DNA of 64,000 nucleotides from Platanthera guangdongensis (lineage: Eukaryota; Streptophyta; Magnoliopsida; Asparagales; Orchidaceae): assembly GCA_039583875.1 (NCBI GenBank), contig CM077149.1, forward strand, positions 21,155,194-21,219,193. Direction: 5' to 3'. Below, piece after piece: positions 1-64,000 of the stretch. A program made the position numbers and the translations under genes. Every line of letters begins with the position of its first letter. Position 1 is the first letter of the stretch. The notes under the pieces were generated by a model. The model was not told the origin of the DNA and searched no databases. It saw only the letters and a list, made by a program, of their open reading frames with translations.

Positions 1-414
1 CTCATCCTTCTTGAAGTTCTCATACACGGATATGAGCTTTGATCTTCTGTCTTTCCTCTCATCAGCAGAGCCAGTCACCATTTGGTTGAGAGAGTCCCAA
101 ATATCCTTGGCTGATGTGCATTCAACCACCTTCTGGAAAATGTCATCAGACATAGTCTGAGCCAGAATATTCATGGCCTTTGCATCAACAATCTTGGCCT
201 TCTTTTGTGCATCTGTCCACTCAGGTTGTGGAACAACATGTGTGTTTGATGTTGAAGTAGATGTAGATGGTTGAGGAGGACCTGTCAAGATAGAATTTTA
301 GATGTCCACATCAATGGAATTCATATAAATTTTTATTCTTGCCTTCCAGATGGCAAACTTATTTAAGTTGCACACTGGAGATCTGGTGCTTGCATAATCC
401 TTGTTCTATGTCAT
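1..414 (-). pseudogene. Copia (Sirevirus-1) gag, 5' part, broken
   Basis: The reverse strand encodes the N-terminal part of a Ty1/copia Gag of the UBN2 type, the capsid-like protein that packages element RNA. The segment reading SAKDIWDSL, then GSADERKDRR and YENF, matches the alpha-helical core of that family. The ATG would be at 412-414. It is followed almost at once by an in-frame TAG, and another in-frame stop lies at 298-300, so this copy is dead. The rest of the element continues left of the window. It is placed correctly, just downstream of a primer-binding site and LTR on the same strand. The family call is firm; the exact start is inferred. Confidence 0.75.
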
Positions 415-503
415 GCTGTGAATATAATACTAAGAGAAATGAAAGGTCAGATCTAACAGAAGATCTTTTGGTTCAAGGGTTAACTTGTACAAGCAAAGAA
501 ACA

Positions 504-517
504 CTGCTCTGATACCA
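504..517 (-). other. Primer-binding site of Sirevirus-1
   Basis: On the minus strand this reads TGGTATCAGAGCAG, the standard plant primer-binding site complementary to the 3' end of initiator methionine tRNA. It lies two bases inside the LTR edge and fixes the element as minus-strand. Confidence 0.85.
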
Positions 518-519
518 AT

Positions 520-2211
520 TGAAAGAGAGGGTTAGACCTGAAATACTCTAGAGGGGGTGAATATAGTATTTTTGGTTTCTTTTTGCTGTTAATAAAATCT
601 ACAGAGTAGGGGAGTTATTTGATGCCAATTTTGTTGTAAGTAAAAGAATAATCCTAAGATAAACTAATCTATCACAGTCACAGCAAAATTAAAGTAACTA
701 ACACAGGCACAACAAGAACAAAAAGAAAAAGGGCAACCAGACAACACAAGAATTTTTATAGTGGTTCCCCAACTTGGGTACATCCACTCTTCTACCACTC
801 TGATAGGAATCCACTCACAGGTTTTGATCAGGTGACTGCCACCAATGAGCTTTTGATCAGGTGCTCAAAAACCAACCCAAGTCTTTTGATCAGATGACTT
901 GCAACCAAGGAATAACTTTTGAAGGGAGTTTAAAAAAACCCTTTGTATAGTGAGGGGGTGAGAGAGTTATGATGTCTTCTCTTTCTCAAAAACAACTGAG
1001 AAGACTAGTGGATCTTTGATGTTATCAAAGCTCCCCTAAGTTATTGAGTTGTTCAGGAAGATTGGAGCTTTGCTTTAGGGTGAGTAGGTCTTCTATCTTT
1101 AGCATTGAACAGAAGTGATTCAGGAACTCCTTGACTGATAAAGATTTGTTGTCCTTTGAGAATCCTGCAGTGAAGAATGAAGAAGACTCTTGATTTGTAT
1201 GAATGGTCTTCTTCTACTTCTGCAGTGTCAAGGTGAAGACCAGATTATATTTCTGCACGAAGAAGAATTTGAATGTGGTTGTTGTGTATCTTCTCTGTGT
1301 GCCTTGTCCTCTTTTCCTGGTTAGTACTGTATTATTCTTTTTTGTATCTTCTCACATTTTGAGGAAGGAAGAAAATCACTTTTATATTCTCAATGAAATT
1401 TCTTCTTTGAATTTCAAATTCATTCCTGCATTGATTGTTGTCAACCTAGAGAATGTAATACGGCGGGGAGAATGTCTGCATTAATTGGATTTCCCCAACT
1501 ATCCCGTTGAAAAATGGCAAATAATAATCCTGATGAATGCCAAAATCAATGTTGCTTCTAACGGTAATATTCAGAGAATATTAAGCTTTGATTATTCGGG
1601 AATTACAGCAATAAAATAAGGATAGAGAGAAGGAAAAATCCAAGTCTAGATCTACACAGAAATCGTCGATCAAAGAACAGATTTCGTCGACCTGAGTCCT
1701 GAGTTTGTCGAGCTGAAAAATCATGTTCGTCATCCAAATAATTGTTGTTCGTCAACCTAAGATCCAAGATCATCAACCTGAGAACTGCTAACTACTATCT
1801 GATAAAACTTGCCAATTTTGTGCTCCAAGATCGTCGAGCTGATAACATAGATTCATCGACTGGAGTTCAGAGAAATGATTCTGGACTTGGAATGTTGAAG
1901 TTGAGCATTCAGAAAACGTCGACCTGAGAATCAAGTTCGTCGAGCTTAACTCAGAGAATTGTCTCTGAATTCATCGAGCTGAGCACGACTTTCGTCGAGC
2001 TGAGTTCGACGAATGTCTAACTCACTTTCCTGAATCTTTGAAATTTCTCTAAGTCTGGAGTCTTCTGCACTCTGTTGTTTGCTAGTCCAAGCAATGTTGA
2101 CTATAAGGATATGGCCTAAACTCTAGGACACAGACATGACCCTGGCTATACAAGGTGAGTCAATTATCCTAGTTTAGTGAACCTATCCTAAATCCAACTA
2201 GGGATCCAACA
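520..2211 (-). mobile_element. 5' LTR (A) of Sirevirus-1
   Basis: An LTR of about 1.69 kb. On the plus strand it runs from TGAAAGAGAGG to GGATCCAACA, giving TG...CA ends on the element strand. The edge next to the primer-binding site, the CTAGAGGGGGTGAATA segment and the TTTTATAGTGGTTCCCC segment are all shared with the LTR of Sirevirus-2 at 30977, which supports membership of the same copia lineage. A second, partial copy follows directly at 2212. The middle holds repeated TTCGTCGA motifs, annotated separately. Confidence 0.75.
1665..2015. repeat. TTCGTCGA(C/G)CTGAG motif cluster, LTR A
   Basis: About ten degenerate copies of a 13-15 bp motif with core TCGTCGAC or TCGTCGAG followed by CTGAG. 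They are irregularly spaced and occur within the LTR. The core contains the near-palindrome GTCGAC/GTCGAG. The same cluster recurs in LTR B. Confidence 0.7.
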
Positions 2212-3623
2212 CACAGCCACAACAAGAACAAAAAGAAATGGGCAACCAGACTACACAAGAACTTTTATAGTGGTTCCCCAACCTGGGTACATCCACTCTT
2301 TTATCACTCTGGTAGGAATCCACTAGCAGGTTTTGATCAGGTGACTGCCACCAATGAGATTTTGATCAGGTACTCAAAAACCAAAATAAACTTTTGAAGG
2401 GAGTTAATAAACCCTTTATACATATGGGGTAGAGAGATTGATGGTGTCTTCTCTTTCTCTATTCAACAGAGAAGACAAGTGGATTTTGATGTTGTCAATA
2501 ACTCCTCTCAATAGCACTTGGAGTCTTGCACATGGTGTAGGTCTTCAGTCTTCAGCCTTGAAAATTTTGATCCAGGAACTTCTGACTGATATGAATATGT
2601 TGTCCTTGAAGAATCCTTGAGTGAAAGTTGAAGAAGACTCTTGATTTGTTATGATTGTTCTTCTTCTTATTCAGTAATTTCAAGGAGAAAAAAAATATTT
2701 TCAGTACAGAGAAGGTTCAGAATGCTTTGCGGTAGATCTCTTCTCTGTATCTGTATTCCTTTTGTTGTATCAGTTCTCTGTATTACTCTGGAAAAGAAAA
2801 CTCTTTTATATCTTCAGTCGAATTCTCCTTTTGAATTCCATTGCATTAATTGCTGACAGCCTGAAAAATGAAATACGGTAGGAGAGAATATTTGCATTAA
2901 TGAATTTCCCCAACTATCCTATTAAAAAGAGCATGTAATTAACCTGATGAAGAACATAATCAATGCTGTCACTAACGGCTATATTCAGAGAATATAAGCA
3001 TTAATTATTAAGGAATTACTGCAAGAGAATAAGGACAAAATGAGAGAAATTTTCAAGTCTGGAACTGCACAGAAATCATCGGCCAGAGAACAGATTTTGT
3101 TGACCTGAGATCAAAGATCGTCGAGCTGAGAAATCATGTTCGTCGACCTGAGAAAGTTTGTTCGTCGACCTGAGAATCAAGTTCGTCGACCTGAGATCAG
3201 CTAACTGCTTTCTGTGAAAAGCTTCCCAATTATGTGGTCCAAGTTCGTCGAGCTGATAATCTATCTTCGTCGACTTGAGTTCAGATATTGTATGCTGGAC
3301 ATAATGTGTTGAAGTTGAACTACCAGAGTTCGTCAACCTGAGCTCGAATATCATCGATCTCAACTCAGAGAATTTACTCTGAGTTCGTCGAGCAGAGCAC
3401 GACTATCGTCGAGCTAAGTTCAACGAACGTCGAACCCATTTTTTTGAACTTGATTTTCTTCTAATTGTTTGAGTCTTCTGCAGTCTTCTGTTGGCTGGTC
3501 CATGTGTGGTTGATTCTAAGGATTTATCCTAAACTCTAGGACACAGACGTGACCCTGGCTATACATGGTAGGTAAAACATCTTAGTTAGTGAACATAGCC
3601 CAAATCAAACTAGGGATCCAACA
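2212..3623 (-). mobile_element. Partial Sirevirus-1 LTR (B)
   Basis: A second copy of the same LTR that lacks the first roughly 185 bp seen in LTR A. It starts at the equivalent of about position 700 of LTR A (CACAACAAGAACAAAAAG) and ends with the same GGATCCAACA. A simple explanation is that the element carrying LTR A inserted into an older LTR of its own family; the missing piece would then lie beyond the left edge. A truncated tandem LTR is the alternative. Confidence 0.65.
3070..3440. repeat. TTCGTCGA(C/G)CTGAG motif cluster, LTR B
   Basis: About ten copies of the TTCGTCGACCTGAG / TCGTCGAGCTGA motif, several almost back to back around 3115-3200. They are better preserved here than in LTR A. 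Confidence 0.7.
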
Positions 3624-3639
3624 CTCCTGCCATCCTTTG

Positions 3640-3887
3640 CCGTTGAGTGATGCTTCTACACTCAATGCTCCCGCCAACCTTTGCCGTTGCATGATGCTTC
3701 TCCACTCAACGCTCCCGCCAGCCTTTGACGTTGAGTCATGCTTCTCCACTCAATACTCTCGCCAGCCATTGGCGTTGAGTAATGCTTCTCCACTCAACGC
3801 TCCCGCCAGTCTTTGGCATCAAGTGATGCTTCTCCACTCAATGCTCCTGCCAGAACTTGGCGTTGAGTGATGCTTCTCCACTCTATG
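3640..3887. repeat. 44-bp tandem hairpin repeat in Tat-1 LTR
   Basis: About six head-to-tail copies of a unit of roughly 44 bp. Each contains GTTGAGTG, a spacer ATGCTTCTC and CACTCAAC, so each unit can fold into an 8-bp stem with a 9-nt loop, separated by GCTCCCGCCAGCCTTTGGC-like sequence. The run is interrupted at 3887 by Tekay-1 and resumes for a few bases at 12956. Confidence 0.8.
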
Positions 3888-5955
3888 TGTAACGCCCCGA
3901 ATCTCAAAAGAGCAACGGGAGGCGTTTTGAGACGAGTTTAGAAATTGGCAGGGGTCACACGGCCTGGGACACGGGCGTGTCATAGGCCGTGTCCTTGGCG
4001 AGTTGTGGCATGTTTGACAGTTGTGTCGACACAGGGCCTGCTGTGTCGACACAGGGCCTGCTGTGTCGACACAGGGCCTGCTGTGTCGACACAGGGCCTG
4101 CTGTGTCGACACAGGACCTGATGTGTCGACAAAGAGTGTCGACGCAGAGTGTCGTCACAGAGTGTCGACGCAGAGTGTCGACACAGAGTGTCGACGCAGA
4201 GTGTCGACACAGAGTGTCGACGCAGAGTGTCCACACAGAGTGTCGACGTAGAGTCTCCACACAGAGTGTCGACACAGAGTGTCCACACAAGGGTCTTGGC
4301 AGGGTCTTGGCTAAATATCCCGGCACAGTTTAAGTTTATCGCAGACGTGTCCTACTATGGTTTGTGAACTGTGTGGTGTTCGGCCCAGTTTTTCCATGTT
4401 AGACCCAGATCGTAGCCGTACATTTCTTTATGTTGGGATCCAACGGTTGGATGTTATTCCTATTGGGATATACTCGAGTGTAGGGTTTCAAAACCCTCAT
4501 CTTTTGTTCGCTGGTTCTCTGTCTAAGTTCTAGAGAGAGGGGAGAGCAACGAGGAAGAAGAAGTCTAGATCCAGTCACCAGTGGAGCTTCGGAGCTCCAA
4601 ATCGCGAACCAACTTCAGATCTACGGAGGCAAGGAGAGGGCGGTGCTTTTCATCCGCATAGTTTTCCATGGCGCCAAGGAAGAATGCTAGGGTAATGATT
4701 CTTTACTTGAGCATGTGAAGCTCTACTTCTTTTGCATATGGAAGCCCGCTCTCGTGAGTTTGCGATGAGTTTGAGGGGTTTCTTCGGGTAGACATGAATT
4801 GTCCCCGTTGTGTACATGTAGAGTCCGTAATCGAGAACGGATATAGGCATGATGTGTGAAGCCTACCCGAACAAGTTGGTCTGGATCCGTGATGTTGCAT
4901 TGCATAAATGTCCGGAGAAGACTCCGTGTGAATGTTTGTTTTTCGGGTTTTCTATGGGGTAGATTGCAATAGGGAGCCTTGGGGATTAACTCCAAGGTGC
5001 ACCCAGAAAACTGGGCAGATGCGTGGTTCTGCCATCTTGGTGGCCTGCGAGCCAACCTGAACATAACCGGGTTATGTGAAGTGTGGAACGGAAACAAGAC
5101 TCGGGAGAAGTTTGACCCGCGCATATGGCTTAAATTGTCATTGCCATGTGAGCACGGGTTAGACGGAACCGTACCCGTTCTATGTCGTTCGTTGTGAGCC
5201 GTTGGCATAGATGAGGGTCTTAGGCGGTCTATGGCTTAAATTGACATGACCCATGCCAAGAAGACAAAATGCTCATAGTTTGGCCATCAAAGTGGCAGTG
5301 GTGAGACCGGGGTGTTTATGGCTTAAATTGACGTGACATTGACCGATTCACCGAGAATGTGCCCTGAGTGCACGGGGCGTGTGGCCATGCGTGCCAACGC
5401 CTGTGATGTAATGTTTATATATACTGCTTGGTTTTTGATAATAAAGTGCAGGAAAGGAGCATCGTCGCCCCGAATTGGGGGCGGGATCGTTATAATTTGG
5501 TCAACATTGCTGACTATTGCTTTGGTTTGCCACCATTACGGTGGATTGTGCTTGCAAGTGCTGCAGATCCGAGCGGTAAATAGCGGGCTAAAGCCCAAGT
5601 TGCTGTACTGTCCCTCGAAGGCCTAATTTTGAGTGTTTTCTTTTATTCATGGATGGCCGGCCTGCGTGCCAAGGTTTGAAAAACATGTAATTTGAGGAAA
5701 ACAATTGTAAGGCCATAAGGCCAGTATTTGTGTATTTGTACTTCATTCCTTTTGGCTTTATAGTCGACATTCATGCTAGTGATGGGTTCTTTATTAATGC
5801 AACTTTTAATTGCTTCCGCTATAATGCTCTGTGTAGGACGTTGTTATTATTTGGATGGTTTCCATTGAGTAACCGCCCGGTCTTTCTGTGGTATATGGTG
5901 TCGGGCCCCAGCCGGACCTACTGTTATATGCTATGTGACGGATAGGGGTGTTATA
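3888..5955 (+). mobile_element. 5' LTR of Tekay-1
   Basis: It begins TGTAACGCCCCGAA and ends GGGGTGTTATA, where the 3' copy has GGGGTGCTACA, so the terminal CA has decayed. From 3951 it contains a GACACGGGCGTGTC interrupted palindrome, then the GTCGAC array (4022-4300), then unique sequence with an ACCCTCATCTT...GAGAGAGGGGAGAG leader-like stretch near 4490-4545. It is similar to 10845-12955 across its whole length outside the array. Confidence 0.85.
4022..4300. repeat. GTGTCGACAC palindrome array, Tekay-1 5' LTR
   Basis: Five units of a 20-bp repeat, TGTGTCGACACAGGGCCTGC, are followed by about a dozen units of a 14-bp repeat based on GAGTGTCGACRCA. I count about 14 GTCGAC cores in 280 bp. 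Because the unit is palindromic it leaves long spurious open frames on both strands. Confidence 0.9.
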
Positions 5956-5958
5956 ATT

Positions 5959-5970
5959 TGGTATCAGATT
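5959..5970 (+). other. Primer-binding site of Tekay-1
   Basis: TGGTATCAGATT lies three bases after the 5' LTR and is a slightly mutated initiator-Met tRNA primer-binding site. Confidence 0.8.
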
Positions 5971-6181
5971 ACTGGTTCCGGTCAGGCTTAACATGAATTC
6001 CTGGACGAATTCTTTTTAAGGGGTGATGAGCACCTGTGTGTGCGTCATCGTTATAACAGCAAAAGAACCCATGAATGTCCACTTAGGAATGAAAATACAC
6101 CTGTTTGAGGAACCTGCATGTTCCTATAATTGCTTTTTGCAATTTTGTTTGGTCGCTTAACGGTGTTTTGTACAACTATAG

Positions 6182-7324
6182 GTGACCAGAAGCAGTGCTG
6201 GGTCATCAGAATGTCGAGTTTCTGAGGCTAGTAGTGCACCGAATGATGCACCTGCAACACCTCCATCTGCTGAGACCAAACGATTGGTGGCCGAAGAAGT
6301 GTTTGCCATGATCAATGCGCAGCCTGCAAGGCAAATGCAGCAGCCTGCTCCTGCGATGGAGCAAGTACCTCTTCTAGAGGTTGAGCCGAGAAGAGTGGAA
6401 CAGGTAGTAGTGGAACCGTTGGTGCCGAGGAGGGCAACCGAGAGACATCTCAAACATTTCATGAGCTTTAATACTCTGGTATTCTCGGGGTTGGGAACCC
6501 CATCTAAAGCTAAAGACTGGCTCTCCCATATGAAGAGAGTCTTGACAGTGACGGAGACGGAGGAGTGGCAGATGACCACTAGAGCTACGTTCCTGTTGGA
6601 TGGAGACGCTAGGCTGTGGTAGGAGGGTTTTGAGCTGCATATATTGAGAGGAAGGCAACTTACAGACATTTCGATGGAAGAGTTCTCGAGACTGTTCTTG
6701 GCTAGGTACCTCCCTTCGACTCAGAGGATAGCTTTGGAGAATGAATTCCAAGGGTTGGTACAAGGAGAGAGTACCGTGGATGAGTATCTGCACGAGTTTA
6801 CTCGTTTGGGTTGGTACGCTAGCTCCACCATCGCGGATGAGGAGCGCAAAATAAACCGATCCTATGAAGGTTTGATAGATGACTTGAGGCTACTACTTTG
6901 AGGGCCTATGACGTAGGGCTTCTTGACCCTGGACAACGCGGCCCGGTCCTTGGAGAATGACATGAAGAATGTTCAAGCAAAGAAAAGCTTGGGTGATAAG
7001 AAGTCTGAGTTCAAGGTGCCAGCTAACTCAAAGTCTGGGTATCATAAGTTCTTTAAGAAGGCTAGGACTTCGGGTCCAGCTCCTTCTTCCGGTGCTTCTG
7101 GGGTGACTACGGGTCGGACACCGGGTGCATGTTTTACTTGTGGGAAGCCGGGGAACTTTGCCGTGACTACTGGAGCGGACGTCCAAAGTCCGAAAGGAAG
7201 CCGCGAGCAACTTATGAAGAGAAGGGTAAGGCGGTGGAGTCAACCGCGTCCCATTATGCTCCGGATCAACCAAGGGTTTATAATCTTTGCCAATAGGAGG
7301 CCATTAAACAAGCGGATGTGGTGA
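6182..7324 (+). pseudogene. Tekay-1 gag, broken
   Basis: A chromovirus Gag that would form the capsid-like particle. One frame carries the family core: AKDWLSHMKRVL, then ATFLLDGDARLW, then the helix EEFSRLFLARYLPSTQR and DEYLHEFTRLGWYA. It is cut by in-frame stops after the DARLW segment (about 6620) and at about 6899 and 6914. The CCHC zinc knuckle begins CFTCGKPG but then reads NFAVTT, so the histidine and last cysteine are lost and nucleic-acid binding would fail. The original start is uncertain because the region upstream of 6182 is also decayed. The matching region in Tekay-2 confirms the family. Confidence 0.85.
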
Positions 7325-7347
7325 TAGGTATGGTTTAAATTTATAGC

Positions 7348-10300
7348 ATGTCAAATTGTTTTAAATACTTGTTATGCGTGTATTACCTTACCACTGCTTG
7401 TTTAGGATTTGATTTGATTTGCGAGTGTCCGGCGAGAGCACTCTTTGATATGGGAGCCTCACACTCCTTGTCCGAAGGATTCATATCGCGCATCAGAGTA
7501 CCTTCTTCGATGGCGAAGGAAAAGTTCGATGTGTTGTTACCGAATCGGTGTTCGATGCGTGCAGATAAAATCTGCGGTGTTAAGATTCGCAATGGGAATC
7601 AAGAGTTTGATCTGCAAGCGTCGTTACTACCGCTGGTTGAGTTCGACATTATATTTGGCATGGACTGGCTCTCAGAGAAGCAAGCCTATATTGATTGCTG
7701 TCGCAAGGAAGTCAAGTTGGGAGCAGCTCGTGAGACGACTTTTTCGGGCTTGCAAGGGTCGAGCAAGACATTGATGTCTGCTCTTCAGGTGGTGAAGGAG
7801 GTTCGTGCTGGTGCAGAGTTGTTCTTTACACTAGTGGAGGTTGCAAAGCCAAAACCTACGTTGGATAGTATTTCAGTGGTAGCTGAGTACCCTGATGTGT
7901 TCCCCGCCGATCTTCTTGGTGCCCCGCCTCAATGGGAGATAGATTTCACGATTGAGGTAGTGTCAGGTGCGAAGCCTATGTCATGATCTCCGTATCGGCT
8001 AGCGCCTAAGGAAATGGCAGAGCTGAAGGTGCAACTTCAAGAGTTGTTGGAGCAAGGGTTTGTGCGTCAAAGTTCATTACCTTGGAGCGCAGCGGTCCTC
8101 TTTGTAAAGAAGAAGGACGGGAGCTTGAGACTTTGTATTGATTATCGGGAGTTAAACAAGTTAACGGAAAAGAACAAGTACCCAATCCCAAGGATCGATG
8201 ATCTTTTTGATCAGTTGGTCGGGTCGACGGTGTACTCTAAGTTGGATCTTAAGTTTGGTTATTATCAGCTGAGAATAAGGGAGAGCGATATCCATAAGAC
8301 AGTGTTCAGTACGAGATACGGGCATTACGAGTTTACCGTCATGCCGTTTGGGCTGACCAATGTGCCGTCGGTGTTCATGGATTTGATGAACAGGACTTTC
8401 AGGGAGTACTTGGACCATTTTATGATCGTCTTCATCGATGATATTTTGGTGTACTCGCGGAGTGAGGAAGATCACTTCAGGCATCTTCATTTGTTTTTGG
8501 AGACGCTAAGGAGGAATCAATTGTACGCCAAGTTCTCGAAATGCGAGTTTTGGTTGTCCTCAGTGGCATTCCTCGGTGATATAGTGAGTGGTGAGGGTAT
8601 TGCAGTGGATCCGGCGAAGATTATTGCGATACGAGAGTGGCCTGAGCTTTATACGGTAGCGAAAGTTCGGAGCTTTCTGGGGCTTACCGGCTATTATAGG
8701 CACTTCGTGGAGAACTTCTCACGGATAGCGTTACCTCTCACTACTTTGACGAGGAAAGAGCAGAAGTTCATTTTGACGTCGGAGTGCACGCGAGCTTTTG
8801 AGGAGTTGAAGTGTCGGTTGACCACGACGCTAGTTCTTAGTTCGCCGTGTGGGACCAAAGGTTTTGAGATTTATAGCGATGTTTCGGGCAATGGTTTGGG
8901 TTGCGTGCTACTGCAGCATGGAAGCGTGATAGCGTATGGCTCGAGACAGCTGAAAGTGCATTAGAGGAACTATCTAGTCCATGACTTGGAGTTAGAGGCC
9001 GTGATTTTTGCCTTGAAACTGTGGAGACATTATTTGTACGGTGTGAAGATTGATATCTACACCGATCACAAGAGCCTGAAATGTGTGTTGGATCAGAAAG
9101 ATCTGAACATGCGACAGCGTAGGTGGATGGAGTTCCTGGGGGACTATACATTCAAGATCCACTACGTGGCTGGTAAAGGCAATGCCGTTGCGGACGCGTT
9201 GAGTGGTCGGGCCCCAGCTCAAGCCAATTGGCTGTCGGTCCATGACAAGCGATTGGTTCGGGAGTTAGAGGCGTTGGAGATCTCTTGCATAGACAAACAA
9301 TCAAGTGCTGAAGCATTATTGAATTGGACTGAAGTCCAATATGACATGGCTGATCGGATTCGACAGGCTTTAGATATGGATGTCCATATGAAGCAACTCA
9401 TGATGGAGGCTTTAGATGGGTCAAATTCCCAATTCGTTGTGGTGGATGGATTACTTTGGAAAGACGGTCGTCTGTGCGTCCCAAACGTGGGCAATTTGCG
9501 GGTGGAATTGTTGTACGAGGCGCATCATACCAAGTACTCAATTTACCCGGGGAGCACGAAGATGTACCGCGATGTTAAGAAATTGTTCTGGTGGCCAGGA
9601 CTGAAAAAGGATGTGGCGCTCTACGTGGAGAAGTGTCGAACTTGCGCCTTGGTAAAAGCGGAGTGCCAAAAGCCAGGAAGATTATTGAAATCCTTGCCTA
9701 TTCCGGAATGGAAGTTCGACGACATTACTATGGACTTTGTGCACGGGTTGCCAAGGTCTCAAAAGGGGAACGACGTCATTGGGTGGTCGTAGATCGTCTA
9801 ACAAAGGTGTTGCACTTCATTCTGCATAGGAAGGATGATCTGGTTGAGAAATTGGCAAAGCTGTATGTGGATAACATTATGCGGTTTCATGGTGTGCCCC
9901 GCAGCATCGTGAGTGACCGAGATGGGTGGTTAATGTCCAATGATTGGAGGCTGGTGTAGCAGATGTTGGGGACAAAGCTGTGTTTTAGCACAGCCTTTCA
10001 TCCGCAGACGGATGGTCAGACTGAGAGGGTCAATAGGACAATGGAAGACATGCTTCGCATGTGTGTCCTAGACTTTGGAAAGCAATGGGAAGATCATCTA
10101 TACTTGGTGGAGTTCGCATACAACATTATCTACCAGGCGAGCATACAAATGGCGCCCTTCGAGGCCCTTTATTGTAGAAGATGTCGCACGTTGTTGTCTT
10201 GGTTGGAAACGGGCGAGTCAAAGTTGTACAAGCGACTAGAGGTGGAGGATGCTACGTTTTTTGTGAGAACCATTCGGGAGAGGTTGCTAATCACTCAGAA

Positions 10301-10781
10301 CCGCCAGGATAAGTACTATAATGCCAAGCACAGGAACGTGGAGTTTGCTGTTGGCGATTGGGTGTACTTGAAGATCAAGACATTCAAGGGTGTCTCGCGG
10401 GTGCGGTGCTTGAAGAAGCTAAGCCCGAGGTATCTTGGAACGTTTGAGGTTCTGGAGCGGATTGGTGAAGCAGCATACCGGTTGAAGGTGTCAGTAGAGC
10501 TTAGTGGTCTACATGATGTATTCCATATATTGGTGCTATGGAAGGCGGTGCTAGTGCCTGTGCAAGTGATCGCGGTCGATCAAGTGCCGGTCGAGAGTGG
10601 GTTGACGACGAAGGTCAAGCCCATACGTATTGAGGACTCGGAAGTCAAGCGGCTACGCAACAAAGAGATCAGGATGGTCAAGGACCATTGGGACAATTAC
10701 GGTCGGCAGGAGGTCCCTTTGGAGCGAGAGCAGACTATGCTTGAGGAGTACCCGGAGTTGTTTTGCTCAGGTATTGTTTAG
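7348..10781 (+). pseudogene. Tekay-1 pol (PR-RT-RH-INT-chromodomain), broken
   Basis: Domains in order: aspartic protease (LFDMGAS, where the family has D-T/S-G, so the active site is altered); reverse transcriptase (CIDYRELNK, then FIDDILVYS with the catalytic Asp pair intact); RNase H ([18 protein letters not shown]); integrase with an HHCC zinc domain (CRTCALVKAE) and core residues in MDFVHGLP, IVSDRDG and TERVNRTMEDM; and a C-terminal chromodomain-like tail (LRNKEIRMVKDHW, ending EYPELF) typical of Tekay/Del elements. In-frame stops occur at about 7984 and 8962. A frameshift near 9775-9790 moves the integrase core into the third frame, and another stop lies at about 9957. Confidence 0.88.
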
Positions 10782-10826
10782 TTTTTATGCTTATCTTTCC
10801 TTTATGTAATTTCATGGACGAAATTC

Positions 10827-10844
10827 TTTTAAGAGGGGGAGAGT
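10827..10844 (+). other. Polypurine tract of Tekay-1
   Basis: AAGAGGGGGAGAG, adjacent to the 3' LTR, is the expected plus-strand priming site. Confidence 0.8.
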
Positions 10845-12955
10845 TGTAATGCCCCGAAACTCAAAAGAGCGACGAGAGGCATTTTGAGCCAAGTTTGGAA
10901 TTTGGCAGGGGTCACACGGCCTGGGACACGGGCATGTCATAGGCCGTGTCCTTGGCGAGTTGTGGCGTGTTTGACACAGTATGCTGTGTCGACACAGAGT
11001 TTGTTGTGTCGACACAGGGTCTGCTGTGTCGACACAGAGTTTGTTGTGTCGACACAGGGTCTGCTGTGTCGACACAGGGTCTGCTGTGTCGACACAGGGC
11101 CAGCTGTGTCGATACAGGGTCAGCTGTGTCGACACAGGGCCTGCTGTGTCGACACAGGGCCTGCTGTGTCGACACAGGGCCTGCTGTGTCCACACAGGGC
11201 CTGCTGTGTCGACACAAAGTGTCGACACAGGGTGTGTTGTGTGGACACAGAGCGTCGACAGAGAGTGTCAACAGAGAGTGTCGACATGGAGTGTCGACAC
11301 AAGGGTCTTGGCAGGGTCTCGGCTAAATTTCCCGCATAGTTTAAGTTTGTCGCGGACGTGTCCTGCTCTGATTTGTGAACCGTGCAGTGTTCGGCTCAGT
11401 TTTTCCATGTAAGACCCGGATCGTAGCCGTACATTTATTTATGTTGGGATCTGACGACTGAAGGTTATTCCTATTGGGATATACCCGAGTGTAGGGTTTC
11501 AAAACCCTCATCTTCTGTTCGCTGGTTCTCTGTCTCAGTTCTAGAGAGAGGGGAGAGCAACGAGGAAGAAGTCTAGATCCGGTCACCGGCGGAGCTTCAA
11601 ATCGCGAACCGACTTCGGATCTACGGAGGCAAGGAGAGGGCGGTGCTTTTCATCCGCATACTTTTCCATGGGGCCAAGGAAGAACGCTAGGGTAACGATT
11701 CTCTACTTGAGCATGTGAAGCTCTACTTCTTTTGCATAGGGAAGCGCGCTCTCGCGAGTTTGCGGTGAGTTTGAGGCGTTCCTTCGGGTAAACATGAATA
11801 GTCCCTATTGTGTACATGTAGAGTCCGTAATCGAGAACGGATATAAGCATGATGTGTGAAGCCTACTCGGACAAGTTGGTCTGGATCGGTGATGTTGCAT
11901 TGCATAAAAGGCCGGAGAAGACTCTGTGCGAATGTTTGTTTTTCAGGTTTTCTGCGGGGTAGATTGCAACAGGGAGCCTTGGGGATTAACTCCAAGGTGC
12001 ACCCGAAAAACTGGGCAGATGCGTGGTTCTGCCAACTTGGTGGCCTGGGAGCCAACTTGAACATAACCGGGTTATGTGAAGTGTGTAATGGAAACGGGAC
12101 TCGGGAGAAGTTTGAGCCGCGCATATGGCTAAAATTGTCGTTGCGATGTGAGCACAGGTTAGACGGAACCGTACTTGTTCTATGTCATTCGGTGTGAGCC
12201 GTTGGCATAGATGAGGGTCTTCGGCAGTCTATGGCTTAAATTGACGTGACCCATGTCGGGAAGACAAAATGCTCATAGTTTGGCCGTCAAAGTGGCGGTG
12301 GTGAGACTGGGGTGTCTATAGCTTAAATTGACGTGGCATTGACCGGTTCACCGAGAATGTGCCCTGATTGCACGGGGCGTGTGGTCGTGCGTGCCAATGC
12401 CTGTGATGCAATATTTATATATACTACTTGGTTTATGCTAATAAAGTGCAGGGAAGGAGTATCGCCGCCCCGAATTGGGAGCGGGATCGCTATAATTTGG
12501 TCAGCATTGCTGACCGTTGCTTTGGTTTGCCACTGTTGTGGTGGATTGTGCTTGCAGGTGCTGCGGAGCTGAGCGGTGAATAGCGAGCTAAAGCCCAAGT
12601 TGATGTGCTGGCCCTCGAAGGCCTAATTTTCAGTGTTTCCTTTTATTCATGGATGGCCGGCCTACGTGCTGAGGTTTGAAAAACATGTAATTTGAGAAAA
12701 ATAATTGTAAGGCCATAAGGCCAATACTTGTGTATTTGTACTTCATTCCTTTTGGCTTTGTAGTGGACATTCATGCTAGTGTTGGGTTCTTTATTAATGC
12801 AAATTTTAATTACTTCCTCTAGAATGCTCTGTGTAGGACGTTGTTATTAGTTGGATGGTTTCCATTGAGTAACCGCCCGGTCTGTCTATGGTATATGGCG
12901 TCGAGCCCCGGCCGGACCTACTGCTATATGCTATGTGACAGATAGGGGTGCTACA
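10845..12955 (+). mobile_element. 3' LTR of Tekay-1
   Basis: It begins TGTAATGCCCCGAA and ends GGGGTGCTACA. It aligns by eye along its length with 3888-5955, with scattered substitutions, and differs most in the GTCGAC array, which is longer and more uniform in 20-bp units here. Confidence 0.85.
10980..11305. repeat. GTGTCGACAC palindrome array, Tekay-1 3' LTR
   Basis: About eleven to twelve 20-bp units (TGTGTCGACACAGGGYCTGC and the variant ending GAGTTTGT), then a short run of degenerate units. I count about 12 perfect GTGTCGACAC. The 5' LTR has only five 20-bp units but more 14-bp units. Confidence 0.9.
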
Positions 12956-13389
12956 CAATGCTCCCGCTCATCCCAGACCTAAAATTACCTAAACACCACT
13001 CGACTGCATTTAGCTCCACAGAACAGCGGAGTTTGGCTATTGGCAGACCTGCCTAGAGTCATTTTAGTAATTTTAGGGAAACAAAATTACGTTTTTTGCA
13101 GACCAGATATTGGAAGTCTATAAATAGACCCAAAGGATACCTCAGAAGTTAGATTTCCTCACACTCTCATTTTGCCTCTAGAGCTTTCTGAGGTACTCCT
13201 AGCCCAGCAATTGGCTTTGGAGGGGAAGCACTCAGAGAACTTCCGGGTTAGTGGAGGGACCTCCCAGCTGAGGCTTAAGGTTAGTTTTCAGTTCTTTGTA
13301 GCTAGTCTTGGGTCGGGGTTTGGGAGAAATAGTTTTTGGCCACACCGCAACGTCCGAACTCTCGTTGGGGCCAGTTTTTGGCTTCAACA
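12956..13389 (+). mobile_element. Tat-1 5' LTR, right part
   Basis: This continues the Tat-1 LTR after Tekay-1. It aligns with the Tat LTR at 57840-58217 (AGAACAGCGRAGTTT..., GCTTTCTGAGGWRCTCCTAGCCCA..., GAGGGGAAGC.CTCAGAG). A TATAAATA box lies at 13119-13126 and would place transcription start shortly after it. The LTR ends CTTCAACA at 13389. Confidence 0.75.
13119..13126 (+). promoter_or_regulatory. TATA box of Tat-1 LTR
   Basis: TATAAATA is followed by GACCC. The same box is at the equivalent position of the Tat-2 LTR (57952-57959). Confidence 0.6.
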
Positions 13390-13393
13390 TTTC

Positions 13394-13410
13394 TGGTGCG
13401 GTGAGCATGG
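13394..13410 (+). other. Putative primer-binding site of Tat-1
   Basis: TGGTGCGGTGAGCATGG lies just after the LTR end and is conserved in Tat-2 as TGGTGCGGTGAGCGTGG (58222-58238). Position and the leading TGG fit a primer-binding site. I cannot assign the tRNA with confidence. Confidence 0.5.
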
Positions 13411-13447
13411 ACCCTGGTTGATAGAAGAAAATCTCAAGTCAAGTCTC

Positions 13448-14960
13448 ATGGATGGAGGTGAAGGAGAAGGAGCTGGCTCGAGAGGTTCTCCCTCCTGGGG
13501 AAGTGGGGTGACGTTAGGGATATTGGAGGACTTCAGGCGTGAAGTCTTACAGACCATCCACTTGGACTTCTCGACAAGAGGCGAGTGGGAGACTCCTAAG
13601 GTCCCGGTGGTGGCTACTCCATCATTGGGCGAGAATGCTCCCGAACAGCGCCCCGGGAAGGAGGTTCTGGCAGAGGTGGAGGAAATGGATGTCCCCAGGC
13701 AGGAGCTATTCCCGAGACAGACCAGTTCGGATAGGGCGAGCGAGCCGAGGTCGCGCCATGAGCTTTCTCGGCAGGCAGGGGGAGGGAGCCCCTTTAGCGA
13801 GCTCATCATCTCGGCTCCTATTCCGGAGGGGTTCCGGGAGCAAGACATGACATTTTATATGGGGAGGGATGACCCCACGCAGCATGTGCAGTGGTTTGAA
13901 GATGCCGTCTCCATAAGGTAAATGTCGGATGCCTTCAAGTGTAGGCTCTTTGCCCTGACTCTGAAGGAGAAGGCTAGACACTAGTTCCACCAGTTTCCCG
14001 CAAGTTCGATTTATTTCTTCGAAGATCTACGGCACGGGTTCTTGTTGAGGTTCTCAACATCCAAGAAGAGTAAGAAGGGAGCAGAGTGCTTGTTCTCCAA
14101 CAAGCAGAGGTCGGAGGAGACGCTAGGACACTATTTCGACAGGTTTCAGGAGGAGATTTTGCAGGTGCAGGAGATGTCGGGGTACACAGTGATGCTTGCC
14201 TTCACCATGGGGTTGAGGCCCAGCTTCTTTAGCATGAAGTTGAAGAGAGTTCTCCCTCTCCTTTGAGGAGCTGATGGAGAGGGAGGCGAAGGAAATCAAG
14301 ATCGAGGCGGCCAATCCTCCGTTTTCCAGGAGGTTGGCCAAGTTGGCGGAGGATGACGGGAAGGAACCGGGAGTAGGGAGGCAGAGAGGACAGAGGGATC
14401 AAAGGGAGGAGAGAAGGAGAGAAGAACCCTAAGGACAGGGGCAGCATCAAGGTTGGGGGACAAGAGAGTCGAATAACAGGATGGGCTGGAGGCCCCAGGA
14501 CGGTCACCCTTAGGGACAGGGTGGTGGTTTCGAAGGAAGGGGCAACCACCGCGAGCAAAGGAGGTTCAACCAGCCAGCTTGGAGGCAGGGACAGAGGGTC
14601 CCTCTCCTACCGCAACCGGAAGCAATGGAGATAGTGAGGGGAAGAGGAGGAAGGAGAGGACCTCGGGAAGGAGCGACGAGGAGATAAGGCAGGGTGGCGT
14701 TGCCTTTCTGTTACTTTCACTAGGAGGTGGGTCATGCGACGGCCACCTGCCAGCAATTTCTGTAAATGAGGTGGGCAAGGGGACAGGCCCAGCAACAACC
14801 CCCCACGAGGATTGAGGAAGTTCTTCCAGGAGGAGGAGAGGATAGGTGTGAAGACCGGGTGGACTTGGCGGCCCGGGGAGGGTTCAGGGTTATCCATGGC
14901 GGTGTGGGGATTGAAGCCACTCGTAAGGGGAGCTTCCAAACCATGTATCGAAAGAGTGTC
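13448..14960 (+). pseudogene. Tat-1 gag, broken
   Basis: Gag of a Tat/Retand element, starting MDGGEGEGAGSRG. The capsid core shows DDPTQHVQWFEDAVSIR, FKCRLFALTLKEKAR and ETLGHYFDRFQEEI, all matching Tat-2. In-frame stops lie at 13919 and 13982, and a frameshift occurs near 14258. The downstream part is Arg/Gly-rich and contains the remains of the family's C-x2-H...GHATATC zinc motif near 14706-14755, interrupted by a TAG. Confidence 0.8.
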
Positions 14961-15342
14961 GCCTCGACCTACTAGACACGCCCGCAGGAGGAAAAGAACA
15001 CTTTCTCGGTGAAATACATGCCTGACTATGAAGACCCATTCTACGATGCCTTGGTTATCCAGACGACGGTGGAGAATTTCACGGTCTCTAGGATTCCAGT
15101 GGACAACGGGAGATCCATGAACGTATTCTTCAATAAATCCTTTGATGAGATGAATGTGGAAGCTAGGGGCTTCCTAGCCTCGGATGGACCGTTGTTTGGG
15201 TTCTCTGGGGAGCAGAAGGAAGTTAAAGTAGGGGTGGGGCTGCATGTGACATTGGGGGGATGGGGTAAGGGTATCGAGGAACTGTTAATTCGTCATCATT
15301 GATGCTTATTTGACTGTCCTCTCATCAGCACCTTTCATTGCA
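14961..15342 (+). pseudogene. Tat-1 protease region, interrupted by Tekay-2
   Basis: The frame containing MPDYEDPFYDALVIQTTVENF and then the active-site-like VDNGRS matches the retropepsin segment of Tat-2 (ILLDNGAR). It breaks off where Tekay-2 inserted; the left flank TTGCA is matched by TTGCG at 25196. Tat-2 shows the continuation, about 120 bp of which is degenerate here. Confidence 0.75.
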
Positions 15343-16992
15343 TGTAACACCCCCATCCGTTACATGGCATATAACATAAGGTCCAGCTGGAACCCGATGC
15401 CATATACCAAGGACAGTCGGAAGGGTTACATAAGAATATCCAAACTATCTAATTAAGACTACTCGTCCTAGACAGAGCATTCTAGCGGAAGATTTTAAAG
15501 AGTTGAAAGAACCCAAAACTTAAATCCATAATCATGAATGTCCACGTCCACACAATAGGAAATAAAACCAAATACACTGAAGGGTACATGGCCTTATGGC
15601 CTTACAATAGTTCACTTAACAAATAGTGTCTTACAAACATCGGCTCGCAGGCCGGCCACACATGATAAAATGAAAACAACTATTCGCTAAGGCATTCGAG
15701 GGCCAGCACGGCAACATGGGCTCCAGCCTGCTATTTTGCACTCGGCTCCGTAGCACCTGCAAGCAACATTTCACCGCATGGGTAAACAGGCAACGGTCAG
15801 CTAAAGCCGACCAAATTATAACGACCCCGTCCATTTCTCGGGATGACAGTGCTCCTTCCCTACATATCATTAGCCCAGCTAAACAATTATGTAAAAAACA
15901 TACTACCCACAAGTGTAGGCTCGTGCGGCCAAACACCCCGAGCACTCAGGGCACATTAACGGTGAATCCTGACACTTCAGCGTCCTCACCACCACCCACA
16001 GGATGGCAACAACATGAGCATTTTAGCCTTTCTGACCACTGTCTAAGGCTCCCGACTATACCAACGGCCAGTCCCCTTTTCGGGTCTCTCGCACCGAACC
16101 ATATAGCCCAGGTCCAATTCCGCTTGCCCGTTGCTCAACCGCGTAGTTCACCTTAAGACATACGCACGAACCAAGCTTCACTCGGATCCTACCATTTCCA
16201 AACAATCACATAACCCAGTTATGTTCAAGGCCTGTTCCCAGACCGCCAAGTTAGCAGAACAACGATTCCACTCAGTTTTTCGGGTGCGCCTTGGAGCTAA
16301 CCTCCAAGGATCCCTGCTGCAATCTACCGCGTAGAAACCCGAAAACCCAAAGCACGGAGTCTTCTCCAGCAAATCATTACAAATACAACATCACCGATCC
16401 AGACCAACATGTCCGGGTAGGCTTCACACACAATACCTATGCCCGTACTTCTATTCCGGACTCTATATGCAACACAAGGGGGACTATTCACATCAACCCC
16501 AAGGAACACCGCACACTCGCGGGAGCGGGATTCCCTATGCAAAAAGGAAGAGCTTCACATGCTCAAGTGGAGAATCGTTACCCTTATAGTACGCTTTGGC
16601 GCCATGGAAAAACTACACGGATGGAAATCTTTGCAATGAACTTTCCTCCACGGATCCGCTCTCAGATCTCAAAACGGTGCTCCGATGCTCCGCCGGCGGC
16701 CGGAATCCTCCTTCTTCTTCCTCATCTCTCTAACTCCTTGGAAAGAGAAAGCTTTGGAGAGAAATGAAGGATTAACTCCCCTATTCCCGGCCTTAACAGT
16801 GCAGGAAACCATCTGGGCTGTTGGATCTTATTTAAAGAAAACGAATGGCTCAGATTTGCTGAAAAATCCCCGAACCTGGGCCGAACATGGCTTGGCACAC
16901 GACCATGTCCCAGGTCTTGTGCCTCAATCCAAGCACGATCGTCTAACACAGAGACTCACATGGGCTCAGACACGCCCATGTCTCACTCGACA
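15343..16992 (-). mobile_element. 3' LTR of Tekay-2, truncated at the array
   Basis: It begins on the plus strand TGTAACACCCCCATCCG and aligns with 23255 onward. It stops abruptly at CTCACTCGACA, which in the 5' LTR continues into the CACGCCCGTG repeats, so the portion equivalent to about 24905-25195 is missing. Confidence 0.8.
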
Positions 16993-19726
16993 TGTAACAG
17001 CCCGGCCCATGGCACTCAGAGGCTGCGCACAGCATGGCCCAAGCTCCGACACTGCTACAGGGCTGCAGCCCAATACACCCCAATGCCTCTCCGGCCTGTT
17101 TCTCAGCACAGTGCGTTGTTGGCGCTAGGTATCGAACCCGCAACCCTTGATAAATCACTCTTCCAACAGTGACCATCACCAACTGAGCTGCACTGTGCTA
17201 AGAAACAGGCGGGTGATAGACACTGTTGGACGAGTGTTTTATCAAGGGTTGCGGGTTCGATACCTAGCGCCAACAACGCGCCTTGCTGAGAAACAGGCGG
17301 GAGAGGCGTTGGGGTGTATTGGGCTGCAGCCCTGTAGCAGTGCCGGAGATTGGGCCATGCTGTGCGCAGCCTCTGAGTGCCATGGGCCGGGCTGTTACAT
17401 AAAAAGTGCACTTTTTATGTAACAGCCCGGCCCATGGCACTCAGAGGCTGCGCACAGCATGGCCCAAGCTCCGGCACTGCAACAGGGCTGCAGCCCAATA
17501 CACCCCAATGCCTCTCCGGCCTATTTCTCAGCATAGTGCGTTGTTGGCGCTAGGTATCGAACCCACAACCCTTGATAAACCACTCTTCCAACAGTGTCTA
17601 TCACCAACTGAGCTGCAGCTCAGTTGGTGATAGACACTGTTGGAAGAGTTGTTTATCAAGGGTTGCGGGTTCGATACCTAGCGCTAACAACGCACTGTGC
17701 TGAGAAACAGGCCGGAGAGGCGTTGGGGTGTATTGGGCTGCAGCCCTGTAGCAGTGCCGGAGCTTGGGCCATGCTGTGCGCAGCCTCTGAGTGCCATGGG
17801 CCGGGCTGTTACATAAAAAGTGCACTTTTTATGTAGCGGCCCAGCCTAGGTTCAGAGGCCCGCGGGCTTGACCACCCGTAAACCGCTACAGGGCTGCAGC
17901 CCAATACACCCCAACGCCTCTCCCGTCTGTTTCTCAGCAAGGCACGTTGTTGGCGCTAGGTATCGAACCCGCAACCCTTGATAGCAACTCTTCCAACAGT
18001 GCTCATCACCGACTGAGCTGCAGCTCAGTTGGTGATGGTCACTGTTGGAAGAGTGATTTATCAAGGGTTGCGGGTTCGATACATAGCGCCAACAACGCAC
18101 TGTGCTGAGAAACAGGCCGGAGAGGCGTTGGGGTGTATTGGGCTGCAGCCCTGTAGCAGTGCCGGAGCTTGGGCCATGCTGTGCGCAGCCTCTGAGTGCC
18201 ATGGGCCGGGCTGTTACATAAAAAGTGCACTTTTTATGTAGAGGCCCAGCCTAGGTTGAGAGGCCCGCGGGCTTGACCACCCGTAAACCGCTACAGGGCT
18301 GCGGCCCAATACACCCCAACGCCTCTCCCGCATGTTTCTCAGCCATGCACGTTGTTGGCGCTAGGTATCGAACCCGCAACCCTTGATAGCAACTCTTCCA
18401 ACAGTGCTCATCACCAACTGAGCTGCGCCAACAATGTGCCTTGCTGAGAAACAGGTGGGAGAGGCGTTGGGGTGTATTGGGCTGCAGCCCTGTAGCGGTT
18501 TACGGGTGGTCAAGCCCGCGGGCCTCTGAACCTAGGCTGGGCCGCTACATAAAAAATGCACTTTTTATGTAACAGCCCGGCCCATGGCACTCAGAGGCTG
18601 CGCACAGCATGGCCCAAGCTCCGGCACTGCTACAGGGCTGCAGCCCAATACACCCCAACGCCTCTTCGGCATGTTTCTCAGCACAGTGCGTTGTTGGCGC
18701 TAGGTATCGAACCCGCAACCCTTGATAAACCACTCTTCCAACAGTGTCTATCACCAACTGAGCTGCAGCTCAGTTGGTGATAGACACTGTTGGAAGAGTT
18801 GTTTATCAAGGGTTGCGGGTTCGATACCTAGCGCCAACAACGCACTGGGCTGAGAAATAGGCCGGCGAGGCGTTGGGGTGTATTGGGCTGCAGCCCTGTA
18901 GCAGTGCCGGAGCTTGGGCCATGCTGTGCGCAGCCTCTGAGTGCCATGGGCCGGGCTGTTACATAAAAAGTGCACTTTTTATGTAATAGCCCGGCCCATG
19001 GCACTCAGAGGCTGCGCACAGCATGGCCCAAGCTCCGGCACTGCTACAGGGCTGCAGCCCAATACACCCCAACGCCTCTCCGGCCATTTTTATGTAACAG
19101 CACGGCCTATGGCACTCAGAGGCTGCGCACAGCATGGCCCAAGCTCCGGCACTGCTACAGGGCTGCAGCCCAATACACCCCAACGCCTCTCCGGCCTGTT
19201 TCTCAGCACAGTGCGTTGTTGGCGCTAGGTATCGAACCCGCAACCCTTGATAAACCACTCTTCCAACAGTGTCTATCACCAACTGAGCTGCAGCTCAGTT
19301 GGTGATAGACACTGTTGGAAGAGTGGTTTATCAAGGGTTGCGGGTTCGATACCTAGCGCCAACAACGCACTGTGCTGAGAAACATGCCGAAGAGGCGTTG
19401 GGGTGTATTGTGCTGCAGCCCTGTAGCACTGCCGGAGCTTGGGCCATGCTGTGCGCAGCCTCTGAGTGCCATTGGCCGGGCTGTTACATAACAGCACTGC
19501 TACAGGGCTGCAGCCCAATACACCCAACACCTCTCCGGCCTGTTTCTCAGCACAGTGCGTTGTTGGTGCTAGGTATCGAACCCGCAACCCTTGATAAATC
19601 ACTCTTCCAACAGTGACCATCACCAGCTGAGCTGCAGCTCAGTTGGTGATAGACACTGTTGGAAGAGTGGTTTATCAAGGGTTGCGGGTTCGATGCCTAG
19701 CGCCAACAACGCGCCTTGCTGAGAAA
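16993..19726. repeat. Alternating inverted array of a 207-bp tRNA-like (SINE-like) unit
   Basis: Fifteen full or partial copies of one unit alternate in orientation: forward at 16993, 17409, 17823, 18228, 18559, 18973, 19086 and 19493; reverse at 17212, 17616, 18021, 18427, 18766, 19291 and 19635. Heads meet as GAGCTG|CAGCTC and tails as AAAAAGTG|CACTTTTT, perfect palindromes at the same bases each time. In reverse units the head reads AGCTCAGTTGGTGA (like a pol III A box) and, about 50 bp on, GGTTCGATACC (B box), as in tRNA-derived SINEs; the tail ends TTACATAAAAAGTG. A second variant (17823, 18228, 18427) has a different segment next to the tail. The unit is not a working tRNA: I see no complete acceptor stem. 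Confidence 0.85.
17409..17615 (-). repeat. Reference full-length SINE-like unit
   Basis: One complete 207-bp unit. The tRNA-like head lies at the right end on the minus strand (A-box-like, then B-box-like GGTTCGATACC) and the A-rich tail at the left. With the reverse unit at 17616-17822 it forms a palindromic dimer of 414 bp. Confidence 0.8.
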
Positions 19727-21800
19727 CGCATAGGCGACCGTCCTTCCTTAGCAACCCATCCTCAACAGCAAACTGGGAATTTGACCCATCCAATGATTCA
19801 TCCAAAATTTGTTTCATGCTGTTATCCGGAATCAAAGCTCGCCGAACTCTATCTGCTAGGTCACACTGCACCTCGGTCCAAAATAGTTTCTCCTCAGTAC
19901 TATACTGCTTGTTGACGCAAGATATCTCCAAAGCCTCAAACTCACGGACCAATCTCTCATTATGTACCGATAACCAGTTGGCCTGTGCAGGAACCTTACG
20001 ACTCAACGCATCCGCCACCATATTACCTTTCCCTGGCACATAATGTATCTTGAAGGTGTAGTCCCCTAGGAACTCCATCCACCTCCGTTGCCTCATGTTC
20101 AGGTCCTTTTGATCCAACAAGTACTTCAAGCTCTTATGATCGGTGTGTATATCGACTTTCACACCGTATAGATAGTGCCTCCACAGCTTTAAAGCAAATA
20201 TCACGGCCGCTAACTCCAAGTCATGGACCAGATAATTCCTCTCGTGTGCCTTCAATAATCGTGAACCGTAGGCTATCACACTCCCATGCTGTAGTAGAAC
20301 AGAACCCAAACCACTGACCGAAGCATCACTATAGATTTCGAACCCTTCGGTTCCACTTAGGGAATGTTAAATAGGCGATGTGGTCAACCGCCTCTTCAAC
20401 TCTTCAAAAGCCTGTTCGCACTCCGAAGACCACACAAACTTCTGATTCTTCCTAGTCAAAGTCATGAGTGGTAGCGCTATCTGCGAGAAGTTCTCTACGA
20501 AGCGCCTGTAGTAGCCAGCAAGCCCCAGAAAGCTCCGGACCTCCGCCACTGTAGTAAAAGTAGGCCACTCTCGTATCGCCACTATCTTCGCCGGATCCAC
20601 AGCTACCCTTCTCCACTAACAACATGACCAAGGAATGCTATCGAGGATAACCAGAATTCAAAGTTGGAGAACTTAGCATACAACTGATTTCTCCTTAATG
20701 TCTGCAACACCAGGTGCAGGTGATTGTAGTGATCCTCTTCACACTGCGAGTACTCCAGGATATCGTCGATAAATACTATCACAAAATGGTCCAGGTACTC
20801 TCTGAATGTCCTATTCATCAGATCCATAAACACGGATGGCGCATTGGTCAAACCAAATGGCATGAGCGTGAACTCATAATGCCCAAACTGCGTACTGAAT
20901 GCTGTCTTTGGGATATCGCTCTCCCTTATCCTCAATTGGTAGTAACCGGACTTCAGATCTAGCTTCGAATATACCGTTGACCCAACCAACTGATCAAATA
21001 GATCATCAATTCTCGGGATCAGATACTTATTCTTTTCCGTAATCTTGTTCAATTCCCGGTAATCGATACAAAGCCGCAAGCTCCCATCTTTATTCTTAAC
21101 GAACAGAACCGCTGCGCTCCAAGGCGACGAACTTGGACGCACGTAACCTTGCTCTAACAACTCTTGCAGTTGCACCTTCAACTCCACCATCTCTTTTGGT
21201 GCTATCCGATAGGGGGAGCGTGACACCGGTTTGGCACCCGGTACCAGCTCAATAGTAAAGTCTATCTCCCGCTGAGGAGGTTCTCCTGGGAGGTCATCTA
21301 GAAACACATCAGGATACTCGGACACAACCGGGATACTGTCCAGACTAGGCTTTGGTGTTGAAGTCTGCACTATAGTGACAAAGAGCTCTGCCCCAGACCG
21401 AACTGCGTTGATTACCTGAAGAGCTGACACCAAAACGTTCCCTGACCCCTTCATGCCCGCAGACGTAGTCTCCCGTTCAGATTTTAATTCCAACTTAACC
21501 TCCTTTCGGTTGCAATCAATGTAAGCTCGCTGCTCTGAGAGCCAGTCCATACCAAAGATTACATCGAACTGTACTAACGGTAGAATCAACGCTCGCAAAT
21601 TAAGCTCCTGATCCCCAATCTGAACCTTGACTACACTGACCTTATCCGTGCGCATTGAGCACCCATTGGGCAACAACACATCCAACTTGTCTTTTGCCAT
21701 CGAGGGAGGGACCCTGATGCGCATCACAAATCATTCGAACAAGAAGGAATACGAAGCTCCCGTATCAAACAAGGCTCTCGCCGGACAATCAAGAATCAAT
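19727..21800 (-). pseudogene. Tekay-2 pol (PR-RT-RH), truncated before integrase
   Basis: Reading right to left: the protease motif LFDTGAS near 21750, followed shortly by an in-frame stop; an open stretch of about 374 codons (21727-20603) with the linker [11 protein letters not shown] motifs CIDYRELNK and FIDDILEYS; a frameshift near 20603; the thumb/connection ([18 protein letters not shown]); then, after a stop near 20365, RNase H ([21 protein letters not shown]) up to RKDGRLCV. At 19727 the frame runs straight into the repeat array, so the integrase is missing. The RT domain is the best preserved of the three Tekay elements, but the protein cannot support mobility. Confidence 0.85.
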
Positions 21801-21867
21801 ACAAATCCTAGCAACAACATAAGTAAGCTAACACATAAAAGAGGTAACAACTACAAAAGTTAATATG

Positions 21868-23027
21868 CTATAAATTAACTTATACTTGACACCACATCAG
21901 CTTGCTTCATGCCCTCTTGTAGACCAAGATTATAAACTCTAGGTTGGACTGGAGCATGATGGGACGCGGTTGACTCCACCGCCTTCCATTTCTCCTCATA
22001 AGTCGCTCCAGACTTCTTCTCGGACTTTGAACGTCCGCTCCAACACTCACGAGCAAAATGCCCCGTCTTCCCACAGTTGTAGCAAGATCCTGGGACTCGT
22101 CTTGTGGTTGCCGCCGACGCACCAGATGAAGGGGTGGAGTTCGAAGTCCTCTACTTCTTGTTCCATCTGCGGAATCCTGACTTTACACTAGGCACTTTGA
22201 ACTCTTCCTTCTTTTCTCCTGAGTCCTTCTTCTCATGCACCCTCTTGTCAACCTTCTCCAAAGACCGGGCCGAGTTAACCAAGGCTAGGAAGCCCTGCGC
22301 CTTAGGCCCAGCAAGGAGTAACTCTAGGTCACCACAAAGACCCTCATAAAATCGGTTGGTCTTCCTCTCCTCTTCCGTAAACATAGCCCCAGCATACCGA
22401 CCCAACCGTGTAAACTCGTGGAGGTACTCGTCCACGCTTCTGGATCCCTAGGTCAACCCAAGGTATTGGTTCTCCATCTCAAGCTTCTGAGCAGAGGTTA
22501 CATATTTGGCTAGGAACAATCTTTAAATTTCCTCCATAGGCACATTAGCAAGCTGCCTACCCACTAAGAGATGAAACTCCAACTCTTCCCACCACAGCCT
22601 CGCTTCACCCGCCAAAAGAAAAGTCGCTATGGTGTTCTTCTGCCACTCCTCAGTTAACATGGCTGTCAAAAACCTCTTTATCGTAATGAGATAGTCCTCA
22701 ACTTGAGCTGGCGTTCCAGTCCCATCAAATACTAGGGGATGAAAGCCCATTACATGCTTGAGCTGCTTATCCGTAGCTCTCCTCGGCTCTACAAGATCAA
22801 CTGCTGCGCGCTCCACCACTCTCGGCTCTGCCGCCCTAACTGGTTATTGCTCCACGACAGGAGGTGTGCGGTGCATTTGCCCTGAAGGTTGGGTATTAAT
22901 CATCACAAAAACGGCTTCAGCCACCATCCTGATGGTTTCCGTTGAAGGAGGTGTAGTAGGCATGTCTCTAGGTACACTACTTTCCGCCGATTGCGAACGC
23001 TCTGATTGACAAGCACCGCTCCTAGCT
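21868..23027 (-). pseudogene. Tekay-2 gag, broken
   Basis: Gag matching Tekay-1 domain by domain: KQLKHVMGFHPLVF, ATFLLAGEARLWWEELEF, DEYLHEFTRLGRYAG, then a basic KKEEFKVPSVKSGF region. A zinc-knuckle segment follows near 22030-22090, partly frameshifted. In-frame stops lie near 22845, 22523 and 22445. The start is inferred near 23027, just downstream of the leader. Overall similarity to Tekay-1 suggests the same family despite different LTR palindromes. Confidence 0.8.
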
Positions 23028-23241
23028 GCCTATAGAAGCAAATACACATGATTAGACGACAACCAAATTGCTAAAAGCAATCATTGGAACACTCAGACTC
23101 CACAAAACAAGTGTATTTTTCATTTCTAAGTGGACATTCATGGGTTCTTTTTTGATGTTATAATTTTGACACACACATGTGCTCACCACCCCTTAAAAGA
23201 ATTTGCCCACAAATTCATTTAAGCCTGACCGTAACCAGAAG

Positions 23242-23251
23242 TCTGATACCA
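23242..23251 (-). other. Primer-binding site of Tekay-2
   Basis: On the minus strand TGGTATCAGA, three bases inside the 5' LTR: an initiator-Met tRNA site. Confidence 0.8.
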
Positions 23252-23254
23252 AAT

Positions 23255-25195
23255 TGTAACACCCCATCCGTCACATGACATATAACAGAAGGTCCAGCTG
23301 GACCCCAACGCCATATACCACGGACAGTCGGAAGGGTTACATAAGAATATCCAAACTATCTAATTAAGACTACTCGTCCTACACAGGGCACTCTAGCGGA
23401 AGCTTTTAAATAGTTGAAAGAACCCAAAACTTAAATCCATAATCATGAATGTCCACATCCACACAACAGGAATGAAAACCAAATACAATGAAGGGTACAT
23501 GGTCTTATGGCCTTATAATAGTTCACTTAACAAATAGTGTCTTACATATATCGGCTCGCAGGCCGGACACACATGATAAAATGAAAACAACTATTCTCTA
23601 AGGCCTTCGAGGGCCAGCACGGCAACAAGGGCTCCAGCCCGCTATTTTGCACTCAGCTCTATAGCACCTGCAACAAACATTCCACCGCATGGTGGCAAAC
23701 AGGCAACATTCAGCAAAAGCCGACCAAATTATAACAATCCTGTCCCTTTCTCGGGACGTCGGTGCTCCTTCCCTGCAAATCATTAGCCCAGCTAAATAAT
23801 TATGTAAAAACATACTACGCCACAGGTGTAGGCTCGCGATGCCAAACACCCCGTGTACTCAGGGCACATTAATGGTGAATCCTGACACTTCAACGTCTTC
23901 ACCACCACCCCCAGGATGGCAACAACATAAGCATTTTAGCCTTTCTGACCACTGTCTAAGGCTCCCGACTATGCCAACGGCCAGTCCCCTTTTACGGTCT
24001 CTCGCACCGAACCACATAGCCCAGGTCCAATTCCACTTGCTCGTTGCTCAACCACGTAGTTCACCTTAAGACGTACAAACAAGCCAAGCTTCTCTCGGAT
24101 CCTACCATTTCCAAACAATCACATAACCCAGTTATGTTCAAGGCCGGTTCCCAGACCGACAAGTTAGTAGAACAACGATTCCACTCAGTTTTCCAAGTGC
24201 GCCTTGGAGCTAACCTCCAAGGATCCCTGCTGCAATCTACCATGTAGAAACCCGAAAACCCAATGCACAGAGTCTTCTCCGACAAATCATAACAAATGCA
24301 ACATCACCGATTCAGACCAACATGTTCGGGTAGGCTTCACACACAATGCCTATGCCCATACTTCGATTCCGGACTCTATATGCAACACAAGGGGGACTAT
24401 TCACATCAACACCAAGGAACACCACGCACTCACCGAACACACGCGGGAGCGGGATTCCCTATGCAGAAAGGAAGAGCTTCACATGCTCAAGTGGAGAATC
24501 ATTACCCTTGTAGTACACTTTGGCGCCATGGAAAAACTACACAGATGGAAATCTTTGCAACGAACGTCCTCCACGGATCCGCTCTCAGATCTCAAAACGG
24601 TGCTTCGATGCTCCGCCGGCGGCCGGAATACTCCTTCTTCTTCCACCTCTCTCTAACTCCTTGGAAAGAGAAAGCTTTGGAGAGAAGTGAAGGATTAACT
24701 CCCCTATTCCCGGCCTTAACAGAGCAGGAAACCATCCGGACTATTGGATCTTATTTAAAGAAAACGAACGGCTGAGATCCGCTCAAAAATCCCCAAACCT
24801 GGGCCGAACACGGCTTTGCACAAGGCCGTGTCCCAGGTCGTGTGCCTTGATCCAGGCACGATCGTCGAACACAGAGACTCACACGGGCTCAGACACGCCC
24901 GTGTCTCACTCGACACGCCCGTGTCGGGTCTCTCGACACGCCCGTGACTGGTGGTGTGTCACACATAATCGCCACGCCAACCGACACGACCCAACTGAAC
25001 ACGGGTAGGGACACGGGTATGAACACGCCCGTGTCACCCCTGACATGCCCGTGTCAAAAGTGTTCACGGCCTTGGACAAAACACCAGCCAGACACGGCCT
25101 TGGACACGCCCGTGTCCTAGGCCGTGTACCCCTATACAGGCACCAAAAATCCCTTTTTACGCGACCAACTCAAATACAATTTTCGGGGCGTTACA
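23255..25195 (-). mobile_element. 5' LTR of Tekay-2
   Basis: On the element strand it starts TGTAACGCCCCGAAAATTG and ends GGATGGGGTGTTACA. The LTR start matches Tekay-1 (TGTAAYGCCCCGAA). The promoter-proximal part (24800-25135) carries the GACACGCCCGTGTC repeats in the place where Tekay-1 has GTGTCGACAC repeats. Confidence 0.85.
24800..25135. repeat. GACACG(CC/GG)CGTGTC interrupted-palindrome cluster
   Basis: At least five close copies of a 14-bp interrupted palindrome with 6-bp arms GACACG/CGTGTC, plus several one-arm variants (ACACGGGTA, GGCCGTGT). Tekay-1 has a single copy of the same motif at about 3967-3980. Confidence 0.75.
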
Positions 25196-25914
25196 TTGCG
25201 TCCCTCCTCGTTCCATCAGTGCCTAAAATTCAGCAGTGGAGGAGTGCAAGTACGGATCAGGGGGGATCCAAAGGTGGCGAGGCAGTGCTACGTGACTGCC
25301 GTCAATACCATATCTTGGATGTAGGAGGTGTAGGAGCTATAAAAGGAGATGGAGAGGGAGGAGGAAGCTGCGAGGGAAGGAGAGATGAACCTAGATGAGG
25401 CCGGGGAGAAGATTGGAGAGGAAGCTGCGGGGAAGGGAGTAGTGAGCTTAGGTGAGGCTGAGGATGAGTTTGAGGAGGAGGTTGTGGATAAAGATAGGGA
25501 GAACCTAAGTGAGGCTGTAGCGAAGGCAGTGGAGGAGCAAGGGGTAGAGGGAGAAGCGAAGGGGGAGACCCAGAGGGGTGAAGGAGTGGAGTTGTCAGGG
25601 GGAGGCCTGTTGGAGACAATGGAGGTTGAGAGGGTAGAAGGTGAGGAGGAGCTGGGAGGAGAGGAGGAAAGGGCCGGCAGGGAGCAGTCTTAGCTAGAGC
25701 TTGCGGAGGAAGTCATGGAGATAGAGGTCATTAGCAAGGCAGGTAAGGTAGAGAAGGTGAGGGTCAGCGAGGGCTTGCACCCCGAAGACCATGCAAGGAT
25801 GTAGGAGTCCATCCAAAAGAATGTTGACATCTTTTCCTGGAGCGCGGCAGACATACCGGACATTGACGCTGAAGTGGCTTGCCACCGCTTGAACCTAGAC
25901 CCAAAGACGCACCT
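25196..25914 (+). pseudogene. Tat-1 protease end and acidic PR-RT linker
   Basis: This continues Tat-1 after Tekay-2. The first part (CGTCCCTCCTCGTTCCATCAG) aligns with 60272 onward in Tat-2. Then comes a Glu-rich stretch (repeats of the type EEAAREGEMNLDEAGEKIGE and LSEAV at 25349-25693), then the segment reading FSWSAADIPDIDAEVACHRLNLD, which precedes the RT in Tat elements. A TAG at 25693 and other lesions break it. It stops at 25914, where the gag-only-like element begins. Confidence 0.75.
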
Positions 25915-27608
25915 TGATGCATTGAACGTCTACTGTTCCGGTCGCACAAGTAATATAAAATGGGTGGCTTTCCCCAAGTATCGATCTCTTCAAGGAACAC
26001 AGTAAGGTGGAGTTAATTTCAAGGAGGACTTGAGATTGAAGTCCTTCGGTTGGAGTTAACTAAGGAGGATTTTGATGGTTGCAGAAATAGAAAATAAAAC
26101 ACTAACAACTACTCTTATGCAATGCCGCTATGCAATCCTTCGCCAAGTGGGATGGAAGACTACACGGGGCGCTATGCACCAAATCACTAGAAGGATGGAT
26201 GAGTAGGCTTGCAGATGAGGTGGTTACGATGGCAGAATGAGTGTCGAGAGCACCTCTTCGCTACGCACACCTTTAGCAATTGCTAGAGCGGCAAAATCGG
26301 ATGGGGGGCGGATGGAAATAAATGCGCAACTCAAGCAACTAAAGCGTAAAACCATAAAAGATCACATAGACATGAATGACATAAAGTTTACAACTAAAGT
26401 GCACATCATCAAAATAAATAGATTTAAACAACAATATTCAACAAGAAAGCATGAACAAGTCAAGAGATCAACCTAATCCGAAGGCTCGTCGAGGGGTCGC
26501 GGAAGGAATCGCCGGGTTATAAATCCGCGTCCAAGCTCGGTCCTCAACTACGTCCGGGGTAGAGGAGTCTGTCACTAACTCCCAATGAACCCGTCTTCTT
26601 CGTGTAACGATCCGGAAGAAAGTTGCAAGCTTCCCTTTGCCTGTTGGCTATGGCATCAAACCATGAAATAGAGCTCAAGATATGATGCAGAAGGGCGAGA
26701 GAAAGCACCGGCAAGATGTAGGCTTCGCGAGCATGCCCGGAGCATCTCTCCTTGGTGGAAGATGGAGGTGGAAAGGTGGGGCATTGCCCAAAAGGGCGGC
26801 TGGAATGGCCGGAATATGGATCCCTCCAAATGGTGAGAAATCTGCGCTTTAAATAGAAGCATGTCAGAAAATTAGGCAAGCACGGTTCTGCGCACGACCG
26901 TGTGCTAAACGTGCATTATTAAATTGAAGGCCAAGCTTGCAGAAGATGAAGCGTTGACCAGTGCGTTTTACTTCGCACACGGGCGATTCCGCCCGTGCTC
27001 AAAGGAAATCGCAGGGGTAGCGAAAGAAAGCAGGAAAACAAGAAAAACAGGTGGAACTGTGCGTTTTACTCGCACACGGGCGCTTCCGCCAGTGCGTCAA
27101 CAAATAGCACGATTAACCATAGAATGCAATAACAAGAAGCTACAGGAAAACAGTGCGTTCCCTTCGCGCACAGTTCCGAAGAAACCGTGCGTCCACCGCG
27201 CGTTAAGAAATTTGTCGAGCTCAGTTCGTCGAGCTCAGCTCGACGTTTCTCCTGTACAAACAAAGCGCACGATCACAAAAAACGCACGACCGTGCATTTT
27301 CCTCTAACCTGCATTCCAGACTTGGGGAAAACGCATCACCTGCATACAAACCAATAAAACTAAAGAGAGCCCTCCAGCATCACAGAAATGCAATGAAAAA
27401 CATTTAGAAAGAGCCCTTGGGGAGCACCATGTGCTTACCCCCAACAACAGAATGCGCAATTGCACACCCTTGGGCCAAAATAGTGCACGATATGGTCAAT
27501 GAACGAACGATGCAAATATAACCGATAACCGGTTGAAATGCAGTGCACGATTGAGAAAACAAGCCCAGATGATTCCAAAAAAACTCTATATAAACTGGAC
27601 TCATCACA
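25915..27608 (-). mobile_element. 3' LTR of the gag-only-like element
   Basis: On the plus strand TGATGCATTGAACG ... GGACTCATCACA, which gives TG...CA on the element strand. It aligns with 30940-30976 plus 44057-45725 at roughly 90% in stretches compared by eye, so this insertion is clearly older than Sirevirus-2. It contains ACTCTATATAAA at 27587-27598 and a GTCGAGCTCAGTTCGTCGAGC stretch at 27214-27234. Confidence 0.8.
26950..27300. repeat. CACGGGCG...CGCCCGTG inverted repeats and TCGTCGAGCTCAG repeats
   Basis: Several short inverted repeats of the form GCACACGGGCG...CGCCCGTGC alternate with CGTGCGTTTT-type words. At 27213-27250 there are three overlapping GTCGAGCTCAG / TTCGTCGAGCT / CTCGACG words. 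Confidence 0.65.
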
Positions 27609-27632
27609 CCCCCAGACTTACCTGTTTGGGCG
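27609..27632 (-). other. Polypurine tract of the gag-only-like element
   Basis: On the minus strand AAGTCTGGGGG directly precedes the LTR start TGTGATGAG. This is the expected priming site for plus-strand DNA. Confidence 0.65.
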
Positions 27633-29432
27633 TCCCGAGCAAACAAATTCTATGCAGATAGGGAAAATGATTTAGCTAACATAGAAATTGTGATAAGGAG
27701 TACCATGCAAAGTCGCATGCTCGTACGCGTAAAAATATAAATAGAGTAAATTTCTAAGTATGCAAAATAGTTTACACTTTTCACAATGCGTATCAAAATT
27801 TTATTCTTACTCAAAAATGGAATCACGGTGAATCTTCCGGTCACGCGTAGGGAGAAAGTAGACTAATCGCTATGCGAGCATTGCCGGATATTGGGGCTCG
27901 GGATAACCTCCGATGGAATCCACCAATGTCGGTGACCATATACTTGCCTGATTGCACTCTCTCCATGGCACTGGCTTGGTTCACACACGAATCAGTGGGA
28001 ATTTAGGTGAAGAGATGGGGCTTGGGTTTCAGTGAGGTAAACAAAGATAAATAAAAATGGCTACGCAACAAACACAACTGAGCTAGAATAAAAAAATACC
28101 TCTGCTAAGAAAAATACACACGGGTATACCACACCCCCAGAATTCATTTTTTTTCAAATATGGGTGTGTGCACAGCCTACTCCAAATACAATCTCCTCTC
28201 AATTAGAATTTACAATTATATTTTTTCTTTTTTCTTTTTTTTTAGTTTTCATTTTCACATAGACATCTTTTCAAATCATTTTTTTAAACAGTTTCAGCAA
28301 ATAGAAACTTTGGAGCACATCCACATATTCACATGTAATATAACCACATCAACACCGCAACATGAAAATGTAAAACATTAAAGCATCGACTTGGGTGTGC
28401 GACTAGAATCGGCTATGAGGCTTTGGTGAAATTCTTGTGGAGTTGAATCAAAAGAGGGGTAGGCACAATGGGGATATCAAAGATAAGACGTTAGGAATGG
28501 TACAAAGCTCAACCGGGCCAAAACGATGGCCTACATCAAACTCTTGCATGACTAACCAATACATATGCTTCAAGAATAGCTTGGGGCAAGTTCTTAGCCA
28601 ACAAGAAAGGCTATCCATCCTCCCGACTCGAACAATACGAACCTAACAGCCATCTACACACATCCCTATGCTACCGTCGGATTAGCCCCATATTCACCAA
28701 TTTTTCAGTAGAATAAAAAGCATTTACATAATTAGAAAAATATAAAACTATAAGCATACAGAAAAATTAAATCTACTACAAATTCTACACAAGATGAGAG
28801 CACTTGACTAGGAGAACAGCAAGGTCAATATTTTACTCCATCTCACAATCCTATGCCAGCACAAAAATTTTCCCAAATCATACAATAGAAACGAGTTTAA
28901 CTCGCAGCACGCTAACAGCTATGCACGCGCTCATGTGGGTACAGTGATGTGCGATGTAATGAACTAATCAAAATAAAATAATAAAAGCTTCTAGTATGCA
29001 CTTGAAATGTGTGCGTGCAAAAGTTAACACGTACTGACTCTCCCCCAGACTTAAACTAAGCTACACAGCATATGATATAGAAATTTAAATCAAATAGAGA
29101 CAAGGGAAGAGGTTACCCCATGCTCAACCAGTGAGCATACCAGAAGACGCGTGAAAAACAGAAGCGACTCCTCCATACAAAGAATCACAACCCCACTAAT
29201 ATGATTTGCCAAGAATACTGCAGGGGTGAGCTCTGCAAAAATAAAAGAAAAATATACAAAATCCAAAGAAATACTAAAACTAAAATAGACATGAAAAATA
29301 AAAATGCAGAAAATGAAAGATAAGTACTGGGGTTATTGTCATCCCAGTACGTCTTATTCGTCTAAGGAAAATGTTCTAGCTAATTGGCCTATGAAAAGAA
29401 AAAAAATGCACGGGTAACTGTTCCATTATCCA
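27633..29432. other. Non-coding internal region of the gag-only-like element
   Basis: 1.8 kb of AT-rich DNA with scattered purine and poly(A/T) tracts. I see no conserved ORF, no retroviral enzyme motif and no RNA gene in it. Confidence 0.6.
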
Positions 29433-30393
29433 TTACGGTAACAGGTACCTATATAGAGATAAAACAGTTACCCCTCTACCTAAATAAGAATACCTGCCCA
29501 ACACATGTAGAGGCAATAAGAAATAAGAAGAGAAGGAGCGCTGGTCCTCGCTCATCTTATCACACAAAAAATCCTTGCCCAGCAAGGTATCGTCTACAAG
29601 AAGACGACCGGAGGAGAGAGCAATAAATGGAGCTTCCTCAGCAGAGGAGGAATCAACCTCCTCGTGAAAGAGGATGTTATCATCCATGACTCGAGCTGAA
29701 AGCTCCAAGTCCTCTTGAAGCACCTGTGAAGACTCAACCCGCACAGGCTCAGATGCAAAAAGGGGATTAAGAAACAAAGGAGAAGAAAAACTGAAATAAT
29801 CAGAAAAAGGGGAAGTGGTCCCGGTCTCACTCCTAGTAGGATCCAAACATAGATCACCGTCGGTGTCATCTGAGTCATAGCAAGGGGAATTCAAGAGCTC
29901 GAGGTCATCGGTGGTAGTTTGGACCTCCTAATCCAACAAGGAAGTGAAAATTTCCTCATCAGAAAGGATCTCCTCATCATCCCACCTCAGCGCGTCATCA
30001 TGTTCCGAGTTGTCACACTCTCCATTGGAGAGAATAACGTCCTCATCCCACATTGGTGCAAACTCTGGTTCAGAATCACTATCTAGCATAACATGATCAA
30101 TACTCACTAAAAAATGGAGTAGATAATTCTTGCAAAGAAGGCGGAGGAACAACAACATCATAGAAAATATGTGCGGGTTCCTCCGGCGGTGAATCCAAAA
30201 GAGGGGAAGAATGCATAGGGAGAGACGGCACCGCAATGTCGCCACAATGATCAGCAGAAAGACTAATGGGTATATCTGCAGCAGTCCCCTATAAACAAGG
30301 TGGTATTGCGAATATATCATCAGAATCAGACGGGGCAGCCAGTTGAGAGGTGGATGGAACGATTCAGATATCCGATCCATCCTCCTCCTCCAA
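29433..30393 (-). pseudogene. Acidic Ser/Asp-rich region downstream of the zinc-knuckle ORF
   Basis: On the minus strand, two fragments in different frames read as one decayed acidic protein: LDSDSEPEFAPMWDED..., then DDEEILSDEEIF, then SDDTDGDLCLDP. Stops and at least one frameshift (about 30100) separate them from each other and from the zinc-knuckle ORF upstream. I do not recognise a named domain. It may be the C-terminal half of the same protein in the active ancestor. Confidence 0.5.
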
Positions 30394-30687
30394 CTAGCGC
30401 TGAAATTCTGTGCAATCTTTCAATACGTGATCTATGTTATGACAACACAAACATCGTTTTCCATTACTCCTCAGTCCTGGTGGGACTGGAGAGTAATAAG
30501 AAGAAGGTGAAGGCGTAGAAGAGAAGTGACCATAAGAATGGGGTATGGTGTATGAAGTACCACAAGATGACAGTGCTCCATACACTAAACCACGAGAAAT
30601 ATTCTCACTATCCTCATTATGGCACTCATCACTACTATGCCTATAATCCCCGCACCATCTGCAACGGATATTCATATAAGAATACAT
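30394..30687 (-). CDS. Small double CCHC zinc-knuckle ORF (gag-like nucleocapsid)
   Basis: A 97-residue ORF with two C-x2-C-x4-H-x4-C zinc knuckles: CRWCGDYRHSSDEC near residues 9-22 and CLCCHNIDHVLKDC near residues 79-92, separated by a Ser/Tyr/Pro-rich linker. Such knuckles bind RNA in Gag nucleocapsid domains. It is the first ORF after the primer-binding site on this strand, where gag should be, but the capsid domain is not recognisable. It ends at a TAG, after which acidic sequence continues in the same and adjoining frames. It may therefore be the remnant of a longer protein. Confidence 0.55.
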   Translation of the reverse strand: MYSYMNIRCRWCGDYRHSSDECHNEDSENISRGLVYGALSSCGTSYTIPHSYGHFSSTPSPSSYYSPVPPGLRSNGKRCLCCHNIDHVLKDCTEFQR

Positions 30688-30914
30688 GGTTCAAAAAGAA
30701 AGAATTCACCAATAGAAAAATTCTAAGCAAAATTAACTACACACCAGCAGATAAAAGAAAAGGAAAGCCTGCTGCAGAAAAATTAAAACTAGAAAAGGAA
30801 CAAAGAAAAATAAGCAACAATTCTAAAAACTAAAGAAAAGAAGAAACATGAAATGTACAAATGGAAAAGGGTTTCTATCTCCTATATCCCTCTCCAAAAA
30901 CTCACACGTCTGTG

Positions 30915-30933
30915 TTCCCCGACAATGACACCA
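30915..30933 (-). other. Primer-binding site of the gag-only-like element
   Basis: On the minus strand TGGTGTCATTGTCGGGGAA. This resembles the Asp-tRNA site TGGCGCCGTTGCCGGGGA used by Athila/Tat gypsy elements, with a few substitutions. It suggests the missing enzymes came from that gypsy branch. Confidence 0.65.
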
Positions 30934-30939
30934 AAAACT

Positions 30940-30976
30940 TGATGCGTTGAACGACAAGTGTACAGGTTGCACAAGT
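30940..30976 (-). mobile_element. 5' LTR of the gag-only-like element, inner fragment
   Basis: 37 bp of the LTR (TGATGCGTTGAAC ... GCACAAGT) before Sirevirus-2. The remainder lies at 44057-45725. Confidence 0.75.
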
Positions 30977-31262
30977 TGAAAGATATGGTACCTAAACACC
31001 TAGAGGGGGGGGGGGTGAATAGGTGACCTAATCCTTTTCTTGATTCTTTGTTGGCAGTCAACAGTTTATAACACAGATTTCTGAATAAGTAATCACAGCA
31101 CACAGCAATTCTCAACACAGTACAATCACAGCACAGAATACACAAGATTTTATAGTGGTTCCCCAATCTTTGGGTACATCCACTTTCCCCCTTCGCCTAT
31201 CTAGCAGTGTACTAGATTCGGCCAAACTTCTCCACTAGCTCAGAACCCAACAAGGTTCCTAC

Positions 31263-31420
31263 CTCAGGCCCAAAGCCTTACACTCAGCCAAAAGGCCTAC
31301 ACTCAGCCACCCAGGCCTACACTCAGCCAATCAAGGCTTACACTCAGCCAATTAAAGGCCTACACTCAGAGTTCTTCAACTCCTACACTCAGGCACCAAG
31401 CCCTACCCTCAGCCTTTATA
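31263..31420. repeat. CCTACACTCAGCCAA tandem repeats in Sirevirus-2 LTR
   Basis: About seven imperfect units of 18-22 bp. The same block is at 42260-42418 in the 5' LTR. Downstream of the TATA box on the element strand, so it would be transcribed. Confidence 0.75.
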
Positions 31421-32038
31421 AAATAGGCTTACAATCACTCAGATCCTATGGATCTTACAAGTTTAAAATAGAAATTACAAATGCTAACTCTACAACTCAG
31501 AAAGGATGAGAGGAGTTGAGAGTTTCTTGAAGAGTTCTTGGAAAAACTCAGCTTGATCCAAACTGACTTAGCTTTCTTCAAAGCTTCTTGAGTAGAACTG
31601 AATTAGTCTGAATCTTCTGCAGTTGATCCTTGATCTCTGCTTCTTGAAATCCAGATGACTCTGAATTGTTCTTCTCAGCCTTAGTTCCAAAGACTGAATC
31701 CTTAGTTGGAGCTCTCTCTCTCCAACTACTTAGATCTGCAGTTGGACTGCCTGATCTTCTTGTGTTGATCCTCTATGTATCACTTCTTGATTTAATCTGA
31801 TCAACTACTTCAATTATTCTCACAACAAGTAATGATTGTGAACAACTTGACCACTTAACAACTTAACTTCTTATTCTGTAAACTGTGGGTGCCTATTTAT
31901 AGGCTTCCTTCATGGTAACCGGCTGATCCAGTTTATAACAGACTTTTGACTTCTCTGACAGTTGCTGTAGACCGGCTGGATTGGCAGCTGTCATGTCAAC
32001 CAGTCACTTCTTGAAATTCTCTAACTGTCAGTTAGTGT

Positions 32039-32912
32039 CGAGACTTTCTGTTCTTAAGTGTCGACACTTATAGACCAAGTGTCGACACATGTTGTGTAAG
32101 TGTCGACACAAGTCTACAAGGTGTCGACACAATTCCTTGTATGTCTCGACACAGTTTCTTCTGCATGTGTCGACACTGAAATTGAGTGTCGACACAAGTA
32201 CTTATACTTCATTCTTTATCTGTATTCTTCTAAGTGTCGACACATCTCCTTTGTGTCGACACATCTTCATGTGTTGAAACTGTCAAGTGTCGACACTGAT
32301 TCTTGGTGTCGACACAAGTCTTCATTCTTGATTCTTCAGCTGAGTGTCGACACATTCCCTTAGTGTCGACACTTATACTTAGAATAATTTACAGCTTTTC
32401 TGTTCTTTGCTAAGTGTCGACACATCTCCTTGTGTCGACACTTTCTTCTAGTGTTGAGTCTTCTGGTTATGTGTCGACACATTGTGCTGAGTGTCGACAC
32501 ATTCTTCAAGTGTTGACTTCTTTGAGTGTGTGTCGACACATTATGCTGAGTGTCGACACATTCTTCATATGTTGACTCTGCTGATTGAGTGTCGACACAT
32601 TGTGTTGAGTGTCGACACTTGTACTTAGTCTCTGCAGAATTTTGCTGGGTGTCGACACAACTCCAAGTGTCGACACTTTCTGATGTTGACTCAGCTCTTC
32701 TAGGTGTCGACACTTCTGCTAAGTGTCGTCACAGCTTTTCTGCATCCTTCTGCACTGAGTGTCGACACAGCTCCAAGTGTCGACACTTTCTGACTGGTGT
32801 CGACTCTTCTTCCCAGGTGTCGACACAATGACTCCAAGTGTCGACACTGCATGTCTGGGTGTCGACACAAGCTTTCTCAAGTGTCGACACTTGCCCTCTG
32901 GGTGTCGACACA
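32039..32912. repeat. GTGTCGACAC palindrome array, Sirevirus-2 3' LTR
   Basis: 30 perfect copies by my count, plus a few one-base variants (GTGTCGAGAC, GTGTCGTCAC, TCTCGACAC), in 870 bp. Spacing is irregular, with dissimilar sequence between copies. This differs from the 20-bp tandem units of Tekay-1, so the palindrome itself is what is conserved. Confidence 0.95.
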
Positions 32913-33055
32913 TGGACTTAGAATTTTTAGCTTCAGTCCAGTGTATTCCTAACCTGCACAAGTAACTCAAACAAACATCAAATACATTCTGATGTATATC
33001 ATTGAGTTAGGTGAGGCTTCTTCAAATCAGGTACATTTGACCAATGTACCCAACA

Positions 33056-33075
33056 ATCTCCCCCTATTTGGAGAA
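33056..33075 (-). other. Polypurine tract of Sirevirus-2
   Basis: On the minus strand AATAGGGGGAGAT immediately before the 3' LTR start TGTTGGGTAC. Confidence 0.9.
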
Positions 33076-33352
33076 GTCATAACCCTTAGTCAATGATATA
33101 CACCACTCATAATTAAAAATTACAAAATGATGTAAAGCATATAAATGACAACAGGGTAAACTTGAACATGTAATAAAGCACACATGTATACTTATTAAAC
33201 ATTGCAGAACAATTAAGAAACACACATATTTCAGAACATTCATACTATATTTATCATATACTGTCCCAATAATGTTCCTTATACATTTTCAATGAAGTAT
33301 TACAATGTTTATCACTTAACAGATTACAACAAGCATCAAGTTAATTCCTAAT

Positions 33353-36133
33353 CTAGTGCTGATCAGGTTCTTTAATAACAATGCCTTTTCCAGCTTTAAC
33401 TTGAGCTTTCACAGCAGCAGCAGCAGCAGGCTCAGCTTCAGCAGTCTTCTTCCCTTTAGAGTCCTTCTTCTTCTGTTCTTCAGCCTTGATCTTTTGTCTT
33501 TCAAAATAATGATAGGGCTTAGGAAAGTACTTGCTAGGCTCCACAGCTGTTGGAGGTAGCTTTCCTAACTTAGCCTTCCTTCTAAATTGGACAATTGCTT
33601 CCTGCCTACTCTCATGCTTTCTCCATTCAGCCTCTGAGAACCACTTGTTCCTCTCATGGGCATTGTCCTTGGCAGCTTTCCAGGCTGTGAGAATTATTGT
33701 TCTAGAAGTAGGGCTCCATTGTTCAAAATCTGGCTTTTGCTCAGCAATTTCCCTAAACTTCTTCTTTGACAGCCTAGTTTCTTCTTCCTTGTCCAAAGCC
33801 TCTTGCATTGCAGCTGAGATAGGTTGAACAACCTTTTCCAGAATAATATTAGGCTTGCCAGCAGGTGGACTATACATTGTGCTTATATCTGCATGAATCA
33901 TTTCAAAGTCTGGAGGTGGATAGATTACATCAGCCACTGCTTGTTGCTCACCTCCAAGATATGCATTTTGAATACCAGATTCAGCCACTTCATTGTCATC
34001 ACACAGGGGAGGATATCCAAGTGTAGCCCTGATAGAATTGGAAATCCATTTTGCATGCTCAGAACTGGCCTTGACTAACACTCTCTCCCCCTTTATGACT
34101 TCTTGGGCCACATGATCTCTCACATCATCTTTCTGGAATCGGATTTGGCTATCCAAATACCTTATGCCCTCTTTAAAGAAAGGTCTAAGCTTTGTAAGCT
34201 GTTCTGAAATGACCTTCTGTGAGTCTTTTATTGCAGTCTGTACAGCAGCAATCTCTGCTTGAAATAGCTTATCAAAATCAGCCTTGGCAGCAGCAGTGGA
34301 GGTTGATGGTTCATCAGACTTTTTCTTGAGTTCAGTGACTATGGCATTGTGAGATGCAGTCAAATTATCATTCATCCTGAGTTGATTCTCCAGCACATAA
34401 CCTTGTTTTAGTGCTATATCATCAACTTGAGTCTTTATTTTCTCTTGATGGTTTGCCAAATAGACTACTGCATGAGCACCCTTTGTAAAACAATCAGTCA
34501 TCTCTGTTTTATTAAGGTTCATTTCAAACCTTATTGACTTGATTTCCTGGCCTAGATCTGATTGTAGTGCTTTGTGCCCTTCATCAACATAAGTTTCTAA
34601 AGCTTTCCTTTGTTCATCCATCTTGATTTGCATGGCAAGCAATAGAGCACTGTAATCAGTGGATGGAGCTTGTTGAACTAAGGAATGTTGAGCAACTGTT
34701 TGGAGAGCCTTCTTATAGCTCTGGCTTCTTCTTTTGAAAACAAAGAATTTCTTTTTCTGAGCTTGCTCAGCTTCATCATCTTCAGAGTCTGATGTACTGG
34801 CTATATCCACCCTATCCTTAGGGCTGGATTGTTTTTCAGTATGCACATCTTGTGCCGGCTCAGTATCTAGTCTTATAGGCTCTTTCACAACTTCAATGTT
34901 CTCCCCCTCAGCAGCAGCATTCTTTACTGTATCAGCATCATTCTTTTCCATATCAAAATCTTCTTGATCTAAGTTCAAAAAGAGATCTTCCATTGTATAT
35001 TCTGCTGGAGACTGTGCAGGAGATGTTCTGGTTTCATCAGCTATAACAGATGTGTCTTGGTGAACAACATCTGGTTCTTGAGTTGCTGGCTGATTTTGCT
35101 GATGGTCATCAGACAAATCAGAATTTATTATAGAGAAATCTAATGTATTAAGGTCAGTAAGTACCTCTTGAATGAGGAGGGTGGCTTGTTCACTCTCCAG
35201 TGTAGATGGTTCTGCTACACCTGGAAGCTCCCCCTGGATGTCAGCTGCCTCCTGAGGAGCAGGTGTCTTCTCTGCAGGCACATCAACTGGACTTTCAGGA
35301 GTGAAGACCACATGTTCTTCACTGCCTGAGCTGCTGGAGGACTCTTGAGGCACAGCAGCAGTCTTCCTCTTCTTCCTGGGAGGAGAGTCTCTCTTAGTAG
35401 CTTGTTTCTCAGGGGTGGTCAATTCCTTTGATACCAGCACCCTTTCCCATCTAGAGAATATCCTGGAGTCCATTCTCCTCATATGATTGATCTTAGATCC
35501 TGCAGCAGTGCTCATTACCTCTGGAATTGATCCAGCCAGGTAGAGACTTAGTATCCTACCCAGATTGGGCTTCTTCAGGCTTTCTTTTACTTTCTCATAA
35601 ACCACCATTGACCAATCTGTTTTCAGATTGAAGATGATTCTGGTCATGACTTCAAACATGGAGGCAGACACCCTGTCATGCCCTCCTGGCTTGCTCAGTA
35701 TTACCTTGCCCACTACTTCAGACAAGAACTTGCCTTGAATATTCATACCTTTCCTGTTAAAGACTGATCCCACCTTCATCTTTGGATCCAGTCCACACCA
35801 AGTAAGAGCTTCCCTGGTCTTAGAAGCAGTTACGTCCTCTTCATCTTGTACTTTAGGTAGCTGAAGTACCTTTCTTAAAGACTTGGGTGAAATTTTGACT
35901 TTGGTGCCATGCACCCTGGACTTAATCCTGAAGCCTGAGTCATCTATAGATGCGCCAGAAAGGAATTCAATGACTTCCTTCTTCCATATTTTCGTTGGTT
36001 CTGAAACCAAGAATTCCAAGCCTGAATTGACAATTAGGGTTAGCACTGATTTGATTTCTTGGTCGCTGTCGTCAAATGCGCCTCGCACAAGCTCATAGCC
36101 TTCGTTTACGTTCTCTTCCAGCTTGGGAGCCAT
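33353..36133 (-). CDS. Sirevirus-2 third ORF (post-pol), function unknown
   Basis: The open frame extends up to 36334, but I place the start at 36133 (MAPKLEENV, 926 residues), because the upstream 67 codons lie in promoter-like, palindrome-bearing DNA. Residues 1-240 resemble the helical domain annotated in plants as putative plant transposon protein (REALTWCG, MNIQGKFLSEVVGKVIL). Then come a basic nuclear-localisation-like cluster RKKRKTA, a long acidic Ser/Glu-rich part, helical coiled-coil-like segments (QMDEQRKALETYVDEGHK-type), and a Lys/Ala-rich C-terminus. I see no signal peptide, no hydrophobic membrane segment and no envelope-like features, though this is where some Sireviruses carry an env-like gene. 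The frame is intact in a young element, which argues it is used. Confidence 0.8.
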   Translation of the reverse strand: MAPKLEENVNEGYELVRGAFDDSDQEIKSVLTLIVNSGLEFLVSEPTKIWKKEVIEFLSGASIDDSGFRIKSRVHGTKVKISPKSLRKVLQLPKVQDEEDVTASKTREALTWCGLDPKMKVGSVFNRKGMNIQGKFLSEVVGKVILSKPGGHDRVSASMFEVMTRIIFNLKTDWSMVVYEKVKESLKKPNLGRILSLYLAGSIPEVMSTAAGSKINHMRRMDSRIFSRWERVLVSKELTTPEKQATKRDSPPRKKRKTAAVPQESSSSSGSEEHVVFTPESPVDVPAEKTPAPQEAADIQGELPGVAEPSTLESEQATLLIQEVLTDLNTLDFSIINSDLSDDHQQNQPATQEPDVVHQDTSVIADETRTSPAQSPAEYTMEDLFLNLDQEDFDMEKNDADTVKNAAAEGENIEVVKEPIRLDTEPAQDVHTEKQSSPKDRVDIASTSDSEDDEAEQAQKKKFFVFKRRSQSYKKALQTVAQHSLVQQAPSTDYSALLLAMQIKMDEQRKALETYVDEGHKALQSDLGQEIKSIRFEMNLNKTEMTDCFTKGAHAVVYLANHQEKIKTQVDDIALKQGYVLENQLRMNDNLTASHNAIVTELKKKSDEPSTSTAAAKADFDKLFQAEIAAVQTAIKDSQKVISEQLTKLRPFFKEGIRYLDSQIRFQKDDVRDHVAQEVIKGERVLVKASSEHAKWISNSIRATLGYPPLCDDNEVAESGIQNAYLGGEQQAVADVIYPPPDFEMIHADISTMYSPPAGKPNIILEKVVQPISAAMQEALDKEEETRLSKKKFREIAEQKPDFEQWSPTSRTIILTAWKAAKDNAHERNKWFSEAEWRKHESRQEAIVQFRRKAKLGKLPPTAVEPSKYFPKPYHYFERQKIKAEEQKKKDSKGKKTAEAEPAAAAAVKAQVKAGKGIVIKEPDQH

Positions 36134-36159
36134 TAGGGTTTTGAGAATTAGTCTTGAGA

Positions 36160-36620
36160 TGAGAGAAATGTCGACACAAGAGTTTAGGTCTCGAAACTTT
36201 GAAAGCGTGTCGACAATCAAAGACAGAACCCTATTTATACCTTTCTTGTTTGAAGACGAACAGGCGGGATGAATTTCTAATGATGTGTCGACACTGTCAA
36301 TAAGTGTCGACACTGACTTATAATGTCTCGACACTCATGTGTCGACACAAATTTAGTCAACAGATTTTATGTGTCGACACTTGGTTAAGTGTCGACACCA
36401 CTATACTCGACATGTGTCGAGACTTTACTTAGAAAAATTCTGAGTAAAACTTAAGTGTCGACACTTTATTGGATGTGTCGACACCTATTCGACATGTGTC
36501 GACACTAACATTCTGAAGTGTCGACACTAACTTCCTAGATGTGTCGACACCATTTTCCTGAAGTGTCGACACTTACTATTCTGTGTCGACATAGACTTGT
36601 CTATGTGTCGACACCTTTTT
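36160..36620. repeat. Internal GTGTCGACAC array between pol and third ORF
   Basis: 12 perfect GTGTCGACAC copies at 36285-36615, several one-base variants, and two half-sites nearer the ORF (about 36168 and 36210). It fills the gap between the pol stop (36647) and the third-ORF start (36133). Confidence 0.93.
36232..36239 (-). promoter_or_regulatory. Putative internal TATA box for the third ORF
   Basis: On the minus strand GGTATAAATAGGG, about 100 bp upstream of the ATG at 36133 and just downstream of the internal palindrome array. The LTR has the same TATAAATAGG word downstream of its own array. Confidence 0.6.
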
Positions 36621-36646
36621 ACTTAGCCAATTTTTGTTCTGTATAC

Positions 36647-39600
36647 TTAGTCTAAATTTATCATACCTAGTTCAATTTTGAACCTATTAAACTTAGCTTC
36701 TTCTAAGGGCTTAGTAAACATATCAGCTATCTGATTATCTGTTTTAACATATTCAAGTGCAATATCATTTCTTTCTACATGCTCCCTAAGAAAGTGATAT
36801 TTAATCTCAATATGTTTAGTTCTACTATGTGATACAGGATTATTAGCTATGGAAATAGCACTAGTAGAATCACAATAAAGTGGAGTTCTACTTACCTGAC
36901 ATCCATAGTCTTCTAGCTGATGTTGAATCCACAGAAATTGAGCACAGCAACTTCCTGCAGCTACATATTCTGACTCAGCTGTGGAGATGGCCACACTGGT
37001 TTGCTTCTTACTACTCCATGAAATGAGTCTTCCACCTAGGAATTGACAGGATCCAGTAGTGCTCTTTCTATCTTCTTTGCATCCTGCAAAGTCTGCATCT
37101 GAATAACCTGTTAGATCAAAATCTCCATTCCTAGGGTACCAGAGGCCTAGATAAGGTGTGCCCTTTAGATATCTCAAGATTCTCTTGACTGCAGTCAAGT
37201 GAGACTCTTTAGGGCAGGATTGATACCTGGCACAAACACATGTAGCATACATAATGTCAGGTCTACTTGCAGTCAAGTAAAGTAGGGAGCCAACTATCCC
37301 TCTATACAAGGTTTCATCCACAGGTTTCCCTGCATCATCCTTGCTTAGAGACATACTTGACCCCATAGGAGTCTTCATGGTACTGGAGGAATCCATACCA
37401 TATTTCCTTATGAGTTTTAGGGTGAACTTTGACTGACATATGGACAAGCCACTTTCAGTCTGTTTAACTTGGAGACCCAAGAAAAACTTCAGTTCTCCCA
37501 TACTACTCATTTCAAATTGACTTTGCATAAGCTTTGCAAACTTTTTGCAAAGGCTACTTTCAGTAGACCCAAATATAATGTCATCTACATATATTTGGAC
37601 AAGTATTACTTTGCCTCTAGATTCCCTAAGGAATAGAGTCTTATCTATTTTCCCCCTTGTGAACTTGTTCTCAATGAGGAAACTAGATAGGGTTTCATAC
37701 CAAGCTCTAGGAGCTTGCTTTAACCCATACAATGCTTTCCTAAGTCTATAGACATAATGAGGAAGAGTAGGATCAACAAAACCTGAAGGCTGCTCCACAT
37801 ATACTTCTTCTTTTAAATTACCATTAAGGAATGCTGACTTCACATCCATTTGGTATACTTTGAATCCTTGGTAGGTTGCATAGGCCAAGAACATCCTGAT
37901 GGCTTCCAGTCTGGCTACTGGAGCAAAGGTTTGATCAAAATCAATACCTTCTTCTTGCCTATATCCTTTTGCAACCAGTCTTGCCTTATTCTTAATGATG
38001 ACTCCTTGTTCATCTAACTTGTTTCTGTAGATCCACTTTGTTCCTATCACATTGTGATCTTTAGGCTTAGGAACTAAGTCCCAAACCTTGCACCTCTTGA
38101 ACTGGTTTAGCTCTTCCTGCATAGCTTCAGTCCACTGTGGATCTTGTATTGCTTCTTCAAATTTCTTTGGTTCTATTTGAGACAGAAAACTTGAATATAC
38201 TGCAGCATTCTGATTTCTGCTCCTTGTCTGAACACCTTGTCTTGGATCTCCAATGATCAGCTCCACTGGATGATCTCTTAGATGCCTGTTGGCTGGAGGC
38301 ATCCTTACTTCTGGTTGTACTTCTTCAGCATCTTCATCATGCTGAGTTCCTTGAACTTCTTCAGCTCCTGGTACATGTAGTTCTCCCCCTGGACATAAGC
38401 CATCTTCTTCTACTTGCTGTCTTGCAGCAGGTACATCTTCCATGGTTAGCTTGTCCATCTTCTTAGAAAGACCTGTGGGGCTGCACACACTACCAGACAA
38501 CTCATTGTTAATAAGAAGTGTCTCATCAAAAACTACATGCACAGACTCCTCAACAACTTGTGTAGTCAAGTTGTAGACTCTATAAGCCTTACTATTACTG
38601 TTGTACCCAACAAACACTCCCTCTTGGGATTTGGCAGCAAACTTAGTTAAGTAAGACTTCCCATTGTTAAGTATGAAGCATTTACAACCAAAAATCCTGA
38701 AATAGGATAGATTTGGTTTCCTGCCTTTCACTACTTCATAGGGGGTCTTGTTTAACCTTTTAGTGATGGTAGCCCTATTTATCACATGGCATGCAGTGTT
38801 TACTGCTTCAGCCCAGAAATATTCTGGCAGTGATGAATCACTTAATAGGGTTCTACCAGCCTCTATCAAGGTTCTATTTTTCCTTTCAGCAATGCCATTT
38901 TGCTGAGGTGTTCTAGGTGAAGAGAATTCTTGAAATATCCCATAGTCTTCACATAGTTTTGTCATGCTTTCAGATTGAAACTCTGTACCATGGTCACTTC
39001 TAATTTTGACCACTGTACAGTTCAATTCATTCTGAATTTGCTTAACAAAACTGTGGAAGACACTGGGTGTTTCAGATTTCTGCTTTAAGAAGAACACCCA
39101 GGAAAACCTTGAGTAGTCATCAACAACTACAAAGGTGTAGACCTTCCTACCTAAGCTGTGAACTGGCATTGGACCAAATAGATCCATATGCAAGAGGTAT
39201 AAACACCTCACAGCATCCTTGTTGTCAATGCTTCTAAAGGTGGATTTAGTCTGCTTGCCCTTTTGACAAGCTGAGCAAATGCCATCTTTGACACACTTAA
39301 CTTGAGGACCATTCCTCACTAACTCTTTACTAAAGAGTTTGCTAATAGTCTTGTAATTAAGATGAGCAAGCCTCTTGTGCCACTTGACACATTGAGAGAC
39401 TGTCTCATCAGCTACAAGACAAACTGGAGAACTATTGTTCTCAACCATAATGTCTAAACAATAGACATTTCTCTTCCTATAACCTGTCAAAATGATCTTT
39501 TGATCACTTGACCTCTTGATATGACAACCATTTTTAACAAATGAGATGTCATACCCTACATCACTTAATTGACTTATACTAATGAGGTTATGTTTCAAAC

Positions 39601-39820
39601 CTTTAACATAAGCCACTTGAGTAATGGTAACAAGGTTAGAAGAAATGTTACCAAACCCTTTGATGATTCCTTTTTCAGAACCACCAAAGGTCACCTTTGG
39701 ACCATTTTTGATTGGGATGTAGTCCTTCAGTAGTCCCCTAGTTCCAGTCATGTGTCTGGAACATCCACTATCCAAGTACCATGTAGGGGTATGGCCACTT
39801 GGATTTTCCTGCAAAACAAA
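36647..39820 (-). CDS. Sirevirus-2 pol (PR-INT-RT-RH), intact
   Basis: A copia polyprotein of about 1055 residues. Numbering from the first codons after the gag stop: protease active site DSG at 15-17; GAG-pre-integrase zinc residues in WHKRLAHLN and CSACQKGK (145-185); integrase catalytic D211 (HMDLFG), D274 (RSDHGTEF) and E310 (AERKNRT), the last two 35 residues apart as in DDE(35) enzymes; RT from about 578, with YVDD at 742-745; RNase H from about 895 ([26 protein letters not shown]). No internal stop or frameshift. There is no ATG directly after the gag stop: the frame is the same as gag, separated by a single UAA, so expression probably needs readthrough or splicing. Confidence 0.93.
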
Positions 39821-41860
39821 TTAATGAACCTTAGAACCCAAAGTAAACTTGGGTCCTTGGTGATTGTTAGTTTGCAATTTGACATAGCTACCTGCTGTCT
39901 TTCCAACAGGTAACTTGCTACACAACTTGGCACTGGCATTGTGCCAACAATCCAAAGCAAAGTGGCCAACCTTGCCACAGCACCAACATTCAAATTTGTT
40001 GTACCTTTGCTTAGGTTCTGACTTAGCTGTCTTAACTACAGCAGTCTTGTTGAATGTTGGGGCTTTGCCCTTGGACTTGGACTGATCCTGAACAGTCCTA
40101 GCTGGATTAACAAAACCCAGTCCAGTCTTTCCTTTATGATGAACAAAATCATCAATCAAGGGTAGCACTGATTTAGGTTTTGAATACCTAGCTGCTAGCT
40201 CTTTCTCCTTCTGAAGATTAATCTCCAGTTTCTTAATTTGATCATTCTTAAATGTAATAGTACCCATCTGAATCACAGTAATGTGTTTCAGCCTAGCCAC
40301 TTCATTCAGTTTTTGATCATAATTCTTCTCATAATCTATTGCAGCTGCCTTGAGATCAGCAATTTCCTTGGCAAAATTTTTGGCTAGGGTCTTGCTTTTC
40401 TTATAGGCTTGCAATAGTACTTGATATTCATCTAGGAGTTGATGAATATCTCCCTCAGACTCAGATATATTCTCATCACTTGATGAAGAATAATCTGACT
40501 CTGAACTAGAACTGGAATCAGAACTTTGAGTTAAACCTTGTACCTGACTGGGTCCTGGCTGCTCCAGGTTTTTAGTACTTTCAGTCAAAGCCATCAGTCC
40601 TTGGCTTTGACAGTCTTCTTGCTCATAGATAGATTCCATGATTTGCATAAACTCTTCTTCTTCTTCAGCAAATAGCCCAATATAGGCTTCAGCATCTGTC
40701 TCAGTGTCTGAAGAAGACATATCTGAAAGAGTCTTCTCATTCTTTGCAACAAAGGACTTCTCCTTCTTTCCTTTGAAGTGTGTTTTCTTTTTGTCACTGG
40801 ATTCTTTCCTTCTTTCAGGACAGTCTGCAATAACATGGCCCTGTCTATTGCAGCAGTAACAAATTATCTTGGATCCAGTTGCCTTACTAGTCTTGGTCCT
40901 TTTCTTGTCCTTCTTTGAAGGCTTCTTTTCCTGATACTGAACCTCTTTCCCTTTGGAAGATGAAGGTCTAGACCTCCACTGTTTCTTCTTAAGGAACTTC
41001 TGAAAATGTCTGGTGAATGCAGCAAAGTCTTCATCACTTTCACTGCTTGTAGATTTTGTACTTTCTGACTCTTCAGATTCTGATTCAACTACCTCAGGAG
41101 GAGGAGTTGATGACTTGGTCCTGCTCTTTCTGGGTACATCTGACTTAAAGGCAACAGTCTTTTCTCTGTATTCAGTCCTTGTTGACTTTTCTTCTTCTTT
41201 TCTCACTGACAATTGCATCTCATAAGATAACAACTTGCCAAAAAGTGTGGGAGGAGGAATTTCTCCCAACTTTGCCATTTCTCTGATGGCACAGATCTTG
41301 GTGTCCCAGTCTTTGGTGAGGGACCTCAAGAATTTATCATTCAACTCATAGTTTGTGAACTCTCTTCCATATGACATGAGTTCATTTACAATTCTATAAA
41401 ATTTCTTGTAGCATTCAGTGATGCTATCCCCTCTTCCTTGCCTAAAGCTTTCATATTCTTGATTAAGCAAGGACTTCCTATCTTGCCTTACTTCTTCAGA
41501 ACCTTCCATATAGACAATGAGGGTGTCCCACATTTCTTTTGCAATTTTACAGTGAATAAGGTTCTGGAAGGTGGCATCATCAATTGCACTAACTATTATA
41601 TTCTGTGCTCTTTTGTCCATGGTTGCTAGGACAATCTCATCCTTGGTCATTTCAGAGAAATCCTTTGGAGTCCTCTGATTTGCATCCAATACTGAAATCT
41701 TCATGGGCACATATGGCCCTTCTTTGACTGTGATGTATATCCTAGGGTCAGAGGCTTCCATAAAAAGCCTAACCCTCTCTTTCCAGATCCCAAAGATCTC
41801 TTTTCTGCATATAGGTAGTTTCATTGAACCCAACTCCTTATGATTCTCTGAAGAACCCAT
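39821..41860 (-). CDS. Sirevirus-2 gag, intact
   Basis: 679 residues starting MGSSENHKELGS. It has a UBN2-type capsid core (GIWKERVRLFMEA, AKEMWDTLIVYMEGSEEV, YESFRQGRGDSI), a Lys/Ser-rich middle, and two CCHC zinc knuckles: CYCCNRQGHVIADC near residue 335 and CWCCGKVGHFALDC near residue 635. An acidic Ser-rich stretch and a coiled-coil-like segment (about 470-570) lie between them. It would form virus-like particles in the cytoplasm and bind element RNA. It ends in a UAA that is in frame with pol. The start is the first ATG after the leader, about 100 bp from the primer-binding site. Confidence 0.92.
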   Translation of the reverse strand: MGSSENHKELGSMKLPICRKEIFGIWKERVRLFMEASDPRIYITVKEGPYVPMKISVLDANQRTPKDFSEMTKDEIVLATMDKRAQNIIVSAIDDATFQNLIHCKIAKEMWDTLIVYMEGSEEVRQDRKSLLNQEYESFRQGRGDSITECYKKFYRIVNELMSYGREFTNYELNDKFLRSLTKDWDTKICAIREMAKLGEIPPPTLFGKLLSYEMQLSVRKEEEKSTRTEYREKTVAFKSDVPRKSRTKSSTPPPEVVESESEESESTKSTSSESDEDFAAFTRHFQKFLKKKQWRSRPSSSKGKEVQYQEKKPSKKDKKRTKTSKATGSKIICYCCNRQGHVIADCPERRKESSDKKKTHFKGKKEKSFVAKNEKTLSDMSSSDTETDAEAYIGLFAEEEEEFMQIMESIYEQEDCQSQGLMALTESTKNLEQPGPSQVQGLTQSSDSSSSSESDYSSSSDENISESEGDIHQLLDEYQVLLQAYKKSKTLAKNFAKEIADLKAAAIDYEKNYDQKLNEVARLKHITVIQMGTITFKNDQIKKLEINLQKEKELAARYSKPKSVLPLIDDFVHHKGKTGLGFVNPARTVQDQSKSKGKAPTFNKTAVVKTAKSEPKQRYNKFECWCCGKVGHFALDCWHNASAKLCSKLPVGKTAGSYVKLQTNNHQGPKFTLGSKVH

Positions 41861-41960
41861 GTTCTTGATTTTCTTGAAACTGTTTCCTGTTTCCTGACTT
41901 ATACTGAATCTGCCAAACTGGATCTCCTCAGACGGTTAGTCCTGATTTTGAGGAACCTCC

Positions 41961-41972
41961 CTCTGATACCAC
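41961..41972 (-). other. Primer-binding site of Sirevirus-2
   Basis: On the minus strand TGGTATCAGAGG, two bases inside the 5' LTR. It matches initiator-Met tRNA except at the last base. Confidence 0.9.
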
Positions 41973-42889
41973 TTGAAAGATATGGTACCTAAACACCTAG
42001 AGGGGGGGGGGTGAATAGGTGACCTAATCCTTTTCTTGATTCTTTGTTGGCAGTCAACAGTTTATAACACAGATTTCTGAATAAGTAATCACAGCACACA
42101 GCAATTCTCAACACAGTACAATCACAGCACAGAATACACAAGATTTTATAGTGGTTCCCCAATCTTTGGGTACATCCACTTTCCCCCTTCGCCTATCTAG
42201 CAGTGTACTAGATTCGGCCAAACTTCTCCACTAGCTCAGAACCCAACAAGGTTCCTACCTCAGGCCCAAAGCCTTACACTCAGCCAAAAGGCCTACACTC
42301 AGCCACCCAGGCCTACACTCAGCCAATCAAGGCTTACACTCAGCCAATTAAAGGCCTACACTCAGAGTTCTTCAACTCCTACACTCAGGCACCAAGCCCT
42401 ACCCTCAGCCTTTATAAAATAGGCTTACAATCACTCAGATCCTATGGATCTTACAAGTTTAAAATAGAAATTACAAATGCTAACTCTACAACTCAGAAAG
42501 GATGAGAGGAGTTGAGAGTTTCTTGAAGAGTTCTTGGAAGAACTCAGCTTGATCCAAACTGACTTAGCTTTCTTCAAAGCTTCTTGAGTAGAACTGAATT
42601 AGTCTGAATCTTCTGCAGTTGATCCTTGATCTCTGCTTCTTGAAATCCAGATGACTCTGAATTGTTCTTCTCAGCCTTAGTTCCAAAGACTGAATCCTTA
42701 GTTGGAGCTTTCTCTCTCCAACTACTTAGATCTGCAGTTGGATTGCCTGATCTTCTTGTGTTGATCCTCTATGTATCACTTCTTGATTTAATCTGATCAA
42801 CTACTTCAATTATTCTCACAACAAGTAATGATTGTGAACAACTTGACCACTTAACAACTTAACTTCTTATTCTGTAAACTGTGGGTGCC

Positions 42890-42897
42890 TATTTATA
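42890..42897 (-). promoter_or_regulatory. TATA box of Sirevirus-2 5' LTR
   Basis: On the minus strand GCCTATAAATAGGC, present in both LTRs, about 140 bp downstream of the last palindromes. Confidence 0.7.
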
Positions 42898-43032
42898 GGC
42901 TTCCTTCATGGTAACCGGCTGATCCAGTTTATAACAGACTTTTGACTTCTCTGACAGTTGCTGTAGACCGGCTGGATTGGCAGCTGTCATGTCAACCAGT
43001 CACTTCTTGAAATTCTCTAACTGTCAGTTAGT

Positions 43033-43908
43033 GTCGAGACTTTCTGTTCTTAAGTGTCGACACTTATAGACCAAGTGTCGACACATGTTGTGTAAGTGTC
43101 GACACAAGTCTACAAGGTGTCGACACAATTCCTTGTATGTCTCGACACAGTTTCTTCTGCATGTGTCGACACTGAAATTGAGTGTCGACACAAGTACTTA
43201 TACTTCATTCTTTATCTGTATTCTTCTAAGTGTCGACACATCTCCTTTGTGTCGACACATCTTCATGTGTTGAAACTGTCAAGTGTCGACACTGATTCTT
43301 GGTGTCGACACAAGTCTTCATTCTTGATTCTTCAGCTGAGTGTCGACACATTCCCTTAGTGTCGACACTTATACTTAGAATAATTTACAGCTTTTCTGTT
43401 CTTTGCTAAGTGTCGACACATCTCCTTGTGTCGACACTTCCTTCTAGTGTTGAGTCTTCTGGTTATGTGTCGACACATTGTGCTGAGTGTCGACACATTC
43501 TTCAAGTGTTGACTTCTTTGAGTGTGTGTCGACACATTATGCTGAGTGTCGACACATTCTTCATATGTTGACTCTGCTGATTGAGTGTCGACACATTGTG
43601 TTGAGTGTCGACACTTGTACTTAGTCTCTGCAGAATTTTGCTGGGTGTCGACACAACTCCAAGTGTCGACACTTTCTGATGTTGACTCAGCTCTTCTAGG
43701 TGTCGACACTTCTGCTAAGTGTCGTCACAGCTTTTCTGCATCCTTCTGCACTGAGTGTCGACACAGCTCCAAGTGTCGACACTTTCTGACTGGTGTCGAC
43801 TCTTCTTCCCAGGTGTCGACACAATGACTCCAAGTGTCGACACTGCATGTCTGGGTGTCGACACAAGCTTTCTCAAGTGTCGACACTTGCCCTCTGGGTG
43901 TCGACACA
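43033..43908. repeat. GTGTCGACAC palindrome array, Sirevirus-2 5' LTR
   Basis: Same composition and order as the 3' LTR array; no copy-number difference seen. Confidence 0.95.
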
Positions 43909-44056
43909 TGGACTTAGAATTTTTAGCTTCAGTCCAGTGTATTCCTAACCTGCACAAGTAACTCAAACAAACATCAAATACATTCTGATGTATATCATTG
44001 AGTTAGGTGAGGCTTCTTCAAATCAGGTACATTTGACCAATGTACCCAACACAAGT

Positions 44057-45725
44057 CATATAAAATGGGTGGCTTTCCCCAAGTATCGATCTCCTCGAGG
44101 AACACAATAAGGTGCAGTTAATTTCGAGGACTTGAGATTGAAGTCCTTTGGTCGGAGTTAACTAAGGGCGATTTTGATGGTTGCGGAAACAAAAAATAAA
44201 ACACTAACAACTACTCCTATGTAATGTCGTTATGCAATGCTTCGCCAAGCAGGATGGAAGACTACACGGGCCGTTGTTCACCGAATCATTAGGCGGATGG
44301 ACGATTAAGCTTACGGATGAGGTGGTTAGAATGGCGGAATGAGGGTCGAGAGCACCTCTTTGCTATGCACACCTCTAGCAATTGCTAGAGCGACAAAATC
44401 GGATGTGGCGGCGGATGGAAAAAATGCACAACTCAAGCAACTAAAGCGTAAAACCATACAATATCACATAGACATGAATCACATAAAGTTTACAACTAAA
44501 GTGCACATCATCAAAATAAATAGATTTAAACACCAATATTCAGCAAGAATAAGTCAAGAGATCAACCGAATCCGAAGGCTCGTCGAGAGGTCGCGGAAGG
44601 AATCGCCGGGTTGTCAATCCGCATCCAAGCTCGGTCCTCAACTACGTCTGGGGTAGAGGAGTCTGTCACTAACTCCAAATGAACCCGTCTTCTTCGTGTC
44701 ACGATCTGGAAGAAAGTTGCAAGCTTCCCTTTGCTTATTGGCTATGACATCAAACCATGAAATGGAGCTGAAGATATGATGGAGAAGGCCGAGAGAAAGC
44801 ACCGGCAAGATATAGGCTTCGCGAGCGTGGCCAGAGCTTCTCTCCTTGGTGGAAGATGGTGGATGGAGGTGGAAAGGCGGGGCTTTGCCCTAAAATGGCA
44901 TCTGGAATGGCCAGAATACGGATCCCTCCATATAGTGAGAAATCTGCGCTTTAAATAAAAATATTTCAGAAAATAAGGCATGCACGGTTCTGCACACGAC
45001 CGTGTGCTAACCGTGTGTTGTTAACTTGCAGTCCAAGCTTGCAGAAGATGAAGTGTTGACCCGTGCGTTTTACTTCGCGCACGGGCATTTCCGCCCGTGC
45101 GCGAAGGAAATCGCATTGGTAGTGACATAAAGTAGGAAAATAAGAAAAGTAGGCAGAACCATGCGTTTTACTTGCGCACGGGCACTTCCGCCAGTGCGTG
45201 AACAAAACACACGATTAAACACAAAATGCAACAACAAGAAGCTAGAGGAAAATCGTGCGTTTCCTTCGCACACGGTTCCGAAGAAACCGTGAGTCCACCG
45301 TGCGTTAAGAAATTCATCGAGCTCAGTTCGTCAGCTCAGCTCGATGTTTCTCCAACACAAACAAAACGTACGATCACAAAGGACAGTGTGCTAATAAAAT
45401 GCACGACCGTGCGTTTTCCTCAAACCTGCATTCCAGACTTGTGGAAAATGCACCACCTGCATACAAACTAATAAAACTAAAGAGAACCCTCCAGCGTCAC
45501 AGAAATGTAATGAAAAACATCTGGAAAGAGCCCTTGGTGAGCACCATGTGCTTACCCCCAACAACAGAATGCGCAATTGCACACCATTGGGCCAAAATAG
45601 TGCACAATATGGTCAATGACCGAACAATGCAAATATAACTGATAACCGGTTGAAATGCAGTGCACGAGTGAGAAAACAAGCCCAGATGAGTCCGAAAAAA
45701 CTCTATATAAACCGGACTCATCACA
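44057..45725 (-). mobile_element. 5' LTR of the gag-only-like element, main part
   Basis: This continues the LTR after Sirevirus-2. It aligns with 25955-27608 and ends AACTCTATATAAACCGGACTCATCACA-type sequence. It contains a perfect 14-bp inverted repeat, CTTCGCGCACGGGC / GCCCGTGCGCGAAG with a 6-nt loop, at 45073-45106. Confidence 0.8.
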
Positions 45726-46640
45726 CACCATTCGCCAAAAGATGAGGACCATCACCACCAAGATGGAGGATCCCATCCGCGAGGAGGTGAAGAAGCTTCT
45801 CGACACAGGTTTCATTTCGGAGATCCAGTACCCAGGCTGGGTCTCCAATGTGGTATTGGTAAAGAAGGGTGATGTGAAGTGGCGCATGTGTGTAGACTTT
45901 TCTTTATTGAATAAATCATGCCCTAAGAATAGCTACCCCCTGCCTTGGATCGACGCGCTAGTTGATTCAGCCATCGGTTTTTCTATTATGAGTTTTTGTG
46001 TATGCTTTTTCAGTCTATCACCAGATCCGTATGCATCCCCCCAATGTCAAGGATGTCTCCTTCATTACGAGGGAGGTATGCTTCAGCAATAAAATGATGC
46101 CCTTCGGGCTAAAGAACGCGTGGGCCACGTACTAGTGAATGATGCATCGGGTGTTTAGAAACCAGAGGGGAAGGAACCTGGAGGTCTACGATGATGACCT
46201 CATAATAAAGAGCAATGATGTGTGGTCACACCTGCTTGACTTGGAGGTGATGTTCGCGACTATGCGAAGGTTCAATATGAGGCTAAACCCCCAAAAGTGT
46301 ATCTTCGGGGCAAGCCGAGGCAAGTTCCTCGGACACCTTCTAACCCCGGTGGGGTCAAGACTAACCCTGATAAGGTGAAGGCCATCGTGGAGTTGGAATC
46401 GCCTTACAACGCCGAGGAGGTTCAACGCTTGACAGGAAAGCTAGCCGGGTTTTGTCAGTTTCTCTCTAGTGCCGTGGAGAAGTGCTCGCCTTTCTTCAAA
46501 ATGCTTCGGGGGAACAAACAGTTTAAGTGGACGGAGGAATGTGAGGGGGCTTTCCGGGCGTTGAAGTCTCAACTATCCCAAGAGCCGCTCCTGCAAAGCC
46601 CGGGGGAGGGTGGGGAATTAGACTTCTACCTTGGAGTAGG
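45726..46640 (+). pseudogene. Tat-1 reverse transcriptase and connection, broken
   Basis: It resumes directly after the gag-only-like LTR. RT motifs are EEVKKLLDTGFISEIQYPGW, MCVDFSLLNKSCPK, MPFGLKN and the catalytic stretch VYDDDLIIKSND, followed by the thumb (GKFLGHLLTPVG) and connection (LTGKLAGFCQFLS). Frameshifts lie near 46000 and 46350 and a stop near 46136. It ends at LDFYLGVGV, in the RNase H, where Tekay-3 inserted. Compared with Tat-2, about 450 bp of RNase H sequence is missing between here and 56023. Confidence 0.8.
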
Positions 46641-49514
46641 TGTCACAACCCGCATTTTTTCAACGGTAAAATCGTATCAGAGTAAGAGAAAACACGTGTC
46701 GTGATGCCACGTCGTGCAGGGGATAACTGCACACGCTCAGACAAAACTCCAGACCTTAGATTTTTAAGGAAACGCGTTGATTAAATATGAAAGAAATTCA
46801 GTTAAGTTGGATGGCCGTATCCCTCGGCATAGTGGATCAGCTAGTCCATAGGTAAAACTATATCTATACGCAGCAGAAAATACTTTGGTTCAATTAAGTA
46901 GACACCCTAAATAAGCACGAGAGTCCCCGGGGGGACGACTCATGGTATGCACGACTCTAAGGTGATTATTATAGGTATAAAAGACAGTGTTTTACGCTGA
47001 GGAAAAATAGTGTCATTGTTTTAGAAAACATGTTATGCATGAAGTACATATAGCATTACTTTTAGGTTTTAAAATATCTAACATGCAAGCTAGCATAAAT
47101 CCTTCCCAGAAGCAAGTAACCAACCACGAAAAGGCAAAATCAGCAGTTTAATTTCATATCCAGCATCACAAGGAGCCACCAGTGGGCATCAACAACCTGA
47201 CACGAACCCACTAGCGAGTATGTATGTCTATACAGAAAAGTAAGGAACTACCTCACAACAAAAAGGGGATCAGCTATCTCAGCAACCCTAGAGGCCACCA
47301 ACAGCCCCTCCAAAAGAACTAGCCGCAGAACTGGCTACAACCTGGACCTGAGGCATTCAAGAAAGGAACACCTCAGCAAAGAAACAATCAAGAGGTAAAA
47401 AATAGAGCAATAAATTAATTAGTAAATTAAGAAGAAGGGTTTACCAACCCGGCAACAAACTGCAATAAGCAAAAGAAAAGGGGATGACAGTAAGAAAAGA
47501 ATGCTGTCAAAAACACCACAGAGCGCACCAAGTGCGAGCAATACAACCAATATGCCTTACCAAGAGAGAGCCTGCAATAGCATCAAGACATATTAATATG
47601 CCAAAAGAAGGGAAAGCATAATCAGGAAAAGGGACTAACAGTCCTAACACGTGGGCAAGTGGCAGTGGTCAAAATATGGATCTGAATACATAACCAAAAT
47701 CAGACCTAAAAAGGGCTAAGGGGTCAAACAGTGGTAGCTTTAGGGTCCCACACACACCAACCCAAACCGGGGTAAAAGGTGGTGGCCACAGCTCTCCACA
47801 TAAAACCACCCCTCCAGAGGCCACCAAAACTCCACCACCTACCACAACCCAAGAGTCGGCATGCAGAAATTAGCCGAACACCCAATGCCTCCCCCTGGGG
47901 AAAAAGTAACTCTAACAATCCTAAGAAACACACGAACCCAAGACAAAAACATCGGGTCCAGCCGACGCGGCCTTGCACGCCTAACCCGAACCAACCCCGA
48001 GTCTACCTGACCCAAAACAAGCGCATCACCAGTGTCGTCACGATGTGTCGACACCACGATAAGCCGGTGTCGACACAAGGTGTCGACACAACCGCGGCCG
48101 GTGTCGACACCAAGTGTCGACACCACTGTAGCCGGTGTCGACACCTTGTGTCGATACTGCCGCTGCTGGTGTCGACACCAAGTGTCAACACCACTGCGGC
48201 CGGTGTCGACACATGGTGTCGACACTGCCGCTGCGGGTGTCGACACCAAGTGTCGACACAACTGCGGCCGGTGTCGACACATGGTGTCGACACTGCCGCT
48301 GTGGGTGTCGACACCAAGTGTCGACACCACTGCGGCCGGTGTCGACACATGGTGTCGATATTGCCGCTGCGGGTGTCGACACCAAGTGTCGACACCACTG
48401 CAGCCGGTGTCGACACATGGTGTCGACACTTCCGCTGCTGGTGTCGACACCAAGTGTCGACACCACTACTGGCCGGTGTCGACACCAAGTGTCGACACCA
48501 AGACTGGTCGGTGTCGACACCACAGTGTCGACACCCCAGCTGGCTACAGGAGCCATATCCAGCAACGACCAAAAAAACAAGAACGGGGATTCTCTCCCTC
48601 TCTCGAGTACAACCTCCATCGGCAATGGTAACTACTCGACCTAGACCGAACCAAATCTGCCCCGAATAGACACAATCCCTCAGGAAAACTGAGATTTAAC
48701 TGGAACTTTCTACACTAACCACGGTATGATTGGGAACAAGCCCTAGCTTACACCTAAGATCTAAAAAAGAAAGAGATTAAAGATTAAATCGAAAGAAAGA
48801 CAGAGATCAGCTTTGGCAAGGATGAGGGGACATCACTTGCCTAAATACCAAAAAACTTGGTCGGCGGCCTCCCCCGCTCACGGATCTGACCGCAGAGTAG
48901 CAAGCTGAGGAGCAGAAAGAATGCAGATCCCGGCGAGGGCAGTCCAGATCCACTCTCGAAACCGAATTCCGACCGCTAAATCTCCAGGAATCGGCGTCCG
49001 AAGGCTAGGGTTGACCGGCGGTTCTCTTCCTCATGCACAGGCGGCGGCTTCTATCAAGCAGAGACACAGGAAAAGGAGAAAAGGAACCCAGCTCTAGTTC
49101 TAACCCAAGACTATATATATCAGATTTAATAATAAACAATCAACATAATAATTACTATTTACACCTAATATCAAAACAACCCGAAACCCGAAACGTCTCG
49201 GAAAAAGACGAAATTTACGCCGCAGCTAAAAACCCATGCTACGAACGCAACTACGAAGTCAAAATTAGCATTCGACGAACAAAACCCGGGATAACACCTC
49301 CCGAAGCAAAAACACAAGCATTCCCTAAGAGGCCCAACCGAGTCATCAAACGGACTCCGGCTAGCTGGGGAATCTTGCTAACAGGCTACAAACAGGCTAC
49401 ACAGGGAACCCTAAGAGCTAAGACCACGCTGTACAATGGCAAAAAAACCGGAAATACGCCATCGTAACGCCAGCCAAAGATCAAACAAAGCACAGAAAAA
49501 CTGGGGGCGTTACA
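46641..49514 (-). mobile_element. 3' LTR of Tekay-3
   Basis: 2874 bp. On the element strand it runs TGTAACGCCCCCAG ... GGTTGTGACA. A TATATATAG box on the minus strand lies at about 49112-49120. The GTCGAC array is at 48043-48535. Confidence 0.82.
48043..48535. repeat. GTGTCGACAC palindrome array, Tekay-3 LTR
   Basis: 26 perfect copies by my count, in a higher-order unit of about 67 bp with four palindromes: CCGGTGTCGACACATG, GTGTCGACACTGCCGCTGC, GGGTGTCGACACCAA, GTGTCGACACCACTGCGG. This is the densest array in the window. The equivalent part of the 5' LTR is deleted. Confidence 0.95.
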
Positions 49515-49535
49515 GCCACTCCCCCTAAAAGAACG
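49515..49535 (-). other. Polypurine tract of Tekay-3
   Basis: On the minus strand TTTTAGGGGGAGTGGC directly before the 3' LTR start. Confidence 0.85.
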
Positions 49536-49643
49536 TTTCGCCTCGAAACTTTACTCACAACACTCCTATAAAGTAGGAGAGACAAAGAGCCAGAAAAGAG
49601 CTACAAATAAATAAGAACAAAATAGAGCATACCAGGCACAAGA

Positions 49644-52600
49644 TCAGGGAAACAGATGAGGGTGAGCCTCCCTCATAGCCGACTCTAACTCCCAAGTCGC
49701 GCTCTCCACATCCTGATTCTTCCATAAAACTTTAACCATAGGAATAATCTTCTTCCGCAACACCCGAACTTGAGAATCCAAAATGCGAACAGGAACCTCC
49801 ACATAAGAAAGATTCGGCTCCAACTGAGGCACAGAATCCAGTACCTGGCTGCCATTTATCACACATTTACGCAGCTGACTGACGTGAAAGACATCATGCA
49901 CGCCAGGGAAATTTGCGGGCAAAGCCAGCCTGTAGGCTGATACCCCAATCCGCTCAACAATCGGAAACGGCCCCACGTACCTCGGGTCCAACTTCCTATT
50001 CTTGCCAAACCGCTTGACTCCAATCAACGGGGAGACCTTTAAGAACACCGAGTCCCCCACAGCAAATTCCAAGTCCGATCTACGCCGATTGGCGTTCTTC
50101 TCATATCTCTCCTGGGCTATCCGAAGCTTTTCCCGAATAAGCTTCAGAGCGGTTTCCATCTCCTCAAGCACTTCTGGACCCAACAAAGGTCCCTCGCCAA
50201 GCTCAGCCCAAAACAAGGGAGTCCTGAAGCGCCTCCCATACAAAGCTTCAAAGGGAGCCATTTGCAAGCTTTCTTGATAACTGTTGTTGTATGCGAATTC
50301 CATAAGCCGCAAGCGCTTGTCCCACGCTCCTCCGTGGTCTAGAATATAGCATCAGATCATATCCTCCACAATCTGATTTACTCGCTCTGTCTGACCATTG
50401 GTCTGCGGATGATAAGTCGTGGAATATCTCAAATCTGTACCCAACCCTTCTTGAAGGCTCTTCCAAAAACGAGACGTGAACCTGGAGTCTCGATCTGATA
50501 TGATACTTACGGGTACACCATGCAATCTGACAACCTCTTCCAGAAACAGCTCGGCTATCTTCCTCATCGGATAATCGATCTTAAACGGTACGAAATGAGC
50601 ACTTTTCGTTAATCTGTCTACAATTACCCAAACTGAATCATGCCCCTTAGGCGATCTCGGTAAGCCGGTAATGAAATCCATCGAGATACTCTCCCACTTC
50701 CACATCGGAATCTCCAAGGGAGTCAACTTGCCACCAGGCATCCCATGGTCGGCTTTCACACGCCTGCAAGTGAAACACTCTGAAATAAATCTGGCTATGT
50801 CCTTCTTCATCCCGTACCACTAGGCAATCTGTTTTAAATCATGATACATCTTGGTAGACCCTGGATGGTAGGCAACACTAGATCCGTGGGCGTCTCTGCA
50901 CACCATATCCCGGATATCTCCAACTGCGGGGATGCAAAACCTGCCACGATACTTCAAGGTACCCGCATCATCTATAGAGAAGTCTGGTAATTCACCCTTC
51001 TCAGCTCGAAGATACAAATGCAGAAGATCGGGATCGTCCTTCTGATGCAGTCTCGTAAGCGTAATCCACGAAGGTTCTGCTACTGCTATGCTACTCTGCG
51101 AATCACAGCTTCCCACAGAAATGTCCATCAACAGAAACTCTTCCATTAGACGCTCGGCGGAAAGATTAAAAATCTTACCTGACTTCCGACTCAGGGCATC
51201 AGCCACCACATTTGCCTTGCCTGGATGATACTGAATTTCAACATCATAGTCGGCCACGTACTCCAACCACCGTCGCTAGCGCAGATTCAATTCTTTCTGA
51301 GTGAAGACATACTTCAGACTCTTATGATCCGTGAAAATCTTGCACTGCGCGCCATATAGCAAATGCCTCCACAATTTCAACGCATAGATCACAGCTGCAA
51401 ACTCCAGGTCATGCGTAGGGTAGTTCCTCTCGTGAGTCTTTAGCTGCCTCGACCCATACGCAATCACCTTCCCGCCCTGCATCAAAACGCAGCCCAGACC
51501 GACATGCGACGCATCCACATATATATCATACTCACTACCCTCCGTAGGTAAAGACAAAATTGGAGCCGAGCATAGCCTTCTTTTTAGTTCCTCAAAAGCC
51601 TGCTCACACTTGTCATCCCATATAAAGGCTACATTCTTCTGCGTCAACTTGGTCAACGGCGCGGACAAGGTAGAGAAGCCTTCTACAAATCTTCTATAAT
51701 AACCAGCCAAACCCAAGAAGCTTCTAATCTCTTTGGGGGTAACAGGTCTCGCCCATTCCATAACAGCAGCAATCTTTTCTGGGTCCACCGATATTCCCTC
51801 CTTATTAATCACGTGGCCTAGAAAAGAAACTTGAGGCAACCAAAACTCACATTTGCTCAGCTTGGCGTAAAGCTTATGGTCTCTCAGAGTCGCCAAGACC
51901 AGCTGCAAATGTCGATCATGCTCCTCTGCATCCTTAGAATACACCAAAACATCATCTATAAAGACAATCACGAACTTATCTAGGAAATCCTTGAAAACTC
52001 TGTTCATCAAATCCATAAAAGCTGAGGGCGCATTAGTCAAACCAAATGACATAACCAAAAACTCAAAATGCCCATGACGAGAGCGGAACGCCGTCCGCGG
52101 AACATCCGACTCCTGAATCCTCAACTGGTGATAGCCCGAACGAAGATCTATCTTGGAAAGCACGACACTACCACGCAGTTGGTCAAACAAATCGTTGATT
52201 CGCGGCAAAGGGTACCTGTTCTTAATAGTAACCTTGTTCAGCTCTCTATAGTCAATGCATAACCTCATCGAACCATCCTTCTTTTTAACGAACAGCACTG
52301 GCGCACCCCAAGGCGAAGAACTCTTATAAAGCCTTTTGTCAATAACTCATCCAGCTGAATTCGCAACTCTTCCAGCTCTCGCGGGGCCATCCGGTACGGC
52401 GCCTTTACGATAGGACGCGTACCTGGCTCCAAATCTATGGCAAACTCGACATCTCGGTCGGGTGGAAGACCGGGAAGATCGTCTGGAAACACATCAGAAA
52501 AGTCACACACCACCGGGATCTCTTCCAAATGGGGCTCACTAATAATCGACCCTACTAGTGAAACCACACAGGCAAAACAGCCAGAAACAAGCAACTTTCG

Positions 52601-53017
52601 AGCACGCACCGCAGAAATGATTGGAGACTCCTGAAGAGAATATCCATAAACGCTCCCTGGCTGACCGTTGTCTTTGACGAAGTCCAGGCGCTTACCCTTG
52701 CACTGGATCACAGCATCGTACCTTGTCAACCAGTCCATGCCCAAAATAACGTCGAAGTCCTCCAGGTCAATCACCTTCAAGTCTGCCTTGGCTAGAAAAT
52801 CTCCCAACAAAATCGGACAATCTAGGACACCCAGGTCCGTAACCACAGAGTCACCAGAGGGGAACTTAACGCAGAAGGCACCACCAACACGATCTAGGAC
52901 CAAACTGAACCGCTCCACGAAGGCTCTAGCCACAAACAAGTGGGTAGCGCCGGAATCGAAGAGAACGCGCGCCCAGCGGTTCTTTACCTTAAATCGTCCT
53001 ATGAATTGCACACGCAT
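49644..53017 (-). pseudogene. Tekay-3 pol (PR-RT-RH-INT-chromodomain), broken
   Basis: Protease with an intact-looking active site, LFDSGATHLF, in a different frame from the rest. RT with CIDYRELNK and FIDDVLVYS. RNase H with [11 protein letters not shown] and TDHKSLKYV. Integrase with SECFTCRRVKADH, SMDFITGLP, IISDRDSRF and TERVNQIVEDM. The tail is chromodomain-like (LRKKIIPMVKVLWKNQ ... HPHLF). Frameshifts occur near 53000 and 52310. In-frame stops lie near 51273 (after LNLR), 50817 (before WYGMKK) and 50349 (after VEDMI). The usual residues at those places (Arg/Gln, Trp) suggest single-base changes. Confidence 0.88.
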
Positions 53018-54317
53018 CTAAGGCAACAAGCGCTAAAACGAAAACTACAATCAAATAAGAAACGTAACAGAATGACTGGGGAGGAGTCAAACCTGAGATA
53101 ACCTGGGTCGAGGTCTGCGCTTCGTCTGCCGAAAGCACATTCAGCTTCCCCTTTCCTTTATCCATTTGCTGAGGCGGTGGCAAAGCCTGGAGGGGAACTG
53201 GCTGCAGAATAGGCTGGGTCTTAGGGCACCTTGTCTTGAGATGACCCTTCTGGCCGCACTGAAAACAGACCTTATCTTTTAACCAACAACGGGCAGCCTC
53301 ATGCCCCTTCCTTCCACACAAGGCACACACCAAGTCTCCCCTGGAAACACCCTGAATCGCGTGCACCTACTCCTTCTTATGCGCTCCCAACCTTTTGAAA
53401 CACTTCTCAAAGGGGTGGCCTAGCCGACCACAAAAGCTACAAATCTCTTTGACCTTCTTTCTCGAGACAGCATCAGGTTCCTGAGGGCTCTTCCCTCCAC
53501 CGGACTTCCGCTTATCCTTCCTTAACTGTTGGCCTCTATTCTTGGCATTCTCAATGGACTCAACTCTCAAAGCAGCTTCAACCGCGCTGGCATAACTGAC
53601 TGCTCCATAGGCATTCGCTAACTGCTGAATGTCGCTTCTTAGTCCACCCAGAAATCGCTTAACTCGGTCTGCCTCAACACTCACTAGACCCGGAGCAAAC
53701 CGACTCAACTTACTAAACTCAATCTCATACTCACTAACCGTGAGTTTCCTCTGCTTTAAGTGAAGAAAGTCGTTCATTAGCCGGTCTCGTTCGACTGAAG
53801 GCAGAAACTTACTTAACAACAGCACCTTAAATGACTCCCAAGTGCAACCTGCCACTAAGCTCTCTTTCTCTCTCAGCCACCAATTCTTTGCTAAGCCCTT
53901 GAGCTCGTAGGCAGCGAGCATCACCCTCTGATCGTCCGTAATCCCTGAGTAAGAGAACATCTCCTCAATGGTAATCAACCAGTCGTCGAAAATCATGAAA
54001 TCTGCCTGCCCATCATAGGTAGGGGGTCTCAGCCGCTGAAACTAGGATATGAACGCCATCTCCGGAAGCACCACAACCAAAGGCACGGGAGGAGCAGGAG
54101 GGACAGGAACAGCTACCCCCTCTGCGGGGTTCTGAGTTCTCGGGGTCTGTCCCGCCACCATAGCTACAAGGGACTGAATCTGAGCCTGCATAGCCACTAC
54201 CTGCCTCGATAACTCCTCATTACTCGGCCGCAGGCTTTCTACCAACGCATCGCTCTGGGCTCCTGACGTCTCACCCTCGGATTGTGGGGTCGATCTCGTC
54301 GCAGGACGTCTCGCCAT
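53018..54317 (-). pseudogene. Tekay-3 gag, broken
   Basis: It starts MARRPATRSTPQ with a Pro/Val-rich N-terminal part. The capsid core follows: DDWLITIEEMFSYSG, LKGLAKNWWLREKE, FLPSVERDRLMNDFLHLKQ, SEYEIEFSKLSRFAP. Three CCHC-type knuckles come next: CSFCGRLGHPFEKC, CALCGRKGHEAARC and CFQCGQKGHLKTRC. In-frame TAG codons at about 54042 and 53367 break an otherwise open frame of about 430 codons. It differs from Tekay-1 and Tekay-2 gag, which carry one knuckle. Confidence 0.85.
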
Positions 54318-54674
54318 CCTAAAATCGCAGAAACTTTAGACAAATCCTAGCCCATCAACTAGAACAAAACTACCCGGTACGGACGAACACACTTAAATAT
54401 GAACTTCAACTGCAAAACATGCTCTGGGAGTTATTTTTACCATGATGATGTTATGCTTATCCTAAGATGATTCACCACCATCATACTAACTCAGGTGCCT
54501 AGACCATGAATGCATGTACTTGTATTTTTTTTGACTCAAAACCATGTGTGTACATATGTCATCTTGCAAATCTTTAGCTTGGCACGTTGTGCTTATGAAA
54601 TGTAATGCTATGCATAATGTGCTATGCATTCTAAAAAAAGCCTTAGTGCATGCCATGGGCGGCGTACACATGAA

Positions 54675-54846
54675 AATGTTATGCATCCCATACTACATAA
54701 CATTCTCATGTAACGAGAAAAGAAAACGTGCTAGCCGCATTCATGCGGTGAGGTTATGCATCTCATACTACATAACCCTCACATGTTGCCTCCTATGGTG
54801 GATCCATATACAAACACATATTATGCATCCCATACTACATAATATG
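54675..54846 (-). other. Three covarying hairpins in the Tekay-3 leader
   Basis: Inverted repeats at 54675-54704, 54748-54782 and 54817-54846 share a 12-nt loop (CATCCCATACTA, or CATCTCATACTA in the second, plus strand) but have different stems: AATGTTATG/CATAACATT, GGTTATG/CATAACC extended past a bulged C by GTGA/TCAC, and CATATTATG/CATAATATG. Paired bases change on both sides together. They lie between the primer-binding site and gag, where packaging and dimerisation signals are found. Confidence 0.75.
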
Positions 54847-54991
54847 CCCTGTATACTTCTTTATGCTCATGAGTGTAGTGTACGTGCTTCGGCCAAGATG
54901 TGCTGATGACATATCGGTGTGTGAATGGTATGATGCTAAACACTAATGCAGATAAGGGAAAGGTTGCCCAACCATTTGTCAAGCAACCTCC

Positions 54992-55002
54992 CTCTGATAC
55001 CA
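54992..55002 (-). other. Primer-binding site of Tekay-3
   Basis: On the minus strand TGGTATCAGAG, two bases inside the 5' LTR. Confidence 0.85.
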
Positions 55003-55004
55003 AC

Positions 55005-56022
55005 TGTCACAACCCGCATTTTCTCAACGGTAAAATCGTATCAGAGTAAGAGAAAACACGTGTCGTGATGCCACGTCGTGCAGGGGATAACTGCACACGC
55101 TCAGGCAAAACTCCTTAGATTTTTAAGACGTTGATTATATATGAAAGAAAATCTTAGATTTTTAAGGTAAAACTATAAACAGTAGAAAATACGTTGACAC
55201 CCTAAATAAGCACGAGAGTCCCCAGGGGGACGATATATGAAAGAAAATCAGTTAAGTTGGATGGCCGTATCCCTCGGCACAGTGGATCAGCTAGTCCACA
55301 GGTAAAACTATATCTATACGCAGTAGAAAATACTTTGGTTCAATTAAGTAGACACCCTAAATAAGCACGAGAGTCCCCAGGGGGACGACTCATGGTATGC
55401 ACGACTCTAAGGTGATTATTATAGATATCCCACACACACCAACCCAAACCGGGGCAAAAGGTGGTGGCCAAGCTCTCCACATAAAACCACAGCCACCAAA
55501 ACTCCACCACCTACCACAACCCAAGAGTTTTACGCTGAGGAAAAATAGTGTCATTGTTTTAGAAAACATGTTATGCATGAAGTACATATAGCATTACTTT
55601 TTGGTTTTAAAATATCTAACATGCAACCTAGCATAAATCCTTCCCAGAAGCAAGTAACCAACCATGAAAAGGCAAAATCAGCAGTTTAATTTCATATCCA
55701 GCATCACAAGGAGCCACCAGTGGGCGTCAACAACCTGACACGAACCCACTAGCGAGTATGTATGTCTATACAGAAAAGTAAGGAACTACCTCACAACAAA
55801 ACGGGGATCAGCTATCTCAGCAACCCTAGAGGCCACCAACAGCCCCTCCAAAAGAACTTGCCGCAGAACTGGCTACAACCTGGACCTGAGGCATTCAAGA
55901 AAGGAACACCTCAGCAAGGAAACAATCAAGAGGTAAAAAATAGAGCAATAAATTAATTAGCAAATTAAGAAGAAGGGTTTACCAACCCGGCAACAAACTG
56001 CAATAAGCAAAAGAAAAGGGGA
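55005..56022 (-). mobile_element. 5' LTR of Tekay-3, truncated and rearranged
   Basis: It aligns with 46641-47480. A duplicated stretch (CCCTAAATAAGCACGAGAGTC at about 55198 and again at about 55349) and an inserted block at about 55427-55528 are present. The inserted block matches 47747-47852, a part of the LTR that lies more than 0.7 kb away. It ends at the deletion junction with Tat-1 near 56022. Confidence 0.8.
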
Positions 56023-56450
56023 TCATTCCCTTGGAGGAGGGGTAGTGTTGATGAGCCCCCAGAGGGTCACCATAGAGCAAGCAGTGGCGCTGCACTTCCC
56101 GGTCACCAACAACCAGGCAGAGTATGTGGCTGTCATAGTCGGGTTGCGGTTGGCTATGGAGCTCAGGATTCACAATGTGGAAGTGTTCACAGATTCACTG
56201 GTGGCGGCATCCTAGATCAGGGGAGAATATGAAGCTCGGGAGCTGACCATCTAGAGGTACTTGGCCAAGGCGAGGGTGATCATTGCTGGGTTCTGAGCCT
56301 TTTCAATTCATCATGTCCCTAGGGAAGAGAATGAAGTAGCGGACCGATTGGCCAAGCTTGGAACTCGATGGGGGAACCTTGACCGAGCTATTTCATCTAG
56401 TAATTGAGGAGAGGGAGCTGATTAAAGTGGATCGGTGAACATCATGGGTG
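56023..56450 (+). pseudogene. Tat-1 archaeal-type RNase H, broken
   Basis: The second RNase H typical of Tat elements: TIEQAVALHFPVTNNQAEYVAV (catalytic Glu in QAEY), VEVFTDSLVAAS (Asp), HHVPREENEVADRLAKLGT (Asp in ADRLA). The N-terminal catalytic part is removed by the deletion with Tekay-3. Several stops interrupt it. Confidence 0.75.
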
Positions 56451-57567
56451 GATCCCTTCGTGATCTTCTTTGCCACGAGCAATCTCCCCAAAGGGGTCAA
56501 GGAGGAAAAGGGCTTTCAGCATAAAGCAGCTCACTATCTTATGCATGAAGGGGGATTACATCGGAAGATGCTATTGGGCCTTTTGTCGTGATGTATGGTG
56601 GAGGAAGAGATGCCAAGGATTTTGGAGGAGGTGCACTCCGGGGAGTGTGTAAGCCATTTAGGATGTAGAATACCGGAGGCAAGCGTGGTCAGTCAGGTAT
56701 ACCTCTGGCCCACCCTGAGGAAGGATGCGATAGAGTTTTCGAGGAGGTGACAAATGTGCCAGCTCTATGCCCCCTCCAGCTCCTGCCCGCTCAACAGCTT
56801 CGAAGCATCATGGAGACATGGCCTTTCTCCATTTGGTGGATTGACCTAGTTGGGCCATTTCCTCTGGCGAGTGGGCAGAGAAGGTTTCTCTTGGTCATGA
56901 TCGACTATTTTTCAAAGTGGCTGGAAGTCAAGGCGCTGGCCAAGGTAACCTCCCAATTCATCAGGAACTTTGACTGGGGAGAGTTCATCTATATGCACGG
57001 GGTTTCCTCAAGCCATTGTCACAGACAATGGTCCACAGTGTGCAAGCAAGAAGTTCATAAGCTTCTGCACTCAGCTGGGTATCGACCTAAGGTTTGCCTC
57101 CGTTCACCACCTCAGGAGCAACGGCCAGGTTGAGGCGACAAACAAAATTATCGTGAACCTGCTCAAGAAGAAGTTGGAGAACCTAAGGGGGAGCTAGATG
57201 GAGCAGCTCCCCTCGGTGTTGTGGGCTCTGCGAACAACCCTAAACACATCCACTGGCGAAACCCCCTTCAAACTCTCGCATGGTTGTGAGGCAGTCCTAC
57301 CTGTGGAATTTGAGGTTCAATCCCCACTGGTTGCGGCCGCAGACAAAGGAGGCGAGGCATGCAAGGAAGGAAATGAAGCGGAGCTATGGCTCTCATTGGA
57401 CATAGTGGAGGAACTTGTGACGTGGCCGCAGTCAGGCAGGAGGAGATCAAATGAAGGATGGCCAAGTACTTCGACAGGCATTGCAGGATAAAGAAGTTCA
57501 AGTGTACAACCTCAGGCTCGCGAGAGGGCCTCAAAGTACGAGATAGAAGGGGCAGGGCAAGTGGAAG
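56451..57567 (+). pseudogene. Tat-1 integrase, broken
   Basis: Zinc-domain remains (EEVHSGE..., CQLYAP, with a stop before it); core D in WIDLVGPFPLASGQRRF, D in IVTDNGPQ, E in NGQVEATNKIIV; then LPSVLWALRTT and VLPVEFEV. A frameshift lies near 56970-57000, a TAG at 57195, and a further shift near 57410. After MAKYFDRH the C-terminal domain is mostly deleted, judged by Tat-2. A purine-rich tract at 57541-57567 may be the polypurine tract. Confidence 0.78.
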
Positions 57568-58217
57568 TGATGGGCGAGTGGGACCTGGTGGTCAACTCGC
57601 GGTTGGCGAGTCTGGAGGTCTCTGCAGTAGGAGAGATGCCCCCTTTAGGGGGCGAGTAGTCCTTTATAAGCGAGAGGGTCCCCTAGCAAAGGATACCCGC
57701 GAGATGAGCGGGAAGGCCCGTCTCTCCACCAGGTGCTCTCCCACTCGCATTATGGTAAAAGGCCTTTTTCACATTACTATACCCAAGGGGGTTTTTACCC
57801 TTCTACCCCGGGTATTTTTCCCCTTTTGCCTTTGATGGTCTGCATATAGCTCCTCAGAACAGCGAAGTTTTGCTGTTGGCAGACCCAACCAAGGATACTT
57901 TGGTAATTTCAGGGCAGCTCAGTATGGTTATTTAGATCCAACTCAGAAAATTATAAATAGACCCATAAGGGCTCCTTAGAAAGAGGGTTTTTCATAATCT
58001 TCCAGTTTCCCGTGCTTTCTGAGGAGCTCCTAGCCCAACTTTTGGCTTTGGAGGGGAAGCTCTCAGAGATCTTCCGGGTGTGAGGTGGGACCTCCCTGCT
58101 GAGGCTTTGGGTCAATCTTAGGTCCTTTGAATCTAGTCGAGGGTTGAGGCTTGAGAGAGTAGGTGTTGGATGCACCCCTATTTTGAACTCCCGTTGAGGT
58201 CATTTTTGACTTCAATA
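57568..58217 (+). mobile_element. Tat LTR shared by Tat-1 (3') and Tat-2 (5')
   Basis: Preceded by a purine tract and beginning TGATGGGCGAGTGG. It contains a TATAAATA box (57952-57959), aligns from about 57840 with 12990-13389, and ends near CTTCAATA just before the conserved primer-binding site. Only one LTR lies between the Tat-1 integrase and the Tat-2 gag. The left boundary is inferred. Confidence 0.65.
57952..57959 (+). promoter_or_regulatory. TATA box of the Tat LTR
   Basis: TATAAATA, followed by GACCCATAAGG; same place as in the Tat-1 5' LTR. Confidence 0.6.
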
Positions 58218-58221
58218 GTTC

Positions 58222-58238
58222 TGGTGCGGTGAGCGTGG
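58222..58238 (+). other. Putative primer-binding site of Tat-2
   Basis: TGGTGCGGTGAGCGTGG, conserved with 13394-13410; tRNA not assigned. Confidence 0.5.
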
Positions 58239-58275
58239 AAAGCAGCTGATACAAGAAAGCCTTGAGTTTTGTCCC

Positions 58276-59700
58276 ATGGCTGGAGCTGAAGGTGAAGGGT
58301 TTGGTTCTGGAGGCTCCCCCACCCGGGGAGAGGAAGTGACGAGGAAGATGCTGGATAACTTCAGGAGAGAAGTCCTGCAAACCATTAGCTTGGCCTTCTC
58401 AGCCCGAAGCGAGTGGGCCACACCTCAGGTTCCGATAGAGGAGGTCCCGCTCTTGGGCGAGAATGCCCCTGGACAGTGCCCGGGGAAGGAAGTCCCGGCG
58501 GAGGTTGGCGAGAGGGACGTGGCCGCGCGGGAGCTCTTCCCAGGCCAGCGCCAGGGCAAGGAGGCTTTGATCGATTTGGGTGAGAGGGAGGTGGCAGTGC
58601 GAGAACTCTTCCCTGGGCACGGTCTCGCAGATCGGGCCAGCCAGCCGAGGCCGCAGGACGTGCCCTCTCGCCAGGCAGGAGGTGAGAGTCCTTTCAGCAA
58701 GCTCATCATCTCAGCTCCGGTACCGGAGGGGTTCCGGGAGCCTGACATGTCCTACTACTCAGGAAAGGATGACCCTGTACAACACGTGTAGTGGTTTGAA
58801 GATGTCATTTCGATAAGGCAGATGACAGATACCTTCAAGTGCCGACTATTTTCCATCACGTTGGAGGAGAAGGCTCGGGACTGGTTCCACCAGTTGCCAG
58901 CAAGGTCGATCTACTATTTTGAAGATCTGCGAAGAAGTTTCCAATTGAGTTTCTCAACATCAAAGAAGCGGAAGAAGGAGGCGGAGTGCATGTTTGCGGT
59001 GAGGAAGAAGCCGGATGAGACACTGGGTCACTATGTCGACCGGTTTTAGGAAGAGATCCTCCTGGTCCAGGAGGTCCCAGGGTACGCATTGATGCTCGCC
59101 TTTACCCTGGGGCTGAGGCCGGGATTTTTCTGTATGGAGTTGAAAAGAGTGCCTCCCCTCTCCTTTGAGGAGCTCATGGAAAGGGCGGCAAAAGAGATAG
59201 ACTTCGAGAGAGCAAACCTAGCGTTCGCCAGGAAGTTGGCCAGGCTAGCGGAGGATGATGTGAAGGAACCTGCAGCAGGAAGGCAGAAGGAGCCGAGGGA
59301 GAAGAGGGAGCAGAGAGAAGAAAGGAGGAGGGAAGAGCTCCGAAGGCAGGGGGAGCAGCAGGTATGGGGGTCCCGGGAGCCGAACAACCATTTGGGTTGG
59401 AGGCCCTAGGAGGGTCGCCCCCAGTGCCAAGGAGGAGGCTATCCAGGAAGAGATAACCTACGGGAACCCAGGAGGTTCGACCAACTGGTGTGGAGGCAGG
59501 AGACAAGGTGTCGTGTCCCTCCGCCGCAAGAGGCCATGGAGGTGGGCAGAGGAAGTGGAGCAAGGAGAGGAGTTCGAGGAGCAGGGAGAAGAGGAGGAGG
59601 AGAAGGAAGAAGGGGTAGGGTAGCGTAGCTCTTTTGTGACTTCCACCAGGAGGAGGGTCACGCAACGGCCACCTGCCCTGAGTTCTTGGAGATGAGAGAA
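58276..59700 (+). pseudogene. Tat-2 gag, broken by stops only
   Basis: It starts MAGAEGEGFGSGG. The capsid core DDPVQHV.WFEDVISIRQ, RDWFHQLPARSIYYFEDL and ETLGHYVDRF.EEI is all in one frame. TAG codons at about 58789, 59047 and 59407 stand where Gln codons are expected (Tat-1 has Gln at the first two). The C-terminal part is Arg/Gly/Glu-rich and ends with a CDFHQEEGHATATC zinc motif near 59635-59676. Confidence 0.85.
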
Positions 59701-60860
59701 GCAAGAGGAGCAGGGAGGCATGATTCGCCGGTTAGGATCGTGGAAGTACAGCAGGGAGAGATGGAGGATAGGTGTGAAGATCGGGTAGACGTGCGAACCC
59801 GGGGAGGAATTGGGGTGATCCACGGAGGAGTGGGTATCGAGGCAACTCGCAAGGGGAGCCTTCAAACCATGTACCAAAGGGGGGTCGCCTCTACCTCCCA
59901 GGCTCCACCACCAGAAGAAAAGATCACCTTCTCGTCAGCAGACATGCCGGACTACGAAGATCCGTTCTGTGACGCCTTGGTGATCCAGACGGCGGTGGAG
60001 AATTTCACAGTCTCGAGGATACTGTTGGATAACGGTGCTCGGTAAATGTTATCTTCAAGAAGGCCTTCGATGAGATGAGGGTTGAGGGGAAAAGGATATT
60101 GGATTCGGATGGACCGATGTTCGGATTCTCTGGAGAGAGGAAGGAAGTGGAAGGGGGAGTAGGGCTGCACGTGAAGTTGGGTGGCGTGTCACGGAACTGT
60201 AGGTTCGTGTTCTTGGATGCCCCAAGCAGCTATAACTTCATCTTTGGGCGCCCCCTCATCTGCGCCTTTCGCTGCGTCCCCTCCTCATTTCATCAGTGCC
60301 TCATGTTCAACAATGGAGGGTGCAGGTCAGGGTCAGAGGGGACCCGAAGATGGCAAGACAGTGCTACGTTATGGCAGTCAACACCATATCTTAGATGACA
60401 GAGGCGGAGGAGTTGGAGAAGGAGATGACGGCGCATGAAGAGGTTGTCAGAGAAGAGGAGGTGAGCCTACAGGATGCGAAAGAGGTAGCTGAAGAGGAAG
60501 TCAGAGGGGAGGAGATTGAGGAGGAGCAGTAGGGAGGAGATATGCAGGAGGTCCAGAGGGACGAAGAGAAGGAGAGACCGGATGGGGCGATGGAGGTAGA
60601 AGATCAAGAAGCATGAGGAGCTGAGGGAGAGGCCCAGAGGGGCGTGGAAGTCGAACAGCAGCAGGAGGGGCCGGAGGAGGAGATGGAGATTGAGGAGGAG
60701 GTAGGAATGGAGGAGTTTGAGCTGGAGGAAGAAGCAAGGGTTGACTGGGAACAGTCGCGGCTGGAGCCGGCCGAGGAAGTAGTAGAGCTGGAGGTCTTCA
60801 CCAGCGCAGGGCAGGTGCAGAGGGTGCGGGTCAGCGGTGGCTTGAGCCCCGAGGCCCGGG
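59701..60860 (+). pseudogene. Tat-2 protease and acidic linker, broken
   Basis: MPDYEDPFCDALVIQTAVENF precedes the active-site-like LLDNGAR. A TAA and frameshift follow at about 60045, after which the frame continues FGFSGERKEVEGGVG and FLDAPSSYNFIFGRPLICAF. From about 60400 to 60800 the sequence is strongly acidic, Glu-rich, with several stops. This linker length and composition is as in Tat-1. Confidence 0.78.
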
Positions 60861-62260
60861 AATGAGTGCGGTCCTGCATTCAAAGCAACATCGACATCTT
60901 CGCTTGGAGCGCGGCAGACATGTCGGGAATCGACGTGGATGTGGCCTGCCACCGCCTGAACCTGGACTGCCACACTCACCCCATACACCAAGAGATGAGA
61001 TCCATCACCACCAAGCTGGAGGAACCCATCCCCGAAGAGGTCAGGAAGCTCTTGGAGGCCGACTTCATCCCAGAGATCCAGTATCCAGGCTGGATCTCCA
61101 ATGTGGTAATGGTTAAAAAAGGGGGTGGTAAATGGAGAATGTGTATCAATTTATCTTTGTTAAATAAATCATGCCCGAAGGATTGCTACCCCCTGCCTCG
61201 GATCGACGCGTAGGTTGATTCAGCCATCGATTTTTCTATTATGAGCTTTTTGGATGTTTTTTCAGGTTATCACCAGATCCGGATGCACCCTCCTGACGTC
61301 AAGGATGTTTCCTTCATCACGAGGGAGGGGTGATTCAGGTATAAAATGATGCCCTTCGGGTTGAAGAATGCAGGGGCTACATACCAACGCATGATGGATC
61401 GGGTCTTCCGAGATCAAAGGGGGAGAAACTTGGAGGTCTATGTCAACGACCTAATGATCAAGAGAAAGTGCGTGGATTCACACCTGAAGGATCTAGAAGA
61501 GACGTTCTCCACCCTGAGAAGGTTCAAGATGAGGCTGAACCCCTTGAAGTGTGTCTTCGGGGCCAGCCGCGGGAAGTTCCTTGGGCACCTCTTGACTCCG
61601 GTAGGGGTGGAGCCTAACCTGAACAAGGTGAAGGTCATCTTGGATTTGGAATCACCTCGTGATGACAAGGAAGTCCAGTGCTTGACATGCAAATTGGCTG
61701 GGCTGAGCTGGTTCCTCTCCAGGTTAGGAGAGAAGTGTTCTTCATTCTTTAAGGTACTGCGAGGGAACCAAAGGTTTGAGTGGACTGCCGAGTGAGAAGA
61801 AGCCTTCCAAGGGCTAAAGAGACAGCTCTCTCAGGATCCCCTGCTTCAGAGCCCAAAAGAAGGGGAGGACCTGACCTTATACCTTGGAGTAGGAGCGGAG
61901 GCGGTGAGCTCCGTCCTAGTAAGGGAAGAAGGAAAGAAGTAACTGCTAATCTACTACGTCAGTCGGATCTTGAAGAAGGCAGAGCTCCGCTACACCATCC
62001 TTGAAAAGCTGGCTTACGCTTTAGTCATCTCTGCAAGGAAACTTCAGCTGTATTTTCAAGCACACTCGATTAGGGTGGTGACCGACCATCCTCTTCGCAA
62101 GATCTTTGAGGGGGTAGAGCACTCGGGAATACTTGCCAAGTGGTCCATTGAACTAAGCAAGTTCAACATCTCTTTTGTTCCGAGACTCTCCATCAAGGCG
62201 CAAGCGGTGGCGGACTTTGTGGCAGATTATGTTGTTGAAGTCGAGGAGGGAGAGCAGCAG
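60861..62260 (+). pseudogene. Tat-2 reverse transcriptase and RNase H, broken
   Basis: One frame covers IQSNIDIFAWSAADMSGIDV, PEEVRKLLEADFIPEIQYPGW, MCINLSLLNKSC, DVFSGYHQIRMHPPDVKDVSF, MPFGLKNAGATYQRMM, thumb, connection and RNase H (YYVSRILKKAELRY, VVTDHPLRK). The catalytic YVDD box reads YVNDLMIK, so one essential Asp is lost. In-frame stops lie at about 61211, 61331, 61793 and 61939. No frameshift is needed across 1.4 kb. Confidence 0.85.
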
Positions 62261-62850
62261 CCACATGAAGCGTGGAAGATGATGGTTGATGGGGCCTCGG
62301 GAAAACATTCCCTCCGGGAGGAGTGGTGCTGATAAGCCCCCAAGGAGTCGTGATAGAGCAGGCGGTGGACTTTCACTTTCTAGTGACCAACAACCAAGCA
62401 GAGTATGAGGCCGTGATCGCCGGCCTTCACTTGGCAAAGGAGCTTGAGATCCAGGATGTGGAGGACTTCACTGACTAAAAGGTAGTAGCATCGCAGATCT
62501 GAGGAGAGTTTGAATCTCAGGAGCCTACCCTCATAAAATACCTATCCAAGGTAAGGGCAATCATCTGTGCGTTCCGGTCGTTCTCAATCCAACATGTTCC
62601 GAGGGAAGAAAGTATAGGTGCCGATCGATTGGCTAAGTTTGGACATCGGGGAGGAGGAACCTTGACAGAGCTATTTCGACCGGCTATCGAGGAAGGAGAG
62701 TTGATGGTGGTGGATCGGCAACCCTCGTGGGTGGATCCATTGGTGACCTTCCTAACCACCGGTGAAATTCCTGAGGGGACCAAGGACGGAAAAAGCTTCA
62801 GGCATAAGGCAGCTCACTACCTGATGCTGGAAGGGGGTTACATCGGAAGA
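62261..62850 (+). pseudogene. Tat-2 archaeal-type RNase H, broken
   Basis: MMVDGASG (Asp), VTNNQAEYEAVIAGL (Glu), VEDFTD (Asp) and GADRLAKFG (Asp) give the full catalytic set of the additional RNase H that defines Tat elements. A frameshift near 62300, a stop at 62477 and a TGA at about 62502 break it. Confidence 0.82.
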
Positions 62851-63980
62851 TGATGTCAGGGCTCCTGGCAAGGTGTGTGACCGAGCAGGAGGTCCCGAAG
62901 ATCCTGGAGGAGGTTCATTCAGGAGACTGCGGCAGTCACTCAGGAGGAAGGATGTTGGAAGCTAGGGTAATAAGGGAAGGGTACTTCTGGCAGACCCTGA
63001 GGAAGGATGCAGCAGAGTTCGCAAAGAGGTGCCAAAAGTGCCAGCTGTACGCCCCCCTCCAACACTTACATGCTCAAAGACTTAGGAGCATAACTTCGCA
63101 ATGGCATTTTGCCATCTGGGGGATGGACTTGGTCGGACCTTTTCCCCCGGCTAGTGGGCAGAGGAGGTTCCTCCTGGTCATGGTCGATTACTTTTCAAAG
63201 TGGCTGGAGGTAAAGGCCTTGGCCAAAGTCACCTCGCAAGTCATAAGGAACTTCGTCTGGGGGGAGATCATATGCAGGAACGGGCTGCCTCAAGCGATAG
63301 TGACAGATAACGGTCCCCAGTTTGCCAGTGAAGAGTTCATCAGCTTCTGCGCCCAACTGGGGATAGACCTCAGATTTGCCTCTGTCCACCACCCCCGGAG
63401 CAACGGCCAGGTGGAAGCGGCAAACAGGATTATTGTGAACATTCTCAAGAAAAAAGTGGAGAATTTTAGAGGAAATTGGATAGAGCAGCTCCCCTCGGTC
63501 TTGTGGGCCTTGCGAACGACCCCGAACACGACCATCAGTGAGACCCCCTCCAAGATTTCTCAAGGGTGTGAGGCGGTCCTACCAGTGGAGTTCGAGGTTC
63601 GGTCCCCACGGGTCGCAGCCGCGGGCGAAGGAGATGGGATTTGGAGGTTGGAGAATGAGGAGGGGTTACGCCTCTCGCTAGATATGGTGGAGGAGCTGCG
63701 GGATGTGGCAGCCATCAGGCAAGAAGAGATCAAGCGGCGGATGGCCAAGTATTTTGATAAGCACGTCAGGGTCAAGCAGTTTGTCGAAGGAGATCTGGTG
63801 CTGAGAAAGGTTGGCGCGGCAGGAAGGTCAGCTCCCATAGGCAAGCTCAACCCGAACTGGGAAGGACCTTACATAGTGAAGGAGGTCCTTGGAACAGGAG
63901 GTTACTACCTCCAGGACGTGGAAGAGAGGACCTTAAGCCACACCTGGAGCAGCGATGACCTGAAACGCTTCTACCCGTGA
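62850..63980 (+). CDS. Tat-2 integrase domain, open over 376 codons
   Basis: The best-preserved Tat segment. A zinc-binding HHCC region (EEVHSGDCGSHSGG, CQKCQLY) is followed by core D in GMDLVGPFPPASGQRRF, D in IVTDNGPQFASEEF and E in NGQVEAANRIIV. The C-terminal DNA-binding domain (FVEGDLVLRKVG, LNPNWEGPYIVKEVL) ends HTWSSDDLKRFYP. All catalytic residues are present. It is the end of a polyprotein, not a separate gene, and the first Met is arbitrary. The stop is at 63978-63980, 20 bp from the window edge. Confidence 0.85.
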   Translation: MMSGLLARCVTEQEVPKILEEVHSGDCGSHSGGRMLEARVIREGYFWQTLRKDAAEFAKRCQKCQLYAPLQHLHAQRLRSITSQWHFAIWGMDLVGPFPPASGQRRFLLVMVDYFSKWLEVKALAKVTSQVIRNFVWGEIICRNGLPQAIVTDNGPQFASEEFISFCAQLGIDLRFASVHHPRSNGQVEAANRIIVNILKKKVENFRGNWIEQLPSVLWALRTTPNTTISETPSKISQGCEAVLPVEFEVRSPRVAAAGEGDGIWRLENEEGLRLSLDMVEELRDVAAIRQEEIKRRMAKYFDKHVRVKQFVEGDLVLRKVGAAGRSAPIGKLNPNWEGPYIVKEVLGTGGYYLQDVEERTLSHTWSSDDLKRFYP

Positions 63981-64000
63981 AATGAGGAAGATGTAATTAT

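What the first reader, a model, noticed from the sequence alone, without database searches (positions are those of the whole stretch)
36133..36647. Possible internal promoter in Sirevirus-2 with the same plan as its LTR promoter
Between the pol stop and the third-ORF ATG lie 12 perfect GTGTCGACAC palindromes, then GGTATAAATAGGG on the minus strand, then the ATG about 100 bp further on. The LTR has the same order on the same strand: 30 GTGTCGACAC copies, then TATAAATAGG. Pol is the main genomic product and plant copia elements normally have one promoter. Here the third ORF seems to have its own copy of the promoter grammar. The motif density is far above chance, and both frames bounding the array are intact in a young element. 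That this is a promoter is inference.
Basis: partly seen in the sequence, partly recalled or inferred. Interest (0 to 1): 0.9.

Follow-up and report, generated by a model that had tools for sequence, protein, structure and literature searches.

The report
Retrotransposon gene with its own promoter
A young jumping gene in a large plant genome, probably an orchid's, repeats the control layout of its end promoter (a run of identical palindromes, then a TATA box) just ahead of its third gene, and the conservation of that layout in relatives suggests this gene is read from a second promoter of its own, as was proposed for such elements years ago but not pinned down.

Summary
In detail: 12 exact GTGTCGACAC, then TATAAATAGGG, then the ORF3 ATG 106 nt on, in an intact Sirevirus-type copia element (30977-44051, minus strand, TSD CAAGT). 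Comparison backs the promoter reading. In seven aligned gap copies TATAAATA is 7/7, although two are only 49-58% identical to the window outside the motifs. Genome-wide, palindrome-N30..60-TATAAATA occurs 24,682 times (reversed control 5). Of 50 listed sites picked without using the TATA, 47 have it, and one of the three misses is not a gap. ORF3 is under purifying selection (dN/dS 0.11-0.26 in four usable pairs). gag and pol hold 0 CpG in 5,208 bp, whereas the gap plus the first 300 nt of ORF3 form a CpG island. In other lineages of the genome the palindrome has changed in LTR and gap together. Arrays before ENV and the internal-promoter hypothesis are published (Bousios 2010, citing Peterson-Burch and Voytas 2002); the conserved internal TATA, same-genome switching and CpG pattern add to it. 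Splicing to ORF3 is the main rival; no RNA data were available. The palindrome is also arrayed in LTRs of a Ty3/Gypsy element and has 2,076,908 copies in the genome.

The parts
30977..44051 (-). Sirevirus-type Ty1/copia element, with 5-bp target-site duplication CAAGT at 30972-30976 and 44052-44056
   Evidence: LTR pair; TSD read directly
41973..44051 (-). 5' LTR
   Evidence: 99.76% identical to the 3' LTR
30977..33055 (-). 3' LTR
   Evidence: starts TGTTGGG after the AGGGGGAG polypurine tract
43054..43907 (-). 5' LTR array: 30 exact GTGTCGACAC
42890..42897 (-). LTR TATAAATA box (in the 3' LTR at 31894-31901)
32058..32911 (-). 3' LTR array: 30 exact GTGTCGACAC
39821..41860 (-). gag ORF, 679 aa, 0 CpG
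   Evidence: Retrotran_gag_2; CpG count
36647..39814 (-). pol ORF, 1055 aa, integrase before reverse transcriptase, 0 CpG
   Evidence: rve, RVT_2; CpG count
36285..36614 (-). internal array: 12 exact GTGTCGACAC
   Evidence: the 6 other aligned copies have 6-12 exact palindromes in the gap
36232..36239 (-). internal TATA box TATAAATA; transcription start inferred about 30 nt downstream, near 36208
   Evidence: 7 of 7 aligned copies; 47 of 50 listed genome sites; start site is inference
36134..36231 (-). presumed 5' leader of the ORF3 mRNA, carrying two more TGTCGACA cores
   Evidence: inference
33353..36133 (-). ORF3, 926 aa, weak PF20167 (Transposase_32, 23.5 bits, cut-off 45), no predicted membrane segment, basic stretch RKKRK at residue 253
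   Evidence: dN/dS 0.11-0.26 in four usable pairs
35834..36646 (-). internal CpG island: the gap (23 CpG) and the first 300 nt of ORF3 (9 of the 11 CpG of ORF3)
33058..33065 (-). terminal polypurine tract AGGGGGAG; further copies at 34085-34092, 34901-34908, 35228-35235 (in ORF3) and 38383-38390 (in pol)

Best explanation
The gap between pol and ORF3 is a second, internal RNA polymerase II promoter. A protein that recognises GTGTCGACAC binds the array of about 12 sites, as it binds the 30 sites in the LTR, and recruits transcription to the TATA box at 36232-36239. Transcription would start near 36208 and give a short-leader mRNA ending in the 3' LTR, whose first ATG opens ORF3. The LTR promoter makes the genomic gag-pol RNA; the internal one makes ORF3 separately, so that its amount and timing need not depend on pol. 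Shown: the sequence layout, its conservation, the selection on ORF3, the CpG island, and the joint change of LTR and gap palindromes in other lineages. Inferred: that a protein binds, that transcription starts there, and which protein it is (a host factor or ORF3 itself).
For: Seven gap copies: TATAAATA 7/7, 106-108 nt before the ORF3 ATG in six and 122 nt in L022, with L017 and L022 only 58% and 49% identical to the window outside the motifs. Genome counts 12,429 + 12,253 of palindrome-N30..60-TATAAATA against 1 + 4 for the reversed pattern. 47 of 50 listed sites chosen without the TATA have it; the three misses are TATATATA, TCTAAATA and an LTR end that is not a gap. ORF3 dN/dS 0.122 (L009), 0.141 (L012), 0.108 (L017), 0.261 (L024). 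gag and pol 0 CpG in 5,208 bp, while the gap has CpG o/e 1.16 and 9 of 11 ORF3 CpGs lie in its first 300 nt; in L009, L012, L017 and L022 10 of 12, 8 of 9, 8 of 9 and 11 of 17 lie in the first 400 nt. Joint switching: ACTCGAGT 19 and 17 in the LTR and 10 and 9 in the gap of two copies, none of TGTCGACA, with TATAAATA in both gaps; TCGTCGA/TCGACGA 6 in the LTR and 6 in the (cut) gap of L018b.
Against: No transcript data of any kind. Shared ancestry of copies makes the counts non-independent, and L009 and L012 were chosen because palindromes had been seen there. Not all relatives fit: of 8 gaps in the even sample, 5 have exact TATAAATA, two have TATA-like variants (L018b TATAAAAT, L028 TATATATC) and one (L018a) has none that is canonical. 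The matching LTR promoter is not always seen either: the two LTRs of the ACTCGAGT lineage have TATATAA and not TATAAATA, and the scanned LTR part of L018b has no TATA of the form searched. L018b and L028 have textbook splice acceptors (TTTTTTTGCAG, TTTGTTGCAG) just before the ORF3 ATG, which fits splicing rather than an internal start. The acceptor-like TTTGTTTTGCAG|G at the gag-pol junction makes spliced RNAs of this element plausible.
Confidence: 0.74

Rival explanations
1. ORF3 is made from LTR-initiated RNA by splicing: a donor in the leader or gag joins an acceptor just upstream of the ORF3 ATG, as predicted for the env-like genes of Athila and BAGY2; the gap array then has another role.
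For: An AG with 80% pyrimidines before it lies 19 nt before the ATG in the window. L018b and L028 have strong acceptors there. A strong acceptor-like site sits at the gag-pol junction and is kept in L017 and L024. Predicted acceptors for env-like mRNAs of BAGY2 and Athila are cited in Bousios 2010.
Against: In the window lineage the candidate is an AAG site; it reads AAG in window, L024, L016 and L009 and CAG in L012, a TAG lies nearby in L017, and none is kept in L022, whereas the TATA is 7/7. It does not explain a TATA box, its near-fixed distance to the ATG, or the CpG island.
Confidence: 0.17
2. The gap array acts on the LTR promoter, or on silencing, and not on a local start: an enhancer or anti-silencing platform inside the element, or a source of hairpin RNA for siRNAs.
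For: Every palindrome can pair with every other one in RNA, and palindrome clusters in maize Sirevirus LTRs attract small RNAs (Bousios 2016 as described in PMC10760457, passages read). VANC proteins of Arabidopsis VANDAL elements bind arrayed motifs in non-coding regions and remove methylation (PMC5735166, passages read).
Against: It does not predict a conserved TATA box and ATG at near-fixed distance, nor a CpG island extending into the start of ORF3.
Confidence: 0.07
3. ORF3 is translated from genomic RNA by stop-codon readthrough of pol, as in SIRE1, or by internal ribosome entry, and the promoter-like look is incidental.
For: Readthrough is the published route for SIRE1 ENV (cited in Bousios 2010).
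Against: pol and ORF3 are separated by 513 bp, and the stretch from the pol stop to the ATG has 8, 13 and 7 stop codons in its three frames. Internal ribosome entry cannot be excluded by sequence, but leaves the TATA conservation unexplained.
Confidence: 0.02

Closest known systems
Repeated palindromic motifs (RM boxes) of envelope-containing Sireviruses (Bousios et al. 2010, PMC2829016)
   Same: High-copy palindromes in the LTR upstream of a TATA box, and again upstream of the third gene; CpG islands at both; internal promoter proposed. Nine ENV-containing elements are listed there with 2-18 boxes before ENV.
   Different: The palindrome here lacks the CGG-CCG core (there only Tnd-1 lacked it); an internal TATA is present and conserved, where they state that they could not conclusively identify a promoter; the same palindrome is also in Ty3/Gypsy LTRs in this genome.
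Foamy virus internal promoter and transactivator Tas (starts of abstracts in a search listing only)
   Same: A retroelement with an LTR promoter and an internal promoter before a late gene; here the same sites lie in both.
   Different: Tas is reported to bind both promoters; nothing here shows that ORF3 binds DNA. No sequence relationship is claimed.
VANDAL/VANC anti-silencing in Arabidopsis (PMC5735166, passages read)
   Same: Arrayed short motifs in non-coding parts of the element, differing between related lineages that encode a fast-evolving protein.
   Different: A DNA transposon (recalled); VANC carries DUF1985 and DUF287, and ORF3 hits neither at E up to 1. I saw no tie of VANC motifs to a TATA box in the passages read.
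SIRE1 ENV expression by stop-codon suppression (cited in PMC2829016, and PMC3414828; the original not read)
   Same: Sirevirus with a third ORF after pol.
   Different: [quoted passage not shown] here by a 513-bp gap with array and TATA.

Membership tests
Sirevirus (Ty1/copia) | copia order, integrase before reverse transcriptase | tested here: met
   rve at residues 207-303 and RVT_2 at 576-817 of pol
Sirevirus (Ty1/copia) | polypurine tract AGGGGGAG 10 bp upstream of the 3' LTR, and extra copies in the linker | tested here: met
   terminal copy 33065-33058 with the LTR starting at 33055; further copies at 34092, 34908 and 35235, all inside ORF3, and one in pol at 38390; about 0.2 expected in the element
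Sirevirus (Ty1/copia) | PBS TATCAGAGC | tested here: inconclusive
   TATCAGAGG, 8 of 9 bases
Sirevirus RM boxes | palindromic array in the LTR upstream of a TATA box | tested here: met
   30 palindromes, TATA 156 nt downstream of the last
Sirevirus RM boxes | array upstream of the third gene in elements that carry one | tested here: met
   12 exact palindromes in the gap
Sirevirus RM boxes | CGG-CCG core | tested here: not met
   The core here is TGTCGACA; other lineages of the genome use ACTCGAGT or TCGTCGA-n7-TCGACGA
Sirevirus ENV-like protein | transmembrane domain (named with coiled coils as common features in PMC3414828, passages read) | tested here: not met
   maximum 19-residue hydropathy 1.14, no window above 1.6
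Sirevirus ENV-like protein | coiled-coil domain | tested here: inconclusive
   long helices at 450-705 in a model of pLDDT 38.7, too low to trust
Foamy-virus-like two-promoter circuit | shared control sites in LTR and internal promoter | tested here: met
   same palindrome in both, changing together in other lineages; that the sites are bound is not shown
Foamy-virus-like two-promoter circuit | the internally expressed protein activates both promoters | not testable with these tools
   ORF3 models too poor to judge a DNA-binding fold (pLDDT 38.7 and 46.6)
VANC-type anti-silencing protein | DUF1985 domain | tested here: not met
   Pfam scan of ORF3 at E up to 1 gives PF20167 (23.5 bits, cut-off 45) and L31 (15.4 bits, cut-off 22) only

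The most novel reading that the evidence does not exclude
A plant retrotransposon runs a two-promoter positive-feedback circuit like that of foamy viruses: ORF3, which has no membrane segment and carries a nuclear-signal-like basic stretch, is the factor that recognises its own lineage's palindrome, switching on the LTR and its own internal promoter and keeping both hypomethylated. When ORF3 diverges, the palindrome changes in both places at once. Unrelated Gypsy elements that carry the same palindrome would then be borrowing that factor.
Probability: 0.2. Interest if true: 0.87.

Novelty: new variant of a known kind. Interest (0 to 1): 0.62.

Why it matters
How the third gene of Sireviruses is expressed has been open since an internal promoter was guessed (2002, as cited in Bousios 2010) and motif clusters were found (2010) without a promoter. 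This genome offers a clean case: thousands of copies with a fixed palindrome-TATA-ATG layout, CpG-free coding regions that throw the two control regions into relief, and lineages that changed palindromes in step. It gives exact positions for 5' end mapping and a short DNA site for finding the bound protein. If the protein is ORF3, plants have a retroviral-style feedback circuit; if it is a host factor, one plant protein has about two million potential sites, most of those sampled lying in transposons.

Tried and rejected
Structure of ORF3: whole protein (pLDDT 38.7) and residues 1-240 (46.6) were too poor to use, so no fold search was run. Homologues of ORF3: the same 7 Platanthera gene models in both searches (the first scored only the 7,994 candidates sharing most words); some fuse pol to ORF3, but these are predictions and were not taken as RNA evidence. 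Helical phasing of palindrome spacings: of 10 arrays only 3 (window LTR, one Gypsy LTR array, the 48-kb array) gave low Rayleigh values, and tandem duplication explains those equally, so it is inconclusive. The palindrome as a word in the literature: no paper in the library, searched as a word start. A whole-genome count of a palindrome pair typical of the 48-kb array was asked four times and never answered. Readthrough of pol into ORF3 was rejected on the stops in the gap. One printed line (spacers of the Gypsy array) came from a coordinate slip and was not used. The LTR of L017 is missing (another sequence follows the polypurine tract) and that of L027 was not reached, so neither entered the LTR comparison; two other copies of the L027 lineage were used instead (2 of 40 places listed). 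The control check on LTR mismatches was ungapped and misleading (25), so the BLAST identity is quoted.
Full report
What is there. The element lies on the minus strand at 30977-44051, with a perfect 5-bp duplication CAAGT on both sides and LTRs 99.76% identical. It has gag, pol (integrase before reverse transcriptase) and a third ORF of 926 codons. The Sirevirus polypurine tract AGGGGGAG starts 10 bp before the 3' LTR, with three further copies inside ORF3 and one in pol.

The observation. Between the pol stop and the ORF3 ATG lie 12 exact GTGTCGACAC (15 TGTCGACA cores), TATAAATAGGG 45 nt beyond the last exact palindrome, and the ATG 106 nt after the start of the TATA. Each LTR has 30 copies and then TATAAATAGG, but 156 nt beyond the last palindrome. 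Chance is excluded: 118 exact copies in the window against 0.05 expected.

Other copies. The genome of 4,245,561,818 bases has 2,076,908 exact copies of the palindrome; the same letters read backwards have 2,228. In 20 stretches of 10 kb taken at even steps along one contig of 274 it is the commonest 10-mer, 204 times. In that sample tblastn with pol and ORF3 of the window led to 8 gaps; L018 has two, of which L018b was found by ORF3 alone and is cut by the end of the locus (sequences). Four (L016, L017, L022, L024; pol C-terminus 73-99% identical) have the GTGTCGACAC array and TATAAATA. L027 has an ACTCGAGT array and TATAAATA. L018b and L028 have TCGTCGA/TCGACGA-type arrays with TATAAAAT and TATATATC. 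L018a has six TTCTCG/CGAGAA and no canonical TATA. The pol C-termini of L018a, L027 and L028 are 60-65% identical to the window's. L009 and L012 were added because one search showed palindromes at the right distance, so they are not an unbiased choice. A search with 231 bp around the TATA and ATG scored 40 of 2,554 candidates, all 100% identical, so the family has many recent copies.

Conservation. In the alignment of the window with L024, L016, L009, L012, L017 and L022, TATAAATA is invariant, while 36 of 120 other ungapped columns between the last palindrome and the ATG are. A search for palindrome-N15..30-TTCATCTTC, which ignores the TATA, gave 6,517 + 6,543 sites, control 0 + 0. Of its 50 listed sites that fall within the range listed, 47 have TATAAATA. 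The three others read TATATATA, TCTAAATA, and an LTR end that is not a gap. Such sites favour well-kept copies, since the palindrome had to be exact, and all 50 lie on one contig.

Is ORF3 a gene? Codon comparison with the window gives dN/dS 0.122 (L009), 0.141 (L012), 0.108 (L017) and 0.261 (L024); L016 gave 0.042 on 90 codons only, with synonymous sites near saturation, and L022 was saturated. So a protein has been kept, although the copies L012, L017 and L022 themselves contain stops. It has no membrane segment (maximum hydropathy 1.14) and one basic stretch RKKRK. The envelope-like label is therefore not supported for it; the authors of MASiVEdb also doubt that the Sirevirus gene is a true envelope gene (PMC3414828, passages read).

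CpG pattern. gag and pol together have 0 CpG in 5,208 bp, and pol has 0, 0, 0 and 1 in L024, L012 (part), L016 (part) and L017. The gap has 23 CpG (o/e 1.16; 0.96-1.15 in the six other copies) and the LTRs 38 each, 30 of them in TGTCGACA. In ORF3, 9 of 11 CpGs lie in the first 300 nt; in L009, L012, L017 and L022 it is 10 of 12, 8 of 9, 8 of 9 and 11 of 17 within 400 nt. The island thus reaches past the palindromes into coding sequence, where no binding site explains it; an unmethylated promoter would. CpG loss is not equal in all lineages: pol parts of L018a and L027 have o/e 0.33 and 0.50, that of L028 0. The genome sample has CpG o/e 0.65. No palindrome in the window LTRs or gap has the singly deaminated form; genome-wide GTGTTGACAC occurs 52,596 + 52,342 times, reversed control 9,546 + 9,441.

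Joint switching. Two copies of the L027 lineage (places, sequence) have 10 and 9 ACTCGAGT in the gap and 19 and 17 in the 3' LTR, and no TGTCGACA in either; their gaps have TATAAATA, their LTRs TATATAA. L018b has 6 TCGTCGA/TCGACGA in the gap and 6 in the LTR, and none elsewhere in its 10 kb. L028 has 8 in the gap and 10 in the LTR of the looser form TCGAYGA, and 8 more beyond the LTR slice at 6401-6720. LTR and gap thus share whichever palindrome the lineage uses. Bousios 2010 tabulates one consensus per element for linker and LTR boxes across species (Table 3); here the switch is seen among lineages of one genome.

Mechanism. The simplest reading is one DNA-binding factor per lineage acting on two promoters. 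Steps shown: layout, conservation, joint change. Steps inferred: binding, start site, the identity of the factor. Splicing is the serious rival, because L018b and L028 have strong acceptors next to the ATG and because the gag-pol junction of this element has TTTGTTTTGCAG|G after an in-frame TAA; L024 has the same and L017 TGTGTTGCAG|G after a TAA. In the window lineage the matching site before ORF3 is weak and not kept in L022.

Prior work. Bousios et al. 2010 report the arrays in LTR and before ENV, CpG islands at both, and support for an internal promoter that they could not conclusively identify (passages and one section read). MASiVEdb (2012) names an internal promoter among the expression mechanisms without detail in the passages seen. 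What is added here is the conserved TATA, the CpG-free body, a palindrome without CGG-CCG, the same-genome switching, and the presence of the same palindrome in Ty3/Gypsy LTRs (3888-5953 and 10845-12953, 8 and 12 exact copies). The palindrome is not in the held papers as a word start. The searches for internal promoters in such elements listed, besides these two, papers of which I read passages of one (PMC6696364; nothing on the point) and the listing only of the rest; only 12 of 85 were listed. Subscription papers are not in that library.

Noticed in passing
window 36647-41860: gag and pol contain no CpG at all in 5,208 bp (no NCG or CGN codon); pol of L024, L012 (part), L016 (part) and L028 (part) also has none and L017 one, but L018a and L027 keep some (o/e 0.33, 0.50). 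This looks like long-term methylation decay or active avoidance and deserves its own study.
   Followed up: partly
window 4023-4275 and 10986-11300: The same palindrome is arrayed in both LTRs of a Ty3/Gypsy element (8 and 12 exact copies) with different spacer sequence, which suggests convergent use of one factor by unrelated elements.
   Followed up: partly
window 48045-48534; L031 7296-7885: A third kind of array with alternating spacings of about 13 and 21 bp: 26 exact copies in the window, in or beside a Gypsy element, and 32 in L031, whose element was not classified.
   Followed up: partly
window 39807-39850: gag ends in TAA in frame with pol, followed at once by TTTGTTTTGCAG|G; stop and acceptor-like site are kept in L024 and, slightly changed, in L017. 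Pol may be made from a spliced RNA.
   Followed up: partly
whole genome: GTGTCGACAC has 2,076,908 exact copies in 4.25 Gb and is the commonest 10-mer in a 200-kb sample of one contig.
   Followed up: partly
L018 9540-10000; L028 1140-1720: Related lineages have strong splice acceptors immediately before the ORF3 ATG, so lineages may differ in how they express ORF3.
   Followed up: partly
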